From: a virus | Length of the DNA: 64,000 nucleotides | Virus record (IMG/VR): IMGVR_UViG_3300032285_001268 | Coordinates: 121,263-185,262 of that record | Reading direction: 5' to 3' (one strand) | Part shown: positions 1 to 64,000 of the stretch, piece by piece | How the letters are laid out: every line of letters starts with the position of its first letter | Position numbering within the stretch: position 1 is the first letter of the stretch | Notes under the pieces: generated by a model | Told to the model about the DNA's origin: nothing | Seen by the model: the letters and a program-made list of their open reading frames with translations, nothing else | The model's database searches: none | Position numbers and translations under genes: made by a program

Positions 1-1326
1 ACCTTTGAAGTACATGAATCGCTTAAATTCTTCGTCAAATACACCAGAAATTAATGCTTGTAGACGTTCACAATATTTGTTAAAACGTAGTTCTTGAATG
101 TAGGCTGTACCTACACGACCGTCATTAAAGTTACTTTGACTGTCGTCTTGTCCTGTTGGCAAGTAGCTACTAGGTATACGCAAACCACGGAATAACTTGT
201 TAGTAAAGTACTTCAAGTCATCAATTTCACCAATATTCTTACCGCCTTCTAGCATTGTCACATCGGAACCTTTGCCGTCTGCTGTCTTAGGGAAGAAGTA
301 GTCTTCATTAATGCTTAGAGGGTTGTATGCAGAGTCTATGACGTTCTGTCCGCCACCACTTTGTGACGGAATACGGCGTTGATGTATTTCGTTTTTAACA
401 CGTTCTACGAATGCCATAGCCAAGTGACTTGGCATGTTGCCCACGTCAATGTGGAACACACGACGTTCCGGAGCACGTTGTATGCGATAGATTAGAATCG
501 CATCTTCTAATAATTCTTTCTGCTTGTAAACTTTAAAGATGTTTTCAAGCAGACTGTTGCCAAATGGGAAGTTATTGTCCAGACCTTCTGATAAACTTAG
601 GTGTATCATATGTTCTGCGTCAATAGCACTTTCTTTTTCGCTTAGTCCAAATCTGCCTTGGCCGCTGTTGTAAGGTGTGCTGGCGCCGCCTACAAAGCTA
701 GACTGGCCAGCAGTTGCACCACCGCCACCTGCTGTACCGCCAGCATTATTTTTAGGATTAATATTTGTAGTAATCTGTGTTGCAACTAGACTTTCAAAGT
801 TTGGTGCTAGATTTTTAACGATATACTGCTCAGGTTTTTTACCTTCGCTTTCGTTTACAATAATTTTAACAATCTGTGTTGGGTCGATGTAAGACCACTT
901 TTGTGTTTCTGGATCACGAATAAAGAACGCATCACCGTATTTGAATGTGTTACGTACGATACGGAATATACGTGTGTCAAATTTCTGTAGTTTGTTCCAT
1001 TGCTGTAGATATTCGCTTAGGATTTTAACTTCTGCGTTTGTACCTTTACTGCGCCAATATGTTGTAAATGGACTCTTGCCATCTTTTAATTTTTGTGTGC
1101 AAAATTCTGCAAGGATGTCTAGTGCGGCGTTAACTTCTGGATCACTGTCCATTACTTCATACTGATTATAACGCTCAATACGATTGGGACTACCAGTATA
1201 TACGTCGGGAAGATAACTGCTGTAGTTTGTTCGCGCAGGTCCAGGACGGTTGCCCGTTCCAAAATTACCCGATGTGATTACAGAACCACTAACAGGTACA
1301 GGTGTAAAGAATTTTTTCCATGACAT
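1..1326 (-). CDS. 20: Portal vertex protein gp20 (C-terminal end outside window)
   Basis: T4 gp20-family portal, the ring at the special head vertex through which DNA is packaged and to which the tail joins. The minus strand is open for 442 codons from ATG at 1326 (MSWKKFFTPV) to the window edge, so the C-terminus is missing (T4 gp20 is about 520 residues). Family motifs are clear: RAPERRVFHIDVGN near residue 284 and LRIPSSYLP near residue 380. A glycine-rich insert at about residues 192-206 is presumably a loop. It lies 7 bases after the tape-measure-like gene on the same strand and is probably co-transcribed with it. No strong ribosome binding site is visible. Confidence 0.93.
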   Translation of the reverse strand, partial: MSWKKFFTPVPVSGSVITSGNFGTGNRPGPARTNYSSYLPDVYTGSPNRIERYNQYEVMDSDPEVNAALDILAEFCTQKLKDGKSPFTTYWRSKGTNAEVKILSEYLQQWNKLQKFDTRIFRIVRNTFKYGDAFFIRDPETQKWSYIDPTQIVKIIVNESEGKKPEQYIVKNLAPNFESLVATQITTNINPKNNAGGTAGGGGATAGQSSFVGGASTPYNSGQGRFGLSEKESAIDAEHMIHLSLSEGLDNNFPFGNSLLENIFKVYKQKELLEDAILIYRIQRAPERRVFHIDVGNMPSHLAMAFVERVKNEIHQRRIPSQSGGGQNVIDSAYNPLSINEDYFFPKTADGKGSDVTMLEGGKNIGEIDDLKYFTNKLFRGLRIPSSYLPTGQDDSQSNFNDGRVGTAYIQELRFNKYCERLQALISGVFDEEFKRFMYFKG

Positions 1327-1333
1327 ATATGTT

Positions 1334-3526
1334 TTAGCCTAATCTATTACCGCCGGATTGAACAGCTGACGCTAGTTTTTCACTATAGCTGGCTGTTTGT
1401 TCCATCCAATGAACAGCCATGCTCATAGTCTTATTTAACATAGTTATACCCTCACTCATATCTTTTTGTAGATTAGTTTCGTCTACAGAAGATGAAGTTG
1501 TCTGCGGTTTTGGCTGTTCAAATACCGTTGGCTGTTGTGGAATTTCTTGTCTAATATCTGCACCATTTGGAGGATTAAAGTCAATAGATGGAGGCATAAA
1601 GTTAGGCATTGACCTGCCCATTGTTTCAAGATTACCAAACATCTGTTGGAACGGTCCGAACATAGTCTTAATGTCTGGTAACTCTGTACCAGCATTAAAT
1701 TTAGGAAATGTCTTAAACTGCTTTTCAAGTTCTGGTGCTATTCTATCAACATTTCCTGCAAAGTCATTGCCAAAGTTAGACATCTGGCCCATCATACGCT
1801 GTGTCTGTGGATTACCTATAATGTCTTTGAACATCTCTGGAAACTTGGCCAATTGATCTCTAACGAACTCGCCACGCTGTCCAAACGGAACCGTAGCTTC
1901 CGCTTCACCTGCTTTTTCGTTAACTTGAATAATACGACCTTTAGGACCAGCAAACCAATCACCCCAGATAGCTTTAGAACCAAACTCTTCTCGTTCTGGC
2001 TGTCCCCATGTCTGCCCACCACCAGTTGGTGTATTGCTACGTCCAGTCACGTTTGGAACCAACGATTGTATATTTGATGCAAGGCCTTGTGTTGTACGAA
2101 TGCCTGTTAATGCTCTGTTAAACTTAGCTAGATTGCCGCCAGCAGATCCGACTTCATCATTCATTTTCTTTAATTCGTTAGCAGCCATAGATCCCATTAG
2201 CTTGCCCATACGATCTGCGCCACGGATCGCTTCTGCTAGTTCTGCTCCAGGTAAAGGTTTACCGTCTGGTCCCTTTCCTTGTGTGTCTCTTTCAACTTTT
2301 TTTCTTAAACTTAATTCTGCACTTTCAAAGCTAACACGATCAGATGTTAGAGCTTGTAATCGTTTTTGTTCAGCTTCTACCGCTCTAGTATAAGTTACTA
2401 CACCTGAATATACAGCTTTAACTTCAGCTTCATCGCTGTTGGCCACACGTTGCCTATACTGGCTATTGTTCATAGCCTTAGCCAGCTCAGTCCTATCCAT
2501 CTCTAAGCGTCTTTGTGCTATTTCAATACGTTGTTGATCACCGGCTTTTGATGCGGCTTCTAATTCTGCAAAAGAATTTTGCAGTCTGCTGACTACTGCT
2601 GTAGGTAATGCACCTGCTATTGCATTTGCGGCTTCACTGCGGATCGGTCCTGATGCTAGTTCTCCGATAAAGTTTGTTACAGCATCGCCCATAGTTGAAA
2701 ATTTCTGAACAGCCGAAGTAGCTTGTCGCTGATATTCTTCGCCTTTTTCTGCAATACCTGCATCAACTTCTGCTTTGTCTAGAACACGCTTAGTAGCTTC
2801 CATTTGCGATTCTTTACTCTTACCAGTTATCTTAGCAAGCTCGTCCATTTGCAGGGCTAGTCCAGCGGCACTGGCTATCATTCTCTGCTTAGACTCAGCA
2901 TCAACTTTTGAAAATCCTCTAGAGTTATAGTTGGCTAGTAGTGTAGCTTCTGCCATTTCTCTAGTACTAACACCTGCTTTACCTAGTTCAATACCGATGT
3001 CACTGTTGACTACTTGTTGTGTTATATCCAACCATGCCTTAGCTGATCGGTTAACACCACCTGCTAAACCAACAAGCGAGCTAGAATTGTATTTGATTAG
3101 TTGTTCAAACTCAGGAAGTGTCAGCTGTGCGCCTTTGATTGCCTTGTTGGCTGCCCCTAGGTCATTACTAAAATTTAATCCTACAGCACTAGTACGTCGA
3201 AGCGTTTGATCAACATCACTGACAGCATCAATCATGTCTTTTATACCAAGACCTGCAAGTCGTCCAACCATGCCAAAATTATCAAGCGGCATTGCTAGTA
3301 ATTTTGCAATATCAGCGGCACTGGCAGTGCCTTTGATAATATTCATGCCGGCGCCTTCAACATTTTTTACAAAACTTTCAACACCCTTAAACAGGGAATC
3401 TAAAAAGTTACCACTGTAGGTTGCTGTATCGCTACTGCCACGTAATGTTGCGCCTCCTGGAGAGCCGTTGCGGCTTGCTCGCATTTCATCAATCAGCGCA
3501 TCAATTTTTTGTTCTAGGCTGCTCAT
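1334..3526 (-). CDS. Putative tail tape measure protein
   Basis: 730 residues, mostly predicted helical, with Ala/Gly-rich hydrophobic stretches (about 60-115, 285-310) and long charged coiled-coil-like segments (about 310-450), ending in a Pro/Gln-rich tail. The region around residues 125-200 (LTLPEFEQLIKYNSSSL, then a sequence with an LG.A..ST..M pattern) resembles segments common in phage tape measure proteins. These set tail length and sit inside the tube. At about 1.5 angstrom per residue, 730 residues would span roughly 110 nm, close to a T4-like tail. The gp26-like chaperone gene starts 63 bases away in the opposite direction. A minor virion protein with a similar helical make-up is the main alternative. 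Confidence 0.6.
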   Translation of the reverse strand: MSSLEQKIDALIDEMRASRNGSPGGATLRGSSDTATYSGNFLDSLFKGVESFVKNVEGAGMNIIKGTASAADIAKLLAMPLDNFGMVGRLAGLGIKDMIDAVSDVDQTLRRTSAVGLNFSNDLGAANKAIKGAQLTLPEFEQLIKYNSSSLVGLAGGVNRSAKAWLDITQQVVNSDIGIELGKAGVSTREMAEATLLANYNSRGFSKVDAESKQRMIASAAGLALQMDELAKITGKSKESQMEATKRVLDKAEVDAGIAEKGEEYQRQATSAVQKFSTMGDAVTNFIGELASGPIRSEAANAIAGALPTAVVSRLQNSFAELEAASKAGDQQRIEIAQRRLEMDRTELAKAMNNSQYRQRVANSDEAEVKAVYSGVVTYTRAVEAEQKRLQALTSDRVSFESAELSLRKKVERDTQGKGPDGKPLPGAELAEAIRGADRMGKLMGSMAANELKKMNDEVGSAGGNLAKFNRALTGIRTTQGLASNIQSLVPNVTGRSNTPTGGGQTWGQPEREEFGSKAIWGDWFAGPKGRIIQVNEKAGEAEATVPFGQRGEFVRDQLAKFPEMFKDIIGNPQTQRMMGQMSNFGNDFAGNVDRIAPELEKQFKTFPKFNAGTELPDIKTMFGPFQQMFGNLETMGRSMPNFMPPSIDFNPPNGADIRQEIPQQPTVFEQPKPQTTSSSVDETNLQKDMSEGITMLNKTMSMAVHWMEQTASYSEKLASAVQSGGNRLG

Positions 3527-3550
3527 TTATTTTTCCTGAAAAACTGCGTA

Positions 3551-3558
3551 TATAAATA
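3551..3558 (+). promoter_or_regulatory. T4-type late promoter (TATAAATA)
   Basis: Exact match to the T4 late promoter -10 element TATAAATA, 30 bases before the ATG at 3589, followed by a good ribosome binding site (GAGGTG, 3579-3584). gp55, the sigma factor that reads this element in T4, is encoded in this window. Confidence 0.75.
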
Positions 3559-3569
3559 CTGTTATATAA

Positions 3570-3577
3570 TATTTATC
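3570..3577 (-). promoter_or_regulatory. Probable late promoter (GATAAATA), divergent
   Basis: GATAAATA on the minus strand, 43 bases before the tape-measure-like start at 3526. With the plus-strand TATAAATA at 3551 it makes a compact divergent late promoter region. Confidence 0.5.
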
Positions 3578-3588
3578 CGAGGTGTGAA

Positions 3589-4413
3589 ATGGCAGAAAAT
3601 CCGTTAAAGCAGTATTTTAGGCAACCAAAAATCTACATTAGTTTGCCCAGCAAAGGTGTATACAACAAGATTGGCAGTATCCAAGGTGATCCTACAAACT
3701 TGCCAGTATTTGGTATGACCGGCATGGACGAAATCATGATGAAAACTCCAGATGCTCTAATGACAGGTGAAAGTACTGTAACAGTTATACAAAGCTGTTG
3801 TCCTAATATCAAAGACGCATGGGATGTTAATATTCTCGATACTGATTTGATATTTGCGGCCATACGTATAGCTACCTATGGTAACACCATGCCCATGGCC
3901 AACACCTGTAGCAAATGCAGTGAAACTACAGAATTCGATGTGGATTTGACCAAAATTATCGATCACTATTCATCACTGTCCTTTGACAATAAAATTGTAC
4001 TAGACAATCTAGCCATCAATCTGCACCCGTTAAATTTTAAACAAAGTACAGAATACAGTCTTAGAAACTTTGAAGTACAAAAGAAGCTACAACAGTCATC
4101 TACACTATCTGAAGAAGAACAGAAAGAGTTGATCACACAAATTTTCAAAGACATGGCCATAACACAGTTCAAGATGTTTTGCGACATCATTGAAAGTGTT
4201 GAAACTCCAACAGGTCTAGTCACTGAAAAAACATTCATTGCTGAATGGTTGGAAAACTGCGAAGGCATAGTCTATGACAAGATCAAAGATCATTTTGATC
4301 AAAATAGAGAGCGTATGAAAATCCCAGGACAAACTGTAACCTGTACAGCTTGTAAACATGAAGATGAAGTAGTTATTACGCTAGACCAAGCTGATTTTTT
4401 CGTCAACGCCTAA
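3589..4413 (+). CDS. gp26-like baseplate hub/tail assembly protein (zero-frame product)
   Basis: 274 residues resembling the T4 gp26-type baseplate assembly family, which acts in building the baseplate hub and is not a major virion component. It has two CxxC pairs, C107/C110 (CSKC) and C252/C255 (CTAC), likely forming one zinc ribbon. It starts at 3589 with GAGGTG upstream. The last codons run GAT TTT TTC, a perfect X-XXY-YYZ slippery heptamer, just before TAA. The -1 frame is open beyond it (see 4395-4634). A short product plus a -1 extended product next to a tape measure gene is the hallmark of tail assembly chaperones such as lambda gpG/gpGT. The family name is fairly secure; the chaperone role is inferred. 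Confidence 0.75.
   Translation: MAENPLKQYFRQPKIYISLPSKGVYNKIGSIQGDPTNLPVFGMTGMDEIMMKTPDALMTGESTVTVIQSCCPNIKDAWDVNILDTDLIFAAIRIATYGNTMPMANTCSKCSETTEFDVDLTKIIDHYSSLSFDNKIVLDNLAINLHPLNFKQSTEYSLRNFEVQKKLQQSSTLSEEEQKELITQIFKDMAITQFKMFCDIIESVETPTGLVTEKTFIAEWLENCEGIVYDKIKDHFDQNRERMKIPGQTVTCTACKHEDEVVITLDQADFFVNA
4395..4401 (+). promoter_or_regulatory. -1 ribosomal frameshift site (T TTT TTC)
   Basis: Slippery heptamer T TTT TTC in the correct phase of the zero frame (codons D269 GAT, F270 TTT, F271 TTC). A weak 5-bp stem (CTAAT 4410-4414 with ATTAG 4418-4422) begins 8 bases downstream. The zero frame stops at 4411, and the -1 frame is open from 4395 to TGA at 4632. Confidence 0.7.
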
Positions 4414-4634
4414 TTAGATTAGACGCCTCGGGTATTGAAGAATATCTAGTTGGGCTTGATAAAGAAGTTAGAGAAATTAAAAAAGAATTAGTTCAGTTAA
4501 GTTGGTATATGCGAGGCGGTGTAACAGTAAATGATTTACTGCATATCTACAGCTTTGACGATAGAGAAGCCATGTACGAAATTGTCAAAGGCAACTTTGA
4601 ACTAACCAAAAACTCAGGAATGCCTTTAATTTGA
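4395..4634 (+). CDS. -1 frameshift extension of the gp26-like protein (gp51/gpT-like)
   Basis: Open in the -1 frame and without any ATG, GTG or TTG start before the internal methionine of WYMRGG, so it can hardly be made alone. Frameshifting at 4395-4401 would join 271 residues of the gp26-like protein to 77 new residues, about 348 in all. The extension is charged and helical (EVREIKKELVQLSWYM), followed by RGGVTVNDLLHIYSFDD. This is the size and character of the second tail-assembly-chaperone domain, thought to recruit the tape measure protein. T4 has a separate gene 51 next to 26; this may be the fused equivalent. The stop overlaps the end of the convergent gene at 4626 by 9 bases. Confidence 0.65.
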   Translation, partial: FFRQRLIRLDASGIEEYLVGLDKEVREIKKELVQLSWYMRGGVTVNDLLHIYSFDDREAMYEIVKGNFELTKNSGMPLI

Positions 4635-5459
4635 TCTGCTGATATTCCAAGGATTATCAGCTGTGGGATTGGCCCGTAATCCCGGAACTCCTAAACTGGT
4701 ATTAGGCGAAGGCTGTGCTCCGCTACCTGATAGAGCATTTCTTTCACTACCGCTGCCGGCATCTGCTGATCCTGGTTTACCAGCATTGGGATCTTTAGGA
4801 TTGTACTTGTCCGGATCTATATCAAACTTATAGCCAGTGGCTTTGGTAATATAACTCTTAAGCTCATCCCATAGATTTAACACAGGTGTTGCTAGCCAGT
4901 CAGCGGCCAAGCCTGTGATAGAATCCTCAGCACCTACTGCTAAGATTGTGGCAAAGAACTTTTTACCACTAGGACTGTTTAACCACTGCATGACAGCGCC
5001 TTGGATAGCCATGTTGCCCGTGGTGATCAACTCACCAAACTGGATCAGGCTGTTCCATTTTTTAAATTTACCAAACTCTCTACATACCCAAGCTAGTTTG
5101 CCAAACGGTATGCGCAGAGCCCATGTGGCTATTAGCAAGCCCACGCTGTATTCTAGTTTCCAAAATTCAGCTTGGCGATTCTTTTTAAACTGTTCTAGAC
5201 TAATGTTCTTTTTATCTAATTCATCTTTCCAGTGCATGACTGCATCGCTGTACTCAGAAATAGGACTAGTGAATTCATAACCGATAACCAACCACCATAC
5301 ACCATTGCGTAGAATAACAGAAGGTGCTTTGGCACCTTTTGAATTCCAAGCGGGTTTTTCTACAGGTGTTTCAGGGCCTGTGCTAGGTGTTTTTGTCTTA
5401 GGCGATTTAAACTTAAACCACTTGCCTTCGCTAACAGAGATGATATCATAGACTTTCAT
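4626..5459 (-). CDS. Unknown phage protein with hydrophobic middle and low-complexity tail
   Basis: 277 residues that I do not recognise. The N-terminus MKVYDIIS is a style often seen in T4-like phage head or internal proteins. Residues about 100-200 are moderately hydrophobic and Trp-rich (VGLLIATWALRIPFGKLAW), possibly membrane-associated or packed helices. Residues 220-277 are a Pro/Gly/Ser/Asn-rich tail. There is no Shine-Dalgarno sequence before ATG 5459. Instead GATAAATA sits only 5 bases upstream, which is unusual. It follows a 480-base non-coding stretch and converges on the frameshift gene. Confidence 0.7.
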   Translation of the reverse strand: MKVYDIISVSEGKWFKFKSPKTKTPSTGPETPVEKPAWNSKGAKAPSVILRNGVWWLVIGYEFTSPISEYSDAVMHWKDELDKKNISLEQFKKNRQAEFWKLEYSVGLLIATWALRIPFGKLAWVCREFGKFKKWNSLIQFGELITTGNMAIQGAVMQWLNSPSGKKFFATILAVGAEDSITGLAADWLATPVLNLWDELKSYITKATGYKFDIDPDKYNPKDPNAGKPGSADAGSGSERNALSGSGAQPSPNTSLGVPGLRANPTADNPWNISRSN

Positions 5460-5939
5460 AATGATATTTATCTAGTGTTAAAAGAAGAACTTGCGTTCTT
5501 CTGTGTTTTCGCTTGCCGCTCAAACACATTTCTTTCTTTCTAATCTTTAAGAACTATCAAGTGCGAAGCACTTAGATATTATCTAGATTGTTCAGTCACA
5601 CTTTGCCCAAGCAGGGCAAAATATGGACATTATCTGAGTTGAACATGTACACAGTAGCAATATGGCGTTGCAGAGGCGGTCATCCGGTACCTCGAGCCAA
5701 GTCTTTATATGACGGCAATTAGTGGGCATTCGCTACCATGCACACTAATCCAGGGTTTTTCTCCCTTCTTTTAGCCTTGAAATTCGTTGCTTGCAGTTTA
5801 AACCGGTTATAGGCATATCCGATCCGCGTCCTGTTAAGGATAGTAAACTGGTACTCTGCGCCAAGCAGAGCTTCCGTACCGCCACACATCAGAGCGGATT
5901 TAGGGCACTTTAACTGCGCCAGTGCGGGCTTATTTGGCG
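5460..5939. other. 480-base non-coding region rich in inverted repeats (candidate structured RNA)
   Basis: The only stretch above 300 bases without a gene. Perfect stems: AGAAGAAC/GTTCTTCT at 5483-5502 (4-base loop; GCAA on the minus strand); GTGTTT/AAACAC 5503-5527; AAGTGC/GCACTT 5559-5573; TTTGCCC/GGGCAAA 5602-5620; TTAGTG/CACTAA 5719-5748 with inner GCAT/ATGC; CAGTTTA/TAAACTG 5794-5850 enclosing TATCC/GGATA 5816-5842; CTCTGC/GCAGAG 5854-5870 flanked by GGTA/TACC; GCACT/AGTGC 5905-5925. The genes on both sides are on the minus strand, so a minus-strand RNA is more likely. By eye it is not a tRNA, tmRNA or group I/II intron. It could be a regulatory RNA, a processed leader or a decayed mobile element. 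Confidence 0.5.
5465..5472 (-). promoter_or_regulatory. GATAAATA element abutting a start codon
   Basis: The minus-strand GATAAATA matches the late-promoter pattern but ends only 5 bases before the ATG at 5459. If used, the transcript would start at or inside the codon (leaderless). It may equally be chance in AT-rich DNA. Confidence 0.3.
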
Positions 5940-6383
5940 TTATTTTGCCTTGTTTTCTTGAAGTTTCTTTATGTGTGAACCATGTACACGCACTTGAATA
6001 TGACCGTTATAATAGTCATCAGATTCAAGAACGCGGCGTGCAAACTGCTCACGAGCCTCGATGTAACTGCATTCTGCCTTACTGGTGCAATAAAATAGTA
6101 TTTCTCTACGGAAGTTTTCAGCGCCTGTTGCTTGGATGTCTCGGGTAAGTTCCGGGCTTGAACCATAGTATTCACGCCAGTCACTATCAATCTTTGACTT
6201 AATTTTCTTCTTTTTCTTTGTGCCGTTCTTTTGTTTAACAACTCTGTAGGTAGTTTTGCTAAACTTTGCCAGTTTTTTGCCTATGTATTTGCGCTGATTG
6301 GTTGTGTTAGTGATGATATAAACGAAGCCTATACATTCTTCGGGTAAGGTTTCCACTAGTTGATTTTGATAGTACCAAGACAT
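5940..6383 (-). CDS. GIY-YIG family endonuclease-like protein
   Basis: 147 residues starting at ATG 6383; a TTG at 6386 is less likely. Motifs of the GIY-YIG nuclease fold appear in order: GFVYIITN near residue 18 (the GIY strand), RKYIGKK near residue 30 (the YIG strand), DWREYYGSS in the middle, then RREIL and a glutamate in the YIEAREQF helix. These are single-domain DNA-cutting enzymes of the kind that T4-like phages carry as free-standing homing endonucleases. A long lysine-rich insert (KKKKKIKSK) follows the first motif. The gene sits right next to the structured non-coding region. Confidence 0.8.
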   Translation of the reverse strand: MSWYYQNQLVETLPEECIGFVYIITNTTNQRKYIGKKLAKFSKTTYRVVKQKNGTKKKKKIKSKIDSDWREYYGSSPELTRDIQATGAENFRREILFYCTSKAECSYIEAREQFARRVLESDDYYNGHIQVRVHGSHIKKLQENKAK

Positions 6384-6401
6384 CAACTATGTAGCAGATC
6401 C

Positions 6402-6653
6402 CTAGTTCCCAGTGCCTTTCTTTTGAGCCTTTCTTTTTAGTTTACGTTCTAATAACTGTTGATCCTTGTCCCGCTGCCACAAGAGTATTTCTTTGCGGCG
6501 CTTGAGACACAGATGTTTTATTTCATTTAGGCAGTTGCGCACCCGTATGCTACTGGCCTTGCTGGCATCCGCCTGCCAAGTTTGATTTTCGTTAAAGTAC
6601 TGACGGAATACACGCATGAGTTCCTGATGCAGTTCTTCATCTTGCGGGTACAT
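6402..6653 (-). CDS. Small basic protein, unknown
   Basis: 83 residues, helical and charged, with a strongly basic C-terminus (RKLKRKAQKK) and a central SSIRVRNCLNEIKHLC segment. The start codon overlaps the gene 46 stop (TAATG), which implies translational coupling. The position behind recombination gene 46 and the basic character would suit a nucleic-acid-binding accessory protein, but that is inference. Confidence 0.75.
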   Translation of the reverse strand: MYPQDEELHQELMRVFRQYFNENQTWQADASKASSIRVRNCLNEIKHLCLKRRKEILLWQRDKDQQLLERKLKRKAQKKGTGN

Positions 6654-8431
6654 TAGTCAGTGATCTCCAAGTCTGTAGCATAGCTGGTAAAGCCATTTTC
6701 CTTGATAACCTTCAAGACATTGTTGACACGACCAATGAGTTCGTCCTTGTGCGATATCAAGAATATGTTTTTCTTGCGTTCACGGGCTATTTTCTTAAGC
6801 ACAGCCAAGGCCGACTCAACACCTGACGCATCGAGACCGTTATCGATCAGCTCGTCAACAAACAACAGGTTAATGCCCTGATACAGGCTTTCCCATACAT
6901 CACGGAAAGCCCAGCTCAAGCCCAAGATAAGACGATTACGCTCTCCTCGACTTAGATTATCGAAATCTAAGTCTTGCCCTAGCTGTGTGATTTCCACAGT
7001 CAAGTCGTTTTTAAACACCACTGAGTGCGGCAAGCCCATGCGATCTAGATAATAGGTCAGACGGTTATTCAAATAGGCTAGGTTTTGATCTATGATCTTC
7101 TTGCGTATAAAGCTATCTTTTGATGTCAACAGCTTGAGCAGGAACTCTTGATGCTCTTTGAGTGTAGTAAGCGCATTGACATGATCCCAGGTAATTTCTA
7201 CCATGGCGCTGTTTTTCAGCTCGTCAATCTGTTCCTGATAGGGATCAGCTTCGCCAGCTTTGATAGTTAGATTGGTTTCTAGTGTGCTTAGATTGTTCTG
7301 ATGCTTGAGTGCCTGTTCAACTGTGTCATAATAGGGATTGGGACGCTTGACCAACTCGCCTACAGTATTGATTTCTGCAAGTATCTTGGCCAGATCAGTG
7401 GCAACCTTGTCGTGATAGGTCTGTGCTTCTGCTAGATGCCTAGTGGCTTCAGCACTCATTTCTTCGTGTTTGTGATCATGCAGTTCTTGTTCACAAGCGT
7501 GACACTTTTTATCCTGCAACTTAGCAAGCTCGCCAGCGTACTTTTTTACGCTTCGCTCCGCTTGCGCTATCGCGCTATCTAACGTAGCCCGCTCCTTATT
7601 CAGGCTTTTCAGCTTCGCTGCCTTCTCGTCATAAACTTTGAGCTCCGCATGCTTCGCAAGCTCAGCTTCAATATCTACGCTTTCTAATTCTATGATGGCA
7701 CGACCGATTTTTTCTAATTCTGTTTCGTGCTGTACATTCCATGCGCTTTGTTTAGTAGTTAAACTGTCAATGCTCTTTTGAATACCTTCGTTACTGCGTT
7801 TAGCGGCTTCGATGCTGGCACTTTCTCGAGTAATATCATCTTTAGTTTCACGAATAAGCTCTTTGAGTGTTTCTGCTTTTTCACTTAGTAAGGTAATGCC
7901 CAACAACTGCTCAATAATAACACGTTGATCACCTGCCTTCATGCTTAAGAATGGCTCAGTGTAGGTATTAAGAGCTACAATATGCTTAAACATATCATGA
8001 CTCATACCTAGCAAGTCATCTAAATCCTTTTGCGTTTCACGCATGTCGCCTTGACTATCATCAGTTTCTTCACCTGACTGTTCAATGTCATTGACAAAAA
8101 ACTGCATGACTGTAGGTTTGCGCCCACGCTCGATACGATAATCAATGCCGTCTTTTTCAAACGACAGCGTAACTAACATGTTCTTATTGTTAATCTTATT
8201 GATTAAGTTGTCTTTTTTAATGTTAGTGAGTGCAGTACCAAATAAAGCAAAACTTAGTGCGTTAACAATGGTAGTTTTACCCGTACCGTTACGGCTACCA
8301 CTATCATCTCCACCTTGGTCTAAGTTTTCGCCCAGCACAAGTGTAAGGTTTTCTTTGTTAAAATGCACAGCCTGAGTTTGGTTACCCACACTCATAAAAT
8401 TCTTAACTGTTAATTCTTTAATCTTTATCAT
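6653..8431 (-). CDS. 46: Recombination endonuclease subunit gp46 (Rad50/SbcC-like ATPase)
   Basis: 592 residues. ABC-type ATPase with coiled-coil arms that works with gp47 to resect DNA ends for recombination-dependent replication. Walker A is GTGKTT at residues 50-54, preceded by the T4-type insert GENLDQGGDDSGSRN. The coiled coils are interrupted by a zinc-hook CHAC near residue 310. Near the C-terminus are the ABC signature LSRGERNR and Walker B LLFVDE. The start codon overlaps the gp47 stop (ATGA, 8428-8431), so the two are translated together. Confidence 0.95.
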   Translation of the reverse strand: MIKIKELTVKNFMSVGNQTQAVHFNKENLTLVLGENLDQGGDDSGSRNGTGKTTIVNALSFALFGTALTNIKKDNLINKINNKNMLVTLSFEKDGIDYRIERGRKPTVMQFFVNDIEQSGEETDDSQGDMRETQKDLDDLLGMSHDMFKHIVALNTYTEPFLSMKAGDQRVIIEQLLGITLLSEKAETLKELIRETKDDITRESASIEAAKRSNEGIQKSIDSLTTKQSAWNVQHETELEKIGRAIIELESVDIEAELAKHAELKVYDEKAAKLKSLNKERATLDSAIAQAERSVKKYAGELAKLQDKKCHACEQELHDHKHEEMSAEATRHLAEAQTYHDKVATDLAKILAEINTVGELVKRPNPYYDTVEQALKHQNNLSTLETNLTIKAGEADPYQEQIDELKNSAMVEITWDHVNALTTLKEHQEFLLKLLTSKDSFIRKKIIDQNLAYLNNRLTYYLDRMGLPHSVVFKNDLTVEITQLGQDLDFDNLSRGERNRLILGLSWAFRDVWESLYQGINLLFVDELIDNGLDASGVESALAVLKKIARERKKNIFLISHKDELIGRVNNVLKVIKENGFTSYATDLEITD

Positions 8432-9438
8432 AGGCTGTTATAAATCGCTAGTAGCGTGTTCTTATTATACGTGTCTGAATCAATACTTACGATCTGATTG
8501 GACACAATCTGATCAACGCTTTCAAATTTTTGAATATCGATGTTGGTATTGATTTCTACTTCTTTCTTTTCAGCAATGAGCGTAAGTTCTCGTATGTCGT
8601 AGTCTGCAATAAACTTTTCTTTGATAAAACTAGCTTCTTCAAAACTAATATCTATATCTAAACTTACACGTAAATGCTGTTTAGGCAAGATCAAAGTATC
8701 TGCTTCGTCGATTAGTTGGCTCAGTTTAACAGTACGGAATGTGGGCTGATCGGGCCAAGCGTGATAAACAGGCTCACCGCCCCACTCTAAAGTCATCATT
8801 CCGCGCTCGTCATCCCATGCATCTGAGTAGTTGTGCGGAAATGCATTGCCGATATAGATCATGTTTTCGTTGCGCTGGCGCTTATGGAAGTGTCCGCTAA
8901 AGCCCAATTCAAATCCTTTGAATGCATCTACTTGTAGTTCGCCAGTTTCTGGCATTTGCACCATGGCGTTCATAAAGAACTTTGGCAGTTCAAAGTGACC
9001 AAAACAATATTTGCCACCTTTCTTATTAATGCTTTTCCATTCTTCACCAACAAGCCACGGGCAAAGTGTTACATCACCGATCGTTGTAACCTCTGGAATA
9101 ACAGTAATACCGGGGATATACTTACCAAACTCCACAGAATGAATGTCTCGCTTGTCCTTATAGTATAAATCATGATTACCAGGAAAAAAGAAAAACTGAT
9201 CAAACGCTTGACCCAACTTTTCCAAGGCCCTAAGGCTATAGTCCATAGTAGTGATATTAAGACTATTCCGATTGTGGTGCCAATCACCCAAAAATATTCC
9301 AGTATCACAGCCTTCCTCCTTTGCTTTAGCAATATACCAGTCGACAAAGTCTGCACAATCTTGATTGTGTACAGAACTATTGCTCTTTAATCCAAAATGG
9401 ATGTCTGTAAAACATGCGACTTTTTTAAACAAATTCAT
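8428..9438 (-). CDS. 47: Recombination endonuclease subunit gp47 (Mre11/SbcD-like)
   Basis: 336 residues. Metal-dependent phosphoesterase/nuclease partner of gp46. Calcineurin-like motifs appear in order: D12-x-H14, GDWHHN at 51-56, GNHD at 87-90, then GHFE and GHFHKRQ, giving the full two-metal site. Length and gene order (47 before 46) match T4-like phages. It is separated by 3 bases from the small membrane-protein gene upstream, so it is part of the 55-47-46 unit. Confidence 0.95.
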   Translation of the reverse strand: MNLFKKVACFTDIHFGLKSNSSVHNQDCADFVDWYIAKAKEEGCDTGIFLGDWHHNRNSLNITTMDYSLRALEKLGQAFDQFFFFPGNHDLYYKDKRDIHSVEFGKYIPGITVIPEVTTIGDVTLCPWLVGEEWKSINKKGGKYCFGHFELPKFFMNAMVQMPETGELQVDAFKGFELGFSGHFHKRQRNENMIYIGNAFPHNYSDAWDDERGMMTLEWGGEPVYHAWPDQPTFRTVKLSQLIDEADTLILPKQHLRVSLDIDISFEEASFIKEKFIADYDIRELTLIAEKKEVEINTNIDIQKFESVDQIVSNQIVSIDSDTYNKNTLLAIYNSL

Positions 9439-9441
9439 AAT

Positions 9442-9663
9442 TTACCTTAGTAACAAGTGGATCCATCCACTAACATAAAACAATACAGCGATGCCTGACC
9501 CTACCCACTGCGGTTTATCTTTAGTTAAAATGCCAGCAGTACACCAACCAGCTGCCGCTCCGCAATTAAAAAACGTATTGAGCGGAAATATGTCATAGCT
9601 AGTTAATGCAATACCAATCATAGCAGATGCAGTAGACACCCACTTGAGCGTTTTAATTGACAT
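9442..9663 (-). CDS. Small membrane protein, unknown
   Basis: 73 residues with two or three predicted membrane helices: TASAMIGIALTSYDIF (about 11-26), a Cys-containing segment FFNCGAAAGWCTAGIL (about 31-46), and GSGIAVLFYVSGWIHLLL (about 55-72). The start overlaps the gene 55 stop (TAATG). No function is recognised; its place in the 55-47-46 transcript says only that it is made with those genes. Confidence 0.7.
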   Translation of the reverse strand: MSIKTLKWVSTASAMIGIALTSYDIFPLNTFFNCGAAAGWCTAGILTKDKPQWVGSGIAVLFYVSGWIHLLLR

Positions 9664-10499
9664 TATTCGCTAGCTTCCTCACTATTTCCATATCGCTTTA
9701 TAGCGGCTTCGTGCTCGCCTGCGCCAGTACGACTATAACTTGGGTTCATACCGTTCATTTCAAGTATATCGTCTCGTATATTCTGATTACGTTTTTCAGT
9801 ATTGATAACACGCACAAATGAATTAGTAACAGCGGCAGTAAAGTAAGCAAAGGGGTTATCAGATTTTGATTCATCAAATTGTAGTCCTATCTGTGTTAGT
9901 TGCAAGATAGCCATACCCTTCATTTCGTCATTATATGTATAACCTCTCACGTTGCCGCGAGTAGCGTATCGCTCACACAGCTTGATCATCATGCGGGCTA
10001 GAGTGTTTGTAATTTGCCCTGCATCTTTGTCAAAGTGTCCTTTGACTAAATCTCCCTTCCAGTGGCTTTTACCTACACAAACAAGTTCGTCTTCATCGTT
10101 AAATTTCCAGTGTTGGAAAGGTGGAAAATTTACCTTGTCTCTGTGATCAGCTTGACTTTTAGGATTCTTTTTGCGAGTATTGTTTAATGGAATATGATCA
10201 TAAGTCATAATCCTAAACACTACGTCTGTTTTTTGGATTTTTTTATAGTCAACTTCGCACTCAGCTTGTTTGACTTTTTCACCAGCGGCTTTTCTTCGCT
10301 GATATTCTTGATCGCCTTGCCGTTTAGCTCTGGCACGTTTGGCTTCTGCAATACTTCTAATATTGATTTTATCTACACTCGGTAAGATAAGGTCGTATTG
10401 ATGGTATTCTGGGTTTGTAAAACTACAATAAGATGTTTTGGATTTGTGTATCTCCGCTAACATGTCCTTGTTGTTCAAATAGTTAACTTTTGCTGTCAT
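9663..10499 (-). CDS. 55: Late transcription sigma factor gp55
   Basis: 278 residues. The C-terminal half (about 165-260) is like T4-family gp55, the sigma-like protein that directs host RNA polymerase to late promoters. It has YTYNDEMKGMAILQLTQIG (region 2-like helix), then DNPFAYFTAAVTNSFVRVIN and EKRNQNIRDDILE. The N-terminal 150 residues are longer and more charged than in T4 gp55 (185 residues) and unfamiliar. The promoter upstream is of sigma70 type (10522-10550), as expected for a gene needed before late transcription. The NATAAATA motifs before the structural genes fit its action. Confidence 0.85.
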   Translation of the reverse strand: MTAKVNYLNNKDMLAEIHKSKTSYCSFTNPEYHQYDLILPSVDKINIRSIAEAKRARAKRQGDQEYQRRKAAGEKVKQAECEVDYKKIQKTDVVFRIMTYDHIPLNNTRKKNPKSQADHRDKVNFPPFQHWKFNDEDELVCVGKSHWKGDLVKGHFDKDAGQITNTLARMMIKLCERYATRGNVRGYTYNDEMKGMAILQLTQIGLQFDESKSDNPFAYFTAAVTNSFVRVINTEKRNQNIRDDILEMNGMNPSYSRTGAGEHEAAIKRYGNSEEASE

Positions 10500-10521
10500 T
10501 AATCAGTTCTCCGGATGTTAC

Positions 10522-10550
10522 ATTATAAACTACGTAGTTAATAAAGTCAA
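10522..10550 (-). promoter_or_regulatory. Sigma70-type promoter for the 55-47-46 operon
   Basis: -35 TTGACT (10545-10550), a 17-base spacer and -10 TATAAT (10522-10527), reading on the minus strand toward ATG 10499. The spacer contains the perfect palindrome AACTACGTAGTT (10528-10539) directly against the -10, a possible operator. Confidence 0.75.
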
Positions 10551-10557
10551 ATAAATA
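10550..10557 (+). promoter_or_regulatory. Probable late promoter (AATAAATA) for the baseplate operon
   Basis: AATAAATA, 23 bases before ATG 10581, with AGAGGA as ribosome binding site. It partly overlaps the -35 region of the divergent gene 55 promoter, so late polymerase could compete with early transcription of gene 55. Confidence 0.55.
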
Positions 10558-10580
10558 ATATACCAAAAGAGGATTTAAAT

Positions 10581-11597
10581 ATGGGCTTTAGTTTCGCACA
10601 AAATTTACCACAGCAAATTGGCGCCGCGCAGAACGCACTAGCAGCCGGGGTAGGTGCCGTAAATGCCGGTATTAATCTTGCATCACAATTATCAACTGCA
10701 TTTAACGCAACTGATGTAGGTAGTGCTATAAGAGCAGTTAATTTACCCGCCGCAGGCGAAGCAATTGGCGATATAGTCAGTGCTGTTGGTGCGTTTGGTG
10801 GTGATGCAAATGCTAATGATTGGCGAGTTCGACTAAGTTTGCCTAACTGGTCTAGCTTTAAAAAGAGTCCAGTGTTAAATCCTTTGGTAAATGCAGGCGG
10901 TTTAATTTTTCCTTACACTCCTCAAATAACAATAGCTAGTTCGGCAAAATACAATCCGTTACCAACTACCCATACAAACTTTGTATTTCAAGCATATCAA
11001 AATAGTGATCCTGGTACAATTACTATCACTGCACCTATGAACGTTGAAGATCCTACACAGGGATTATATTGGATTGCGGCCGTGCATTATTTACGCAGTC
11101 TAACCAAAATGTTCAGCGGAAATGATGCCAAGGCAGGAAATCCTCCTCCGGTAGTCATGTTGAACGGCTACGGAAATTATGTGTTTAAAAATGTTCCTGT
11201 GGTTTGTACAAATTTTCAAACAACATTAGACGCTACTTGTGATTATATTGGTGTAAACGTTGTTGGCTCAGCCGCAGGACAAGTTGCAGGGGTTGCAGAT
11301 TCGATCGGCGGACTTTCAAGTACTGTTGGTGATTTGTTCGGTAACGGTGGAGATACTGGTATTTCTGGAATTACTAATACTATTACTTCGATCGCAGGCG
11401 GAGTAGGACAAGTAGCAGGACTATTAGGATCGTTCGGCATTGGTGGAACTACTAGCGGCGGAGTAAGCCACGTGCCAACTAAGAGCACATTTACTATTAC
11501 ACTACAACCTATATACAGCAGAACTAGTACAAAGAATTTCAGCCTTGACAGATTTGTCACTGGCGGATATCTAAATAACTCATTCGGGTATATCTAA
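10581..11597 (+). CDS. Baseplate tail-tube initiator, gp48/gp54-like
   Basis: 338 residues. Resembles the gp48/gp54 family, which caps the baseplate hub and starts tail-tube growth. Visible family-like segments: DWRVRLSLP (about 79-87), FPYTPQITI and a THTNFVFQAYQNSDPG stretch (about 110-145), YWIAAVHYLRSLTKMF (about 155-170), LNGYGNYVFKNVPVV, and near the end PTKSTFTITLQPIYSR. A Gly/Ser-rich insert (about 225-295) precedes the last strands. I cannot tell gp48 from gp54. It is the first gene of the plus-strand baseplate operon, overlapping gene 53 by one base. Confidence 0.75.
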   Translation: MGFSFAQNLPQQIGAAQNALAAGVGAVNAGINLASQLSTAFNATDVGSAIRAVNLPAAGEAIGDIVSAVGAFGGDANANDWRVRLSLPNWSSFKKSPVLNPLVNAGGLIFPYTPQITIASSAKYNPLPTTHTNFVFQAYQNSDPGTITITAPMNVEDPTQGLYWIAAVHYLRSLTKMFSGNDAKAGNPPPVVMLNGYGNYVFKNVPVVCTNFQTTLDATCDYIGVNVVGSAAGQVAGVADSIGGLSSTVGDLFGNGGDTGISGITNTITSIAGGVGQVAGLLGSFGIGGTTSGGVSHVPTKSTFTITLQPIYSRTSTKNFSLDRFVTGGYLNNSFGYI

Positions 11598-11899
11598 TGA
11601 CTGCAAATTACAATACAAATAGTCCTTACTACAATACTACAATAACAAATAATTATTTGAGTATACTAAGTATACGACCTGTAAGTGCAGAACCTGACGA
11701 CTTTCTCTATAAAATCGAAAGTCAGTATGCCTACCGCCCAGATCTACTTGCATATGACCTATATGGAGATCCTGGTTTGTGGTGGGTTTTTATACAACGC
11801 AATCTTGATGTATTGCAAGATCCAATTCTAGATTTTTTTCCAGGAACATCGATATATGTTCCAAAGAGTAGTAGCCTAAAAACGGCGTTAGGAATTTAA
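11597..11899 (+). CDS. 53: Baseplate wedge protein gp53
   Basis: 100 residues. Matches the core of the gp53 wedge family: YRPDLLAYDLYGDPGLWWVF (residues 46-65), then DPILDFFPGTSIYVPK. It is shorter than T4 gp53 (about 196), lacking the C-terminal part, as in many environmental T4-like phages. gp53 helps clamp wedges to the hub. The start overlaps the preceding stop, and the next gene begins 2 bases after its stop. Confidence 0.88.
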   Translation: MTANYNTNSPYYNTTITNNYLSILSIRPVSAEPDDFLYKIESQYAYRPDLLAYDLYGDPGLWWVFIQRNLDVLQDPILDFFPGTSIYVPKSSSLKTALGI

Positions 11900-11900
11900 C

Positions 11901-14201
11901 ATGGCATTAACTGATGCAGTAACTTCTGCAACTGTTGCCACAGGCGCTGTAGCAGGTGCCGCGGCAGCAGTGAGTAATAGCGGGCCAGCATCGGCAATTG
12001 GCAGTATTGCAGGATCACTAAGCAAGGTGCTTGGAACCATTGGCGGATTCTTTTCATCGTCTGGCGGTGTACAGTTACCAATAGCAAATCCTTTATTTAA
12101 ATATGCATCATACGACTATGTTATTACTCTAGTTTGTCTTACAGCGACCGAAGCAACATCTCCTTACGAGAGTTATGTTAAAAACAAAGTATCAGGTCAA
12201 ATAATTGCGGCATCGGCGAATATGAATCCTACCAATAGGGTTAAGACTCCTTATGGTACTTTTGATTTTTATATCAATAATTTAAAAATTAAGAGTGTTA
12301 TGGGATTTATGGACGGAAACTCTACTAGACCAACTGTCTTAACTTTTGATATTATTGAACCTTATAGCTTTGGCATGTTTCCGATAGCCATGCAGGTAGC
12401 GGGTGTTAGGGCAAAGTTTGAAAACTGGAGAGATGCTCCATACCTGCTCAAGATAGAATTTAGAGGGAATACAGAAACCGGTAGCATGGGAATAGTTCCA
12501 AAATCGACTCGATGGATTCCTTTTAAATTTTCTAGATTCAATGCTAAAACTTCAGCCGCCGGTACAGTATATTCTTGCAGAGGATATGTTACTAACGCAG
12601 AAGCACTGTCAGATCAAATTAATAAAGTAAGAACTGATATATCTGCCACAGGTAAAACAATACAAGAAGTATTACAAACTGGAGAACAGAGTGTTCAAAA
12701 AGTTATTAATGACAGTTTACGACAACTTGAAACGGCAAAGCAGGTAGGTAAAGCAGATCAGATTTTAATAATTTTTCCAGTAAACCAATCAACCGGACCA
12801 GCTAGCGGCACTCCTGGTGCAACTGAAACTACTTCCTCAGCTACTACTAATCCACAATCTGGCGCAAATTCTGATCCGGCTACTGCGGCATTAGAAAAAA
12901 TTGGAGTAACAGTTACTGGTGCCGAAGAAAAATTAAACTATCAACAAATTACTGAAGTAAACTGGATAGGAACTACAGAGATGGGGTGGGGTGGAACTAA
13001 GACACCAGATACTCCTATAGGTAAAGATAATGTAGTATATGACAGAGATGGCAAAATCATGCGCAAGGATCTTAATGCGTTTAGTATCACAGACGGGGTA
13101 ATAAAATTCAGTCAAAAGACCAGCATCGTTAATATTATAGATCAGGTAATGTTATCTAGCGAATTTCCTAAACAGGTACTGCCAGCTGAAGCAGTTGACG
13201 AAAAAGGATTTAGAAAATGGTGGTCAGTTGAAACACAAACGTATCCAATTGAAACTACAGCCAATGATAAAAACACTGGAAAAAAACCGTTGCTAATAGT
13301 CTATAGGGTAGTGCCGTACGAAGTCCATGCTAGCCAAGGTGCTCCAGTTAATACTACAACTAAAGGCCTTACTGAACTAAAGAAAACAATAGTTAAAGAA
13401 TATAACTATATCTACACTGGAAAGAATGTTGATATTCTTAAATTTGATATCGATTTTAATGTAGGTTGGTCGACAGTTTTGTTAGCCGGTGGAAGTAATA
13501 GAAGCCAAGACATTGATTTAAATCGTAAGGAATCTGCGCAAGCCGCAGATCCTAAATCTGTACAAGGACCAGTCAATGGTCAGGCAGCAGGAAAACAAGC
13601 CAGCACTATTCCTACACAGCTAAGTTATTCTGCAAACACAACTAAGACTTCGCAGTTAGGTGGCGCCAAGGATGATGCAGTGTCTATAGCCGCAAGACAG
13701 CTAGATGACATACTCAAAAAAGGCTACGACATGATGCGCCTTAATTTAGAAATCATAGGCGACCCTTATTGGATTGGCCATAGTGGTCTTGGTAACTATA
13801 ACGCAGTCCCAACTGAAGTACGAAATTTAAACGCAGATGGTTCAGTAAATCATCAGCGAGGTGAAGTTATTATACAGGTTAATTTTGGAACCCCAACAGA
13901 TATAAATCAATCAACAGGCTTGTATGCAATGACTAAATCTTCTGCAATCGCTCCAGTCGGGGGATTTACTGGACAATATAAAGTTACCATAGTTGAAAGT
14001 AAGTTTGGCGATGGAAAATTTACGCAAACACTTACAGGCTATCGATTAATGAACGGGTCGGAAGCAACAAAACGTCCTGCAAATCTACTCGACTTGTTTA
14101 ATATCAATAAACCGGCCCCACCAGATCCGGCAAGTAGTGTTAGTGATACCCCACCAAAAACTGACACATCGGGAAGTAGCGGAGAACAGGTTACACCATA
14201 A
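11901..14201 (+). CDS. Baseplate hub protein, probable gp27-equivalent
   Basis: 766 residues. The place between 53 and the spike gene 5 is where the hub subunit is expected. The N-terminus (1-55) is Ala/Gly/Ser-rich. Residues about 60-220 look like an all-beta hub domain (YDYVITLVCLTATEA, FEFRGN-type strands). Residues 225-330 are helical then low complexity. The C-terminal part contains RLNLEIIGDPYWIG near 610 and VTIVESKFGDGKFTQTLTGY near 700, typical of hub/tail-tube-like folds. It is much larger than T4 gp27 (391), so an enlarged hub or a hub fused to extra domains is inferred. A Pro/Ser tail ends the protein. Its stop overlaps the gp5 start. Confidence 0.6.
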   Translation: MALTDAVTSATVATGAVAGAAAAVSNSGPASAIGSIAGSLSKVLGTIGGFFSSSGGVQLPIANPLFKYASYDYVITLVCLTATEATSPYESYVKNKVSGQIIAASANMNPTNRVKTPYGTFDFYINNLKIKSVMGFMDGNSTRPTVLTFDIIEPYSFGMFPIAMQVAGVRAKFENWRDAPYLLKIEFRGNTETGSMGIVPKSTRWIPFKFSRFNAKTSAAGTVYSCRGYVTNAEALSDQINKVRTDISATGKTIQEVLQTGEQSVQKVINDSLRQLETAKQVGKADQILIIFPVNQSTGPASGTPGATETTSSATTNPQSGANSDPATAALEKIGVTVTGAEEKLNYQQITEVNWIGTTEMGWGGTKTPDTPIGKDNVVYDRDGKIMRKDLNAFSITDGVIKFSQKTSIVNIIDQVMLSSEFPKQVLPAEAVDEKGFRKWWSVETQTYPIETTANDKNTGKKPLLIVYRVVPYEVHASQGAPVNTTTKGLTELKKTIVKEYNYIYTGKNVDILKFDIDFNVGWSTVLLAGGSNRSQDIDLNRKESAQAADPKSVQGPVNGQAAGKQASTIPTQLSYSANTTKTSQLGGAKDDAVSIAARQLDDILKKGYDMMRLNLEIIGDPYWIGHSGLGNYNAVPTEVRNLNADGSVNHQRGEVIIQVNFGTPTDINQSTGLYAMTKSSAIAPVGGFTGQYKVTIVESKFGDGKFTQTLTGYRLMNGSEATKRPANLLDLFNINKPAPPDPASSVSDTPPKTDTSGSSGEQVTP

Positions 14202-15694
14202 TGTCAGATCAAGATCAAGTTCACAATATTCCTTATTCACCGCAAGACGGGCAAGCAAGCTCGATGTCTTCGTCTGGTCCTTTTTTGGCCACAGTTGTTA
14301 GTCACTTAGATAATACCTACATGGGGCGCCTTCAAGTAGAAATTAAACGCACATCGAGCGGTGATAAATCATCTGGTCAAATACATCCAGTCAGTTACAT
14401 GAGTCCTTTTTACGGAGTTACTGGTGCTAACCATCTGACAGATACCGATGACTACAACAATACACAAAAAAGTTACGGCATGTGGATGGTGCCACCTGAT
14501 CCTGGAACTACTGTCGTGGTATTCTTTATTGATGGCGATCCAAAGCGGGGTTATTGGATGGGGTGTGTTGCTGACACTAATATGAATTTTATGGTACCAG
14601 GTCTTGCCGCTCAGACTAAAGTAGTGGGACAGTCCGATGGTCTAAAGAGACCAACTGCTGAGTACAACAAAAAAGTTACAGCATCAACTGGCGATCCCGA
14701 ACAAATCCCTAAAGCCGCACATCCGTTTACAGATGTATTAGAAACTCAAGGATTGCTAGCTGATGATATTAGAGGAATTACTACTAGTAGTGCAAGACGC
14801 GAAACACCAAGTATGGTGTTTGGTATCAGCACACCGGGTCCTTTAGACAAACGCTCTGGATCAAAGACTGGTAAAATAGGCAAAGCCGAATGGGAAATTC
14901 CCGATGCCCCTGTGAGTAGATTAGGTGGCACTACGTTTGTAATGGATGATGGCGACGACAACTATCTAAGAAAGACCAAGGCCAGTGCAGGTCCTCCTGA
15001 TTATGCCGCAGTATCTCAACAAGATCAGGGCGGCAATCCTACAATACCACACAATGAATTATTTAGAATCCGTACAAGAACCGGACACCAGATACTTTTA
15101 CATAATAGCGAAGATTTAATTTACATCGGTAATGCCAGCGGAACGACCTGGATTGAATTAACCAGCAACGGTAAGATAGATGTATATGCTAAAGACAGTA
15201 TTAGTTTTCATACTGATGCAGATTTTAATTTTCATGCAGGGCGAGATGTAAACATCGAAGCAGGTAGAAATTTTAATGTTAAGGCCGCTGGCAAAGCACA
15301 TGTTGAGTCTGGTGCTAATTTAGAAATTATTGTTGGCGCTAATGGATTTATCACGACTACTGGAAATTTAAATCTTAAAACTACTGGAAATCATTTAGAG
15401 ACAGCCGCCAAAATTTATATGAATAGTTCAACAGCCGCTACAGCCGCAGTTAAATTATCAACACATGTAAATCAAACAGATGTAGGCAATATTACCAGCA
15501 TTATGAAACGTATACCGTCTCATGAACCGTATCCACATCATGAAAATTTAGATCCTACTAAATTTGTTCCAGCACAAACTGACAGAGATGTTGGCGGAAA
15601 TATAGCACAACCTACTTACTACAGTAAAAAAGCCGCGCCTAAGTATACACAAAAACCAGATACGTTCTTAAAAATTGGACCAGCGGGGGGATAA
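14201..15694 (+). CDS. 5: Baseplate central spike gp5 without lysozyme domain
   Basis: 497 residues. The N-terminal OB-fold (about 27-135, GRLQVEIKR and GTTVVVFFIDGDPKRGYWMG) is as in gp5/VgrG. The C-terminal needle (about 285-400) is built of short repeated strands with regular polar spacing (DVYAKDSISFHTDADFNFHA, then DVNIEAGRNFNVKA), the trimeric beta-helix that pierces the outer membrane. The C-terminal SHEPYPHHENLDP segment is typical of aquatic T4-like gp5. The middle has no lysozyme domain (no E-D-T catalytic pattern), unlike T4, so peptidoglycan must be handled otherwise. Gene order hub-5-25-6 supports the call. Confidence 0.9.
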   Translation: MSDQDQVHNIPYSPQDGQASSMSSSGPFLATVVSHLDNTYMGRLQVEIKRTSSGDKSSGQIHPVSYMSPFYGVTGANHLTDTDDYNNTQKSYGMWMVPPDPGTTVVVFFIDGDPKRGYWMGCVADTNMNFMVPGLAAQTKVVGQSDGLKRPTAEYNKKVTASTGDPEQIPKAAHPFTDVLETQGLLADDIRGITTSSARRETPSMVFGISTPGPLDKRSGSKTGKIGKAEWEIPDAPVSRLGGTTFVMDDGDDNYLRKTKASAGPPDYAAVSQQDQGGNPTIPHNELFRIRTRTGHQILLHNSEDLIYIGNASGTTWIELTSNGKIDVYAKDSISFHTDADFNFHAGRDVNIEAGRNFNVKAAGKAHVESGANLEIIVGANGFITTTGNLNLKTTGNHLETAAKIYMNSSTAATAAVKLSTHVNQTDVGNITSIMKRIPSHEPYPHHENLDPTKFVPAQTDRDVGGNIAQPTYYSKKAAPKYTQKPDTFLKIGPAGG

Positions 15695-15697
15695 TAT

Positions 15698-16141
15698 ATG
15701 AAAGCTACACCTAAACTTTATCAAACAATTTCAATACCGGCAGTGACTAAGCCTGACGCAGTGGCTCCTCAAATGTATAGAGGATTTAGCACAGTAAGTA
15801 CGTCAACTGAAAACTATGCGCTGTACGACTTTGAATTAATTAAGCAAGACCTATTGAATAATTTTTATGTTCGCCAGGGCGAAAGACTAATGAATCCTAC
15901 ATTTGGTTGTATTATATGGGATCTGTTATTTGAACCGTTAACTGAGCAAGTTAAGGATTTAATCCTGCAAAACGTCAATCAAATTGTTAATTTTGATCCC
16001 CGTGTGCAGGCCAGCGATGTGATATTGACCAGCTACGACCAGGGAATACAAGTTCAACTTATATTAAAATACATACCCTACAACATACAACAAAGTTTAC
16101 AATTAAGATTTGATCAAGCTAACGGGTTATTAATTGCTTAA
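15698..16141 (+). CDS. 25: Baseplate wedge protein gp25
   Basis: 147 residues. gp25/GpW-type wedge core with the conserved RQGERLMNPTFGCIIWDLLF block followed by EP (residues about 60-81), the sequence that interlocks with gp6 in the wedge. T4 gp25 is 132 residues. It starts 3 bases after gp5 and is followed by a late-promoter-like motif before gene 6. Confidence 0.93.
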   Translation: MKATPKLYQTISIPAVTKPDAVAPQMYRGFSTVSTSTENYALYDFELIKQDLLNNFYVRQGERLMNPTFGCIIWDLLFEPLTEQVKDLILQNVNQIVNFDPRVQASDVILTSYDQGIQVQLILKYIPYNIQQSLQLRFDQANGLLIA

Positions 16142-16165
16142 TAAACTACGCATAAAATGATTTCA

Positions 16166-16173
16166 AATAAATA
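16166..16173 (+). promoter_or_regulatory. Probable late promoter (AATAAATA) before gene 6
   Basis: AATAAATA, 18 bases before the ATG at 16192. AGGA lies between as ribosome binding site. Confidence 0.5.
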
Positions 16174-16191
16174 TTGTTATTAGGATCTAGA

Positions 16192-19100
16192 ATGAGCTCA
16201 ACTGATAGACAAAACAACCTGCTAGTAACGCAGGACTGGAAAAAGATATACCAATCGTTTAAAAACGCTGACTTCACCAGCTACGACTTTGACAATATTC
16301 GTAGAACTATGATCCAGTATCTCAGGACTAATTTTCCTGAAGATTTTAATGACTATATTGAAAGCTCAGAATACCTTGCATTAATTGACCTAGTAGCATA
16401 TCTATCTCAAAGCATAGCCTTCCGTGTGGATTTAAATGCTCGTGAAAACTTTTTAGAATTAGCAGAACGTAGAGATAGCATACTAAGACTTAGTCGTATG
16501 CTGGGATATACTGCCAAGCGTAATATTGCGTCAAGCGGACTACTAAAATTTAACAATGTTTCTACAACAGAGACCATTATTGATAGCAACGGTAGAAACT
16601 TAGCCAATCAAACAATAACTTGGAACGATCCTAGTAACTCAAATTGGTATGATCAATTTATTAAGATAATAAATGCATCATTGCCCAGCTCTCAGCAGTT
16701 TGGAAGTCCGATAGCAAGTAGTACAATCTACGGAGTTCCAACAGAACAATATCGAATAAACGCACTCAGTACAGGCGGTGTTCCTGTTTACAGTTTTAGT
16801 AAAACTGTTGCCGGCGTTACAATGAACTTTGAAATAACCAGTACAACATTTGCTGGTAAAGAATACATCTACGAAGAGCCACCAAAGATCGGTAATGCTC
16901 CGGCGTTTGTATATAGAGATGATGGTCATGGAAATGGTAGTGCAGGCACGGGCTTCTTCCTTAATTTCACACAGGGAATTTTAAATCAAGGATCGTTCAC
17001 TATTTCTCAACCTTCAGCAAATGAATCAGTAGATGTTGCAGTTCAAAATATTAACAACACTGACGTCTGGTTATATCAGTTAGATGCTTCAAATGCTGAA
17101 TCGACACTGTGGACTAAAGTTTCAGACTTGTCTAGTAACAATATTATCTATAACAGTATTAGTAAAGATATTAAAAATATCTACAAAGTTGTTACACGAG
17201 CCGGCGACGCAGTAACTTTAGAGTTCAGCGACGGAACTTTTGGCAATTTGCCACTAGGCGATTTTAGAGTATACTATAGATTAAGCAATGGTTTATCTTA
17301 TTCTATTAATCCTGCTGATATTAAAAATGTTACTATTGTTATACCTTATACATCTATTAGAGGTTCAACAGAATCTTTAACTTTAAGTTTAGGACTAGCC
17401 ACTAGTGTAAACAACGCAGAAATTGCAGAAACAAACGCAACTATAAAAACAAACGCACCGCAAACATACTATACACAAAATCGTATGATAACTGCGGAAG
17501 ATTATAATATTAGTCCGCTGTCTGTAACACAGGAAGTTGCTAAAATAAAATCAATAAACAGATCTAGTTCTGGAATCAGCAGATATTTTGATCTAACTGA
17601 TCCTACTGGCAAGTATTCTTCGACAAATTTATTTGCAGACGATGGAATCTTATACCAAGACACTTATAATTCGTCAACAAGATTTTCTTATAACTCTAGA
17701 GTAGACATTGAAGGAGTTATTGATAATACTATTGTTCAATTATTATCCGATCCTAATTTAAGAAACTTCTACTATGCTAATTTTATTAACTTTTTAGCAT
17801 CAAGTTTATCTATAGCATGGTATCAAAAAACTTCTGACACTGGTAGCTCAACAGGCTATGTTGGAGATAGTTCTGATGCTAGACCCTATCAAGTCGGAAC
17901 CTATACGTATACTGATTTAAAATATTTTACTGTAGGCAGTCTGGTAAAGTTTGAAGCACCATTCACCGTAGTCAATGGACAAAAAGTATATTCTAAATAT
18001 TTTGATACTAAAAATAACAACAAGCTAGTGTCAGGAACCGCAACTGTATCAGGTGCAAGCGTGTACGTGTGGGCAGAAGTTGTATCAGTTACTGGTGACG
18101 GAACTAATAACGGTACCGGAGTACTAACTACAGGATTTGGTCCGATTTTATTAAATCAGTCAATTCCGTCTGGAGCATTGCTATCACAAGTTATTCCGAA
18201 ACTATCATTGGTATTAACCAGTTCTGTTAAAACTACAATGATAGACTTAATATTTGCTAATAAACCGTTTGGCCTACGATACGATGGCGCAACACAAACC
18301 TGGCAAATTGTATTTGAATCAAATCTTAATACAACGCTGCCTTTTAGTCTCAACAAGCAAGGCGATGCCACCAATGCTCAGCAGGACGCCAGTTGGTTCC
18401 TATTGTTTACTACTGACAACGAATTTTATACAGTAACAACTCGATTACTAAGATATATTTTTGAAAGTGATCAACAAGCTCGTTTTTACTTTGACAACAA
18501 CAACAAGATTTATGATACTACAGTAAGCACTACTATTAGAGATACAATAAACATTCTAAACATCAATAAACAACCTGATGCTACTTCATCGTTTAATAAC
18601 GATTTATTGTGGGATGTCATTGCTGAATTTAACGGATTAGATGGATACGTTGACAACAAAAAAATATTGATCAGTTTTAAAGATACCGACAATAATGGAG
18701 TTGTAGATAATCCTCAACTGTTTTTGGACATCGTTGCACCACAGACTAATTCAACAGTCAAATATATTGTTCAACAAAGATATTTAATTTCAGTCGGACA
18801 AGAAGATTACAAATACATTGATAACTCTTCTAATACTGTGCTGATTAAAACAACACAAAGTAGTGTTCTAGCATCAGAAAAAGTCAACGGACAATATTTT
18901 TATTTTATTGATTCTGACACTGTGAAGAAATATGATTCAGTAACTGGATCATTTATTTCTAGTCTAGATTACAAAGTATATGTTGGTCGAGATAACTTGA
19001 AGTTTCAATACACACATGCGGCCGATTATAATTCAAGAATTGATCCTGGATCAACAAACATCATTGATGTATATGTTTTAACTAAAGCATACGATACAAA

Positions 19101-19677
19101 TTACCGTCAATGGCTTTCAGGGGCTAACGTAAGTAAGCCACTGCCTCCAAGCTCAGACGAATTGTATAATACATTATCTCCTAATTTAAATGTAATTAAA
19201 TCGATATCAGACGAAATAATTTATCATCCAGTTAGATATAAAATACTATTCGGAGCATCTGCAGATCTTGAAGTGCAGGCAACATTTAATGTAGTTAAAA
19301 ATTCAAGCTCAACTGTATCTGACAGTGACGTTCGTTCTCGAATTATTTCAGCAATGGATCAATTTTTTAGTTTAGATAACTGGAATTTTGGAGATACATT
19401 TTATTTTACAGAACTATCGACTTATATAATGAATCAACTTACACCTGATATTATTAGTTTTGTTATCGTTCCAAAACAATCAGGATTATATTTTGGAAGT
19501 TTATTTGAAATCAAATGCCCAAGTGATCAAATTTTTATCAACGGTGCGACTATTGACAATATAACGATTGTTGCAGGACTAACATCAAGCAATGTTAGAT
19601 CTGTAACAACAACAGGCGGCTTATCAAATCTTACATCACAGAATGTTACAAGTGCAAATTACGGAGCAAATAGCTAA
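16192..19677 (+). CDS. 6: Baseplate wedge protein gp6
   Basis: 1161 residues from ATG 16192 (MSSTDRQNNLL); a TTG 18 bases earlier is rejected because AGGA fits the ATG. gp6 forms the ring backbone of wedges around the hub and belongs to the baseplate-J family. The N-terminal block IESSEYLALIDLVAYLSQ with FRVDLNARENFLELAERRDS (residues about 55-95) is highly typical, as are RMLGYTAKR and YTQNRMITAEDYN near 430. It is much longer than T4 gp6 (660), with added beta-rich regions in the second half. Its TAA overlaps the giant gene's ATG (TAATG). Confidence 0.9.
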   Translation: MSSTDRQNNLLVTQDWKKIYQSFKNADFTSYDFDNIRRTMIQYLRTNFPEDFNDYIESSEYLALIDLVAYLSQSIAFRVDLNARENFLELAERRDSILRLSRMLGYTAKRNIASSGLLKFNNVSTTETIIDSNGRNLANQTITWNDPSNSNWYDQFIKIINASLPSSQQFGSPIASSTIYGVPTEQYRINALSTGGVPVYSFSKTVAGVTMNFEITSTTFAGKEYIYEEPPKIGNAPAFVYRDDGHGNGSAGTGFFLNFTQGILNQGSFTISQPSANESVDVAVQNINNTDVWLYQLDASNAESTLWTKVSDLSSNNIIYNSISKDIKNIYKVVTRAGDAVTLEFSDGTFGNLPLGDFRVYYRLSNGLSYSINPADIKNVTIVIPYTSIRGSTESLTLSLGLATSVNNAEIAETNATIKTNAPQTYYTQNRMITAEDYNISPLSVTQEVAKIKSINRSSSGISRYFDLTDPTGKYSSTNLFADDGILYQDTYNSSTRFSYNSRVDIEGVIDNTIVQLLSDPNLRNFYYANFINFLASSLSIAWYQKTSDTGSSTGYVGDSSDARPYQVGTYTYTDLKYFTVGSLVKFEAPFTVVNGQKVYSKYFDTKNNNKLVSGTATVSGASVYVWAEVVSVTGDGTNNGTGVLTTGFGPILLNQSIPSGALLSQVIPKLSLVLTSSVKTTMIDLIFANKPFGLRYDGATQTWQIVFESNLNTTLPFSLNKQGDATNAQQDASWFLLFTTDNEFYTVTTRLLRYIFESDQQARFYFDNNNKIYDTTVSTTIRDTINILNINKQPDATSSFNNDLLWDVIAEFNGLDGYVDNKKILISFKDTDNNGVVDNPQLFLDIVAPQTNSTVKYIVQQRYLISVGQEDYKYIDNSSNTVLIKTTQSSVLASEKVNGQYFYFIDSDTVKKYDSVTGSFISSLDYKVYVGRDNLKFQYTHAADYNSRIDPGSTNIIDVYVLTKAYDTNYRQWLSGANVSKPLPPSSDELYNTLSPNLNVIKSISDEIIYHPVRYKILFGASADLEVQATFNVVKNSSSTVSDSDVRSRIISAMDQFFSLDNWNFGDTFYFTELSTYIMNQLTPDIISFVIVPKQSGLYFGSLFEIKCPSDQIFINGATIDNITIVAGLTSSNVRSVTTTGGLSNLTSQNVTSANYGANS

Positions 19678-22600
19678 TGGCTGACAGTACCAACCCTAAT
19701 GCTAATAATTCTATTGGATCAAGTTTAATACCTGCGTTCTATCGCACGGATGCAAATAAAAAGTTTATTCAATCAACTATTGATCAGTTAGTAAATCCTG
19801 GAACTGTTAAAAAAGTAAACGGATTTATCGGTCGACAATATTCAAAAGCAACGACCGGTTCTGATATATTTGTCGAAGCCGCCGATAGTCTACGCCAGCA
19901 CTATCAGCTAGAACCGGGTCTAGTAGTTAAAGACAAATTAGGAAATGTAACATTTTTTAAAGATTATATTGATTATATCAATCAACTAAATGTGTTTGGT
20001 GCAAACACATCTAACCATGCAAAACTTAATCAACAAGAATTCTATTCTTGGGATCCGCATATTGATTGGGATAAATTTTCAAATTTTCAAAATTACTATT
20101 GGTTACCTTATGGCCCTGAAACGATTAAAATTCAAGGTCAAAAGCAAATAGTATCAAGTACCTACAAAGTTGATTTACAAATAGTAGGAGCAGATAGCCA
20201 GTATGTGTTTACCCCCGACGGTCTAACACCGAATCCGTTAGTAAAATTATATAGAGGTCAAACATATACATTTGTAATCAATAGTCCTGGAAATCCATTT
20301 AGCTTGATGATCGAACGAGCAACTGGCACAGGAACAAGATACGTAATCGGCGGTATAGATGCACAAGGAGTTGAACAAGGAACAATAATCTTCCAAGTTC
20401 CTGTAGATGCACCGAGCATTTTATTTTATCAAAGCGAAACAGATATTAATCTAGGTGGTGCCATTGAAATTTTTGACATAACGGATGAAACATATATTGA
20501 TGTTGAATCTGAAATTTTAGGAAAATTGTCTTATACCTTTATTGACGGCACACATTTAAGTAATGGAATGAAGGTGTCTTTTGCAGGTAATGTTACCCCG
20601 GCAAGTTATTCTTCTGGAGAATATTATGTCGAAGGTGTGGGATCTGGAATAAAATTAATCAACAAAGATGTATTAGAAGTTGTTAATTCCTATTCGGTTC
20701 CTGAAACTATTCTGTTCGACTCGGCTAATTTTGATACTGAACCATTTAGCGATTCAAGCGGATTTGCCAAGTCTGCAGATTATATCACAATCAACAGAGC
20801 CAGTCAAGACCACAACCCGTGGACACGGTACAACCGTTGGTTTCACATTGATGTGATCACCGCAAGTTTTAATTACAATAAAATTCCAGTCTCAATCGAT
20901 CAAAATGCTCGAGCAACTAGACCGATTATCGAATTTGAAGCAGGTTTGAAATTATATAATTTTGGAACAACTGCAACTGTTGATGTTGACCTTATTGATA
21001 ATTTTACATATGATGTATTTTCTACCATCGAAGGGTCTACCGGTTATAATATTGACGGCGTCGCCCTAACTCAAAATCAAAAAATATTGTTTACCGGCGA
21101 CCCTGACACGCTTGTCAACGGAAAAATATTTCAAGTTAATTTTCTTAATATTGAGGGATCGATACAGATCCATCTAGTTGAAATTGCTAGTCCAGTGTTT
21201 GGCCAAACCGTTTTAGTAAAGTCTGGTAGTAAGAATTTAGGTTTAATGTACTGGTACAACGGAACAGCTTGGATTAAAACACAGCAAAAAAATAGTGTAA
21301 ATCAGCCACCGCTATTTGATGTAATTGATAATACTGGAACAAGTTTTTCAGATACCACAGCTTACCCTGGAACAACATTTGTTGGAACTCCAATATTTTC
21401 ATACAAGGTCGATTCTACGTCATCAGTCATTGATACTAAACTTGGATTTGCACTAACCTATAAGAATATCAACAATATCGGCGATATCGTTTTCAACTTT
21501 GACTATGCTACAGATGAATTTCAGTACAAGGTAAATCAAGGATTAGTTACAAAGAGTGTTAGTCTTGGATTTTTATCTTCTCGAGATTACAGAGGAAATA
21601 TAGTCTTTAAAAATGGTTGGCAGATTTCTCTAGCAACCAATGTACAAGCAGCCATTCGAGTTTATAAAAATTCTAATCTAACAAATAATTTTAATATTGA
21701 TATTTTTGATAATTTAAACGACCTCAACGACCTTGCAGTAAAAATTTATATCGACGGCGATTTTATCAATCCATCAAACTATAAAATAGTTGACGGTCCT
21801 GTTTATAAAAAAGTTGTTTTAAATTCTAACATTACTTCTTCACAGATTCTTACTATAAAAGCATTTGCTTCACAACCTATTAATTCAAATGGGTTCTATG
21901 AAATACCTTTAAATTTACAAAACAATCCATTGAATGGCGTTGTAACAACATTTACGTTAGGTGAAGTTTCGGCGCATGTAAAATCTATAGTAGAAAACTT
22001 GTCAAACTTTCAGGGAAGTTTTCCTGGTGCAAGTAATTTAAGAGATCTGGGAAATATTACTCCGTATGCTACAAAATTTATACAGCACAGCGGCCCAGCC
22101 AGCCTTAGCATTTATCACGTAGCCAATGAATCTAATAATATTATTAAGGCTATAGAAAAAAGTAGATATGATTATTCTCGATTCAAGAAAGATTTTGTAG
22201 CAAGCATTGAAAAATTAGGAGTAGATGCAGATCCAAAAACACAAGTTGATCTAGTCTTACAAAAATTAAACGCCAACAAATCTAATAAAGATTCCTATTA
22301 CTTCAGCGATATGGTTCCATATGGTGCAAGCATTGATACTAGCCACACCGTTGCTGATTATAGAATAAAATCTTACCCATTGACATCGGTATTTTCTTTA
22401 GATTCTCTATCTAATAAATCAGTACTGGTCTATTTAAATGGAACACAACTGTTAAATGAAATTGACTATGTGTTTAATAATCAAGGATTTGTAACGATCC
22501 AGGATACTGTTACTATGCGTAATGGTGACGTCCTTAAAACAATTGAATACGATAATACCGACGGTAGTATGGTTCCGGAGACGCCTACTAAACTAGGCAT

Positions 22601-25600
22601 ATGGCCAAAATTTCAACCTAAGATGTTTTTAGATCGCACACTGGTAAATCCGGTTGAAGTGATACAGGGACACGACGGTAGTATTATCAAAGCCTATGGC
22701 GACTACAGAGATGCAGTATTATTAGAATTAGAAAAGCGAATTTTTAATAATATTAAAATAAAATATGATACTTCAATTTGGGATATTGCAGATGTAATTC
22801 CTACATTCAAGCGACAGCTACCATATTCACTAGAAAATTTTAATCAAGCACTAGCTCCTAGTTTTTATTCTTGGGCTTCACAATCGGGATTCGATATCGG
22901 CCGTCCAGTTAGTTTTGATAATAATAATAGTTTTACCTACAACTATCGAGGTTACTCTTCTTTAACAGACGGAAATGTTCCGGGATATTGGAGAGGAGTA
23001 TATCGATGGATGTACGATACTGACAGACCAAATATTTGTCCTTGGGAGATGCTAGGATTCTCAATAGAGCCATCTTGGTGGCAAAGCCTGTATGGTCCGG
23101 CACCATATACTAGTGACAATATAGTCATGTGGACTGATATCTCAACTGGCACGGTTCGCACCCCAGGAAGTACTCCTACAGTTAATAGCAAATATATAAA
23201 ACCGTTTTTATTAAATCATCTACCTGTTGACGAATCAGGAAATTTAGTAAGTCCAATATTTTCCGGCGTAGTCCGTGGTCTTATTTCTCAAAAGGTAGCT
23301 ACAAATTTTGTATTCGGCGATGTCGGTCCAGTCGAATCAACATGGAGAAGAAGTAGTCATTATCCGTTTAGTGTATTGTTAGCATCTATACTACTAACTC
23401 CGGCAAAAACATTTGGTTTATTATTTGATAGATCAAGAATCGCCCGAGACATGTCGGGACAACTTGTTTATACTGATACTGGCTTGAGAATATCTCCTGA
23501 CTCATTGTCTTTACCAAGTGTCATTACCAGCGACACACGAGTGTCAACCGCTGGAATTGTCAATTACCTAGTTAACTATATTTCCGGAACTACCTCGGAA
23601 TTTTATAACGAGTACAAATATAATTTACAGCATTTGTCAGCGCAGTTATCATACAGAGTCGGCGCATTTACTGGAAAAGAAAAATTTAATTTACTTTTAA
23701 ATTCTAAGAGTCCATCTAACACCGGAAACATTTTTATACCCCAAGAAGATTATGATATAATATTAAATTCTTCTAGTCCAATTCAGAAATTAACTTATAG
23801 CGGCATCGTTATCAGTAAGTTGACAGACGGATTTGAGGTCAAGGGATATAGTCAAACAAAACCTTATTTTATATCTTATCCTTGGTCAGTATCTGGAAAT
23901 TTAGTTAATGTCGGCGGTATATCTGAAAGTTTTCAAACATGGAATACAAATAGTCAATATCAAAAGGGTGATGTTGTTCTATATGGAAATTCATATTATA
24001 GAGTGCTACAAACAATTAGTAGCGGCCTAGTATTTGAATCACAGAACTATAGTAAGATGGCTTCACTGCCAATCATAGGTGGTGCAAATGCCTATTTCAG
24101 AAAAATGTTCAACAAGAATGTACAAACAACAGTACCTTATGGGACAAAATTTACAACAATACAAGATGTTGTTGATTTTATCTTAGGCTACGGAGAATAT
24201 CTAAAAGATCAAGGATTTATTTTCGACGACTTTAATTCTGGACTTAGTGCAGTAGCCAACTGGGAAACATCAGCTAGAGAGTTTATGTTCTGGTCAATCC
24301 AGAATTGGTCTACCGGACAAGACAAGTGGGCCGATTGGCAACCAAATACATCTTATCCGTTCGGATCGATTTTGAGAATCAATGGAGAGTATTACAAGGC
24401 TATCAGAACTGTTCCTGCTGTAGCATCATTTCCATATGATGATTTTGTTCATTTAGATGGTCTTAGCACAATTGGTAGCTCTGCTATAAGCCTAAGTCCT
24501 AGCGCAAATAAAATATCATTCACTACAAAAAATGCTGTAGTTGATAGTATCACAAACGGATTTAATCAATACGAAATTTATAAAGTCGATGCAACTGCAT
24601 TATCACCTAACTTCATAAATTTCTATAGACAAGACAATTCTGTTAGTTATGGTTCTCGAACATCTGACGGAATTTATGGCGCAAGTTTTTACCTAGTACA
24701 AAAAGAACATGTAGTTATTCTTAATAATACTACTCGATTTAATGATATCATATACTCTCCAGAGACTGGGTATAAACAAGATAAAATTAAAGTGTCTTCG
24801 TATGTTAGTAGCGATTGGACTGGTGGTTTAAATATTCCTGGTTTTATATTTGACGAAGCCGCTGTAGAAAATTGGTTGCCTTACAAAATTTACTATCCTG
24901 GCGATTTAGTTAAACAAGGGCAATATTACTTTCAAGCTAATCCTATGGGATCGTTTGTGCCAGCATCTGCTACATTAGATACAAAGCAATGGCAGCAATT
25001 AAAGACAAAACCGTCTTCTAAACTAATACCAAACTGGACATATAAGGCAGGACAGTTTACAGATTTTTATAATTTAAATAGCGATAATTTCGATGTTGCA
25101 CAACAGCGAGTTGCACAGCATCTCATCGGTTATCAAAAGCGACAATATCTTGAAAACATCATACAAAATGATGTAAGCGAGTTTAAGTTTTATCAAGGTA
25201 TGATACGTGAAAAGGGAACACAAAATGTTCTTAATAAATTATTTGATGTATTAAGCTCTGAAAATAAAGAAAGTCTAAAATTTTATGAAGAATGGGCCTT
25301 GCGTGTTGGACAATACGGAGCCAGCGGCTCTTTTGAAAACATTGAATTTGTTTTAGACGAGGCTTTATTTAAAAACAATCCTCAAGGCTTTGAATTAGTT
25401 AACAGTGTTGATTCGACCAAGTACGATTTTATTATAAGGCAAACTCCGAACGACGTATACGTTAAGCCATTGGGATATACTTCAAAACCTTTCCCTATAG
25501 CAACAAACTATACTCCAATTTTGAGATCTGCAGGATATGTAAGGTCTTCAGACGTGTTTAAAACATTGACCACTATCGATGATATTGTCTATGAAGATAT

Positions 25601-28600
25601 TACACAGTATACTAATGGAAGTTATGTATGGTGTACATTTGAAAAATCAGAATGGAATATCTATCGATTTACAGATGTAAATTTAATAGTAACAGATGTT
25701 ACATATGATGATACTATTAAAACATTAACCATTGTTACACGAGATCTTGTTACACTAACAGCCGGAACATATATTGGTATATCTCAAGTTACAGGATTTC
25801 CTGGATTTTATAAAATAACAAGTGTTAGCCTAAACAATATTATAATCAAAACAGAAGTTCCTGGATTTTTATCTCCGTTTTTACAGCAAGATACTATAAC
25901 AATCTATGCACTACTGACTCAACGTGCATCGTCTGTTGATAACATTGACAGCATTGTTCCTAGAAAATTAAAAGAAAACGAATTGCTGTGGACAGATGAC
26001 GACGGTAGTGGTAAATGGGCGGTATGGAAATATAATTCAGTTTTTGCTAAAAAAGAAATTCCAAATACATCTCCAGCATATTTGTTAAGTTATGGTCGCT
26101 CTATAGCTATTCGCAAGGATGGGTATACTGTTGCAACATCAACAAACGACGGAATAGTAATTACCTACGACAAGTCTAGCGTAGCACAACCTTGGATACA
26201 ACGTCAAACAATTCAGAAACCCTACGTCGAACCTTATAATTTCAATTATACCAAAGATTTTGCCACAGTGATTGCCTTTAGTACAGACGGCAGTTGGTTA
26301 GCGACAGGCTCTCCAAATGTTGGACAAGTATATACAAGATTATCAACACACAATGCCGGGCTATGGGATTCTGCCTACGATGCCTATACAACCGGTACGA
26401 TTGTTTACGTATTAGATTCTTCTCACAACCGTGTGTATTATGAAGCAATTTCAACTCTAGCAGTTCCAGTAAGCACCCCAGTTAACAATATTTTATACTG
26501 GAGAGAAAAATCATATGTGGCTATTGATTATCAAGGACATACATCTGGGATAACACTTCAAGGGGTGGTATCTTTATATCAGCGAGATGCAAATAACAAC
26601 TACATTTTAGTAGATACGATAGTCAGTCCTTACCCAGCCCAAGGAGAATTGTTTGGTTCTTCTTTAGTGTTTGGACAATCTACATTGTTCATCGGAGCTC
26701 CGGGTTATAATGGCGGTGTTGGTAGAGTGTATGAAATTTCTTATCTAACTAAATTACGAGCCACTTCATCTTATAACCCTGTTGGTAGTTCTGGTACAAC
26801 TATAGTGCTGACGTCAACAGCCGGAATTTCTTCAGGCATGATTGCACAAGGCACTGGTCTGACTGATAATCAAACAGTTATTGAAGTACTAGCCGATGGA
26901 AAAACTTTAAAGTTAAGTGGAATACCTAACGCAACTCCTTCGGGGAACATAAATTTTGTCACAGTTGGATGGAGTTATGTTTTATCTAATACTAAAACTG
27001 GTAGAATTTCTTCAAGAAACTTTGGTACTAATGTCTCACTGAGTACAGATGAATCAAAACTAGCTATTTCAAGTACTACATTAACTGTTGATAATTTAAG
27101 TTTAGGAACAGTTGACATTTATAGCGGGTCAATTAATCAGGTCATAACAGGCAACGATAGTTCATTTGGTCAAAGCATATCATTATCATCTGATGGTGCT
27201 TATCTAATAATAACAGATAGCCGTGCAACAGAAACAAAGACTAATCAAGGCGCAGTATACATTTATCGTTATGATCCGACAACTTCAAACTATGGAAGCT
27301 ATGTTGGAACATTATTTGTTGCCGGAACACCTTCGCAGGAATTAATTAACCATCAACCTGAAGTTTCAGGTTACTTTGGAAATACTGTGTCGTTTATGGA
27401 TGACGACAATATTGCAGTGTTTAGTCTAAATGAATCAACAGTTTTACCGATGACATTTGATTCAAAGGCTACAACATTTGATAAAGATTCAACAGCATTT
27501 GTAACAATACATTCCGGTAGCGGTCGCATTGACATTTATACTCGATATGTATCTAACTGGGTATATAGCGAAACTTTAGATTCAGATAATGTTGCAGGAG
27601 ATGGATACGGAACAGGAATTGCAGTTTCTGGAAATCATGTGTTTGTTGGAGCGCCATCGGCTTACGATGTATTAAGTCGAGTTTCACCACAGGCTATTCA
27701 AGTTGGAAATCGATATCAAATTGTATCTCTTGGAACTACTGATTGGAATACAGTTGCAGGTACTACTAGAGTTAGACAAACATATTCAGTAGGAGATACA
27801 TTTATTGCAGTTGCTACTGGAAGCGGAAACGGCATCGTATCTCTTTTAACTAGATCCGGTAAAATTTATAGCTACGATAAAAAACCAAATAGTCAAAGTT
27901 GGAATATAATTCATAGACAAATTGATGTTCCTGACGTTACTAAAATTAAAAAAGCGTTCTTGTATAATAGAAATACAAATCAACTAGTAACATACATCGA
28001 CGTTGTTGATCCGTTACAAGGAAAAATTCCTGGAATAGCCGAAGAAGAAATCAAGTATAAAGCGTTCTATGATCCAGCAATTTATTCTCAAGGTGATTCG
28101 TTAGTTGTTACGGTAGACAGCACAATATCGTGGGGCTCTGAACATGTTGGTCAACTATGGTGGGATTTAAGGACTGCTAAATTTATTAATATTTTTGAAG
28201 ATGATGTTGTTTATCGAAACAGCAATTATAGCACTTTAGCGCATGGTGCAAGCATTGATATCTATGAGTGGGTATCGTCGTCATTGCTACCCGAAGCCTG
28301 GGACGCCCTAGCCGATACTACCCCAGGACTAGCACAGGGCATTAGCGGACAATCGTTGTATGGTAATAGTTCATATTCTATTAGTCAACGATATGATACC
28401 ATAAGTCAGTCATTTAAAAATACATATTATTTCTGGGTTAAGAACAAAACAATAGTACCAAATATCTCTGGAAGAAATATATCTGCTGGAGAAGTATCTT
28501 CAGTGATTGCCAATCCTCGAGGCCAAGGATATAAATTTGTCGGACTAACCAGTAGCAATTCCTTTAGTATTGTAAATGCTAAAAATCTATTAGCGGGAAC

Positions 28601-31600
28601 TGATATTGTACTGTCGTTAGAATATTGGTTGACTGAAAAAACAAATCAAAATGTCCATAGCGAATGGAAGATTATTAGCGAAGATCCAACTACAGAATTA
28701 CCTATTGCTATTGAACAAAAATGGTTTGATAGCCTGTGCGGAAAAGATACAAACGGAAGACAAGTTCCCGATGTATCTCTACCAGTTAAACTACGCTATG
28801 GCATTGAGAATCGTCCAAGACAGGGAATGTTTGTTAATAGATTCGAAGCATTAAAGCAAGTAATCGAACAGGCTAACTTGTTGTTGATTAACCGTCAAAT
28901 AGTTAACAGTAGAGACATTACAGATTTAGAATCGTTTGACCCTATTCCATCGACAGTAACAGGATCCTACGATCTGACTAAAGATACCGATGCTGAATTA
29001 ATATTTGCCAATACTGGAGCATTTAAACGTCCGTCACTATCGCCTCAAATAGTAAACGGAAGAATAGTTGGAGTTACAATAAATCAAGGCGGTCAGGGAT
29101 ATCTAGTTGCACCATTCATTGAATTTATTGGAACGGGTGAGGGTGCGTCTGCTAGAGCTACCCTTAGTTCAACTGGTAAGATTATCGGAGTTACTATCTT
29201 ATCTCAAGGTATTGGATACACCGACTCGACAACGTGTTCGATTCGAGACTATTCTGTTTTAGTACTTTCTGATTCACAGGCCGACGGCAGCTGGAGTATA
29301 TATTCATACGATCCGGACTACGATGTTTGGTCAAGAACTAAATCTAAAACGTATGATGTGACCAAGTATTGGTCAAAGGTAGATTGGTTTGATACCGGTT
29401 ATAATCAGTTTATTGCGCCGGACTATTTAATTAACACATTTGCAGAACTTAACAGCATCGATCCATCGATCGGTCAATTGGTCAAAGTTAAGTATGCCGG
29501 AAACGGATGGGAAGTACTATACCGATATGCAATAGTTGATTCAAACGACTGGACAACAAATTATCAAGTCGTTGCACAAGAAAATGGAACGATACAATTT
29601 AATTCTTCTTTGTATAATTTTTCTAACACAGGAATCGGTTATGATGCCAGCACATACGACGGAGTAACTTTCGATACTGTTGCAAGTTTAGAATTAAGAA
29701 TTATTTTAACAGCGTTTAGAAATAAGATTTTTATAGGAGAATTAAAATCATCGTATTTAAATCTATTCTTTACTTCCATTCGATATGTTTTATCTGAGCA
29801 AAATTATGTTGATTGGATTTTTAAATCTAGCTTTGTTAAAGCACAACACAATGTTGGGCAATTAAATCAGCCTGTAAATTATCTTCCAGATAATCTGAGT
29901 AATTTCCAAGACTATGTGAATGAGGTAAAACCATACAGGACTGTTGTGCGAGAATATGTAAGTTCTTATGATGCTGTAGATAATACACAAACAGCAATTA
30001 GTGATTTTGATTTACCGCCAGCATACGAACAAGGATCTAATCGCTCAGTGTTGCCGTATATTGTCAACGATGCTATCGTTGCTGATGATACAAACATTAA
30101 CGTTGTACCTTGGAAAAATTGGTTAGATAATATCGGATTCGAAGTATTAGAGTTACAACTAGTGTCAGGCGGTAGCGGATATATCACACAGCCGGCAGTT
30201 AAAATTATTAGTTCTAGCGGTACTGGAGCATCCGGAATAGCATTTGTTACCAACGGATCTGTTAGTCGAGTTATACTACTTACTTCAGGTAGTGGGTACC
30301 TAAGTGCGCCAACTGTTATCATCGATGGCGGCCTACAAGACGGCGGCACTCCGGCGAGAGCGGTGGCATATATCGGAAATGCAGTTGTGCGAACAAACTT
30401 AATTAATATTAAATTTGATCGTCTAAACTATTCTTATACCGTGGCTGATTTAGCAAAAACAGAAACATTAGCAGGCGACGGTGTCCATGTACAATTTAAT
30501 TTAATCTGGGCTCCAGATGTTCGTGTTGGCAACACAACGGTTACTATTAATGATGTTATAATTCTTCGTGATTTTTATAAATTATCGTTTAAGAAATCAA
30601 CAGCGAAAGGATATACCACATACAGCGGTTTATTAACCTTTAATCTTCCTTCAGGATTACCGCCAGCTAAAGGTGATAAAATTGTTATCACGTATCTAAA
30701 AGACTGGAATATGCTGTCGGCTGCTGACAGAATACAGTTTTACTACAATCCAGAAGTTGGAGATATTGGTAAAGATATTAAACAACTGATGACAGGCATC
30801 GACTACGGTGGCGTCAACGTTAACTCATTCAATTTTGATGTTAGCTCTGGTTGGGGAACACTTCCTTACTACTCTGATAAGTGGGATACGTTCAGCGGCC
30901 AGTTTAACGATTACGTTATAACTGTACCGGCCAACACACATACTTTTAATTTACAGTATGCTCCGCCAGCTGGAACATTGTTAAATGTTTACTATACTGC
31001 CGCCATAGTTGATACTCACAATTCAGACGGTTCTCAAACAGTATTTACTTACAGTTTTAGTAAAGTATATTCGGACGTAACACCTACAATCACAGTTGCT
31101 ATTTCACATACAACAGCTACTCCAACAACAACCACTAACCATAGCGGTCAATATTATTTAAAATTAACATCTGTATCGGGGATAAAAGTTGGAGACGTTG
31201 TTACATCTGTATCTAGTTATACAGATGCATTTGCATATAATGTTAAGGTAAAAGAAATTAATGTATCGACTAATATAGTATTATTAGATCAAATTTTATA
31301 TCTAACTATACCAGTTAGCACAGCAATAACATTTACTAGGACCTTGGCAATACCTACCGATGCGTATGTCTACGGTGACGGTAAATTCTCATTAACTGAA
31401 CCAGCTCCGGCAGGATCTGTTATTACAATTATTGGCCGTTCTGGCACAATTCGTTTAGACGATCCGGATTATGGAACACAGGGACAAGTAAACCAAGATG
31501 CTATTTTTAATACACCAGTAGCAGACGGTACTTCTGCAGTATTTGTTATTCCTCCTGATTTTACTGTTAATGATGGAGATACGTTTACTTGGAGAAGTTC

Positions 31601-34178
31601 AACTAGTGACGGATCATTAACACCACAAAGTTCTGATTTTGATACAGTATTAGATGGCGGAAATCTAGCGTATTCGACTGCAACTGGAGTACTAGCAGAT
31701 GATATTATTGTCGACGGCGACGGATTTGTAACCCCAACAACTAGTCCAGCTCCGGAGGAAGTGGTTCCTGGACAGGTAGTAGATACTCTAGCAATCAAAG
31801 TATTTGATCAACCAAGTACTGGTTCTGCAAATATAAAAATTGACAATTATATTGCTGACGGATCTACAAATTCTTATTTGGTAACACAGATCCCAAATAG
31901 TCCACAGGCTGTAATTGTTAAAATAAACAATAATATTTTAACTCAGGAAGTTGACTATACATTTGATTATAGAAATCAAACTATAAATCTTACAACAACT
32001 CCGGCAATCGATAGTTCAATAAGTATTTTCACCATAGGATATAATGGTTCAAATATTCTTGATATCGATCACTTTGTTGGTGACGGTGTAACTGCTGAAT
32101 TTATAACTAGAGCTCCGTGGTTATCTTCAATTACTTCTTTAGTTTACATTGATGGTATTTCTCAAAATGTTGAACTATTTAAAACTGACAGCACCTACAC
32201 AACACCTAATTTTGTTGGAATTAAATTCACGTCAGAGCCTGCCCGCGGAGCACTAATATCATTTATTATTGTGGCAGGTAATCAGCAGAGTTTTGCTATT
32301 ACAAAGAAAGAAAAAATAATACCAAACGGTAGTAGCTATACCTATACGCTGTCTTACCCGGTTGGAGATAATTTGCCTAACGAAACTAATATGATAGTTC
32401 GTGTAGATCAAAATATTCTTCAAGGTCCGATCAATAGCTATTTTAATATAAAAAATAACAAGTTATCTTATACGATCGACCCAACTAGATTCGTGCCGTA
32501 TTCTGTTTCTGTGAATGATATTAAGGTATTGGCTAACGGTATTGTTCTTACTCGAGGAAAAGATTATAGTGTTGACTTAGCTGGAATTACTGTAAAAATT
32601 AATAAAACAACTTATTCAATTTATAAAAATACAGAATTAATTATTGCTGTACAATCTTCTTCAGGGTATTCATATAATCCGACTACACGTGAAATTACTT
32701 TTAAACAGCAGTATAATCATAATCAAGTAATTGAAGTGATTTCATCTTACAAACATGATATCTTAGATATTCAGCGTACTGCTATTACCATAACATCTTC
32801 ATTGCAAATTACTCAGGATACAGTTGAATATTTTAATTATAAAGAAGTAACCAGCGGTATAATTCCACTAGACAGGCCGGTGATTAATGACAACTATGTG
32901 TGGGTACTTAAGAATAGTACACTTTTAGTTCCTGGTATAGATTATAAATTGAACGATGATTTTTCATCTGTTACACTAGCAATCTATCCTGATTTAAACG
33001 ATCAAATAACTTTAATTACATTTGGATCAAATGTAATTACTTCTGGTATTGCGTATATGCAGTTTAAAGATATGTTAAATCGAGTTATCTTTAAACGTTT
33101 AAGTGCAAGTAAGAGAACTAGATTACTAGCAGATTTAAACTACAACGACATTACAATCACAGTAGAAAATGCTAGCGGATTTGATCTACCAAACCCTGCA
33201 AAAAATAAACCTGGTATTATAATGATCAGGGGAGAACGTATCGAATATTTTTCAATTAACGGAAATGTATTAGGACAAATTCGCCGCGGTACATTAGGAA
33301 CTGGAATCCCGGTCAAGCATAATCGCGGTGCGATTGTTCAAGAGATTGGACCTAGTGAAACTATACCATATACTGAAAAATTAATTACTGAACAAATCCG
33401 ATCAACTGGTTCTAACACTATTTCTACAGGATTTGTTCCTGGAGGATTTGATACAACTTGGACTTACAAGGGTTCAAGCATGACAATCAGTGATGCAACA
33501 AACCTAGCATCTAGCGCGGTTGAAGTATTTGCAGGTGGATATAGCGCCAATGTAGAATGGACTCCGTTAACTTTCTTCTCAGCAGGAACTTTAATTTCAG
33601 TAGGCGAGTATACATATACTGTTTTAATTGACCATACTAGCGGATTGACTTTCTCTAGTAATGTTACTACATACAGCCCTGAAGGAACTGTACTGTCAGC
33701 TAGTGCGGCACCTTCCACAGTTTATCAATTCTTTATCGGTAATATACGATTAAAGAAACAATCATATGCTGTACACAATTTAAATGTTGCTCCTTATAGT
33801 CCCGAGGGAGACGTGACGCTACCAGCTGACTTTACGGTTGACGGTACAACACCAGCAGTACAATTAAATACAGTATTACCATATGGAACATTAGTTACTG
33901 TGGTGAAACGTGTTGGTGTTTCTTGGGACAGTAATTTAAACATACAACAAGATAGTGGAGAAATTGGAAGATTTTTACGTGCTACACCGGGTGTTTGGTA
34001 TGTAGACGAGAAACAACAACCGCTAGTTATAAAGTCTGTTTATACATTTGATAGTACAGAAATAACATGGGATAATACAAACATTCAATTTACCGTTGGA
34101 ACAGGTTCACTTGCATCATCGTTTGATAGCAGTGGCTCGTTTGACGCTAATGATATAACATTTGATCAAGGAATCTAA
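19677..34178 (+). CDS. Giant tail/baseplate-associated structural protein (4833 residues)
   Basis: One unbroken 14.5-kb reading frame, nearly a quarter of the window. No single family is recognised. Its place right after gp6 suits a wedge-peripheral or fibre-network protein (position of T4 gp7-gp10). Visible parts: a cupredoxin-like beta-sandwich at about 183-268 (LYRGQTYTFVINSPGNPF; no Cys/His/Met copper site); a propeller-like region at about 2190-2750 with repeats of the type AFSTDGSWLATGSP and SLSSDGAYLIITDS, holding two inserted mini-domains (about 2363-2428 and 2675-2725); paired GxGY beta repeats near 3140-3190 and 3495-3550; and many short fibre-like beta repeats to the end. IRGERIEYFSI lies near 4515. 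It is translationally coupled to gp6 and probably made late. Confidence 0.9.
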   Translation: MADSTNPNANNSIGSSLIPAFYRTDANKKFIQSTIDQLVNPGTVKKVNGFIGRQYSKATTGSDIFVEAADSLRQHYQLEPGLVVKDKLGNVTFFKDYIDYINQLNVFGANTSNHAKLNQQEFYSWDPHIDWDKFSNFQNYYWLPYGPETIKIQGQKQIVSSTYKVDLQIVGADSQYVFTPDGLTPNPLVKLYRGQTYTFVINSPGNPFSLMIERATGTGTRYVIGGIDAQGVEQGTIIFQVPVDAPSILFYQSETDINLGGAIEIFDITDETYIDVESEILGKLSYTFIDGTHLSNGMKVSFAGNVTPASYSSGEYYVEGVGSGIKLINKDVLEVVNSYSVPETILFDSANFDTEPFSDSSGFAKSADYITINRASQDHNPWTRYNRWFHIDVITASFNYNKIPVSIDQNARATRPIIEFEAGLKLYNFGTTATVDVDLIDNFTYDVFSTIEGSTGYNIDGVALTQNQKILFTGDPDTLVNGKIFQVNFLNIEGSIQIHLVEIASPVFGQTVLVKSGSKNLGLMYWYNGTAWIKTQQKNSVNQPPLFDVIDNTGTSFSDTTAYPGTTFVGTPIFSYKVDSTSSVIDTKLGFALTYKNINNIGDIVFNFDYATDEFQYKVNQGLVTKSVSLGFLSSRDYRGNIVFKNGWQISLATNVQAAIRVYKNSNLTNNFNIDIFDNLNDLNDLAVKIYIDGDFINPSNYKIVDGPVYKKVVLNSNITSSQILTIKAFASQPINSNGFYEIPLNLQNNPLNGVVTTFTLGEVSAHVKSIVENLSNFQGSFPGASNLRDLGNITPYATKFIQHSGPASLSIYHVANESNNIIKAIEKSRYDYSRFKKDFVASIEKLGVDADPKTQVDLVLQKLNANKSNKDSYYFSDMVPYGASIDTSHTVADYRIKSYPLTSVFSLDSLSNKSVLVYLNGTQLLNEIDYVFNNQGFVTIQDTVTMRNGDVLKTIEYDNTDGSMVPETPTKLGIWPKFQPKMFLDRTLVNPVEVIQGHDGSIIKAYGDYRDAVLLELEKRIFNNIKIKYDTSIWDIADVIPTFKRQLPYSLENFNQALAPSFYSWASQSGFDIGRPVSFDNNNSFTYNYRGYSSLTDGNVPGYWRGVYRWMYDTDRPNICPWEMLGFSIEPSWWQSLYGPAPYTSDNIVMWTDISTGTVRTPGSTPTVNSKYIKPFLLNHLPVDESGNLVSPIFSGVVRGLISQKVATNFVFGDVGPVESTWRRSSHYPFSVLLASILLTPAKTFGLLFDRSRIARDMSGQLVYTDTGLRISPDSLSLPSVITSDTRVSTAGIVNYLVNYISGTTSEFYNEYKYNLQHLSAQLSYRVGAFTGKEKFNLLLNSKSPSNTGNIFIPQEDYDIILNSSSPIQKLTYSGIVISKLTDGFEVKGYSQTKPYFISYPWSVSGNLVNVGGISESFQTWNTNSQYQKGDVVLYGNSYYRVLQTISSGLVFESQNYSKMASLPIIGGANAYFRKMFNKNVQTTVPYGTKFTTIQDVVDFILGYGEYLKDQGFIFDDFNSGLSAVANWETSAREFMFWSIQNWSTGQDKWADWQPNTSYPFGSILRINGEYYKAIRTVPAVASFPYDDFVHLDGLSTIGSSAISLSPSANKISFTTKNAVVDSITNGFNQYEIYKVDATALSPNFINFYRQDNSVSYGSRTSDGIYGASFYLVQKEHVVILNNTTRFNDIIYSPETGYKQDKIKVSSYVSSDWTGGLNIPGFIFDEAAVENWLPYKIYYPGDLVKQGQYYFQANPMGSFVPASATLDTKQWQQLKTKPSSKLIPNWTYKAGQFTDFYNLNSDNFDVAQQRVAQHLIGYQKRQYLENIIQNDVSEFKFYQGMIREKGTQNVLNKLFDVLSSENKESLKFYEEWALRVGQYGASGSFENIEFVLDEALFKNNPQGFELVNSVDSTKYDFIIRQTPNDVYVKPLGYTSKPFPIATNYTPILRSAGYVRSSDVFKTLTTIDDIVYEDITQYTNGSYVWCTFEKSEWNIYRFTDVNLIVTDVTYDDTIKTLTIVTRDLVTLTAGTYIGISQVTGFPGFYKITSVSLNNIIIKTEVPGFLSPFLQQDTITIYALLTQRASSVDNIDSIVPRKLKENELLWTDDDGSGKWAVWKYNSVFAKKEIPNTSPAYLLSYGRSIAIRKDGYTVATSTNDGIVITYDKSSVAQPWIQRQTIQKPYVEPYNFNYTKDFATVIAFSTDGSWLATGSPNVGQVYTRLSTHNAGLWDSAYDAYTTGTIVYVLDSSHNRVYYEAISTLAVPVSTPVNNILYWREKSYVAIDYQGHTSGITLQGVVSLYQRDANNNYILVDTIVSPYPAQGELFGSSLVFGQSTLFIGAPGYNGGVGRVYEISYLTKLRATSSYNPVGSSGTTIVLTSTAGISSGMIAQGTGLTDNQTVIEVLADGKTLKLSGIPNATPSGNINFVTVGWSYVLSNTKTGRISSRNFGTNVSLSTDESKLAISSTTLTVDNLSLGTVDIYSGSINQVITGNDSSFGQSISLSSDGAYLIITDSRATETKTNQGAVYIYRYDPTTSNYGSYVGTLFVAGTPSQELINHQPEVSGYFGNTVSFMDDDNIAVFSLNESTVLPMTFDSKATTFDKDSTAFVTIHSGSGRIDIYTRYVSNWVYSETLDSDNVAGDGYGTGIAVSGNHVFVGAPSAYDVLSRVSPQAIQVGNRYQIVSLGTTDWNTVAGTTRVRQTYSVGDTFIAVATGSGNGIVSLLTRSGKIYSYDKKPNSQSWNIIHRQIDVPDVTKIKKAFLYNRNTNQLVTYIDVVDPLQGKIPGIAEEEIKYKAFYDPAIYSQGDSLVVTVDSTISWGSEHVGQLWWDLRTAKFINIFEDDVVYRNSNYSTLAHGASIDIYEWVSSSLLPEAWDALADTTPGLAQGISGQSLYGNSSYSISQRYDTISQSFKNTYYFWVKNKTIVPNISGRNISAGEVSSVIANPRGQGYKFVGLTSSNSFSIVNAKNLLAGTDIVLSLEYWLTEKTNQNVHSEWKIISEDPTTELPIAIEQKWFDSLCGKDTNGRQVPDVSLPVKLRYGIENRPRQGMFVNRFEALKQVIEQANLLLINRQIVNSRDITDLESFDPIPSTVTGSYDLTKDTDAELIFANTGAFKRPSLSPQIVNGRIVGVTINQGGQGYLVAPFIEFIGTGEGASARATLSSTGKIIGVTILSQGIGYTDSTTCSIRDYSVLVLSDSQADGSWSIYSYDPDYDVWSRTKSKTYDVTKYWSKVDWFDTGYNQFIAPDYLINTFAELNSIDPSIGQLVKVKYAGNGWEVLYRYAIVDSNDWTTNYQVVAQENGTIQFNSSLYNFSNTGIGYDASTYDGVTFDTVASLELRIILTAFRNKIFIGELKSSYLNLFFTSIRYVLSEQNYVDWIFKSSFVKAQHNVGQLNQPVNYLPDNLSNFQDYVNEVKPYRTVVREYVSSYDAVDNTQTAISDFDLPPAYEQGSNRSVLPYIVNDAIVADDTNINVVPWKNWLDNIGFEVLELQLVSGGSGYITQPAVKIISSSGTGASGIAFVTNGSVSRVILLTSGSGYLSAPTVIIDGGLQDGGTPARAVAYIGNAVVRTNLINIKFDRLNYSYTVADLAKTETLAGDGVHVQFNLIWAPDVRVGNTTVTINDVIILRDFYKLSFKKSTAKGYTTYSGLLTFNLPSGLPPAKGDKIVITYLKDWNMLSAADRIQFYYNPEVGDIGKDIKQLMTGIDYGGVNVNSFNFDVSSGWGTLPYYSDKWDTFSGQFNDYVITVPANTHTFNLQYAPPAGTLLNVYYTAAIVDTHNSDGSQTVFTYSFSKVYSDVTPTITVAISHTTATPTTTTNHSGQYYLKLTSVSGIKVGDVVTSVSSYTDAFAYNVKVKEINVSTNIVLLDQILYLTIPVSTAITFTRTLAIPTDAYVYGDGKFSLTEPAPAGSVITIIGRSGTIRLDDPDYGTQGQVNQDAIFNTPVADGTSAVFVIPPDFTVNDGDTFTWRSSTSDGSLTPQSSDFDTVLDGGNLAYSTATGVLADDIIVDGDGFVTPTTSPAPEEVVPGQVVDTLAIKVFDQPSTGSANIKIDNYIADGSTNSYLVTQIPNSPQAVIVKINNNILTQEVDYTFDYRNQTINLTTTPAIDSSISIFTIGYNGSNILDIDHFVGDGVTAEFITRAPWLSSITSLVYIDGISQNVELFKTDSTYTTPNFVGIKFTSEPARGALISFIIVAGNQQSFAITKKEKIIPNGSSYTYTLSYPVGDNLPNETNMIVRVDQNILQGPINSYFNIKNNKLSYTIDPTRFVPYSVSVNDIKVLANGIVLTRGKDYSVDLAGITVKINKTTYSIYKNTELIIAVQSSSGYSYNPTTREITFKQQYNHNQVIEVISSYKHDILDIQRTAITITSSLQITQDTVEYFNYKEVTSGIIPLDRPVINDNYVWVLKNSTLLVPGIDYKLNDDFSSVTLAIYPDLNDQITLITFGSNVITSGIAYMQFKDMLNRVIFKRLSASKRTRLLADLNYNDITITVENASGFDLPNPAKNKPGIIMIRGERIEYFSINGNVLGQIRRGTLGTGIPVKHNRGAIVQEIGPSETIPYTEKLITEQIRSTGSNTISTGFVPGGFDTTWTYKGSSMTISDATNLASSAVEVFAGGYSANVEWTPLTFFSAGTLISVGEYTYTVLIDHTSGLTFSSNVTTYSPEGTVLSASAAPSTVYQFFIGNIRLKKQSYAVHNLNVAPYSPEGDVTLPADFTVDGTTPAVQLNTVLPYGTLVTVVKRVGVSWDSNLNIQQDSGEIGRFLRATPGVWYVDEKQQPLVIKSVYTFDSTEITWDNTNIQFTVGTGSLASSFDSSGSFDANDITFDQGI

Positions 34179-34179
34179 G

Positions 34180-36741
34180 ATGTCGCAACAATTAATTAAT
34201 ACTGGAATTAGGACGAACGATGGTACCGGTGACCCGTTACGAACCGGTGGCCAAAAAATCAACGACAATTTTACAGAATTGTATGCGAATCAAATTCCTT
34301 CGCAAACAAGTAATTCTGGTAAAGTATTATCAACAGATGGTACTAATTTATTGTGGATTTATACTTCAGGTGCGTATGTATTGCCCAAAGCAACAACATC
34401 AACATTGGGCGGCGTTAAAGTTGACGGTGTAACTATCAACATTGACAATAACGGAGTTATTAGAGCTTCGGGCGCAAATTCATACAATCTTCCAGTAGCA
34501 TCAACTACTACGCTCGGTGGTGTTATTGTTGACGGAACAACTATAAGGATTGTCAACGGAACGATCAGTATTGTACCTATTGCAAACATTACAGGAAATG
34601 CGGCCACTGTAACCAACGGAGTCTACACTACTGGATCTTATATCAATCCGGGATGGATTACTAGTTTAGCATCATCTAAAATATCCGGTTTGTCGACAGT
34701 ATCGACTAGTGGAAGTTATAATGACTTGTTGGATAAACCGGTTATTCCACCATCATATGTTCTCCCTACTTCTAGTACAACAACGTTAGGCGGAGTTAAA
34801 GTCGACGGTTCGACCATTACAATTAACAACGGAGTTATTAGTTCTAATCAGGCAACTGTGGGTGCTAATGCGCTTACTGGTACTACGTTGGCAGCTAACG
34901 TTATTAACAGTAGTTTAACTAGTGTTGGAACGCTGGCAAACTTAACGGTATTAAATCCAATCAATGGTAGCGTTACTGGAAATGCAGGAACAGTAACCAA
35001 CGGAGTTTACACAACAGGTGTTTATTCTGATCCAAGTTGGATTACCAGTTTAGCCTACAGCAAAATAACCGGCGCTCCGGGAACTTATACACTACCCCAA
35101 GCTACATCATCAGTCCTTGGTGGTGTAAAAGTTGATGGCACAAGTATTAGTATTAATGCCATTACTGGACAAATTAGTGCGATTGGATATTCATTACCAA
35201 CAGCATCTACCAGCACACTGGGAGGTGTTAAAGTTGACGGCGCTAGTATTACGATAGCCAACAGCACTATACAGGCAAATGCAGGAAGTTTGTTAGGATC
35301 TTCGCTGAGTGGTTCGATAGTCGGAAGTAGTTTAACAACTGTTGGAACATTAACTAGCGGTGCTATTGGTGTCGGATTTACACCAATCCCAAATACCGCA
35401 CTGGCTAGCAGTACGTTCACAATCAACAGTACAATTATAGCTTTAGGTGGTTCGGGATCAATCACAGCACCGAATCCAAACGCACTAGCATTTGGAACAG
35501 GCTTAACTGGTAGTGCAGGATCTTCTTATCAAGGTGGCACATCTAATACATTGTCGATAGATACCGGTGTTGTTGCTACATTAAGTACTGCACAGACCTT
35601 GACTAATAAGTCGATGAGCGGAAGTAGTAATACCTTTACCAACATTCCAAATGCGGCCTTGGCCAATGCCAGCGTTACCATTAATGGATCTACAGTTTCA
35701 CTAGGTGGTTCAATAACAATTTCAACAGCTACTTCTTCAACATTGACAATTGGTACAGGATTAACAGGAACGTCATTTAACGGAGCCACTCCAGTAACTA
35801 TTGCTGTTGATACCGCAGTAACAGCAACGTTAGCTGGAATTCAAACTTTAACAAATAAAACGATCAATGGTTCAAATAATACTATATCGAACATTGCAAA
35901 CTCTAGTCTCCAGAACAGTTCTGTTACAATTAATGGCACTGTAATTAACTTGGGAGCTAGTGGAACAGTTACAGCGGCCGCAAGTTCGTTGACTGGTAAT
36001 ATTTTAAATGCCACAGTAACATCAAGTAGTTTAACCAGCGTAGGCACACTAACTAGTGGTGCGATTGGATCAGGATTCAGTGCTATTGGTAATTCTTCGT
36101 TGGCAAACAGTAGTGTTACAATTAATGGAACAAGTGTAAGCCTAGGCGGTAGTGTAACAGTATCAGCGGCAGCTGGAACACTAACAGGCGCTACACTAAA
36201 TGCATCAGTAGTTGGTAGTAGTCTAACTAGTGTTGGCACTATTGCATCGGGAACTTGGCAGGGAACACCAATTGCTAATAACTATATTGCCAATAACTCA
36301 ATTACTATTAACGGAACAGTAGTAGCTCTAGGCGGATCAACTACAGTTACTGGTAGTGCATTATCTAGTAGACTAACAGTTGCAACTACTACTGCGAGCC
36401 TAGCCTATCAAGCCAGCGCCACAGCCACAGTCGCAGCCGCTAAGGGATATGCGTTATATAGTATTCAAGTCAGTGCCGGAGCGTGGGTAACAGTATATAC
36501 AAGTTCAACTGCACAGAGTAATGACAGCAGTAGAAGTATTACAACTGACCCAACTCCGGGTAGCGGAGTAGTTGCAGAAACAATCACAACAACAGCAACA
36601 ACTACATCATTTACTCCGGCTATTATTGGATTTAATGCAGACGGAACTCCGGGCACAAACATGTATTTGAAAATTTATAATAATAGTGGTTCTACAAGTG
36701 CTATTACAGTTACAATCACATATCTCAAGTTAGAAATTTAA
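34180..36741 (+). CDS. Tail fibre/adhesin with LGGVKVDG repeats
   Basis: 853 residues from ATG 34180 (AAGGA upstream; an earlier in-frame TTG at 34162 is rejected). The N-terminus INTGIRTNDGTGDPLRTG with KINDNFTELY is a typical attachment segment of aquatic T4-like fibres. Residues about 65-390 hold at least five copies of a TLGGVKVDGxTIxI unit and two copies of a TNGVYTTGxYxxPxWITSL unit. Later residues carry repeats such as LTNKTINGSNNTI and SSLTSVGTLTSG. Such Gly/Ser/Thr/Asn-rich repeats form trimeric beta-shafts. The C-terminal 110 residues are non-repetitive, perhaps the receptor-binding head. It shares its N-terminus with the gene at 38403, on the other side of the protease. Confidence 0.85.
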   Translation: MSQQLINTGIRTNDGTGDPLRTGGQKINDNFTELYANQIPSQTSNSGKVLSTDGTNLLWIYTSGAYVLPKATTSTLGGVKVDGVTINIDNNGVIRASGANSYNLPVASTTTLGGVIVDGTTIRIVNGTISIVPIANITGNAATVTNGVYTTGSYINPGWITSLASSKISGLSTVSTSGSYNDLLDKPVIPPSYVLPTSSTTTLGGVKVDGSTITINNGVISSNQATVGANALTGTTLAANVINSSLTSVGTLANLTVLNPINGSVTGNAGTVTNGVYTTGVYSDPSWITSLAYSKITGAPGTYTLPQATSSVLGGVKVDGTSISINAITGQISAIGYSLPTASTSTLGGVKVDGASITIANSTIQANAGSLLGSSLSGSIVGSSLTTVGTLTSGAIGVGFTPIPNTALASSTFTINSTIIALGGSGSITAPNPNALAFGTGLTGSAGSSYQGGTSNTLSIDTGVVATLSTAQTLTNKSMSGSSNTFTNIPNAALANASVTINGSTVSLGGSITISTATSSTLTIGTGLTGTSFNGATPVTIAVDTAVTATLAGIQTLTNKTINGSNNTISNIANSSLQNSSVTINGTVINLGASGTVTAAASSLTGNILNATVTSSSLTSVGTLTSGAIGSGFSAIGNSSLANSSVTINGTSVSLGGSVTVSAAAGTLTGATLNASVVGSSLTSVGTIASGTWQGTPIANNYIANNSITINGTVVALGGSTTVTGSALSSRLTVATTTASLAYQASATATVAAAKGYALYSIQVSAGAWVTVYTSSTAQSNDSSRSITTDPTPGSGVVAETITTTATTTSFTPAIIGFNADGTPGTNMYLKIYNNSGSTSAITVTITYLKLEI

Positions 36742-36742
36742 T

Positions 36743-38341
36743 ATGACCACAGTTGCTAAAAACATTAACGATGAAATACTAATCAGCATATATCTCAAAC
36801 GAGATAAGCATGAGAATGGTATGACCTTGCAACAGTATGCTGACGGTGTTCTTGCCGGCACTCAGCCGATACTAGGACACGCAGAATTTGTTTATCAATT
36901 TGGCGCAACTGATGATGATTTAGATAACGTTGTTGCCTGGGCTGAACGAAACGGATTAACTGTTTCCGAATCGCACCACGGACAATCAGTTGTTAAAGTT
37001 ACTGGAACAGTTGGCACGTTTAATAATCTTTTTAATATTACTCTTCAAGATGTCACAGACGGTGAAAGAACCTATATGATGCCGGACGGTGACATAACTA
37101 TTCCTAGTGAAATAGCTGATGTAGTTGAATCAGTTCCCGGTTTTGATCAAAGTTTTCTTGCAGTAAAACATGCGGTAAAATTCGAACCCCAGTCAGTTGA
37201 TCCAAATGTTGTAAATCCTTTTCTAAGTGCAGTAACACCGATACAAATGGCCACTGCTTACAAGGTCCCAGCGGGCGATGGGAACGGTGGATGCATTGGT
37301 ATTTTTGAATTAACCTATAGTGGATATGTAACCGGGTATAGTACATCAGACGTGACAAGTAGTTTTACTCGTATAGGGTTAACTCCGCCTACTATTGTTC
37401 AGGTAAACGTAGACGGAGCTACAGCTAGTACAACAAGCGATGCTGAAAGCATGCTAGATATTTACTGTTCAGCAGGAATGGCGCCAAAAGCTAAGATTGC
37501 TTACTACACAGCACCGAACACTGGTAATCAATCTATCATCGATAATATATTGGCTGCTGCCAACGATACCACAAATAATCCTAGTGCCCTTGACATTAGT
37601 TGGGGAATAGGTGACGGTATACAATTTGACACAGCCTTGCAAGCCTGTGTGGCAAAGGGTATAACAGTATTTGTTAGCTCGGGTGATAGCGGAGCAGTTA
37701 ATTTAAGTATGGCGGCAACTTGCTGTAGTCAGTATATGGTTTCAGCCGGTGGCACAAGCATAAGTCTCGACGGCAGTAATAATATTACTAGTGAAGTAGC
37801 ATGGTCCGGCTCTGGAGGCGGCATTAGTAGTTCTGTAGCGTTGCCCACTTGGCAGTCCACCAGCTCTTATACAACAAAAACATCAGCAGGCGTACTAGGA
37901 ACTGCAACGTCTCTTCCAAGGAGAGGAGTTCCTGATATTAGCGCACCTGCTGATCCAAACTCTGGATTTGCATTTTATGTAAGTGGCTCTCTCCAGCAAT
38001 GGGGAGGTACTAGTGCGTCAGCACCGTTGCTAGCCGGATTATGGGTTAGACTAAACACCTTGTTAGGTACAAGGATACCATTTAATATGACTACTTGGTA
38101 TACTAATAGAACAACAATGTTTAATGATATTACCAGCGGCGATAATGTGCTTTCTGCAAACGGATATACTAATGGTTATACTACTACATCTGGTTGGGAC
38201 GCAGTTACCGGATTAGGATCACCCAAAGCTGATCAAATTTACAAATATTTTCATACAGGAACAACGTTTCCTAAATTAAATTATGGCGCAAGACCAGCAA
38301 CGGGGGTAGCGTATCCTCGAAGAACTACTGGTGCTAGATAA
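36743..38341 (+). CDS. S53 family serine-carboxyl peptidase (sedolisin/kumamolisin-like) with pro-domain
   Basis: 532 residues. Residues about 10-140 look like a pro-kumamolisin activation domain. The rest is an S53 catalytic domain with all key residues: E235 and D239 (DAESMLDI), the oxyanion D315 (SSGDSG), the nucleophile S424 (GGTSASAP), and calcium-site D462 (NDIT) with GWDAVTGLGSP at 484-494. Such enzymes cut proteins at acidic pH after removing their own pro-domain. No signal peptide or membrane segment is visible. It lies 1 base after one fibre gene and 61 before a paralogous fibre gene, so it is likely made late and may be part of the virion. It could trim fibres or digest host surface protein. 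A protease of this family in a phage tail cluster is unusual. Confidence 0.9.
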   Translation: MTTVAKNINDEILISIYLKRDKHENGMTLQQYADGVLAGTQPILGHAEFVYQFGATDDDLDNVVAWAERNGLTVSESHHGQSVVKVTGTVGTFNNLFNITLQDVTDGERTYMMPDGDITIPSEIADVVESVPGFDQSFLAVKHAVKFEPQSVDPNVVNPFLSAVTPIQMATAYKVPAGDGNGGCIGIFELTYSGYVTGYSTSDVTSSFTRIGLTPPTIVQVNVDGATASTTSDAESMLDIYCSAGMAPKAKIAYYTAPNTGNQSIIDNILAAANDTTNNPSALDISWGIGDGIQFDTALQACVAKGITVFVSSGDSGAVNLSMAATCCSQYMVSAGGTSISLDGSNNITSEVAWSGSGGGISSSVALPTWQSTSSYTTKTSAGVLGTATSLPRRGVPDISAPADPNSGFAFYVSGSLQQWGGTSASAPLLAGLWVRLNTLLGTRIPFNMTTWYTNRTTMFNDITSGDNVLSANGYTNGYTTTSGWDAVTGLGSPKADQIYKYFHTGTTFPKLNYGARPATGVAYPRRTTGAR

Positions 38342-38402
38342 TTAAAATGCCAAAAAATAAAAGGTTAAATACGCAGTTAGATAAAAATTAAGGAATAGGA
38401 CA

Positions 38403-40166
38403 ATGGTACAACAAGTTATTAACATCGGTAGCGCAGCCAACAACGGAGTGGGAGATCCTCTTCGAGTTGGCGCTGAAAAAATTAATTCAAATTTTACTGA
38501 ATTATATGCTAAACAAGTTCCTCCACAAACAGGAAATGGTGGAAAAGTTTTAACTACCGACGGATCAGTATTGTCCTGGACTGTAATTCCTGGTCTGTCT
38601 GCAATTAACGCAGGCACATTAGTTGGAAATACATTATCGAACACAGTAGTTTCAAGTAGTTTAACCAGCGTAGGTACCTTATCAAACCTAACAGTTACCT
38701 CTCCTATCCAAGGTACTATTGTTGGTAATGCCGGCACTGCTACAAAATTGCAATCTCCAAGAAAAATCAATGGCGTTAATTTTGATGGGTCTCAGGATAT
38801 TGTAATTCCAATTTATTCTGTCGACGCAGGCAGTATCACCGGTACAACATTAGGTTCATCCGTCGTTAACTCTAGTCTAACATCAGTAGGAACACTCTCA
38901 AGTTTAACTACAAGCGGTAATGTAGTCATCGGCGGAAATTTAACAGTTAATGGAACTACTACTACCGTTAGTAATGAAACAGTAACTAACACTGAAACGA
39001 TCACAGGGGCACTAGTAGTTAATGGTACTCTTAGTGGCGCCGGAGTTAGCACATATCTTGCAAGTCCTCCAGCTATTGGTGGAACCACAGCATCTACGAT
39101 CCGCGGTACTACTATTACAGCTACTACAGGTTTTACTGGAAACTTAACTGGAAATGTAACAGGAAATGTAACAGGAACAGTAACAGACGGCGTAGTTACA
39201 ACAGGGTCATATGCAGATCCTGCATGGATTACAAGTATATCTAGTTCAAAAGTAGTTGGATCGGTTACAGCCGCCGCTGGATTATTGACTGGTGCAACGT
39301 TAAATTCGACAGTGGTAACCAGTAGCTTAACTAGTGTAGGCACACTAACCGGATTAACAGTTACTGGATCTATAACTGCAAACACTAATACTAATAATCA
39401 AAGTTATACTACAAACGGAACAGGATCAGTAACGATTACTTCTGGAGCTACTGGTAACATTAATAACATGAATATTGGTGGAACAACAGCGGCACAAGGT
39501 AATTTTACAACACTAGCCGCAAGTTCTACAGTTAGTGGTTTAGGATTTAGTACATATCTAGCAAGCCCGCCAGCTATCGGTGGTACTGCGGCAGCCGCAG
39601 GGACATTTACAGCCCTAACAGGGACATCGTTAACTGCAACAGGCACAATCGCAATCAATACTACTAGTAATAATCAAAGTTATACCACATCAGGAACTGC
39701 TACAATTACTATGACATCTGGCGGTACTGGCTATATTGATAACATAGCAATTGGATTCACTACGGCATCTACTGGAAAATTTACAACATTAGTGGGTACA
39801 ACAAGTGTTTTAACTAGCGGTACTGGCGGTATCGGTTATTCAACTGGCGCGGGTGGATCGGTTGTTCAAGGGACTAGTAGAACGACCAGCGTTACCTTAA
39901 ACAAACCAACAGGCCAAATTACAATGATCAGCGGATCTATACCAGCAAACACTACACAATCATTTGTCTTAACAAATAGTTGCATTAGTTCGACTGATAT
40001 CGTACACGTACAGCATATTTCTGCAGGTACATTAGGATTATATAGCATAACAGCCGCTCCTGGAAACGGATCAGCTACCATTTATTTACGAAATAATACC
40101 GGCTCAGCTACACCAACAGAAGCACCACAGCTTCAATTTGTGGTAGTTAAAGCAGTAACCGCTTAG
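38403..40166 (+). CDS. Tail fibre/adhesin, paralogue of the gene at 34180
   Basis: 587 residues. The N-terminus INIGSAANNGVGDPLRVG, KINSNFTELYAKQ matches the fibre at 34180, and the unit TDGVVTTGSYADPAWITS recurs. Several SSLTSVGTLxxLTV repeats and two copies of a STYLASPPAIGGT unit follow. The tail (about 480-587) is different and non-repetitive (SIPANTTQSFVLTNSCISST). Probably an alternative or additional fibre. It has a ribosome binding site (AGGAATAGG) but no clear late promoter. Confidence 0.85.
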   Translation: MVQQVINIGSAANNGVGDPLRVGAEKINSNFTELYAKQVPPQTGNGGKVLTTDGSVLSWTVIPGLSAINAGTLVGNTLSNTVVSSSLTSVGTLSNLTVTSPIQGTIVGNAGTATKLQSPRKINGVNFDGSQDIVIPIYSVDAGSITGTTLGSSVVNSSLTSVGTLSSLTTSGNVVIGGNLTVNGTTTTVSNETVTNTETITGALVVNGTLSGAGVSTYLASPPAIGGTTASTIRGTTITATTGFTGNLTGNVTGNVTGTVTDGVVTTGSYADPAWITSISSSKVVGSVTAAAGLLTGATLNSTVVTSSLTSVGTLTGLTVTGSITANTNTNNQSYTTNGTGSVTITSGATGNINNMNIGGTTAAQGNFTTLAASSTVSGLGFSTYLASPPAIGGTAAAAGTFTALTGTSLTATGTIAINTTSNNQSYTTSGTATITMTSGGTGYIDNIAIGFTTASTGKFTTLVGTTSVLTSGTGGIGYSTGAGGSVVQGTSRTTSVTLNKPTGQITMISGSIPANTTQSFVLTNSCISSTDIVHVQHISAGTLGLYSITAAPGNGSATIYLRNNTGSATPTEAPQLQFVVVKAVTA

Positions 40167-40190
40167 TAAAACTAGCAGTTAATAAGTTTA

Positions 40191-40198
40191 GATAAATA
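40191..40198 (+). promoter_or_regulatory. Probable late promoter (GATAAATA)
   Basis: GATAAATA, 20 bases before ATG 40219, with AAAGAGAG as ribosome binding site. Confidence 0.55.
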
Positions 40199-40218
40199 TT
40201 AGATAAAGAGAGTTTAAT

Positions 40219-40824
40219 ATGCAGAGTAAAGATACAACTGGAGTTCATATTGAAGGACACATTAAGATTTGGAATCCCGAATCTCAAGAAGTGTTTGTAG
40301 ATAAAAGAAACGCCATCCATTATGAAAATATCAGCGTTGCATTAGCATCAAGTATTGCTAATAGCGGTGAAGGACATATCTATCAAATGTCATTTGGTAA
40401 CGGCGGAACCGCAGTTGATCCGACAGGTATTATTACATATCTTACGCCTAACAGCACCGGCACTAATGCAAGTCTTTACAATGAAACATTTTATAAAGTT
40501 GTAGATGGAAATTCAAGTAATAATACAGATCCTACAAGAAACTATATTGAAGTGAGACACTTAACAGGGACGAACTATACAGATGTATTTGTTACCTGTT
40601 TATTAGACTATGGTGAACCTTCAAATCAGAACGCATTTGATACTGGATCTAATTCAAGTGCATATATTTTTGATGAACTTGGACTTAAGAGTTATAGTTC
40701 TACTGGACACAGTTTATTATTAACACATGTGATATTTCATCCTGTGCAAAAAAGTTTAAATCGTTTAATTCAAATCGATTATACTGTGCGAATTCAAAGC
40801 CTTACCGGCCTAGTGGGAGTCTAA
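40219..40824 (+). CDS. Conserved T4-like virion structural protein
   Basis: 201 residues. Matches in style a small structural protein found in many aquatic T4-like phages: GVHIEGHIKIWNPES near the start, NAIHYENISVALA at about 31-43, YQMSFGNGGTAVDP at about 57-70, YIFDELGLKSY, and LTHVIFHPVQKSLNR near the end. It is beta-rich with no known enzyme motif. It starts the second fibre sub-operon and is followed after 3 bases by the tail-collar fibre. A fibre connector or adaptor role is inferred only from position. Confidence 0.75.
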   Translation: MQSKDTTGVHIEGHIKIWNPESQEVFVDKRNAIHYENISVALASSIANSGEGHIYQMSFGNGGTAVDPTGIITYLTPNSTGTNASLYNETFYKVVDGNSSNNTDPTRNYIEVRHLTGTNYTDVFVTCLLDYGEPSNQNAFDTGSNSSAYIFDELGLKSYSSTGHSLLLTHVIFHPVQKSLNRLIQIDYTVRIQSLTGLVGV

Positions 40825-40827
40825 TAA

Positions 40828-43011
40828 ATGACGTACCAAGTTACATTTACAGATTCTTCGAACCCAACAAAAGTTCCTATTAAAGTTTTAGATCAACAGC
40901 TGAATACTGATACCAGTTTGGCATTTGTTGGACAAAATTATCCGGGATATGCAAAACCGATAGCTGAAGATTTATTACATCTTCTAGAAAATTTTGCAAG
41001 CCCTCAGTCGTCGGCAAACGTTCCTGCCAGCGTTGCACTATCAAATCCAGTGCAAGGACAGTTATGGTATAATACAACGTCAAATACGCTACTGGTATAT
41101 GATGGCACTACATGGACTCCTGCAGGTTCGTTGAAGAAAGGCAGCTCACGCCCATCAGTAGCTAATAGCTTACCTGGCGATTTATGGGCAGACACAGTTA
41201 ATCAACAGTTGTATATTTTCTCGGGATCAAACTGGTTATTAGTCGGCCCGCAGTTTAGTGCAGGAACTTTAACAGGTCCTCAAGTAGAAACTATTACAGA
41301 TACAACTAACACTGACCATTCAGTAGTTACATTATATTCAAATAACAATAGAATTGCAATTATAAGCAAAGAATCTTTTTCACCAAAGAGTGTTATTACA
41401 GGATTCAACAGTATCAAACAAGGTATCACTTTAACCTCTGTAGGTTCTACTGATACAACAAATCCAACTAGATTTAACGGGACAGCAACATCTGCAGACG
41501 GACTACTGGTTAACGGATCAACAGTGCCTGCCGCAAGTTTCTTGCGCGGAGATGCATTGAGTATTGGAAACTTTCCATTAAACATACGTTCAGATGGTGG
41601 TATAACTGTAGGTAGTAACCTAAGTTTTAACATTGGTACAACTGGTAATTCAACAATTCTCTATAATAAAGTTAGTGGATCTCCGATACAATTTAACTTG
41701 ATTAATAATGGACTTACTTCTACTGCATTATATATTGATGCAACTAATAAAGTTGGTATAGGTTATAACAATACTAATATTTCTACAGTATTAGATGTTA
41801 AAGGATCTTTAAAAATCAAAGATGATTCTGATAATAGCATTGCTGGCCAACTAATTATTACTGGAACAAATGATGTTAATGCAATTGGTGGTGCTAGTAT
41901 TAGCACTACAGGCGGAGCAACTATTGCCAAGGGATTAGCAGTCGACGGCGATATCTCTGCTAAAGGATTATTGCATTTTACTAGTGTTGATACTAACGGT
42001 AATCAAGTTGCTGGATCAGTAATGTTACCGTCGTCGGATGCTGCCGCAGGATTATATGATATCGGTACATCTGCTAGACCTTTTAGAAATATCTATGCCA
42101 ACTCGTTTGTGGGAAGATTTAACGGTGACGTTATTGGTAATATTACAGGACAGATTAGCGGATCTGCTTCAAAGCTAGCAAGTCCTACAGTTTTTAGTTT
42201 AACAGGTGACGTTACTAGTAATTCAATCAGCTTTGACGGACAAACTGAAACAGGTACTGTAATTTTTAATACCTTAATTAACCAGGGTATCATAACATCA
42301 AAAACCTCAGCTACTGATTCAGTACCTGCAGACACCCTATTAGTTTATAGACCCAATGTTGGTTTATTGCAGATGACTAAACAAATATTGTTTAATCATA
42401 TAGCAACTATCCCAGCAGGCGCAATATTTCCTTATGCTGGTAACAATGTTCCAGCGGGATATCTGCTTTGCGATGGAAGTGAAGTTTTAATTAGTGACTA
42501 TCCGTTATTGTTTAGTGTGATTAATTATCTATATAGACCTCAAGGATTGCTCATTGGTTATCAAACATTTGCACTCCCCGACTTGCGCGGAAGATTCCCG
42601 TTAGGTCGAGACGACATGTCTAATGGTGGCACTGTGCCGTCGAGTGACGGATCAGGTACATTAGTTAGTGCAGGAGGCGGACAAGCTAGTCGCGTATCTC
42701 AAGTTACTGCTAGAACTACTGGCGGAGCTTCTGGAACACAGTCAATTACTGTTAGCCAAACAAACTTACCAGACCACCAACATACATTAAGCGATTCAAG
42801 CGGACAATACTACACAATGCCTGGTAATCAATCTACTGGCGCAAGTGATACAAATGCATCTGCTAATATACAAGTTAGTACTTCAACAGCAACAGCATAC
42901 GGTTTAGGTAGAACTGGTAGTGTTACAGGAGTAAGTCAATTGGGTGCAAGCATTGAAACTATGAATCCTTACCAAACAATTAACTATATTATCTTTACTG
43001 GTGTGATATAA
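40828..43011 (+). CDS. Tail fibre with phage tail collar domain
   Basis: 727 residues. The N-terminal module (about 1-110: LAFVGQNYPGYAKPIAED, LLHLLENFASPQ, QGQLWYNTTSNTLLVYDG) is shared with the next two genes. The middle is repetitive beta-shaft. Near residue 530 comes a tail collar domain: GAIFPYAGNNVPAGYLLCDG, then LPDLRGRFPLGRDD. It continues to LPDHQHTLSD and ends MNPYQTINYIIF. Collar-domain proteins form short fibres or whiskers that touch the host surface. The stop overlaps the next start. Confidence 0.88.
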   Translation: MTYQVTFTDSSNPTKVPIKVLDQQLNTDTSLAFVGQNYPGYAKPIAEDLLHLLENFASPQSSANVPASVALSNPVQGQLWYNTTSNTLLVYDGTTWTPAGSLKKGSSRPSVANSLPGDLWADTVNQQLYIFSGSNWLLVGPQFSAGTLTGPQVETITDTTNTDHSVVTLYSNNNRIAIISKESFSPKSVITGFNSIKQGITLTSVGSTDTTNPTRFNGTATSADGLLVNGSTVPAASFLRGDALSIGNFPLNIRSDGGITVGSNLSFNIGTTGNSTILYNKVSGSPIQFNLINNGLTSTALYIDATNKVGIGYNNTNISTVLDVKGSLKIKDDSDNSIAGQLIITGTNDVNAIGGASISTTGGATIAKGLAVDGDISAKGLLHFTSVDTNGNQVAGSVMLPSSDAAAGLYDIGTSARPFRNIYANSFVGRFNGDVIGNITGQISGSASKLASPTVFSLTGDVTSNSISFDGQTETGTVIFNTLINQGIITSKTSATDSVPADTLLVYRPNVGLLQMTKQILFNHIATIPAGAIFPYAGNNVPAGYLLCDGSEVLISDYPLLFSVINYLYRPQGLLIGYQTFALPDLRGRFPLGRDDMSNGGTVPSSDGSGTLVSAGGGQASRVSQVTARTTGGASGTQSITVSQTNLPDHQHTLSDSSGQYYTMPGNQSTGASDTNASANIQVSTSTATAYGLGRTGSVTGVSQLGASIETMNPYQTINYIIFTGVI

Positions 43012-44663
43012 TGAGCGCATATACAATTTTAAGAACGAATGGGTCAAAGTTTATTGACATTAATGACGGTGCAATCGACCAAACTTCTAGCGACATTACA
43101 TTAATAGGTAAGAACACTAGCGGATATGGTCTTTATATAAACGATAACTTTTTTCATCTATTAGAAAACTTTGCAAATAGCACACAACCGACCCAACCGC
43201 AAACTGGACAGTTATGGTTTGATACTAGTGAAAATAGATTAAAAGTCTATGATGGTATTACTTTTAAAGTTAGTGGCGGTACTATTGTATCAAACACTCC
43301 CCCTAGTAGCTTGACCACAGGCGATATCTGGTTAGATAACAAGCGCCAACAGATGTATTTTAATGACGGTAATTCCACAAAACTAGCCGGACCGATTTAC
43401 ACAGCAGATCAAGGCCAATCGGGTTTTGTTGTCGGTGATATAGTTGACGTAAACAGCGGAAATCATACTGTAGTATACCTTTATGTATCTAGGGTACTAA
43501 TGGGAATTTTTAGTAAAGATGCATTTACTCCTGCAACTACTATTGCAGGGTTTAGTGGAAACATTAGTGTAGGGTTTAATGCATCTTCATACGCCGGAGT
43601 TGCTTTTAATGTATTAACTTCTAAAGCATCGGCGTTACAAGGTGCAGATGGCAGTCTTAAAACCGCAGAAAATTTTGTTTCAACTACAGATAATTCCTCA
43701 ACAACTGGCACGCTAACAATTCAAAATAGTATTCCGTTAACACTTGGAGTTAATTCTAACTTCGATATTAATGTGGGATTGACTGGAAACTTATTCAATA
43801 TTAAATCTAACATTTTAAATCAAAACTTTGAAGTTAGTTTGTTGAATGGAACAGGACTATTGCCTAGTTTGTATATTGATTCAACGACTCAGCACGTTGG
43901 AATATATACCAATACCCCACAAGCTACTCTAGATGTTAACGGAAATGTATTAATTGAAGGTAACTTAACAGTTAACGGATCAACAACTACGGTTAATTCA
44001 ACCACTGTTAATATTTTAGATAAAGTTATTGTATTAGGTGAAACAGCATCACCAACAGACACCACAGCTGAAGGCGGCGGAATCCAGCTAGCGGGCACTA
44101 CTACTAAGTCAATAACTTGGAACGGAAATTCAACTGCTTGGTCTAGCACTGAAAATTTTAACTTACTTACAGGTAAAACTTATAAAATTAATGGTTTTGA
44201 TGTTGTAACTGGTAATAGTTTAGGTTCTGTTATTACCAGCGCCCCTGGATTAACTAGCGTTGGTTCATTAACATCTTTAACAGTTAGTAATTTAAGTATT
44301 AATAACGGTACAATTAGTTTCAGTAATGTTGTACAAACTAACGGCGATATTATCTTATTACCAAAAGGGTCTGGATCAGTTAGCGTAAGTTCTAAAAATA
44401 TCATAGATGTGGCTGCTCCAGTTAGTCAAACTGACGCGGCCAATAAATTATATGTCGATCAAAGCATACAGGCAGCCCCGCTAGGAATTAGTCTAACTAC
44501 CCTTGGATTAACAAATACACAGATTGCATCACAGCTTTTAACTACAATTTTTCCTCCGGCAGAACATCAAAATAACACAGTTTGTAGAGTCCAATGTAGC
44601 GATTTGACTATTAGATTGTTCTTGTTAGTTAGCGGAGCATGGCAGTACCAAAACAATCTATAA
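43011..44663 (+). CDS. Fibre-like structural protein (LLENFA module)
   Basis: 550 residues. N-terminal module as in its neighbours (LIGKNTSGYGLYINDNFFHL, LLENFANSTQPTQPQTGQLW). A repetitive middle follows (NVLIEGNLTVNGSTTTVNST; LTSVGSLTSLTVSNLS). The C-terminal 70 residues (KLYVDQSIQAAPLGISLT) are unlike the others. Translation is coupled to the collar fibre through a one-base overlap. Probably a member of the same fibre set. Confidence 0.8.
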   Translation: MSAYTILRTNGSKFIDINDGAIDQTSSDITLIGKNTSGYGLYINDNFFHLLENFANSTQPTQPQTGQLWFDTSENRLKVYDGITFKVSGGTIVSNTPPSSLTTGDIWLDNKRQQMYFNDGNSTKLAGPIYTADQGQSGFVVGDIVDVNSGNHTVVYLYVSRVLMGIFSKDAFTPATTIAGFSGNISVGFNASSYAGVAFNVLTSKASALQGADGSLKTAENFVSTTDNSSTTGTLTIQNSIPLTLGVNSNFDINVGLTGNLFNIKSNILNQNFEVSLLNGTGLLPSLYIDSTTQHVGIYTNTPQATLDVNGNVLIEGNLTVNGSTTTVNSTTVNILDKVIVLGETASPTDTTAEGGGIQLAGTTTKSITWNGNSTAWSSTENFNLLTGKTYKINGFDVVTGNSLGSVITSAPGLTSVGSLTSLTVSNLSINNGTISFSNVVQTNGDIILLPKGSGSVSVSSKNIIDVAAPVSQTDAANKLYVDQSIQAAPLGISLTTLGLTNTQIASQLLTTIFPPAEHQNNTVCRVQCSDLTIRLFLLVSGAWQYQNNL

Positions 44664-44672
44664 CTAAAATAG

Positions 44673-44680
44673 CATAAATA
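44673..44680 (+). promoter_or_regulatory. Possible late promoter (CATAAATA)
   Basis: CATAAATA, 24 bases before ATG 44705, with AAAAGGA between. One mismatch to TATAAATA at the least conserved first base. Confidence 0.45.
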
Positions 44681-44704
44681 TACAGAGTAAAAGGAACAGG
44701 ATCG

Positions 44705-46180
44705 ATGTCATACACAATCAATCGCTACAATGGAACGTTAATCACAGCCGTCGCAGACGGTACAGTTGATGCAACGCTTGATCTAAAATTAATCGGCAAA
44801 AACTATGCTGGATACGGCGCAATTCAGAACGAAAATTTTGTATATTTGCTAGAAAATTTTGCTAACAGCATACAGCCACCGCGCCCAATTCAAGGGCAAA
44901 TTTGGTTCGATACCGGCAATAATAAATTAAAATTCTACGACGGGACTAAATTTCGTTCAGCTGGAGGATCGGAAACTAGTGCAACAGCGCCATCGGGATT
45001 AACTACTGGCGATTTCTGGTTTGATAATGTAAACCAACAACTATATGCATACAACGGATCTACTTTTACTTTAATTGGTCCACAAGCAGTATCTGGTTCT
45101 GGTACAACACAGATGCGATCTGTAAGTCTTGTCGACACTAATGGAGCATCTCATGCTGTAATCGAAGCAGTTGATAACGGACAAATTGTCTTTGTCATCA
45201 GTTCAGACGGCGAATTTACATTAGATACTACGATCAATCCTATTACTGGTTTTACTAAAATACATCAAGGCGTTACACTAGTTAATACTAACAATGATAG
45301 TCAACCAGGTATTACTTCAACTAGTCACAGATTCTGGGGAACTGCTACAAACGCAGAAAAACTAGGTGGCTTACCAGCTAGCAACTTTGTACAATCAGGA
45401 AGTGCAAACTTTAATGCGCAAGTTAACTTTGGTGATCCTGGTTTTACTGTAGGTAATCCGGTTGCTCGTTTAGCAGTTTATAATTCTGGAGCACTAACTC
45501 CAACAATTCAGAATCAAATTAACGATACAATTCAATTCCAGACAACTGTATCTTCTACAACAAAAACACCATTGAAACTTGTTGGCAACGATGTGGTTCC
45601 TGGATTTACTTTAACAAGCAACCTAGGCACATCTGCATTGTTATGGAATAACGTATATGCTAACTATGTATATTCAACTGTAGCAAAGGCAGATACACTA
45701 AGCGTTGGCGGCAATTATGTCTCTGCTAGTTTGTTATCAACACCTAGCTCAATCGCCGCACGTGATTCTAGTGGTAATTTAACAGCCGCTAACTTTAATG
45801 GTACAGCTACTTCCGCTTATTATGCTGACTTAGCTGAAAAATATCTACCAGATGCAGATTATGAAGTTGGAACAGTAATGATGATCGGTGGCGAAAAAGA
45901 AGTAACAGCCGCCGGATTTGGATCATTCCCAATTGGTGTGATTAGTGATAAGCCTGCGTTCAAGATGAATGAAGGCCTAGTAGGCGGTGTATATGTTGCT
46001 TTAAAAGGACGAGTTCCTGTTAAAGTTATTGGACCAGTTGCTAAAGGTGATCAAATGATGGCATCGGGTAGCGGATATGCAAGAAGTGATGCCACTCAAT
46101 GCGGAAATAGAATTTTTGCTATTGCACTAGAAGATAACAGCGACGAAGGCGTCAAAACAGTTGAATGCCTAGTTTTATAA
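44705..46180 (+). CDS. Fibre-like protein with C-terminal self-processing/chaperone-type domain
   Basis: 491 residues. N-terminal LLENFA module (LKLIGKNYAGYG; QGQIWFDTGNNKLKFYDG). The middle carries VSLVDTNGASHAVIEAVDNG and GVTLVNTNNDSQPG. The C-terminal about 120 residues (ADLAEKYLPDADYEVGTVMM; GVISDKPAF; ALKGRVPVKVIGPVAKGD) are a domain seen at the end of many phage fibres. It is reminiscent of peptidase-G2-type intramolecular chaperones that help trimers fold and may cleave themselves. I cannot confirm catalytic residues here. Confidence 0.8.
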   Translation: MSYTINRYNGTLITAVADGTVDATLDLKLIGKNYAGYGAIQNENFVYLLENFANSIQPPRPIQGQIWFDTGNNKLKFYDGTKFRSAGGSETSATAPSGLTTGDFWFDNVNQQLYAYNGSTFTLIGPQAVSGSGTTQMRSVSLVDTNGASHAVIEAVDNGQIVFVISSDGEFTLDTTINPITGFTKIHQGVTLVNTNNDSQPGITSTSHRFWGTATNAEKLGGLPASNFVQSGSANFNAQVNFGDPGFTVGNPVARLAVYNSGALTPTIQNQINDTIQFQTTVSSTTKTPLKLVGNDVVPGFTLTSNLGTSALLWNNVYANYVYSTVAKADTLSVGGNYVSASLLSTPSSIAARDSSGNLTAANFNGTATSAYYADLAEKYLPDADYEVGTVMMIGGEKEVTAAGFGSFPIGVISDKPAFKMNEGLVGGVYVALKGRVPVKVIGPVAKGDQMMASGSGYARSDATQCGNRIFAIALEDNSDEGVKTVECLVL

Positions 46181-46181
46181 T

Positions 46182-46189
46182 AATAAATA
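46182..46189 (+). promoter_or_regulatory. Possible late promoter (AATAAATA)
   Basis: AATAAATA, 26 bases before ATG 46216, with AAGGAAA as ribosome binding site. Confidence 0.5.
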
Positions 46190-46215
46190 TCACGCACAGA
46201 TAATAAGGAAACCCC

Positions 46216-47325
46216 ATGGCAGGACAAGGTACATCAGTATTAGCATTGGATTATAATAATATTCAAACTAAAATTCAAAATATTTTAGGTACCGGTGCCT
46301 CCACCACAGGGTACGGACAGTTTGTCAGCAGTAGTCAAGTTCCGTCTACAAGAACAATTATTAGTGCAACACAGTGGTCAAATTTAAGAACAGATTTGAT
46401 CAATGCTAGAACACACCAAACAGGCGTTAACGAGCAGGGGAACTTAACAGACCCGGCTCCTACTTGCTATTTTGCAGGAACACTTGTGGGTAACGTACTA
46501 ACAGTTACAACGGTAACATCGGGAACAATCCAAGTTGGACAACGAATTTCTGGAACAAGTGTGCCAGCTAACACGGCTGTTATTGGTTTAGGTAGTGGTG
46601 CTGGCGGCGTAGGAACTTATACTGTTAATACTACAACTGCTAATCTTAATGTAACAGTTTCTCTAAGAGCAGTTATGCCTGTAAAAATTACAGAAGCAGA
46701 CCGCGCGGCATACAATGCTTATGCTGACACTATTACAACATTTAAATTAATTACGCCTCCTTCATCGCAAGGCACGCTTGAAACATATTCAACATCTGTT
46801 CGAACAACGGCTTGGAACGCTACAGTTACTAATACAGTTATTTTAACATTTACTGACTCCAATGCGGCTCGTTATTTCTTTAACACTGGCGGAAATATCC
46901 AATTTTCAGCAGCCATGACGCCCGATGTTGCAAACTTAAAAAATACTTCTTGGCAAACTATGTTAACTAACATGGGTTCGATTATTATGAATTATAATAC
47001 CACAGTTGTTACAGGTTCTGGAACAGCATCTGGCGGTATTGGTTTTTATCAATTAAACACTAGCCAACAGCTATTATTCCAAAAGCTCACTGAAGAACCA
47101 ACATACACGCCAAACCAGTATGATGTTTACGCATCAGTTAACGCTGGCGGAAATATTATCACATTTAGTATTCAATTTTCAGATCTGGCAACTACTTCGG
47201 GACACGGTAGTTACGGCGTCGACGAAAACGTAACAGGCACACTAGTAAGTACAGTGCGTGGTTATAGAGCAACTGGAGCTTATGTCCAAGTTTCGGCTCC
47301 AACAGTTGCAAGTTCAGGACCTTAA
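46216..47325 (+). CDS. Virion structural protein with inserted beta mini-domain
   Basis: 369 residues. The outer parts (ALDYNNIQTKIQNILG; GYGQFVSSSQV; ATQWSNLRTDLINARTHQTG at 54-73; ITEADRAAYNAYADT at about 159) look like one conserved aquatic-phage structural protein. Residues about 84-150 are an inserted domain (FAGTLVGNVLTVTTVTSGTI, GQRISGTSVPANT, GVGTYTVNTT) of a kind found scattered through phage and bacterial surface proteins. It is the last gene of the structural block; a sigma70-like promoter follows 12 bases after its stop. Confidence 0.75.
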   Translation: MAGQGTSVLALDYNNIQTKIQNILGTGASTTGYGQFVSSSQVPSTRTIISATQWSNLRTDLINARTHQTGVNEQGNLTDPAPTCYFAGTLVGNVLTVTTVTSGTIQVGQRISGTSVPANTAVIGLGSGAGGVGTYTVNTTTANLNVTVSLRAVMPVKITEADRAAYNAYADTITTFKLITPPSSQGTLETYSTSVRTTAWNATVTNTVILTFTDSNAARYFFNTGGNIQFSAAMTPDVANLKNTSWQTMLTNMGSIIMNYNTTVVTGSGTASGGIGFYQLNTSQQLLFQKLTEEPTYTPNQYDVYASVNAGGNIITFSIQFSDLATTSGHGSYGVDENVTGTLVSTVRGYRATGAYVQVSAPTVASSGP

Positions 47326-47337
47326 TCCCCTAAACTC

Positions 47338-47366
47338 TTGACAAGCTAATTACTGTAGTGTATCAT
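47338..47366 (+). promoter_or_regulatory. Sigma70-type promoter for the glycosyltransferase unit
   Basis: -35 TTGACA (47338-47343), 17-base spacer, -10 TATCAT (47361-47366), then CGGAG before ATG 47387. An 8-bp inverted repeat GTAGTGTA/TACACTAC (47355-47362 with 47369-47376) overlaps the -10, a possible operator. Confidence 0.65.
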
Positions 47367-47386
47367 CGTACACTACGGAGTTATCT

Positions 47387-47737
47387 ATGGACGAAAGAGT
47401 TGAAAAAGCCTTTGCCGTTGCTAATTATATGGCAACGCTATCTAATCAAAGAAGAATCATTTTAGAAGAGTTTAACCAAAAAGTAATTTATTATTTTGGC
47501 GGAGCAACTTTTAAAATCACACCCGAGTTAATAAATCTTGCCAAAACAGCAATTGATTTAGGCCACGAAACAAACGTGCCTTTTTTAGATTCGAATAATT
47601 TTCCTGTAATTATTCCTGATGTTCAAGAATTTTTTAATAGTATTGTTTCTATATACTTCGAATCATTAAACGAATACTCGGCCAAGTTTGCAGAAATAAA
47701 GAGCAAGCGAAAAATATCAGACATGGTTGAACTATGA
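47387..47737 (+). CDS. Unknown small protein, first gene of the glycosyltransferase unit
   Basis: 116 residues, soluble and mixed helical/beta, unrecognised. N-terminal helix VEKAFAVANYMATLSNQRRI, then FNQKVIYYFGGATFKIT, ending in a lysine-rich helix (KFAEIKSKRKIS). Good ribosome binding site (CGGAG). The stop overlaps the next start by 4 bases (ATGA), so it is co-translated with the first glycosyltransferase-like gene and may work with it. Confidence 0.75.
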   Translation: MDERVEKAFAVANYMATLSNQRRIILEEFNQKVIYYFGGATFKITPELINLAKTAIDLGHETNVPFLDSNNFPVIIPDVQEFFNSIVSIYFESLNEYSAKFAEIKSKRKISDMVEL

Positions 47738-48582
47738 CGACAGGAGCAATTATTTTTGCTCAAAACAATACAACCATTGATTATGTTAAGATGGCTGTTT
47801 TTGCTGCCGAACGAATTAGAAAATATTTAGACATTCCGGTAAGCATTATTACAGATAGCGGCGATTGGTTAGCCAAGGCATATCCTGCTCATACATTTGA
47901 TAAAGTTATCCCAATACCGGTTGCTAAGTATACTCAATCTAAACCTTTCAGGGACGGGGCACTTGCCTATAAAATGCTAGACTGGAGGAATCAGTCTCGG
48001 CATATGATTTATGATCTCACTCCCTATGATCGAACTATAGTATTTGATAGTGATTACATTATCAATTCTTCGTTGTTAAAATCAGCAATTGATAACGATC
48101 ACGACTTCCAGATATATAGAAAAAGTTTTTCTCTCGCACCAGATGTTCCCAGATCTGAATTTGAAAGATTAAATCAATATAGTATTCCGTTTTACTGGGC
48201 TACTGTTTTTGTTTTTAATAAAACGCCAGTCAACAGTGCATTTTTTGATCTAGTATCTTATGTAAAAGAAAACTATACGTATTTTAGAGTATTATATAAT
48301 ATCGAATCTACAACGTTTAGAAATGACTTGGCTTTTAGTATTGCTATTAATATCATGAACGGTAAAACGGAAGGTGAATTTGCAACACCATTACCCGGTT
48401 CTATGATATATGCAACAGATAAAGATTTGTTATTAGATATTAAAGATGACAAAATGAAATTTTTAGTCGAGAAGGCAGGCTATATTGGTGAATACTATGC
48501 AACAAAAACATCAGGTGTTGATGTCCACGTAATGAATAAATTTAGTCTAACACGATACATCGATGGAGTCATGAATGTCTAA
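47734..48582 (+). CDS. Glycosyltransferase-like protein (GT-A fold, DSD motif)
   Basis: 282 residues. Opens with GAIIFAQNNTTIDYV and reaches a DxD-type motif at D105-S-D107 (YDRTIVFDSDYII), which in GT-A enzymes holds the metal and sugar nucleotide. The layout resembles GT8-like enzymes. It is a paralogue of the next gene: both have FDK(V/I)IPIP about 45 residues before the DxD. Sugar and acceptor are unknown. It lies directly after the fibre genes but under its own promoter, so it may modify virion proteins or the host surface. The stop overlaps the next start by 8 bases. Confidence 0.75.
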   Translation: MTTGAIIFAQNNTTIDYVKMAVFAAERIRKYLDIPVSIITDSGDWLAKAYPAHTFDKVIPIPVAKYTQSKPFRDGALAYKMLDWRNQSRHMIYDLTPYDRTIVFDSDYIINSSLLKSAIDNDHDFQIYRKSFSLAPDVPRSEFERLNQYSIPFYWATVFVFNKTPVNSAFFDLVSYVKENYTYFRVLYNIESTTFRNDLAFSIAINIMNGKTEGEFATPLPGSMIYATDKDLLLDIKDDKMKFLVEKAGYIGEYYATKTSGVDVHVMNKFSLTRYIDGVMNV

Positions 48583-49420
48583 AGGATTTATTGTCTTGGC
48601 ACAAAATACTGAAAAGGTTGATTATGTCCAACAGGCTTATGCATTGGCGTTATCTATTAAAATAAGTCAACCTGATATTAATAATATTAGTTTGGTTACA
48701 AATGATGTAGTTCCTGAAAATTATAAAAAAGCATTTGACAAAATAATTCCAATACCGTTCAATGACGATGCAGTTGACTCAAATTGGAAGATAGAAAATC
48801 GTTGGAAAATAATTCATGCTACACCATATGATGAAACAATGGTATTAGAAGCAGATATGTTGGTACTAGAAGATTTGTCAAATTGGTGGGAATACTGTAG
48901 TAATTTTGATTTTCGTTTATGTAATAAAATTAAAAATTATAAACAACAGTATGTTGATGAGTCTCCATATAGAAAAACATTTATAGAAAATGATTTATCT
49001 AATCCTTATTTTGCCTTGCATTATTTTAAGAAAACAGATTTAGCATTTGCCTTTTATAAATGTCTCGAGCTTATATCCTTCAATAGAGAGTTCTTTTACG
49101 GAAAATTTACCCCAAATGAATACCAAAAATGGTTAAGTATGGATCTTGCCAGTGCCATTGCTGTTAAGATGCTGGCCGCAGAAGACCTAGTATACGATGT
49201 AAATTCTCCTTTAGAATTTATACACATGAAACCGGCAATACAAGGTTGGGATCCAATTCCAGCTAGTTGGCAAGATACTGTGCCTTTCTTTCATACTAGA
49301 AGTGGTTCATTAGTAGTTGGCAATATAAAACAAAGTAAAATATTTCATTACGTGGAAAAAGATTTCATTACGAAAAAAATATTATCAAACATGGAGGCAA
49401 CTGCGTATGGCACGGAATAA
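48575..49420 (+). CDS. Glycosyltransferase-like protein, paralogue of 47734
   Basis: 281 residues. Shares GFIVLAQNTEKVDYV at the start, FDKIIPIPF near 54-62 and the metal-motif position (TPYDETMVLEADMLVLED, E92-A-D94), where the first Asp of DxD is replaced by Glu. C-terminal FIHMKPAIQGWDP resembles the distal HxKP-type motif of GT8-like enzymes. The change of the first acidic residue could still bind metal. It overlaps both neighbours, so the unit is tightly coupled. Confidence 0.72.
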   Translation: MSKGFIVLAQNTEKVDYVQQAYALALSIKISQPDINNISLVTNDVVPENYKKAFDKIIPIPFNDDAVDSNWKIENRWKIIHATPYDETMVLEADMLVLEDLSNWWEYCSNFDFRLCNKIKNYKQQYVDESPYRKTFIENDLSNPYFALHYFKKTDLAFAFYKCLELISFNREFFYGKFTPNEYQKWLSMDLASAIAVKMLAAEDLVYDVNSPLEFIHMKPAIQGWDPIPASWQDTVPFFHTRSGSLVVGNIKQSKIFHYVEKDFITKKILSNMEATAYGTE

Positions 49421-49997
49421 TGTTTGGATCGAACCTACGTTCTGGGCTTACTATGATAAAGCTACAGGAAATATTTTAGCAGTTACAAATGTTGATGATA
49501 AAAAACAAAAAAACAGAATTGAAATAACACCAGAATTACATTCTAGACTAGTAGCAGGAAAAGAAAAGTTTAGCGACTACACAGTTGGTTATCTTCGGTC
49601 GGATGATGGGAAAAATATATTATCTATAACTGCTAAAAAAGATCTTGCATTTATATTTAAAAATACAATGCTTACAGTAGTAAGCCTACCTCCTGCTGAC
49701 GATACCGATGTAATAGTTGAATGGAACAAAGAACAAGAATCTTGGTTTTTTTCGTTATCAGAAGATGCTAAAAAAACAATAGCACTCAAATTTGGTGACA
49801 TTAGAATTGTGTTTTTTGTTACATTAGAAAATGATTTTGATTTTCTTGTTAGGACGATTGTACTAAACAATGAAGATTTAATGGCAAAAGAAAAAATTCA
49901 AATACCATTTGAACATGACATTGAAACGCAAATTAATAAAATAACTATTTCTACAAAAATAGTTTATCAATCTTACGGGTTATTAGTAAATGATTAA
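49407..49997 (+). CDS. Unknown protein between the glycosyltransferase-like pairs
   Basis: 196 residues, beta-rich, no motif recognised. N-terminus PTFWAYYDKATGNILAVTN looks like a strand-turn-strand; the C-terminal half is alternating strands (IEWNKEQESWFFSL type). A GGAGG ribosome binding site lies inside the previous gene. It overlaps its neighbours by 14 and 8 bases. It might be the protein that gets glycosylated or a virion decoration, but nothing in the sequence proves it. Confidence 0.7.
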   Translation: MARNNVWIEPTFWAYYDKATGNILAVTNVDDKKQKNRIEITPELHSRLVAGKEKFSDYTVGYLRSDDGKNILSITAKKDLAFIFKNTMLTVVSLPPADDTDVIVEWNKEQESWFFSLSEDAKKTIALKFGDIRIVFFVTLENDFDFLVRTIVLNNEDLMAKEKIQIPFEHDIETQINKITISTKIVYQSYGLLVND

Positions 49998-50883
49998 AGT
50001 TATAGAACAAGACATTATATTTTTAAGTTATGATGAGCCTAATGCAGAAAAACATTATGCTGATTTATTAAGTAAAGCGCCGTGGGCTAAACGAGTACAC
50101 GGAGTTAAAGGAAGCGATGCCGCACACAAAGCCTGTGCTAAACTAAGCGATACTGAATACTTTGTTACAGTAGATGCTGATAATATTGTTGATCCTAAGT
50201 TTCTTGAGGTTGAAATAGATATAGATGCATTAGGATTAACTCCGGATCACGTGTTTAGTTGGTGTGGAAAAGTTCATGTAAACGGACTAATGTACGGCAA
50301 TGGCGGTCTAAAAATGTGGACACGTAAGTTTGTAAACAACATGCGCACACATGAAAATTCAGATCCTAATGATGCTAAAGGACTTGTAGAATTCTGCTTT
50401 GATGACAAGTACTATCAGTTTAATGAAAACTACAGTGAGAGTTATACCAATGCAACACCATTCCAAGCATGGAGAGCAGGCTTCCGTGAAGGTGTAAAAA
50501 TGTCATTAGATCAAGGAGCGAAGGTAACTAGCTTACAAAATGTTTGGTGGCAAAACTATCATAGATTATTAATTTGGTGCAATGTCGGAGCCGATGTTGA
50601 AAATGGTTTATGGAGTATGTATGGTGCAAGAGAAGGCGCATACTTAACCAACTGTACTGATTGGAACTATGCCAATGTTCGAGACTTTGAATGGCTGACT
50701 AACGAGTGGAATGAAAAATACAGCAAGGTGACTCCTGAAATGTTACCCTATGAAATTATGGGATTGGGCGAAACCCTCAACCACGAATGTAAACTAGAAA
50801 TAGTTGATCCAGATTCAGATTGGAGCGAATTCTTTAAATCGGTTTACAATAACACTCCTAGAATTATAAGAAAACGTGTTTGA
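49990..50883 (+). CDS. Glycosyltransferase-like protein (DAD motif family)
   Basis: 297 residues. DxD-type site D62-A-D64 (EYFVTVDADNIVDPKF), preceded by RVHGVKGSDAAHKACAK. Later YGNGGLKMWTRK (about 103) and ATPFQAWRAGFREGVKM (about 155) are shared with the next gene. The fold is probably GT-A (GT2-like), but the family is phage-specific and the activity is not shown. It overlaps the next gene by 8 bases. Confidence 0.65.
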   Translation: MIKVIEQDIIFLSYDEPNAEKHYADLLSKAPWAKRVHGVKGSDAAHKACAKLSDTEYFVTVDADNIVDPKFLEVEIDIDALGLTPDHVFSWCGKVHVNGLMYGNGGLKMWTRKFVNNMRTHENSDPNDAKGLVEFCFDDKYYQFNENYSESYTNATPFQAWRAGFREGVKMSLDQGAKVTSLQNVWWQNYHRLLIWCNVGADVENGLWSMYGAREGAYLTNCTDWNYANVRDFEWLTNEWNEKYSKVTPEMLPYEIMGLGETLNHECKLEIVDPDSDWSEFFKSVYNNTPRIIRKRV

Positions 50884-51928
50884 TATATTTTATGTCGGTC
50901 AAGAATCTGACCAATGGATACAACTAAAAGAAAAATACCCGTTATCTCATCGGGTGGATACTTTTGCCGAGGCACAAAAACGTGCCTTTACAAAAATGTT
51001 TTGGGTGGTATGGGATGATTTAATTTTAGAATCATCTTTTAAATTTGATTATAAAGTTCCTGATTACGATCGTCACTACATTCATGTTTTTAAAAATGGA
51101 AAGTTTTATGACGGTGTAACACTATTTCCAAAAAGTGTTTCTGTTTCTAATAGAGAATTAGATTATAGATTTTATGCTAGTAAAAAAGAAATAGACATAC
51201 AGGCTAGTTTACCAAAACCGTTTGATGTTGTCTTTATAAGTTTTTATGAAAATTTTGCAGACAAGAATTTTGAAATATTGCAGAAAAGATTAAACAAATC
51301 TATTCAGCGTGTAAACGGTGTAAAAGGAATTCATAAGGCACATATACAAGCCGCAACTCTAGCATCCACTAGAATGTTTTGGGTAGTTGATGCTGATGCA
51401 GAAATAGTTCCTGATTTTAATTTTAACTATCAGGTAATTAGACACAATCAGGATTCTGTATTTGTTTGGAGAAGTCGCAATCCTATTAATAATTTAGAAT
51501 ACGGTTATGGTGGTGTAAAGCTATTACCAAAAAAATTAACCCTGTCTATGGACATTACTAAACCGGATATGACTACTAGTATTAGTTCTAAGTTTGTTGC
51601 AGTAGACGAAGTAAGCAATATTACTGCATTTAATACAGATCCATTTAGTGCTTGGAGATCGGCATTTAGAGAGTGTACCAAATTAGCTTCTCGATCAATA
51701 CAAGGTCAAATTAGCGAAGAAACTAGCGAACGTTTAAATGGTTGGTGTACATTAAATGACAATGCGCAATATGGATTTTATGCATATATGGGCGCACTTG
51801 CTGGTCGAAGGTACGGAGAAAAAAATGCCTCCAATCCAGAGGCACTGGGTAAAATAAATGATTTTACTTGGCTAGAAGATCTGTGGCTAGCGGAAAAATC
51901 TCAGATATCACTCGAGCACAAGCAATAG
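50876..51928 (+). CDS. Glycosyltransferase-like protein with duplicated N-terminal half
   Basis: 350 residues, paralogue of 49990. The second half has RVNGVKGIHKAHIQAATLAS then MFWVVDADAEIVPDF (D172-A-D174), YGYGGVKLLPKK and PFSAWRSAFREC. The first 115 residues repeat the same layout in weak form (FAEAQKRAFTKMFWVVWDDL at 30-49), where DAD has become WDD, suggesting an internal duplication with a degenerate first copy. The last 65 bases overlap thyX on the other strand. Confidence 0.65.
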   Translation: MFDIFYVGQESDQWIQLKEKYPLSHRVDTFAEAQKRAFTKMFWVVWDDLILESSFKFDYKVPDYDRHYIHVFKNGKFYDGVTLFPKSVSVSNRELDYRFYASKKEIDIQASLPKPFDVVFISFYENFADKNFEILQKRLNKSIQRVNGVKGIHKAHIQAATLASTRMFWVVDADAEIVPDFNFNYQVIRHNQDSVFVWRSRNPINNLEYGYGGVKLLPKKLTLSMDITKPDMTTSISSKFVAVDEVSNITAFNTDPFSAWRSAFRECTKLASRSIQGQISEETSERLNGWCTLNDNAQYGFYAYMGALAGRRYGEKNASNPEALGKINDFTWLEDLWLAEKSQISLEHKQ

Positions 51929-52532
51929 CAACTTCTTGATGCTCTAATTGTGTACCGTTAGCACTACGTAATTCAATAAAATGAATCCAACTACGCAATG
52001 TGCCGTTCATATATAAACGACTTTCAGTAAGTCCTTCTGGTAGTACTGCGCGAGCCTGCTCCTTGGCAATGCCTTTTGCAATAGCTTCTTCGTAGGCTAC
52101 GCGAGCCTGCTCAATGATCCACTTTTGCTTGGCATCCCACCATGCTTGTAACTCTGTATCATTTGTTTGGATGCTGTTCTGCCTATTGGCGGTGTCTTGG
52201 AGTCTTGCTTCTCTGGTAACGAATGCAAGATCTTTAGTAGGGTCTGCGTATCGTTGAGAAAATTCTTGAAAGCTAAAAGATCTATGTCGTAAGATTTGTC
52301 GGGCAATGTCTCTTGTTGTGGTAATTTCGATGCAGGCTGAGACCATTTCGAGTGGGCTCCAGTGCTGGTGTTTGATGAGGTATTTGATGAGTTTTGTTGA
52401 TGTTTCGGTGTTAAGTTGGTTGCTAGGATTGCTGACACGGGCGCAATACGCAATGAGTTCCTGCGCATCTGTGATACCAAGATCTGTAAATTCCTGTGTG
52501 GGCTGTGAGTAACTGAGTAATCGAACATTCAT
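51864..52532 (-). CDS. thyX: Flavin-dependent thymidylate synthase ThyX
   Basis: 222 residues. Makes dTMP from dUMP with FAD, NADPH and methylene-tetrahydrofolate. The diagnostic RHRx7S motif is present at residues 82-92 (RHRSFSFQEFSQRY). The C-terminal LRSWIHFIELRSANGTQLEH also fits. Length is typical. The stop of the preceding gene overlaps the ATG at 52532. Its 3' end overlaps the convergent glycosyltransferase-like gene by 65 bases, so its last 21 codons are doubly constrained. Confidence 0.95.
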   Translation of the reverse strand: MNVRLLSYSQPTQEFTDLGITDAQELIAYCARVSNPSNQLNTETSTKLIKYLIKHQHWSPLEMVSACIEITTTRDIARQILRHRSFSFQEFSQRYADPTKDLAFVTREARLQDTANRQNSIQTNDTELQAWWDAKQKWIIEQARVAYEEAIAKGIAKEQARAVLPEGLTESRLYMNGTLRSWIHFIELRSANGTQLEHQEVAIACARVISEIFPLATDLLAK

Positions 52533-52852
52533 TATAGCTTCTTTTTCTTAAGGAATTTTTGAGTTTCTTTTTCTATATCTTTTCGTACACGATGGGTGTC
52601 CAATTTGAAATCAACGTTTTCTATTCTATCGTCATAGTTACTAACTAATTCCGACAGTTGTTTTTCAAATCGTCCCCATCCTTCTTTTTTGGTACGAGAT
52701 GTTATTTTTATTTCCCAAGTTTTGCCGTCTTTAAAATTCACCAACACAGAATGGAGATACCCTATAGGTAAGACATTTAAATCTACCTCGCCGAATATTT
52801 CTGGCCAATGTGCAACAACGTCCTTGGGAAGTTTCCTTCCCCTTTTTGTCAC
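52532..52852 (-). CDS. Conserved phage protein, unknown (GTG start)
   Basis: 106 residues. The start is GTG at 52852, overlapping the stop of the gene before (GTGA); no ATG exists in the first part of the frame, so GTG is likely real. Basic ends (KRGRKLP; FLKKKKL) flank a small mixed domain (VLVNFKDGKTWEIKI). I do not recognise it beyond a general likeness to small conserved proteins of T4-like aquatic phages. Confidence 0.7.
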   Translation of the reverse strand: MTKRGRKLPKDVVAHWPEIFGEVDLNVLPIGYLHSVLVNFKDGKTWEIKITSRTKKEGWGRFEKQLSELVSNYDDRIENVDFKLDTHRVRKDIEKETQKFLKKKKL

Positions 52853-53499
52853 GCTGTAGCTTTAACCTTCTTTTGTGTCGGTACTAGTTCTTCAGCTTTG
52901 CGACGCATTTCAGCGGCTTGCTTGGCTAGCTTGTCTGCTTGGCTACGGAAAAACTTTGCTTGTTCTTCTGGGCTTGCATTAGAGTCAAGGACTGCATCTG
53001 GTGTTACACTAGCAGAAGTAATTTTAACTGATTCATCTAGCTTTTCAACTTTAGCAAGTTCTTTTACTTCGGCAGCGTCTTTAGCTTGTGTAGCCTGCTT
53101 TTCGTCAAACGTTGGTTTAACAGCAAGTTGGTCAACAGTCAAACCGCGTTGTTCTGCGATTAGTTGATTCAACTCTGATAGTTGAACTGACACACCTGGA
53201 CTTGGAGTCATTTCAATAGTGCTGGTGCCCATTTTTAGTAGACGGCCATTTTGGTGTAACCAAACAAGCATATTACTGCCATCTGGGAATGTGGAACGCA
53301 TTAGCAGTTCGGCAAACTCCCAAGCATCTTGTGCTGATTGGCCTTCAACTAAATTGATAATAGCGTTGTGGAATGCATCATCTAATGAGTCAGTTGGAAT
53401 AACCAAACATGATGATGATTCTCCTGGTAGCGTACGATATGCTACTAAACATCTTTGCTTAGTAGATATAATACGGCCTACGTGTTTGAGTTCAGCCAT
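52849..53499 (-). CDS. Unknown phage protein with C-terminal coiled coil
   Basis: 216 residues. The N-terminal domain (about 1-110) is beta-rich: GRIISTKQRCLVAYRTLPGE, then DAFHNAIINLVEGQSAQDAW and LVWLHQNGRLLKMGTS. The C-terminal 100 residues are Ala/Lys/Glu-rich helix (AEVKELAKVEKLDE; QADKLAKQAAEMRRKAEEL), a probable coiled coil. It lies 1 base after the 87-residue gene. No function is recognised. Confidence 0.75.
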   Translation of the reverse strand: MAELKHVGRIISTKQRCLVAYRTLPGESSSCLVIPTDSLDDAFHNAIINLVEGQSAQDAWEFAELLMRSTFPDGSNMLVWLHQNGRLLKMGTSTIEMTPSPGVSVQLSELNQLIAEQRGLTVDQLAVKPTFDEKQATQAKDAAEVKELAKVEKLDESVKITSASVTPDAVLDSNASPEEQAKFFRSQADKLAKQAAEMRRKAEELVPTQKKVKATA

Positions 53500-53500
53500 A

Positions 53501-53764
53501 TTAAACTCCTAGACCGGCGGCGGCACTTGCTGTAGCGTCTGCTTCTGGTTGTGATGCACCTGCTTTTTCAGCGGCGGCTTGTTGTTCTGCTACTTTCTCT
53601 AAGAAAGATGATAGCTTATTATATGTCGAACCTACTGCGACCATTTCGTTAGGTTTAAATGCACCACGTTGGCTAGCAATATCAATGATAGCTTTCATAG
53701 CGTTTAAATCGTTAATAGTAAGATCGTTACTGTTTTGTGCGGCTTGTTGTGTAGTATCTGTCAT
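53501..53764 (-). CDS. Small conserved phage protein, unknown
   Basis: 87 residues. Core helix pair LTINDLNAMKAIIDIASQRG and VGSTYNKLSSFLEKV, with an Ala-rich tail. This layout is common in T4-like aquatic phages, but no role is known to me. AAGGAG precedes the ATG at 53764. Confidence 0.75.
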   Translation of the reverse strand: MTDTTQQAAQNSNDLTINDLNAMKAIIDIASQRGAFKPNEMVAVGSTYNKLSSFLEKVAEQQAAAEKAGASQPEADATASAAAGLGV

Positions 53765-53790
53765 GGTATCTCCTTAAAATACAAACTTAA

Positions 53791-54078
53791 TTATCTGAGT
53801 TGTAAATGAGGACAGGCAATCTTGAAGAAACTGAGTTCTTTTTCACTTTCAAAACCGATTTGTGTAACATGAATAAAACTGTTACCATCGCCGAGTGCAA
53901 TTCCCTGTCCTATATAGTACCTATTATTTAGATTATTTTTAATCCAGGTATCTAATTTTTGAACGAATTGCGGGTTATACTTTTCTATATTGGTATACTT
54001 AAAATGCGGAGCGGCAAACTCAACCCTCCGCAAGTTGAAATAATTTAGAGGATTGGGTTTACCATTCTTTAAGCTCAT
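53791..54078 (-). CDS. Small protein, unknown
   Basis: 95 residues, mixed alpha/beta (PHFKYTNIEKYNPQFVQKLD; YYIGQGIALGDGNSFIHVTQ). No motif recognised. The start overlaps the end of the metallopeptidase gene by 4 bases, so it is made with the MoxR/VWA pair. Confidence 0.72.
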   Translation of the reverse strand: MSLKNGKPNPLNYFNLRRVEFAAPHFKYTNIEKYNPQFVQKLDTWIKNNLNNRYYIGQGIALGDGNSFIHVTQIGFESEKELSFFKIACPHLQLR

Positions 54079-55262
54079 GCAGGAACCTTACTGAACTCGT
54101 AGTATGCGTACTCGCCAAATGGTGGAACAATTTTGTCATTGCCGTGGATAATGAATACTGTATCACAGTAGTTTTCATCACCCCATGAACCAAACGGATA
54201 TCCGTCTGTAAACATGATAAACTTCTTAGGGTTAATATCATGTTCTTTCATGTATTCCCAGTTACAGTCAAAGTCAGTGCCACCACCGCCCATTGGCTCG
54301 TATTCATCAAACTCACCTACAGTATAACCGTCGAAGTCTGCTTCATTATACACTCGGGTGTCAAAGCACCATACTTTAATTTTAAAGTCTTGGTATTCTT
54401 GCATAATACCTTTGATTTCTGACAAAAAGTCTTTTGCTTGGTCGTCACCGATAGAGCCTGACATGTCAATGCCAACACAAATATCAATTGTTTCTTGAAA
54501 TTGTTGGCCCGGCAATACTGCGTTCATGTGCCAACCTTTTCGGTTAGGACGCATAAACGAATAGTCATTTTTAATAACACTTTGGATTTGTTGACGTAGG
54601 ATTTCACGCCAATTCATTTTAGGCTCAGTAAAATCTTTGATCATTCGTTGAACACTGGCAGGTGTATTACCTGCACCTGCGGCTTGAGCAGCCTGCACAG
54701 TGGCTTCGCGGATCTCGTCTCGGATTTGTTTAAGTTCTTCTTTGGTATAAGAAGGACGCTTACCTGAACCGTCTTTGTCACCCCAGTCAATGTGTTCGTC
54801 GAGTAATTGTCCAAGAGCATTTAATTCTTCCTCGTCCATTTCGTCAAAAATCTTGTCGTATACTTCTTCTGCACCCATACCGTAGTACTTTTGGTCATGG
54901 AAGATTTTAATGTCGGGAATTTGGTGATCACCGATGCGGTCACGTACTAATTGTCCGTTAACGCAATAGTCTGCGGCAATGTTAAAAATCTTTGCATCAC
55001 GGCCTTCACGGCGCATCATGTGATCAAATACATTATGTAGGATTTCGTGTGCAATGACAAATTCGATTTGTTTAATTGTAAGTTTTTCAAAAAACTCACG
55101 ATTAAAATAGATATGGCGACCGTCAGTTGCGGCAGTCGGCAACCATTCAGATCCTTCTTCAATTTTAAGGCGTGTAGCCATATTACCAAAGAACGGATGA
55201 CGTAATAGTAGTCCTACGCGAGCTACAATAATTTTATCGATAATTGGATCTTGATGTCCCAT
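54075..55262 (-). CDS. VWA-containing metallopeptidase-like protein
   Basis: 395 residues. The N-terminal domain (1-230) has a zinc-protease HExxH at H72-E73-I-L-H76 (VIAHEILHNVFDH), of the type in putative metallopeptidases paired with VWA domains. The C-terminal domain (about 255-395) is VWA-like with the MIDAS start DMSGS at 266-270 and FTDGYPFGSW later. Such proteins act with MoxR ATPases to remodel or mature partner complexes, and the MoxR gene lies directly upstream. It has its own consensus sigma70 promoter (55288-55316) and GGAG before the ATG. The target is unknown. Confidence 0.85.
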   Translation of the reverse strand: MGHQDPIIDKIIVARVGLLLRHPFFGNMATRLKIEEGSEWLPTAATDGRHIYFNREFFEKLTIKQIEFVIAHEILHNVFDHMMRREGRDAKIFNIAADYCVNGQLVRDRIGDHQIPDIKIFHDQKYYGMGAEEVYDKIFDEMDEEELNALGQLLDEHIDWGDKDGSGKRPSYTKEELKQIRDEIREATVQAAQAAGAGNTPASVQRMIKDFTEPKMNWREILRQQIQSVIKNDYSFMRPNRKGWHMNAVLPGQQFQETIDICVGIDMSGSIGDDQAKDFLSEIKGIMQEYQDFKIKVWCFDTRVYNEADFDGYTVGEFDEYEPMGGGGTDFDCNWEYMKEHDINPKKFIMFTDGYPFGSWGDENYCDTVFIIHGNDKIVPPFGEYAYYEFSKVPA

Positions 55263-55287
55263 GAATGCTCCTTAACTGTATGTATAT

Positions 55288-55316
55288 ATTATAACACCGC
55301 CCGGAGGCGGTGTCAA
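55288..55316 (-). promoter_or_regulatory. Consensus sigma70 promoter with palindromic spacer
   Basis: -35 TTGACA (55311-55316), 17-base spacer and -10 TATAAT (55288-55293), both perfect. An 8-bp inverted repeat ACACCGCC/GGCGGTGT with a 4-base loop (55294-55313) fills the spacer, looking like an operator. There is no T-run after it, so it is not an intrinsic terminator. Confidence 0.85.
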
Positions 55317-55327
55317 TCTTACCAATA

Positions 55328-56416
55328 TTACTTTTCAGTTGCTTGGCTAATGTACTTACCAAACTTGCTGTGGAACTCATCGAAGCAAGAAATTTCGTCT
55401 GGATCTAATGGCAATTTGTAGGTACTCAATGCCAATTTAGTGCCCATGATAACCAATTCTGTTTCAAAATTATCCATAATGAAACGGAAGAAGTTATTAA
55501 CTTGTTCATTCCAATTCTTAGCCTTCTTGTCACAGGCATCCTTAAGTTCATAGCACAATGATACAGTTAAAGAGTACATTGCTGAAATCTCTTTAGTATC
55601 CATCTTTTTAACCTTGCCACTTAGGATGTCGCTTGGGTTAGGCATCTTGCTTGCAACTTTACGGTGCGCCATAAACTTAACAGCAAGACCTTCTCCTACA
55701 GAACCACTAACCAAATCGGTTAATGTATCAGTATCTGTATCGTCGTCATGCAACAACTCGCTTACAAATGACCAAGAACGTGGTGTTGCAAAAGCACGTG
55801 AACTAGATTTTGGATCAAAATCGTACAAGTCCTTCTTGCTAAAAGTAAGGAAACCAACCACGTCTTTATGGACACGATTTTCTGCCGCCCACTCAAAATA
55901 GTCATCCCAGTCTACAGCCATCTCTAAGTGAACGAAACGATTAGCCAACGGAGCAGGCATACGATAAGTAACACCTTTGTCGCTTTCGCGGTTACCTGCG
56001 GCAACAAGTACTACATTGTCTGGCAAAGTGTAAGCACCAACACGGCGATTCAAAATAAGCTGATAAGCGGCAGCCTGCACACTAGGAGCCGCAGAATTCA
56101 TTTCGTCTAGGAAAAGAATAACGGATTTATGTTTTGATGCAAGAGCATTGCTTGGCAATTCTGCTGGCGGAGCCCAACGCATAGTACCATCATTGCTATC
56201 AAAATATGGAATACCTTTAATGTCAGTAGGTTCCCACAAACTCAAACGAACGTCAATGACATGAGCATCTAGTTCAGTGCCGAGTTGTTTGATAATGTCT
56301 GACTTACCAATTCCGGGAGGACCCCAGATGAAAATTGGACGTTTGTTTTTAAAAGCCTTACGCAAAGACTTTTTGGCACCGCTTGGACCTACTGTGCGAC
56401 TGGTAATTTCTGCCAT
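55328..56416 (-). CDS. MoxR-type AAA+ ATPase
   Basis: 362 residues. Walker A GPPGIGKSD at 32-40, Walker B ILFLDEMNSA at about 100-109 with D104/E105, sensor AAGNRESDKG, then PAPLANRFVHLEM (arginine-finger region). MoxR ATPases are chaperones that work with a VWA-domain partner; that partner lies next downstream. A perfect sigma70 promoter lies upstream (56472-56500). Its role in the phage is unknown; remodelling a host complex or aiding particle assembly are both possible. Confidence 0.9.
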   Translation of the reverse strand: MAEITSRTVGPSGAKKSLRKAFKNKRPIFIWGPPGIGKSDIIKQLGTELDAHVIDVRLSLWEPTDIKGIPYFDSNDGTMRWAPPAELPSNALASKHKSVILFLDEMNSAAPSVQAAAYQLILNRRVGAYTLPDNVVLVAAGNRESDKGVTYRMPAPLANRFVHLEMAVDWDDYFEWAAENRVHKDVVGFLTFSKKDLYDFDPKSSSRAFATPRSWSFVSELLHDDDTDTDTLTDLVSGSVGEGLAVKFMAHRKVASKMPNPSDILSGKVKKMDTKEISAMYSLTVSLCYELKDACDKKAKNWNEQVNNFFRFIMDNFETELVIMGTKLALSTYKLPLDPDEISCFDEFHSKFGKYISQATEK

Positions 56417-56471
56417 TTTGTTTCCTATCTTAAAAGTGTGGTTGAATAAACCTTGCGTTGTTTATGTATGT

Positions 56472-56500
56472 ATTATACGGCAGATAGGAGGTACTGTCAA
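56472..56500 (-). promoter_or_regulatory. Consensus sigma70 promoter for the MoxR gene
   Basis: -35 TTGACA (56495-56500), 17-base spacer and -10 TATAAT (56472-56477), both perfect. From the -10 onward the sequence TATAATACATACATA nearly equals that of the 55288 promoter (TATAATATATACATA). The -35 overlaps the stop codon of the preceding gene. Confidence 0.85.
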
Positions 56501-56919
56501 TCTGTTTTAGGATTGTTTTGGGTGTTTTGGGCTAACTCTTTTTCTCTTTCGGACATGGCTTTTATGAGTCCAAATTTTCTTATGTCGTCGGAGAACATAA
56601 ACAGCTCAAAACTCTTTCTTTCGGAAAAAACTGTAATACTTTCTATTGTTAAGTAGTATGGACAATCAACATATCTTTCCAAAAATATTAAAGTTTGGGG
56701 ACTTAGCTCAATTGGTTCAGTAAATGGGATTTCGTAAGATCGTAGATCTAGTGTTTCGGTTAAAAATTCGTAACCTTCGTCGCTAAGGCGGAATGCAGTT
56801 TGTTTACTTGATCGATTGGATTGCCACCATTTTCGATTATAAATTTCAAAGTTTGCATCGTCAATACTTTTGCCCCATTGCTGGAGGAAAATTTTTGTCA
56901 ATGCATCTCTTGGAATCAT
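56497..56919 (-). CDS. Conserved phage protein, unknown
   Basis: 140 residues. FRLSDEGYEFLTETLDLRSY (about 43-62) and IFLERYVDCPYYLTIES (about 78-94), then ERKSFELFMFSDDIRKFGLI, form a compact alpha/beta domain often seen in aquatic T4-like phages. No enzyme motif. The C-terminus is polar and flexible. It lies 1 base after the preceding gene. Confidence 0.75.
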   Translation of the reverse strand: MIPRDALTKIFLQQWGKSIDDANFEIYNRKWWQSNRSSKQTAFRLSDEGYEFLTETLDLRSYEIPFTEPIELSPQTLIFLERYVDCPYYLTIESITVFSERKSFELFMFSDDIRKFGLIKAMSEREKELAQNTQNNPKTD

Positions 56920-56920
56920 T

Positions 56921-57205
56921 TTATTTTACGATGGTACCGCTGGTTAATTTGACTACTTGAAAGTCTTCGGAATTGAATGTTGAATTTAATTTCTTGGCAA
57001 GATTATGTGCGTGGCCTGGATTTGAAAAACTAACTTTTTTATATTTTGGACCAGGATAGCTCGTGAGGCTATTAAAGCTCTTTAGATTAAAAGGCTCATT
57101 TTTATAGAAGACAGCCCAAATTGCTTCTGCCTCTAAAACCTGCTCTGCTTTGTAGGTTTTTTTATTAACATGTTCTAAAAGAACTTTTGGTTTAGGTCTG
57201 CTCAT
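56921..57205 (-). CDS. Conserved phage protein, unknown
   Basis: 94 residues, basic. LLEHVNKKTYKAEQVLEAEA and SYPGPKYKKVSFSNPGHAHN are segments recalled from T4-like cyanophage-type genomes. It may bind nucleic acid (many Lys) but no function is known. A perfect inverted repeat (57204-57235) sits across its start codon. Confidence 0.75.
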   Translation of the reverse strand: MSRPKPKVLLEHVNKKTYKAEQVLEAEAIWAVFYKNEPFNLKSFNSLTSYPGPKYKKVSFSNPGHAHNLAKKLNSTFNSEDFQVVKLTSGTIVK

Positions 57206-57235
57206 ATATACGTTCCAAATAAAGTACGTATATAT
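57204..57235. repeat. Inverted repeat across a start codon
   Basis: ATATATACGT (57204-57213) and ACGTATATAT (57226-57235), a perfect 10-bp inverted repeat with a 12-base spacer. It covers the ATG at 57205 and its leader. It could be an operator or an mRNA hairpin sequestering the start. Confidence 0.5.
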
Positions 57236-57240
57236 TTAGC

Positions 57241-57489
57241 TTATTTTGTCGGATCGAACCCGCCACCATCCATGTTAATGGTTATAACTTCGCTATTGCT
57301 ACTATTTTTAAGAGCATTGTACAAGTTATCGTAATCTTGTATAAGTTTATCCTGAATTTCAGCCAAAGCCAACGATAGCAATCTTGCCTGCTGTATAGGA
57401 AGTTTTACTTCCTTTTGTTGGCTTTGTTCTGCCGCACGGAGAATTTGTATAAATTGTGTAATTGGCGTAAGATTAATCTGATTTTGCAT
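57241..57489 (-). CDS. Small helical protein, unknown
   Basis: 82 residues, mainly helices rich in Gln and Leu (TQFIQILRAAEQSQQKE; ARLLSLALAEIQDKLIQDYD), suggestive of a coiled-coil dimer. No motif recognised. It overlaps the gene before by 17 bases. Confidence 0.68.
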   Translation of the reverse strand: MQNQINLTPITQFIQILRAAEQSQQKEVKLPIQQARLLSLALAEIQDKLIQDYDNLYNALKNSSNSEVITINMDGGGFDPTK

Positions 57490-57952
57490 GGCTCAATACC
57501 GTTTTCATTTCTAACTCAGATTTGAACGGACCTTTTGATGGATAACGTTCTATTGTAATTGCTTTAGGACAAAATGACTTTACCCATCCTTTGTCAAATT
57601 TAATTACATAGTAGCCTGCACAATATAAACTCTTGCTAGCATTACTTTTGGTAAACAATGGTAGTTTACGTCTTACGTCATACATAGCATTGTAAGGTTT
57701 ACAACTGGTTGGATAACCGTGGCATTCGTGATTTTCTGGAACAGTAACTTTAACCTTGGTGCTGGTTAAAAAGAAACCTTCTCCAAATTGTTTAGTAAGG
57801 TCTTGTTTTTTATTAAACATGACTTCACCGGTTGTACTTGATAGTACAAATTTATTATTTTCTTTTTTATGTAGAGTAGCGACTTTAGCACCGTCCTGTT
57901 CTACAATCCAAAATTTGCCATCGACGATGGGCTTTGCGTGTATTTCTGTCAT
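57473..57952 (-). CDS. Unknown phage protein with three-cysteine centre
   Basis: 159 residues, beta-rich. Central NHECHGYPTSCKPYNAMYDV and later SLYCAGYYVIKF contain cysteines that might bind metal. FWIVEQDGAKVATLHKK and VLSSTTGEVMF suggest a small beta-barrel. AGGGGA precedes the ATG. A GATAAATA motif lies 50 bases upstream. Confidence 0.7.
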   Translation of the reverse strand: MTEIHAKPIVDGKFWIVEQDGAKVATLHKKENNKFVLSSTTGEVMFNKKQDLTKQFGEGFFLTSTKVKVTVPENHECHGYPTSCKPYNAMYDVRRKLPLFTKSNASKSLYCAGYYVIKFDKGWVKSFCPKAITIERYPSKGPFKSELEMKTVLSHAKSD

Positions 57953-58002
57953 TTTAGTCCCCTTTATAAGAGCCCCGTAGGCACTCTATTAATGTACGCA
58001 TA

Positions 58003-58010
58003 TATTTATC
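58003..58010 (-). promoter_or_regulatory. Possible GATAAATA promoter before 57952
   Basis: GATAAATATATGCGTAC on the minus strand resembles GCTAAATATATACGTAC before the gene at 57205, so the two leaders share a longer element. It overlaps the stop codon of the 42-residue gene. Confidence 0.35.
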
Positions 58011-58134
58011 TCTCATTTCGTTGGCAGTTACAAGGATCTCGGCCTTGACGACAGTTACCACAGCAACCTGGTTTTAATCTTAAAATTCTTAGGCCTATTG
58101 CTACAAGAACTACTAGAGCTATTAAACTAACCAT
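58006..58134 (-). CDS. 42-residue membrane protein with cysteine-rich tail
   Basis: ATG at 58134 overlaps the stop of the gene before (TAATG). The sequence is one membrane helix (VSLIALVVLVAIGLRIL) followed by a basic and Cys-rich tail with CCGNC and CNC (five cysteines in 17 residues). The layout suggests a tail facing the cytoplasm (positive-inside) that might bind metal. The overlap, and the good fit of the rest, argue that it is real. No homologue is known to me. Confidence 0.65.
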   Translation of the reverse strand: MVSLIALVVLVAIGLRILRLKPGCCGNCRQGRDPCNCQRNER

Positions 58135-58706
58135 TAGTCAGTCTCCCCGCCTTCACTTTCGACAGCATCAAACGGCCATTTATTAGCGTTGTTTTCTTCA
58201 CGCCATTTACGTGCGGCCTCTTCTAAATCTGCCCGTGTACGGAGTTTAACATTTTCCTCAATAACTGTACCGTCATCTTCACAAAGACTCACTTGATAGG
58301 GAGCATCAATAACCAGATAGTCATCTTCAACTTGCCAGTCGTGTTCGGCATCAAAAAGCCAGGCAGCTCCGGATCTCTCCCAGTCGTCGTTCTCGTCACC
58401 TTGAAGATAACACTTTTTAATTTCCTCTTGTTCTTCTTCGGTAATGTCATCACTAAACTCGAACCAGCAAGAGTGTTGGTCGTCTAGTTCTGCACCCCAT
58501 CCGCAATCCATTTTAGCATGGGCTTGAGCATCGCCTTCTATAGGTAAATTACAGTCCATATCTTCTTCAACAAAGCCTTGCCCCCAACGATAGTGATCAT
58601 CAATATTAAACCAGCTAACACTACCGTTTGCGTTCATCCGGTACATTTCAATGTGCCAACAGATGCTTTTCTTATGTAAGGGTTTGATTAGATATACTTT
58701 AGACAT
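58134..58706 (-). CDS. Acidic protein, unknown (paralogue-like to 58708)
   Basis: 190 residues from ATG 58706; the TTG at 58721 is inside the preceding gene and less likely. Very acidic: WFEFSDDITEEEQEEIKKC (about 82-100), WLFDAEHDWQVEDDYLVID. It shares with its upstream neighbour the order CW(F/Y)-x-EF, TEEE-rich helix, then DDxxWxxW-like and a final strand, so the two probably arose by duplication. Function unknown; DNA mimicry is one possibility for such charge. Confidence 0.75.
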   Translation of the reverse strand: MSKVYLIKPLHKKSICWHIEMYRMNANGSVSWFNIDDHYRWGQGFVEEDMDCNLPIEGDAQAHAKMDCGWGAELDDQHSCWFEFSDDITEEEQEEIKKCYLQGDENDDWERSGAAWLFDAEHDWQVEDDYLVIDAPYQVSLCEDDGTVIEENVKLRTRADLEEAARKWREENNANKWPFDAVESEGGETD

Positions 58707-58707
58707 A

Positions 58708-59208
58708 TTATTCTTCAACAAAATCGACTACATTACCATCTGCATCTGCACAGATAATACGCACAGTATCACCTGCTTCGTTCTTGATTTCAATAGGACC
58801 CCAAATCCACCATTCTGTGTCGTCGTTGTACCAACCGTCTTCACGTTCTTCTAATTCATAGATGCTATTTTCATCGATAAACTCTTGAATCTCTTCTTCC
58901 TCTTCTTCAGTGAGATCTTCAAATTCAACATCGTACCAGCAACCGCCGTCGAACATTTCAACAAGTTCAACCTCTTCAATGTTGTTAACAGAACAGTCTA
59001 ACATATTGATACTGTCCTTCTTGCCATCACCGCCAGGAACTTCGGTAAATTCAAATTCTGGAAGTTCGTCATCACTAGTTTCTACAGTCCATTCACCATA
59101 GCGGAAACCGTTAGTGACTGTGATTCGGCCTTCGCCCTCACGTCGAACCCAATGCTCAACTTCTTGACAAGATTTTTTATAGTATGTGCTAACAGTCCAT
59201 GTTGCCAT
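58708..59208 (-). CDS. Very acidic conserved phage protein, unknown
   Basis: 166 residues with long acidic runs (LTEEEEEEIQEFIDENSIYE near 98-117) and a beta C-terminus (WWIWGPIEIKNEAGDTVRII, CADADGNVVDF). N-terminal WTVSTYYKKSCQEVEHWV and a PGGDGKKDSINMLDCSVNNI segment recall a protein shared among aquatic T4-like phages. Strong negative charge over the whole length fits a nucleic-acid mimic or a calcium-binding protein; neither is shown. GGAG precedes its ATG. Confidence 0.78.
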   Translation of the reverse strand: MATWTVSTYYKKSCQEVEHWVRREGEGRITVTNGFRYGEWTVETSDDELPEFEFTEVPGGDGKKDSINMLDCSVNNIEEVELVEMFDGGCWYDVEFEDLTEEEEEEIQEFIDENSIYELEEREDGWYNDDTEWWIWGPIEIKNEAGDTVRIICADADGNVVDFVEE

Positions 59209-59218
59209 GTTGTTCTCC

Positions 59219-59410
59219 TTAGACGTCTAGCGGAAGAGTATTCCACTCTTTAATTAGATCAAGAACTTCTTGTTCTGAGTTGCAAAGTGTCTTGGTATTT
59301 TTCCAATCTTCTTTTTTATCACGTCCACCAATCTCAACCATCCATCCGTTGTCGTAACGATTGATAGAAATATTTTCATTTACTTTTGCTAGTTTGCCTA
59401 ATGATGCCAT
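59219..59410 (-). CDS. Small protein, unknown
   Basis: 63 residues from ATG 59410, chosen because AAGGAG lies at the right distance and an upstream in-frame start falls deep inside the previous gene. ENISINRYDNGWMVEIGGRD, KKEDWKNTKTLCNSEQEVLD suggests a small beta-sheet plus helix. No function recognised. Confidence 0.72.
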   Translation of the reverse strand: MASLGKLAKVNENISINRYDNGWMVEIGGRDKKEDWKNTKTLCNSEQEVLDLIKEWNTLPLDV

Positions 59411-59411
59411 A

Positions 59412-60398
59412 TTAAATCTCCTTATATTTGGCTTGGAACGGTTCAGCATACGACTGTATGTTGTCTGCAATCTTTTTCATGTCCCACGCATTGCAGAATT
59501 TGAGCATACGTATGCCTACTTGATCTACGGCTTTGGGCATTGCGTTTGCTTGGATTGTTTCTTTAATCTTAGCCTTAATATCTTCAGGCTGTGCAGTTAG
59601 ATCGCACAATGTTACATTGCGCTGATAATCTTCTAAGACCCTGTGTTCGACGCCATTGTGGTCAACCCACCTCTGTAACATGAGATTGTTCCACGCAAAT
59701 CCTTTGGCGTTACGGTCTTCGAACGCTTCAGTAAGACCAACTTTGTTTTTAGAACCTTTAGTACGCACACCTGGATACGCCGAGAAGACATTATCACTGG
59801 TATCACCACGCATACATTTTTCGAACAGCATCCATTCTGGGTCTTGTGCTGGCTTTGGCTCGCCTGTCTTTTTGTCTTTAACGGGTTTACCTTTGGCATC
59901 AAAGATTCCTTCGTGTGTAATATGCAAATCGCCTACACCGTTATATTGACTAACGTTGGGGCTTACTAGTTGAGCAAAGTCTCCGTCTGTACTAATGATA
60001 ACGTGCTTTGCTTCTGGATGACTTTGTATCCACCCTGCAATCAAATCATCTGCTTCTAATTCAGGGTGTCGCATTACAGTACAGTTAGTTTTTTCTGTAA
60101 TAAAATTCTTAAATTCATCAAATGCTTCCCAGAACAATTTGTCTTCTTCTTGTTCTTTAGTAGTCATAGCACTACGGGTTTCTTGCCTATTGCGTTTGTA
60201 CGGCTCGTAAAAATCTTTACGCCAGCTACGACCTTCGAGGCAGAATACTACATGGGTACCGCCAAAGTCTTGCCATGCCTTCTTAATACTGTTGAAGGTA
60301 ATGTGAAAGGCCATGCCCAACTTAATGTCTGCACTGCCTTGTACCACGTGTCTAGCACGAAAGAAAGTGTTTGCTGTGTCAACGATGATATGTGTCAT
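59412..60398 (-). CDS. 5'-3' exonuclease / RNase H-type flap endonuclease
   Basis: 328 residues. FEN/PIN-like nuclease, counterpart of T4 RNase H, which removes RNA primers and flaps during lagging-strand synthesis. Motifs: VDTANTFFRARH at the N-terminus (first metal Asp), FCLEGRSWRKDFYEPYKRNR (about 52-71), PELEADDLIAGW (metal Asp pair), STDGDFAQL, and MRGDTSDNVFS. The middle helical clamp is present. The ATG at 60398 overlaps the stop of the preceding gene. Confidence 0.9.
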   Translation of the reverse strand: MTHIIVDTANTFFRARHVVQGSADIKLGMAFHITFNSIKKAWQDFGGTHVVFCLEGRSWRKDFYEPYKRNRQETRSAMTTKEQEEDKLFWEAFDEFKNFITEKTNCTVMRHPELEADDLIAGWIQSHPEAKHVIISTDGDFAQLVSPNVSQYNGVGDLHITHEGIFDAKGKPVKDKKTGEPKPAQDPEWMLFEKCMRGDTSDNVFSAYPGVRTKGSKNKVGLTEAFEDRNAKGFAWNNLMLQRWVDHNGVEHRVLEDYQRNVTLCDLTAQPEDIKAKIKETIQANAMPKAVDQVGIRMLKFCNAWDMKKIADNIQSYAEPFQAKYKEI

Positions 60399-60850
60399 TC
60401 GACTTCTGCTTTGCCGTTAGCTAATTTAGTTACGTTAATAAAACCTGCACTGTGTCTCTCTGGTTCTGCAACACCTGCCTCTGCTAGCATGTTTTGGGCA
60501 AGATCTCTGAACCAGCGATCTACAATCTCTTCATCTGGATCGCCATCAAAACCGTATCCAGCTTGTTTCAATTGTACTACAAACTCTTCGTTCCAGTCAA
60601 GCTCAAAGAAACCATTTCGTACATTATCCTTGTTAACATGTGTATCCAATACAGCCACCCAAGGTTCTCCCTTGAGTGTAGCACGTTCTTTCGGAGTCAT
60701 TTTTGCTTCTTCGGCAGCCTTTTCAGCATCAACTACTTCTTGTAGTTTCTGTTTGGCTAACTTTTCAGCAACTGCGGCTTCGGCTAGAGCTTGTTCTTTT
60801 TGAGCCTCAATCTTGTCAATGCCAAAAAGTTTTTTAATTAATTTCTTCAT
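60395..60850 (-). CDS. Conserved phage protein with N-terminal coiled coil
   Basis: 151 residues from ATG 60850 (MKKLIKKLFGIDKIEAQKEQ); longer readings run back into queE. Residues about 10-55 are Ala/Glu/Lys coiled coil. The C-terminal domain NGFFELDWNEEFVVQLKQAG, DEEIVDRWFRDLAQNML is seen in many aquatic T4-like phages. Role unknown. Confidence 0.78.
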   Translation of the reverse strand: MKKLIKKLFGIDKIEAQKEQALAEAAVAEKLAKQKLQEVVDAEKAAEEAKMTPKERATLKGEPWVAVLDTHVNKDNVRNGFFELDWNEEFVVQLKQAGYGFDGDPDEEIVDRWFRDLAQNMLAEAGVAEPERHSAGFINVTKLANGKAEVE

Positions 60851-60851
60851 G

Positions 60852-61703
60852 TTAGGTACCCCATTCATTTTTAAACAATGGTACTTGCAGTCTATCGCTA
60901 TATCGTAAACCATTCTTCATTGCAAACTCTGCCACTCGACGATTATTCATAGCATAAACACTTTCAATTCCGCCAACTGGCATTAAGTATACAGGTCCTT
61001 CGAAACCATTTTCTCTATAAAGATCAATAGTTTCAAGGGCTTCTTTTGCGTCGTCATCAGTGGCAACTACAAATTTTAAATAGGTAGCACCTACTTCTTG
61101 ATAGTCGAAGATGATGTCTGGACGAATTGCTTCAGCTCGACTTTCACCACTGCAACTTAGTTTAGGACTTACTGAAAATGTAATGCCTTTAAATACGCTA
61201 TCTCTAGTAGACCAGTCCTGAAGATATTCTTTAAATTCTGGAGTCAGTGATTGAGTACCGTTTGTTTCAAATGTAATCTCACGTAATGTTTTCATGTAAG
61301 GATGATCTAACAAATCCGGATAAGCACGTTGCCAACCCAACAAAGGCTCACCGCCTGTAATTACAAGATGTTCATCCATCCAGGATTTAAACGGAAGTAT
61401 TTCCATAATACGATCTACAATAGCATCGCTAGTGAGCATTGGACTGAGATCTTTAAAACGTGGATCCCAGCTAGCATAGCTATCGCATCCTGTAGATACT
61501 AACGGCAAGTCTTCATATTTGTTAAACATATGAACTACTTGTGCAATATCTTCAACTTCTGTGCTTAGTTCACCTTTAGGCATACCAAAACCTGCACATT
61601 TAAAATTACATCCAAATGTACGCAAGAAAACAGAAGGCACACCCATAAAGCGTCCTTCACCTTGAATTGAATAAAACAATTCAGCTACTTTTAATTTACT
61701 CAT
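60852..61703 (-). CDS. queE: QueE-like 7-carboxy-7-deazaguanine synthase
   Basis: 283 residues from ATG 61703 (AAGGTG upstream; a TTG at 61709 is less likely). QueE makes the 7-deazaguanine ring for preQ0. Supporting motifs: ELFYSIQGEGRFMGVPSVFL (9-28), LVITGGEPLLGWQ and FETNGTQSL. The radical-SAM cysteine motif is unusual: C32 and C36 are present, but the third position is F39 (CNFKCAGF). C73 in TGCDSYASWDP may replace it. It pairs with folE at the window end, pointing to a phage deazaguanine pathway. It overlaps the gene before by 4 bases. Confidence 0.85.
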   Translation of the reverse strand: MSKLKVAELFYSIQGEGRFMGVPSVFLRTFGCNFKCAGFGMPKGELSTEVEDIAQVVHMFNKYEDLPLVSTGCDSYASWDPRFKDLSPMLTSDAIVDRIMEILPFKSWMDEHLVITGGEPLLGWQRAYPDLLDHPYMKTLREITFETNGTQSLTPEFKEYLQDWSTRDSVFKGITFSVSPKLSCSGESRAEAIRPDIIFDYQEVGATYLKFVVATDDDAKEALETIDLYRENGFEGPVYLMPVGGIESVYAMNNRRVAEFAMKNGLRYSDRLQVPLFKNEWGT

Positions 61704-62083
61704 ATACAATCACCTTGTTCTACTAATTTTGCCATTGCTGACTTTTCTTTACGTGCCTCTTTAAACAGTTTAACATCTTTAACAGCAGATTTCAATGTTT
61801 CTGAATAATTTAGAGCTTGCTGTTCAGTCATCATAATACTTGCTTCGTATTCAACATAACCTTTGGTTAGTAAAGTCCAAATAATACGAAAACGATTTGA
61901 TTCCCACCATTTGGTTTTTAATTTAACATAGGTAGTAACGCTGACATTACAGTCATCTGCTTCTACCCAAACATTGTGTCCACAGTCGTTACCGCAACAT
62001 TCGCATGGAACACTATACATTTTAGTATCACCCCAATCTTTGTGCAGTAAAATACCTTCTGCTGGCTTTTGTGCTTTACTCAT
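61700..62083 (-). CDS. Unknown protein with cysteine cluster
   Basis: 127 residues. C27, C29, C30 and C34 in PCECCGNDCGHNVWVEADD, plus a C near 45, look like a metal site. The rest is a beta-hairpin (TTYVKLKTKWWESNR) and a helical C-terminus. I considered QueD, but its histidine pattern is missing. It lies between queE and the 62076 gene and overlaps both. Confidence 0.72.
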   Translation of the reverse strand: MSKAQKPAEGILLHKDWGDTKMYSVPCECCGNDCGHNVWVEADDCNVSVTTYVKLKTKWWESNRFRIIWTLLTKGYVEYEASIMMTEQQALNYSETLKSAVKDVKLFKEARKEKSAMAKLVEQGDCI

Positions 62084-62771
62084 ATGATTTTTTCTTGTGT
62101 AATGTTTTAAAATATCCGCCTAATGCATAACTCTTAATGGCTTGCATTTGACGATTTAATTTTAGTAATAACGAATCATCTATTGGCCCAACACTAGCTT
62201 TGAAATGATCGTTACTAAACGGAATTACGTGTAATAACGGGTCACCACGTTTAAATTCTAAATATCTATTCTTTTCCATGCTGATGATAAAATTGAGATC
62301 GGCAACATATGGCCCAATGTCCATTACGCCTTCATATACTTGATACGGCAAATCAAATTGATATTTAGGTTGACTAACAAGTGCGGTTAACGGGTCGGCA
62401 GATTGAATACGCCATGGAGTTTTAAATTTAAAAAATGTAGGTTGGTGTGTTTTAGGAAACGGAAATCCCGGACTTGTTGGTGGAGGAAAAACTGTTAAGA
62501 ATTGTTCGTTGTTTGATGATTCGAATTTCAAACCACCACCGGTGATATCAATGTAAAAATCACACCATGCTGGGATAATATATCCTACATTAAATATGTC
62601 GTGGACACCTGGACATACTTTCATAGTTACATTATTGATGAGGCTTTTTTTACTTACATCAGCCTTTGGCCCCATACTTTTAAACCAGTCGGGGGTATAC
62701 TTGCCTGCAGGAACAGGATATGGTATTGCGTCTATGTTAATAGGATCAGTAATAAACGTGATCTTTTTCAT
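62076..62771 (-). CDS. Conserved phage protein, unknown
   Basis: 231 residues, beta-rich. The N-terminus (PVPAGKYTPDWFKSMGP), VCPGVHDIFNVGYIIPAW near 52-69 and PWRIQSADPLTALVSQP resemble a family found in aquatic T4-like phages. It may be a cupin-like barrel, but no metal motif is certain. The ATG at 62771 overlaps the gene before. Confidence 0.75.
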   Translation of the reverse strand: MKKITFITDPINIDAIPYPVPAGKYTPDWFKSMGPKADVSKKSLINNVTMKVCPGVHDIFNVGYIIPAWCDFYIDITGGGLKFESSNNEQFLTVFPPPTSPGFPFPKTHQPTFFKFKTPWRIQSADPLTALVSQPKYQFDLPYQVYEGVMDIGPYVADLNFIISMEKNRYLEFKRGDPLLHVIPFSNDHFKASVGPIDDSLLLKLNRQMQAIKSYALGGYFKTLHKKKSYE

Positions 62772-62986
62772 TCAACATCCTCTTCAAACCATTCGTCAAC
62801 CATTTCTTCTGCTTCTTGCTGTGTTAATGCTGGTACAAAAATACGTGCAGGATTTCCTACAGTATGCTGTATGTTAAAGCGAACAACACCGCCGGGTATG
62901 CTATCAAAATCTCGTTCAACTACAAATTCTTTTAAATTTTTAGCACGGTTAATTAATTGATCGGTTAAGTCTTTAGCAGTTGTCAT
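62768..62986 (-). CDS. Small protein, unknown
   Basis: 72 residues from ATG 62986, chosen for AAGGAAA upstream. Helix (KDLTDQLINRAKNLKEFVVE), then a strand-rich middle (GVVRFNIQHTVGNPARIFVP), then an acidic helix (QQEAEEMVDEWFEEDVE). It overlaps the deacetylase gene by 14 bases. No function recognised. Confidence 0.7.
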   Translation of the reverse strand: MTTAKDLTDQLINRAKNLKEFVVERDFDSIPGGVVRFNIQHTVGNPARIFVPALTQQEAEEMVDEWFEEDVE

Positions 62987-63488
62987 TGTACATTTCCTTA
63001 TAGTATGAAACACCTGTTGGTGCGTGTATTTTAATTGATTCTCTATGTCTAGGCAATTCAGCCATTCCTACATTCATGGGCAACATCAAGTCTGTTTTAT
63101 CTGTTGAAAAATAAACCTTACTATAACCAAATGCCTGAGCTGACTCGTGAACTACGCGGTGATGTGGATGTCCATATTCACCTTCTGCATTGTGTGTTAA
63201 AATTAAGTCATATCCTATAGTAGCTCGTCGTAGGGCTCTAATGGCATCGTACCTATCCCAAGTATGTAATCCATTTAAACCTAAATCTCTACCGTGATCT
63301 TTAAAACCTAGGAATTGAGTCTTAACTCCTCGACGGCGCCAATATCTAGAAATTTCACGACCACGTTTGTGCCATCGCCAACACGTTAGATATACAATGG
63401 TCCATTCGTATTCTGGATGGGCATCCATATACGCACTGGCAAAAATAATACAATCATCCGGATGTGCTACAAGAGCTATGGCCTTCAT
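62973..63488 (-). CDS. PIG-L/LmbE-type deacetylase
   Basis: 171 residues. Zinc-dependent N-acetylglucosaminyl deacetylase family. The signature AHPDDCIIFA at residues 8-17 supplies the zinc ligands H and D and the catalytic D. The distal zinc histidines lie in GEYGHPHHRVVHE near 107. Length is short for the family (usually 200-270) but both halves are present. In phages such enzymes may act on surface sugars or nucleotide-linked sugars; the substrate is unknown. The ATG at 63488 overlaps the folE stop by 1 base. Confidence 0.85.
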   Translation of the reverse strand: MKAIALVAHPDDCIIFASAYMDAHPEYEWTIVYLTCWRWHKRGREISRYWRRRGVKTQFLGFKDHGRDLGLNGLHTWDRYDAIRALRRATIGYDLILTHNAEGEYGHPHHRVVHESAQAFGYSKVYFSTDKTDLMLPMNVGMAELPRHRESIKIHAPTGVSYYKEMYNDNC

Positions 63489-64000
63489 TATCTCGGTGCA
63501 AACTCTTGTTGCAATTTAATATTATCCATAAACTCTTTCTTAGTACCGGCATCGTCTTTAAACGCACCTTTAAGTACAGTAGTTTGAGTCAATGAACTAT
63601 GTGCCATGATGCCGCGATTTTCACAACAACCATGTGTGGCTTGAATATAGACTGCTACATTTTCGCTTTGTGTTGCCTTGCTAATTTCTCTAGCAATGTC
63701 ATTGCATAGTTCTTCTTGTAGTGTACCACGCCGAGCACACCATTGTGCAATACGAGTATATTTGCTTAGTCCAATTAATTTATTAGCGGCAATGATTCCG
63801 ATATAAGCAACGCCAGATACAGGCTGGTGATGATGACTACACATACTACGAAGCTCACTTCTAACCACAAGCATACCTTCGTAGCGATCTTTGCTGTCAT
63901 TTGGGAACGCTGTCGCATCTGGTGCCGGATCATATCGACCTCCCATGATTTCGTTAAAATACATTTTAGCAAGACGTCTTGCTGTACCTTTTGATTTAGG
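63488..64000 (-). CDS. folE: GTP cyclohydrolase I FolE (N-terminal end outside window)
   Basis: 171 codons are open to the window edge. An internal ATG at 63964 is not the true start: upstream codons continue the family (TARRLAKMYFNEIMGG). Zinc and substrate motifs are present: MCSHHHQPVSGVAYIG (53-68, zinc Cys and His), KLIGLSKYTRIAQW, and HGCCENRGI (second zinc Cys, substrate residues). FolE turns GTP into dihydroneopterin triphosphate, the first step to folate and to preQ0 via QueD/E/C. With queE 1.8 kb away it points to a deazaguanine pathway. The N-terminus lies outside the window. Confidence 0.93.
   Translation of the reverse strand, partial: PKSKGTARRLAKMYFNEIMGGRYDPAPDATAFPNDSKDRYEGMLVVRSELRSMCSHHHQPVSGVAYIGIIAANKLIGLSKYTRIAQWCARRGTLQEELCNDIAREISKATQSENVAVYIQATHGCCENRGIMAHSSLTQTTVLKGAFKDDAGTKKEFMDNIKLQQEFAPR

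Follow-up and report, generated by a model that had tools for sequence, protein, structure and literature searches.

The locus at positions 3589-4634 of the window (the whole 64,000-nucleotide stretch of DNA that was analysed, taken from an IMG/VR virus record of 185 kb) raises the question of whether one gene can yield two proteins, a short one that ends at its own stop codon and a long one that is read on in the -1 frame. An earlier note, made from the sequence alone, had proposed exactly such a programmed frameshift. On the evidence described here, we consider it very probable that the gene encodes a tail assembly chaperone in two forms by way of a programmed -1 frameshift, and that it belongs to a T4-like phage.

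The gp26-like gene and its slippery heptamer

The zero-frame ORF at 3589-4413 (+ strand, TAA at 4411-4413) encodes a 274 aa protein that we annotate as a putative gp26-like short tail assembly chaperone (TAC-N). It matches Pfam PF12322 (T4_baseplate) with 53.1 bits against a cut-off of 24.5 (E = 4.6e-14) and phrog_150 (baseplate hub) with E = 9.2e-18, and these matches uphold the gp26-like identity first suggested for it. The AlphaFold model of this gp26-like core (pLDDT 88) is similar to models of T4-like gp26 proteins in BFVD, with E-values down to 4e-23; sequence and fold searches of the PDB retrieved no significant match among solved structures. A search of the window's own record for a second gp26 (PF12322) copy found none. 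In BFVD, the core model also matched uncharacterised proteins of the jumbo phages Erwinia Special G, phiEaH2, Ralstonia RSF1, and RP12 (E 1e-7 to 9e-5, TM about 0.4-0.55), and judging from these predicted folds, they may be unrecognised tail chaperones.

The 3' end of the ORF reads GCT GAT TTT TTC GTC AAC GCC TAA. The slippery heptamer TTTTTTC at 4395-4401 (+ strand) lies in the X_XXY_YYZ phase, i.e., it is read as T_TTT_TTC in the zero frame, and the TAA at 4411 begins 16 nt past its first T. The heptamer and the phase described in the earlier note are therefore exact to the base, and the site is conserved in relatives, as described below.

Conservation of the site

A protein search retrieved seven IMG/VR relatives with 46-52% identity, and all seven have an in-phase TTTTTTC at the same place. 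For a wider set from the window clade, 80 loci were fetched with the alignment, of which one ran off its contig and 79 were scored, some of them repeats of the first seven relatives. The alignment of homologues that had been proposed as a check found both the heptamer and the -1 frame kept throughout, with TTTTTTC in phase in 79/79 window-clade loci and exactly 10 nt ahead of the stop in 80/80 cyanophage-type loci, although many of these loci are mutually related and the counts are not of independent events. In the window clade, the heptamer lies 10, 16, or 19 nt ahead of the zero-frame stop, and wherever the contig reaches the end of the -1 frame, this frame is 79 codons long counted from the first TTT. 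As the distance between heptamer and stop varies, it is the site that is conserved rather than the stop.

The spread of the site over distant isolates is a stronger argument than the locus counts. It was found in most of the jumbo or T4-like isolates checked, namely Atu_ph07, Phosso, 121Q, RaK2, GAP32, PA5oct, Vibrio 2.275.O, and the cyanophage S-PM2, and also KVP40, Asswx_1, LPCS28, PhiW-14, and SCTP-2. The heptamer occurs as the variant TTTTTTT in phiM7 and as TTTTTTG in RHph_Y68 and phiM9. As a control, we looked at how Phe-Phe is encoded elsewhere in the same contigs, and T_TTT_TTC was used in 0/22, 5/72, and 6/125 cases (0-7%). Since the heptamer is present in all of the relatives and this coding of Phe-Phe is rare at other positions, the site is not there by chance.

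Some phages depart from the pattern. Maynard (Ackermannviridae; L202, ~2741) and Vibrio K362 (L199, ~2723) keep the -1 extension with a non-canonical AATTTTC and ACTTTTC, respectively, at the site. The gp26-like gene of Bacillus phage SP-15 (L205, ~2700-2940) ends GAA TTT TTT CAC ..., and the extension is read in +1; by its sequence, SP-15 may use a +1 shift. IME-SM1 (L197, 2719-2726) has five Ts where its relatives carry six, a difference due either to a miscalled homopolymer or to a changed mechanism.

The -1 frame extension

The extension (4401-4634, + strand) comprises 77 codons and a stop, with the -1 frame TGA at 4632-4634, and a -1 shift would give a fusion product of 348 aa (271 + 77). 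The frame contains no ATG, GTG, or TTG ahead of the ATG of WYM, in agreement with what had been read from the sequence. Across 74 window-clade sequences, residues F1, F2, R3, L6, K29, W37, R40, G41, and D56 of the extension are invariant, and the differences per codon position in the -1 frame (0.40/0.24/0.56) follow a coding pattern. The extension is coding and conserved in this frame. AlphaFold predicts helices at residues 11-38, 45-50, and 54-74 with a mean pLDDT of 90. When the extension model was searched against BFVD, the best match was an unnamed 72-aa phage protein at E = 0.03, which is not usable as an identity.

A conserved coding frame behind a stop codon could also be a second gene, with the extension translated alone from an internal or re-initiation start through translational coupling at the stop. 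This is how gp51 is annotated in GenBank for cyanophages and KVP40 (two CDS), and possible starts do exist there: cyanophages often have an ATG at +5, many cyanophage-type loci have one soon after the stop, and in KVP40, PhiW-14, phiM9, and RHph_Y68 an ATG overlaps the stop. A separate small protein is thus possible in many cyanophage-type loci. As the explanation of the arrangement, however, two genes seem very unlikely to us. No ATG, GTG, or TTG occurs within the first 20 codons past the site in 51 of the 76 distinct window-clade loci, no strong Shine-Dalgarno accompanies the starts present in the remaining ones or any cyanophage start, and in S-PM2 the ATG annotated for gp51 is located at the base of a 14-bp stem downstream of the site. 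Two genes would also give no reason why all window-clade and cyanophage-type loci carry TTTTTTC in phase. We therefore rejected an independent start for the extension, which most window-clade loci lack.

A stem-loop downstream of the heptamer

The DNA alignment shows GCCTAATTAGA and then, downstream, TCTAGTTAGGCT. RNAalifold yielded a consensus stem of 11 pairs, not remarked on in the earlier note, that starts 6 nt past the heptamer. In the window, the stem has 12 bp (all on the + strand): after a 6-nt spacer (4402-4407), the 5' arm GCCTAATTAGAT at 4408-4419, which takes in the zero-frame stop, pairs with the 3' arm ATCTAGTTGGGC at 4444-4455. Both arms are supported by covariation. In the consensus stem, 97.5% of cells were paired, as opposed to 15-56% when the partner was slid, and changes on both sides were seen in 15 cells compared with 3.7 in shuffles; four pairs have such both-side changes.

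To this we add a recoding test with 150 synonymous recodings in the -1 frame, which left the protein unchanged. The window's stem scored 11.0 against a recoded mean of 5.6, and 0/150 recodings reached the window's score. The same test fell below 0.05 in 58/89 window-clade and jumbo loci and in 16/30 cyanophage loci, i.e., about one third of the window-clade and jumbo loci have no significant anchored stem by this measure. Atu_ph07 has a perfect stem (GGCTCTTTGT/ACAAAGAGCC) 6 nt downstream of its heptamer. In one locus of the alignment (L131), the zero frame stops already before GCC and GCCTAA is nonetheless kept, as would be expected if these bases belong to a stem arm. For the mixed cyanophage set, RNAalifold predicted no structure; once the set was split in two, each group gave a different stem, so the cyanophages do not all share a single homologous helix. 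A search of Rfam found no known element at the frameshift site.

The stem-loop covaries, and its spacing fits a downstream stimulatory RNA structure (about 5-9 nt). By analogy with such structures, it has a putative role in stimulating the frameshift, and it would then offer a handle on the ratio of short to long product. The programmed -1 frameshift that the earlier note had proposed thus gains support from the site, its phase, its conservation, the coding -1 frame, and the covarying stem-loop, and we regard it as very probable on this sequence evidence.

The cyanophage loci (L018-L097) have a Shine-Dalgarno-like GGAG, GAGG, AGGA, or AAGG roughly at -17 to -7 relative to the heptamer in 70/80 cases. 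Its source is a LEG motif, whose Glu is encoded by GAG in 31/43 distinct loci, GAA being commoner elsewhere. This stretch could act as a dnaX-like stimulator; no Shine-Dalgarno-like stretch was found upstream of the heptamer in the window clade.

Transcriptional slippage, in which the T6 run would insert a base into some of the mRNAs and so join the frames, is a natural thought where a homopolymer is involved, as a one-base insertion leads into the -1 frame, but we judge it highly improbable. The run is short, relatives have TTTTTTG or, keeping both frames, only T4C at the site, and a stem-loop that starts 6 nt downstream folds once the RNA polymerase has moved on, in agreement with slippage of the ribosome instead. 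That an indel from sequencing or a true frameshift mutation has broken the gene, making it an artefact or pseudogene, is almost certainly wrong, since for all that homopolymer runs are error-prone and IME-SM1 has five Ts at the site, the comparative data refute it with the same arrangement, both frames conserved, in well over 100 contigs as well as isolate genomes.

Relation to T4 gp26 and gp51

PF12322 matches both T4 gp26 (E 8.8e-64) and T4 gp51 (E 3.9e-52) over the whole profile. The C-terminus of T4 gp51 is matched by phrog_634, as is S-PM2 gp51, and the cyanophage extensions align with the C-terminus of T4 gp51 (hhalign 96.5%, E 7e-10). By these sequence comparisons, T4 gp26 and gp51 are paralogues, gp51 being the core plus a C-terminal extension. 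As both belong to PF12322 and the tail of gp51 resembles the cyanophage extensions, the T4 pair would be the counterpart of the short and the long form, each with a gene of its own. The proposed link of T4 gp26/gp51 with tail assembly chaperones is supported by this paralogy and by the match between the cyanophage extensions and the gp51 tail.

The window's extension had been called gp51-like or gpT-like as well, and neither label has gained support. The window-clade extension matches those of rhizobial jumbo phages (hhalign 99.3%) and of RaK2-like phages (97.6%), in contrast to 0.1-4% for the T4 and cyanophage extensions, and a PHROG search gave no match between the window's extension and phrog_634. 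A profile built from jumbo extensions only reached up to 24% against T4/cyanophage, in the same register. The positional equivalence of the window's extension and the gp51 tail appears clear from the sequences, and homology by hhalign extends only to the jumbo extensions.

The window and T4 thus share the core family PF12322, present alone in gp26 and together with an extension in gp51. They differ in that T4 lacks a slippery site and has its two genes placed divergently, whereas the window has one gene with a frameshift and an extension sequence that has no detectable homology to that of gp51. Cyanophages such as S-PM2 and KVP40, with their gp26 and short gp51, are like the window in having the core, an in-phase TTTTTTC near the stop, and an open -1 frame; their extension is of the gp51-like sequence type, and an ATG often lies near the stop. 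S-PM2 and the window both have a stem downstream, though the two stems are unrelated in sequence.

The neighbouring gene and the comparison with lambda

A 730 aa gene at 1334-3526 (- strand, divergent) lies between the tail assembly chaperone gene and the portal gene gp20. It weakly matches the tape measure family phrog_10613 (E = 0.0015) and occupies the same position as a structural gene found between portal and gp26 in RaK2, 121Q, and PA5oct, with 21% identity to the RaK2 counterpart (E = 0.001). The tape-measure-like neighbour of the earlier note does adjoin the chaperone gene, but it is divergently transcribed, and the resemblance is weak. On the other side of the chaperone gene, the minus strand at 5791-5930 matches the Rfam Polynucleobacter-1 RNA (RF01718) at 77.5 bits, where the gathering score is 37, and there is no long ORF at that place.

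The lambda gpG/gpGT proteins and related frameshift tail assembly chaperones were reportedly covered by Xu, Hendrix and Duda in 2004. The likeness to lambda G/GT that had been pointed out is supported: the window has a short protein with a presumably rare -1 C-terminal extension, a heptamer just before the stop, and an adjoining gene with a weak likeness to tape measure genes. The window differs from lambda in its protein family (PF12322, with Cys pairs), in using U6C and not lambda's heptamer, and in having a covarying downstream stem-loop and a divergently transcribed neighbour.

Proposed mechanism

Most ribosomes would stop at the TAA and release the 274-aa gp26-like protein. A minority, paused by the stem-loop 6 nt downstream, would slip by -1 on U_UUU_UUC, with tRNA-Phe re-pairing from UUU UUC to UUU UUU, and would go on to make the 348-aa protein with its predicted helical tail of 77 residues. 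We infer the chaperone function from position, arrangement, and the literature on lambda and T4. If lambda gpG/gpGT are a guide, the tape measure protein would be coated by the short form and would receive tail-tube subunits from the rare long form, and neither form would remain in the finished virion. In T4, two genes would provide this pair, with gp26 as the short form and gp51 as the long one, read in frame.

Previous work and implications

Vladimirov, Gautam and Davidson (Virology 2022, 566:9-15) are said to have identified the tail assembly chaperone genes of T4-like phages. The link between gp26/gp51 and these chaperones, which the earlier note had implied to be new, was thus published in 2022, going by two papers that cite that work: PMC10885494 describes T4-like phages as having one short and one long, fused copy, and PMC12846349 mentions poly-T slippery signals in T4-like TAC-N genes. 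According to a 2016 review (PMC5009743), G-T frameshifting is widely conserved and T4 is an exception. In cyanophages and vibriophages, gp51 is without roughly the N-terminal 200 residues of the T4 protein (PMC3037559), as the frameshift would explain. The chaperone of phage Adele (Pakpunavirus/Vandenendeviridae; PMC12846349) is likewise a -1 frameshift product with a poly-T motif, inferred by conservation; its motif is GTTTTT, and the portion of the text seen does not mention a stem-loop.

The main concept and the kind of system are therefore already known. The excerpts of the citing literature, through which the 2022 paper is known to us, make no mention of the stem-loop, this clade, or RaK2-like phages, and as far as can be told from them, what is new comprises the stem-loop, the occurrence in this clade, and the wide spread among jumbo phages. 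None of the fetched records joins the two frames, so the long chaperone is missing from the annotation of jumbo phages and cyanophages.

We see an even chance that one ancestral signal, U6C with a stem-loop about 6 nt downstream, was kept across the T4-like superfamily. Taken as a whole, this reading would span cyanophages, rhizobial and RaK2-like jumbo phages, and this uncultured clade, with the stem and extension sequences replaced while the signal was kept; T4 and its near kin would have lost the signal by duplication, Ackermannviridae would have a degraded site, and SP-15 would have gone over to +1. If so, T4 would owe its exceptional state to a later loss rather than to a difference present in the ancestor. 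Our findings suggest that the rule of nearly all long-tailed phages holds across the relatives of T4, and that T4 itself departs from it by gene duplication.

Follow-up and report, generated by a model that had tools for sequence, protein, structure and literature searches.

The window, by which we mean the whole analysed stretch of 64,000 nucleotides, carries at 36743–38341 a gene with an ATG start codon for a protein of 532 amino acids, which Pfam, PDB, AlphaFold2 and Foldseek comparisons point out as a kumamolisin-type pro-protease of the S53 family. All features of the locus described in the following are encoded on the plus strand. Upstream of the protease, at 34180–36741, lies the gene of a baseplate fibre with a gp9/gp10-like N-terminus (Pfam T4_gp9_10_N, E 2e-7), for which the ATG at 34180 was preferred over the TTG at 34162. 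The last 130 amino acids of this fibre (36349–36738) form a beta-sandwich domain, named tip A, which is conserved in all cassettes, is modelled by AlphaFold2 with a pLDDT of 93 and is proposed to be a socket. The junction of the two genes reads TAA-T-ATG (36739–36745) and leaves a gap of one nucleotide between the stop codon of the fibre and the start codon of the protease. On the other side, at 38403–40166, follows a second, paralogous fibre which shows the same N-terminus and has no tip A.

A protein of 4833 amino acids in the position of a baseplate wedge protein is encoded at 19677–34178, and in S-CREM1 and S-H38 a protein of about 5,400–5,500 amino acids is found just upstream of the same fibre–protease pair. 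On the minus strand of the window, a MoxR-type AAA ATPase beside a DUF2201 metallopeptidase-like/VWA protein (54078–56416) resembles a chaperone-like pair, and adjoining SbcC-like and Metallophos genes (6656–9438) resemble an SbcCD-type nuclease. A psbA-type reaction-centre gene, which was looked for as a sign of a cyanophage, was absent from the 185-kb record of the phage.

Identity and conservation of the S53 protease

A sequence-only reading of this DNA had proposed a complete S53 protease with a pro-domain and had named E235, D239, D315 and S424 as its catalytic residues, and we could confirm both. The HMM search revealed a pro-kumamolisin activation domain (Pro-kuma_activ, PF09286, E 8e-16) at residues 9–135 (36767–37147), and the catalytic domain, about residues 162–498 (37226–38236), could be assigned by alignment to mature kumamolisin (1gt9, 1sio) and by Foldseek. 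Using phmmer, the best sequence match in the PDB was intact pro-kumamolisin (1t1e, residues 40–496, E 1e-59). This alignment pairs the catalytic Glu235 (37445–37447) and Asp239 (37457–37459), the oxyanion Asp315 (37685–37687) and the catalytic Ser424 (38012–38014), which is the serine of a GGTS motif, with the kumamolisin residues E78, D82, D164 and S278. The AlphaFold2 model (pLDDT 76) also has 1t1e as its top Foldseek match (E 4e-35) along with mature kumamolisins, followed by TPP1 and sedolisin and only then by subtilisins. Within the catalytic part, residues 242–466 were matched in Pfam by Peptidase_S8 (E 1e-6), a clan relative. We rejected an identity as S8 subtilase, as the Glu/Asp pair of S53 replaces the Asp/His pair of S8 in the alignment and the Pfam match is one at clan level. 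Judged by its sequence and its predicted structure, the protein is a member of the S53 family.

The calcium site near the C-terminal end of the domain had been recognized correctly as well, with Asp462 (38126–38128) and Asp486 (38198–38200) at its positions, the other ligands of such a site being main-chain ones. Across 23 distinct homologues from viruses both aspartates are unchanged, as is the tetrad, and none of these residues varies in a wider viral set that includes members devoid of the pro-domain. The prodomain-less members form a subgroup of approximately 409 amino acids, in which the tetrad and the C-terminal tail described below (tail A) are kept. Close S53 pairs show dN/dS values of about 0.03–0.35, mostly of 0.05–0.2, indicating purifying selection on the viral S53 proteases.

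Viral homologues and the fibre–protease cassette

Among 50,697 phage records no S53 match was found at E values up to 1, neither with the window protein nor with the prodomain-less type as query, and no PHROGs family matches the window S53. From IMG/VR we compiled 35 S53 loci in a first scan, made without the core of the tail, and 78 in a profile scan; the two sets overlap, and the second one favours tailed S53s because one of its two patterns lay in the tail. Homologues are present on more than 70 IMG/VR contigs. They occupy the same position on at least 70 contigs other than that of the window, and as an identical separate IMG/VR contig exists in addition, an assembly error can be excluded. 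One scan of cellular genomes yielded only three distant S53 relatives (26–32%). After searching 297 more genomes (4 with a pro-domain) the viral S53s were found on one side of a branch that sets them apart from the sampled cellular ones with an SH-aLRT support of 99, the cellular sample being small.

The position of the gene had previously been explained by the two paralogous fibres on its sides. These fibres do have their N-terminal 59 residues in common with 64% identity, but most relatives have no second fibre between the S53 gene and the one that comes after it. The earlier explanation is thus incomplete, as it is the one-nucleotide coupling to the upstream tip together with the shared tail that matters and not the flanking by two fibres. 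In all 34 loci of the first scan for which upstream sequence is available, the S53 gene starts exactly one nucleotide past the stop codon of the fibre. The upstream fibres comprise roughly 340–1080 residues where complete and their bodies vary, some being collagen-like, while their shared end is one conserved beta-sandwich of approximately 130 amino acids, namely tip A. In the second scan, tip A was found upstream of S53 everywhere except in L160, which is truncated, and in L167 and L174, and the linkage is therefore near-obligate at the level of sequence. The neighbourhood is otherwise often unlike that of the window (L006/L008, L021, L022–L024 and L172), from which it follows that fibre end and protease move as one unit. 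The last codons of the window fibre form a GA-rich stretch ahead of the protease start, suggesting that translation of fibre and S53 is likely to be coupled.

Two of the exceptions, L167:3979-5662 and L174:3979-5662, carry an S53 with tail A directly behind a giant baseplate protein; a tip-A fibre is missing upstream and may be located elsewhere or may have been lost. The opposite case, a natural protease-free cassette, is seen in L129:4398-5945, where the tip-A fibre is directly followed by the gene that normally comes after S53. As tip A is also without a protease behind it in L080 and L082, neither of the two partners is strictly required for the other. The fold of tip A does not reveal its ligand, as its structural neighbours in the PDB are only weak jelly-roll matches; strong ones are found in cyanophage fibres.

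A C-terminal tail shared with S8 subtilases

The window S53 ends with a tail at residues 506–532 (38258–38338), tail A, which is conserved in the viral S53s, is predicted to be disordered on its own (pLDDT <50) and is proposed to act as a docking plug. Its conserved core, RPATGVAYPR, covers residues 517–526 (38291–38320), and the C-terminal consensus of the viral S53s is TFPKxNYGFRPxxGxxYPRxTTGxR with RPxxGxxYPR as core. The tail was found neither in kumamolisin or the cellular S53s examined nor, as a motif, on other genes of the first-scan loci.

Tip A is also present in cultured marine cyanophages, and there the next gene, usually again one nucleotide away, mostly encodes an S8 subtilase. 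These S8 proteases belong to another catalytic family and have another N-terminal region, yet they carry the tail R-P-x-x-G-x-x-[FYW]-P-R. When an HMM was built from the S53 tails alone, the S8 tails were its next-best matches among 4661 ORFs, and 15 of 18 S8 tails outscored all 200 of their own shuffles. The motif [FYW]PR occurs within the last 40 amino acids of all 40 S53 proteins and of 21 of the 26 S8 partners and, in the comparison set, in the last 30 amino acids of one out of 1005 other ORFs, counts which are not independent trials because the sequences are related to each other. The remaining five S8 proteins show [FYW]PR just after the protease domain and before an extra domain. Partners with extra domains past tail A were seen in L046:4389-7313, L106, L110, L117 and L208, those of L046 weakly resembling plastocyanin-like and esterase-like families. 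We also compared tail and tip distances while controlling for the catalytic domain (partial Mantel test); a correlation was observed for S53 (partial r 0.39, p 0.002) and was absent for S8, and with a positive result in one family and a null result in the other we do not rely on co-divergence.

A control is offered by related S8 proteases from P-SSM2, S-T4, Sf-CH5 and more than 20 IMG/VR loci, most of which are located behind fibres that end differently, in a domain named tip B. Tail A was found in none of the 20 distinct S8 proteases behind tip-B fibres, which instead have another C-terminus in common, tail B, and the models of tip A, tail A and tail B gave no significant cross-matches. Conversely, about 40 further loci show tip A followed by a non-protease of 467–656 amino acids and then by a protein of 70–92 amino acids ending in tail A, whose gene overlaps the preceding non-protease gene by 1–4 nt in most loci; this arrangement looks like an adaptor or cap. 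In L044, L049, L257 and L258–L309, which have this third architecture, the non-protease comprises 467–767 amino acids and in most cases ends with FCARTV or FCARTT. As S8 proteases behind tip B are devoid of tail A and loci without a protease have it, the tail goes with the tip rather than with the enzyme, and this switch of the tail type with the tip type is as expected if the tail binds the tip.

Probable function at the fibre tip and relation to known systems

We consider it probable that the S53 protease is carried on the virion, docked by its tail onto tip A of the fibre, and attacks protein on the surface of the host, and that this plug-and-socket mount is reused for other proteins. Fibre and S53 would be made together by coupled translation of the two genes lying one nucleotide apart, and the core RPxxGxxYPR of tail A would then plug into the beta-sandwich of the upstream fibre, a binding that we infer from the sequences and that is supported by the joint switch of tail and tip. 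During assembly the pro-domain would hold the enzyme inactive until it is removed autocatalytically. Upon adsorption the virion would present the fibre-mounted S53 at the cell surface, where it would cut proteins on or around the host and thereby clear or expose the receptor. The same mount appears to take other cargo, namely S53 with or without a pro-domain, S8 subtilases, or a non-protease together with a small tail-bearing protein.

For the location on the virion, the cyanophage S-SCSM1 is informative, for which a virion proteome of 45 proteins has been published (PMC9602691). The record of this phage labels the tip-A fibre, the downstream partner of this fibre, the tip-B fibre and the tail-B S8 protease as virion proteins. 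These labels, taken from the record annotation and the main text of the publication, concern a phage whose protease is an S8 and not an S53; they support a virion location for the fibre-tip system. The earlier guess of a late, possibly virion-borne enzyme is supported as a probable one.

Cutting of host surface proteins is the most likely of the roles that can be proposed. A tethered S53 or S8 might instead act while the particle is assembled and trim its own fibre or a baseplate protein next to it, and the tight one-nucleotide coupling to the fibre gene, the apparent tethering to the tip and the suitability of pro-domain proteases for timed activation would all agree with such a maturation. 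However, tip A also occurs with non-protease partners or with nothing behind it and therefore seems not to need cutting, and proteases of two families are found at this one tip, so that we regard fibre maturation as the less likely role and, taken by itself, as unlikely.

The same non-protease partners, taking the place of the protease, could be read in favour of a fold that serves mainly as a receptor-binding tip cap with little or no proteolysis. The gp38 protein of T4/T2, which is encoded directly downstream of the gp37 fibre and caps its tip, provides a precedent, and position and gene order of the S53 and S8 genes fit such tip-capping adhesins. If the proteins were nothing but adhesins, some lineages should have lost catalytic residues, but even distant viral S53s retain the tetrad and the calcium aspartates without exception and the catalytic serine motifs of the S8 proteins are intact, which makes this role very unlikely. 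We give the least credit to a free late enzyme that degrades host protein inside the cell or after release at lysis, in which case the tail would do no more than stabilise the C-terminus and the genes would simply form a small conserved operon. Secretion or a lysosomal location is usual for S53 enzymes and would suit it, but a free enzyme leaves the tail shared by S53 and S8 and its switch with the tip type unexplained, and in the annotations of the S-SCSM1 record an S8 homologue and the tip-A partner are virion proteins.

The fibre-mounted protease favoured here has relatives in several known systems. With kumamolisin (1t1e, 1gt9) and kumamolisin-As (1sio) the phage S53 has the fold, the pro-domain, the Glu/Asp/Asp/Ser tetrad and the calcium aspartates in common, and in comparison to kumamolisin it adds a conserved C-terminal tail of 27 amino acids, the baseplate fibre cassette and a viral subgroup without the pro-domain. 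The cyanophage S8 proteases (S-CREM1, S-H38, S-H9-1, S-RSM4, P-SSM2; T4-GC 292; phrog_9158) are encoded at the corresponding place, behind a fibre-tip gene, and those behind tip A have the same tail as the phage S53 and differ by their S8 family and their N-terminal region. In S-CREM1, for which 14 virion proteins have been published, the peptidase is UYA57622.1. The gp37-gp38 pair of T4/T2 likewise encodes a proposed tip cap directly downstream of the fibre, whereas the cap described here is an enzyme; neither Pfam nor PHROGs gave a match of S53 to gp38 or to tail-fibre-assembly proteins. Tailspike depolymerases are virion-associated polysaccharide-degrading enzymes (PMC5380687) and thus also place an enzyme at the receptor-binding end, but S53 would attack protein and would be a separate polypeptide on a shared dock instead of being part of the spike.

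The annotations of the cyanophage S8 proteases go no further than protease, hypothetical or tail fiber protein, and S8 peptidases of cyanophages are named in passing in a comparative paper, while our literature search found no published link of cyanophage S8 or S53 proteases to fibre tips or to the shared tail. These S8 annotations were known before, and what is probably new is that an enzyme of the virion is mounted at the fibre tip by a device which is shared and exchangeable. Less firmly, though still inclining towards it, we suggest that the baseplate fibres of tailed phages from lakes and the sea follow a plug-and-socket code, in which tip A would pair with tail A (RPxxGxx[YFW]PR) and, orthogonally, tip B with tail B, any protein with the matching plug would be accepted, and proteases of different families or non-protease caps would be swapped between phages as two-gene cassettes.

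Our reading places a protease family that is unmatched in the cultured phage records searched at the business end of fibres, and the mount itself looks like one of general use, on which enzymes attacking the surface can be exchanged. The rule that tail A goes with tip A and tail B with tip B provides a sequence test for finding fibre-tip proteins among cyanophage genes that are annotated as ‘hypothetical’ or ‘protease’. With this knowledge, the way in which phages cross the protein layers around cells becomes testable in cultured cyanophages, as for example S-CREM1 and S-SCSM1.
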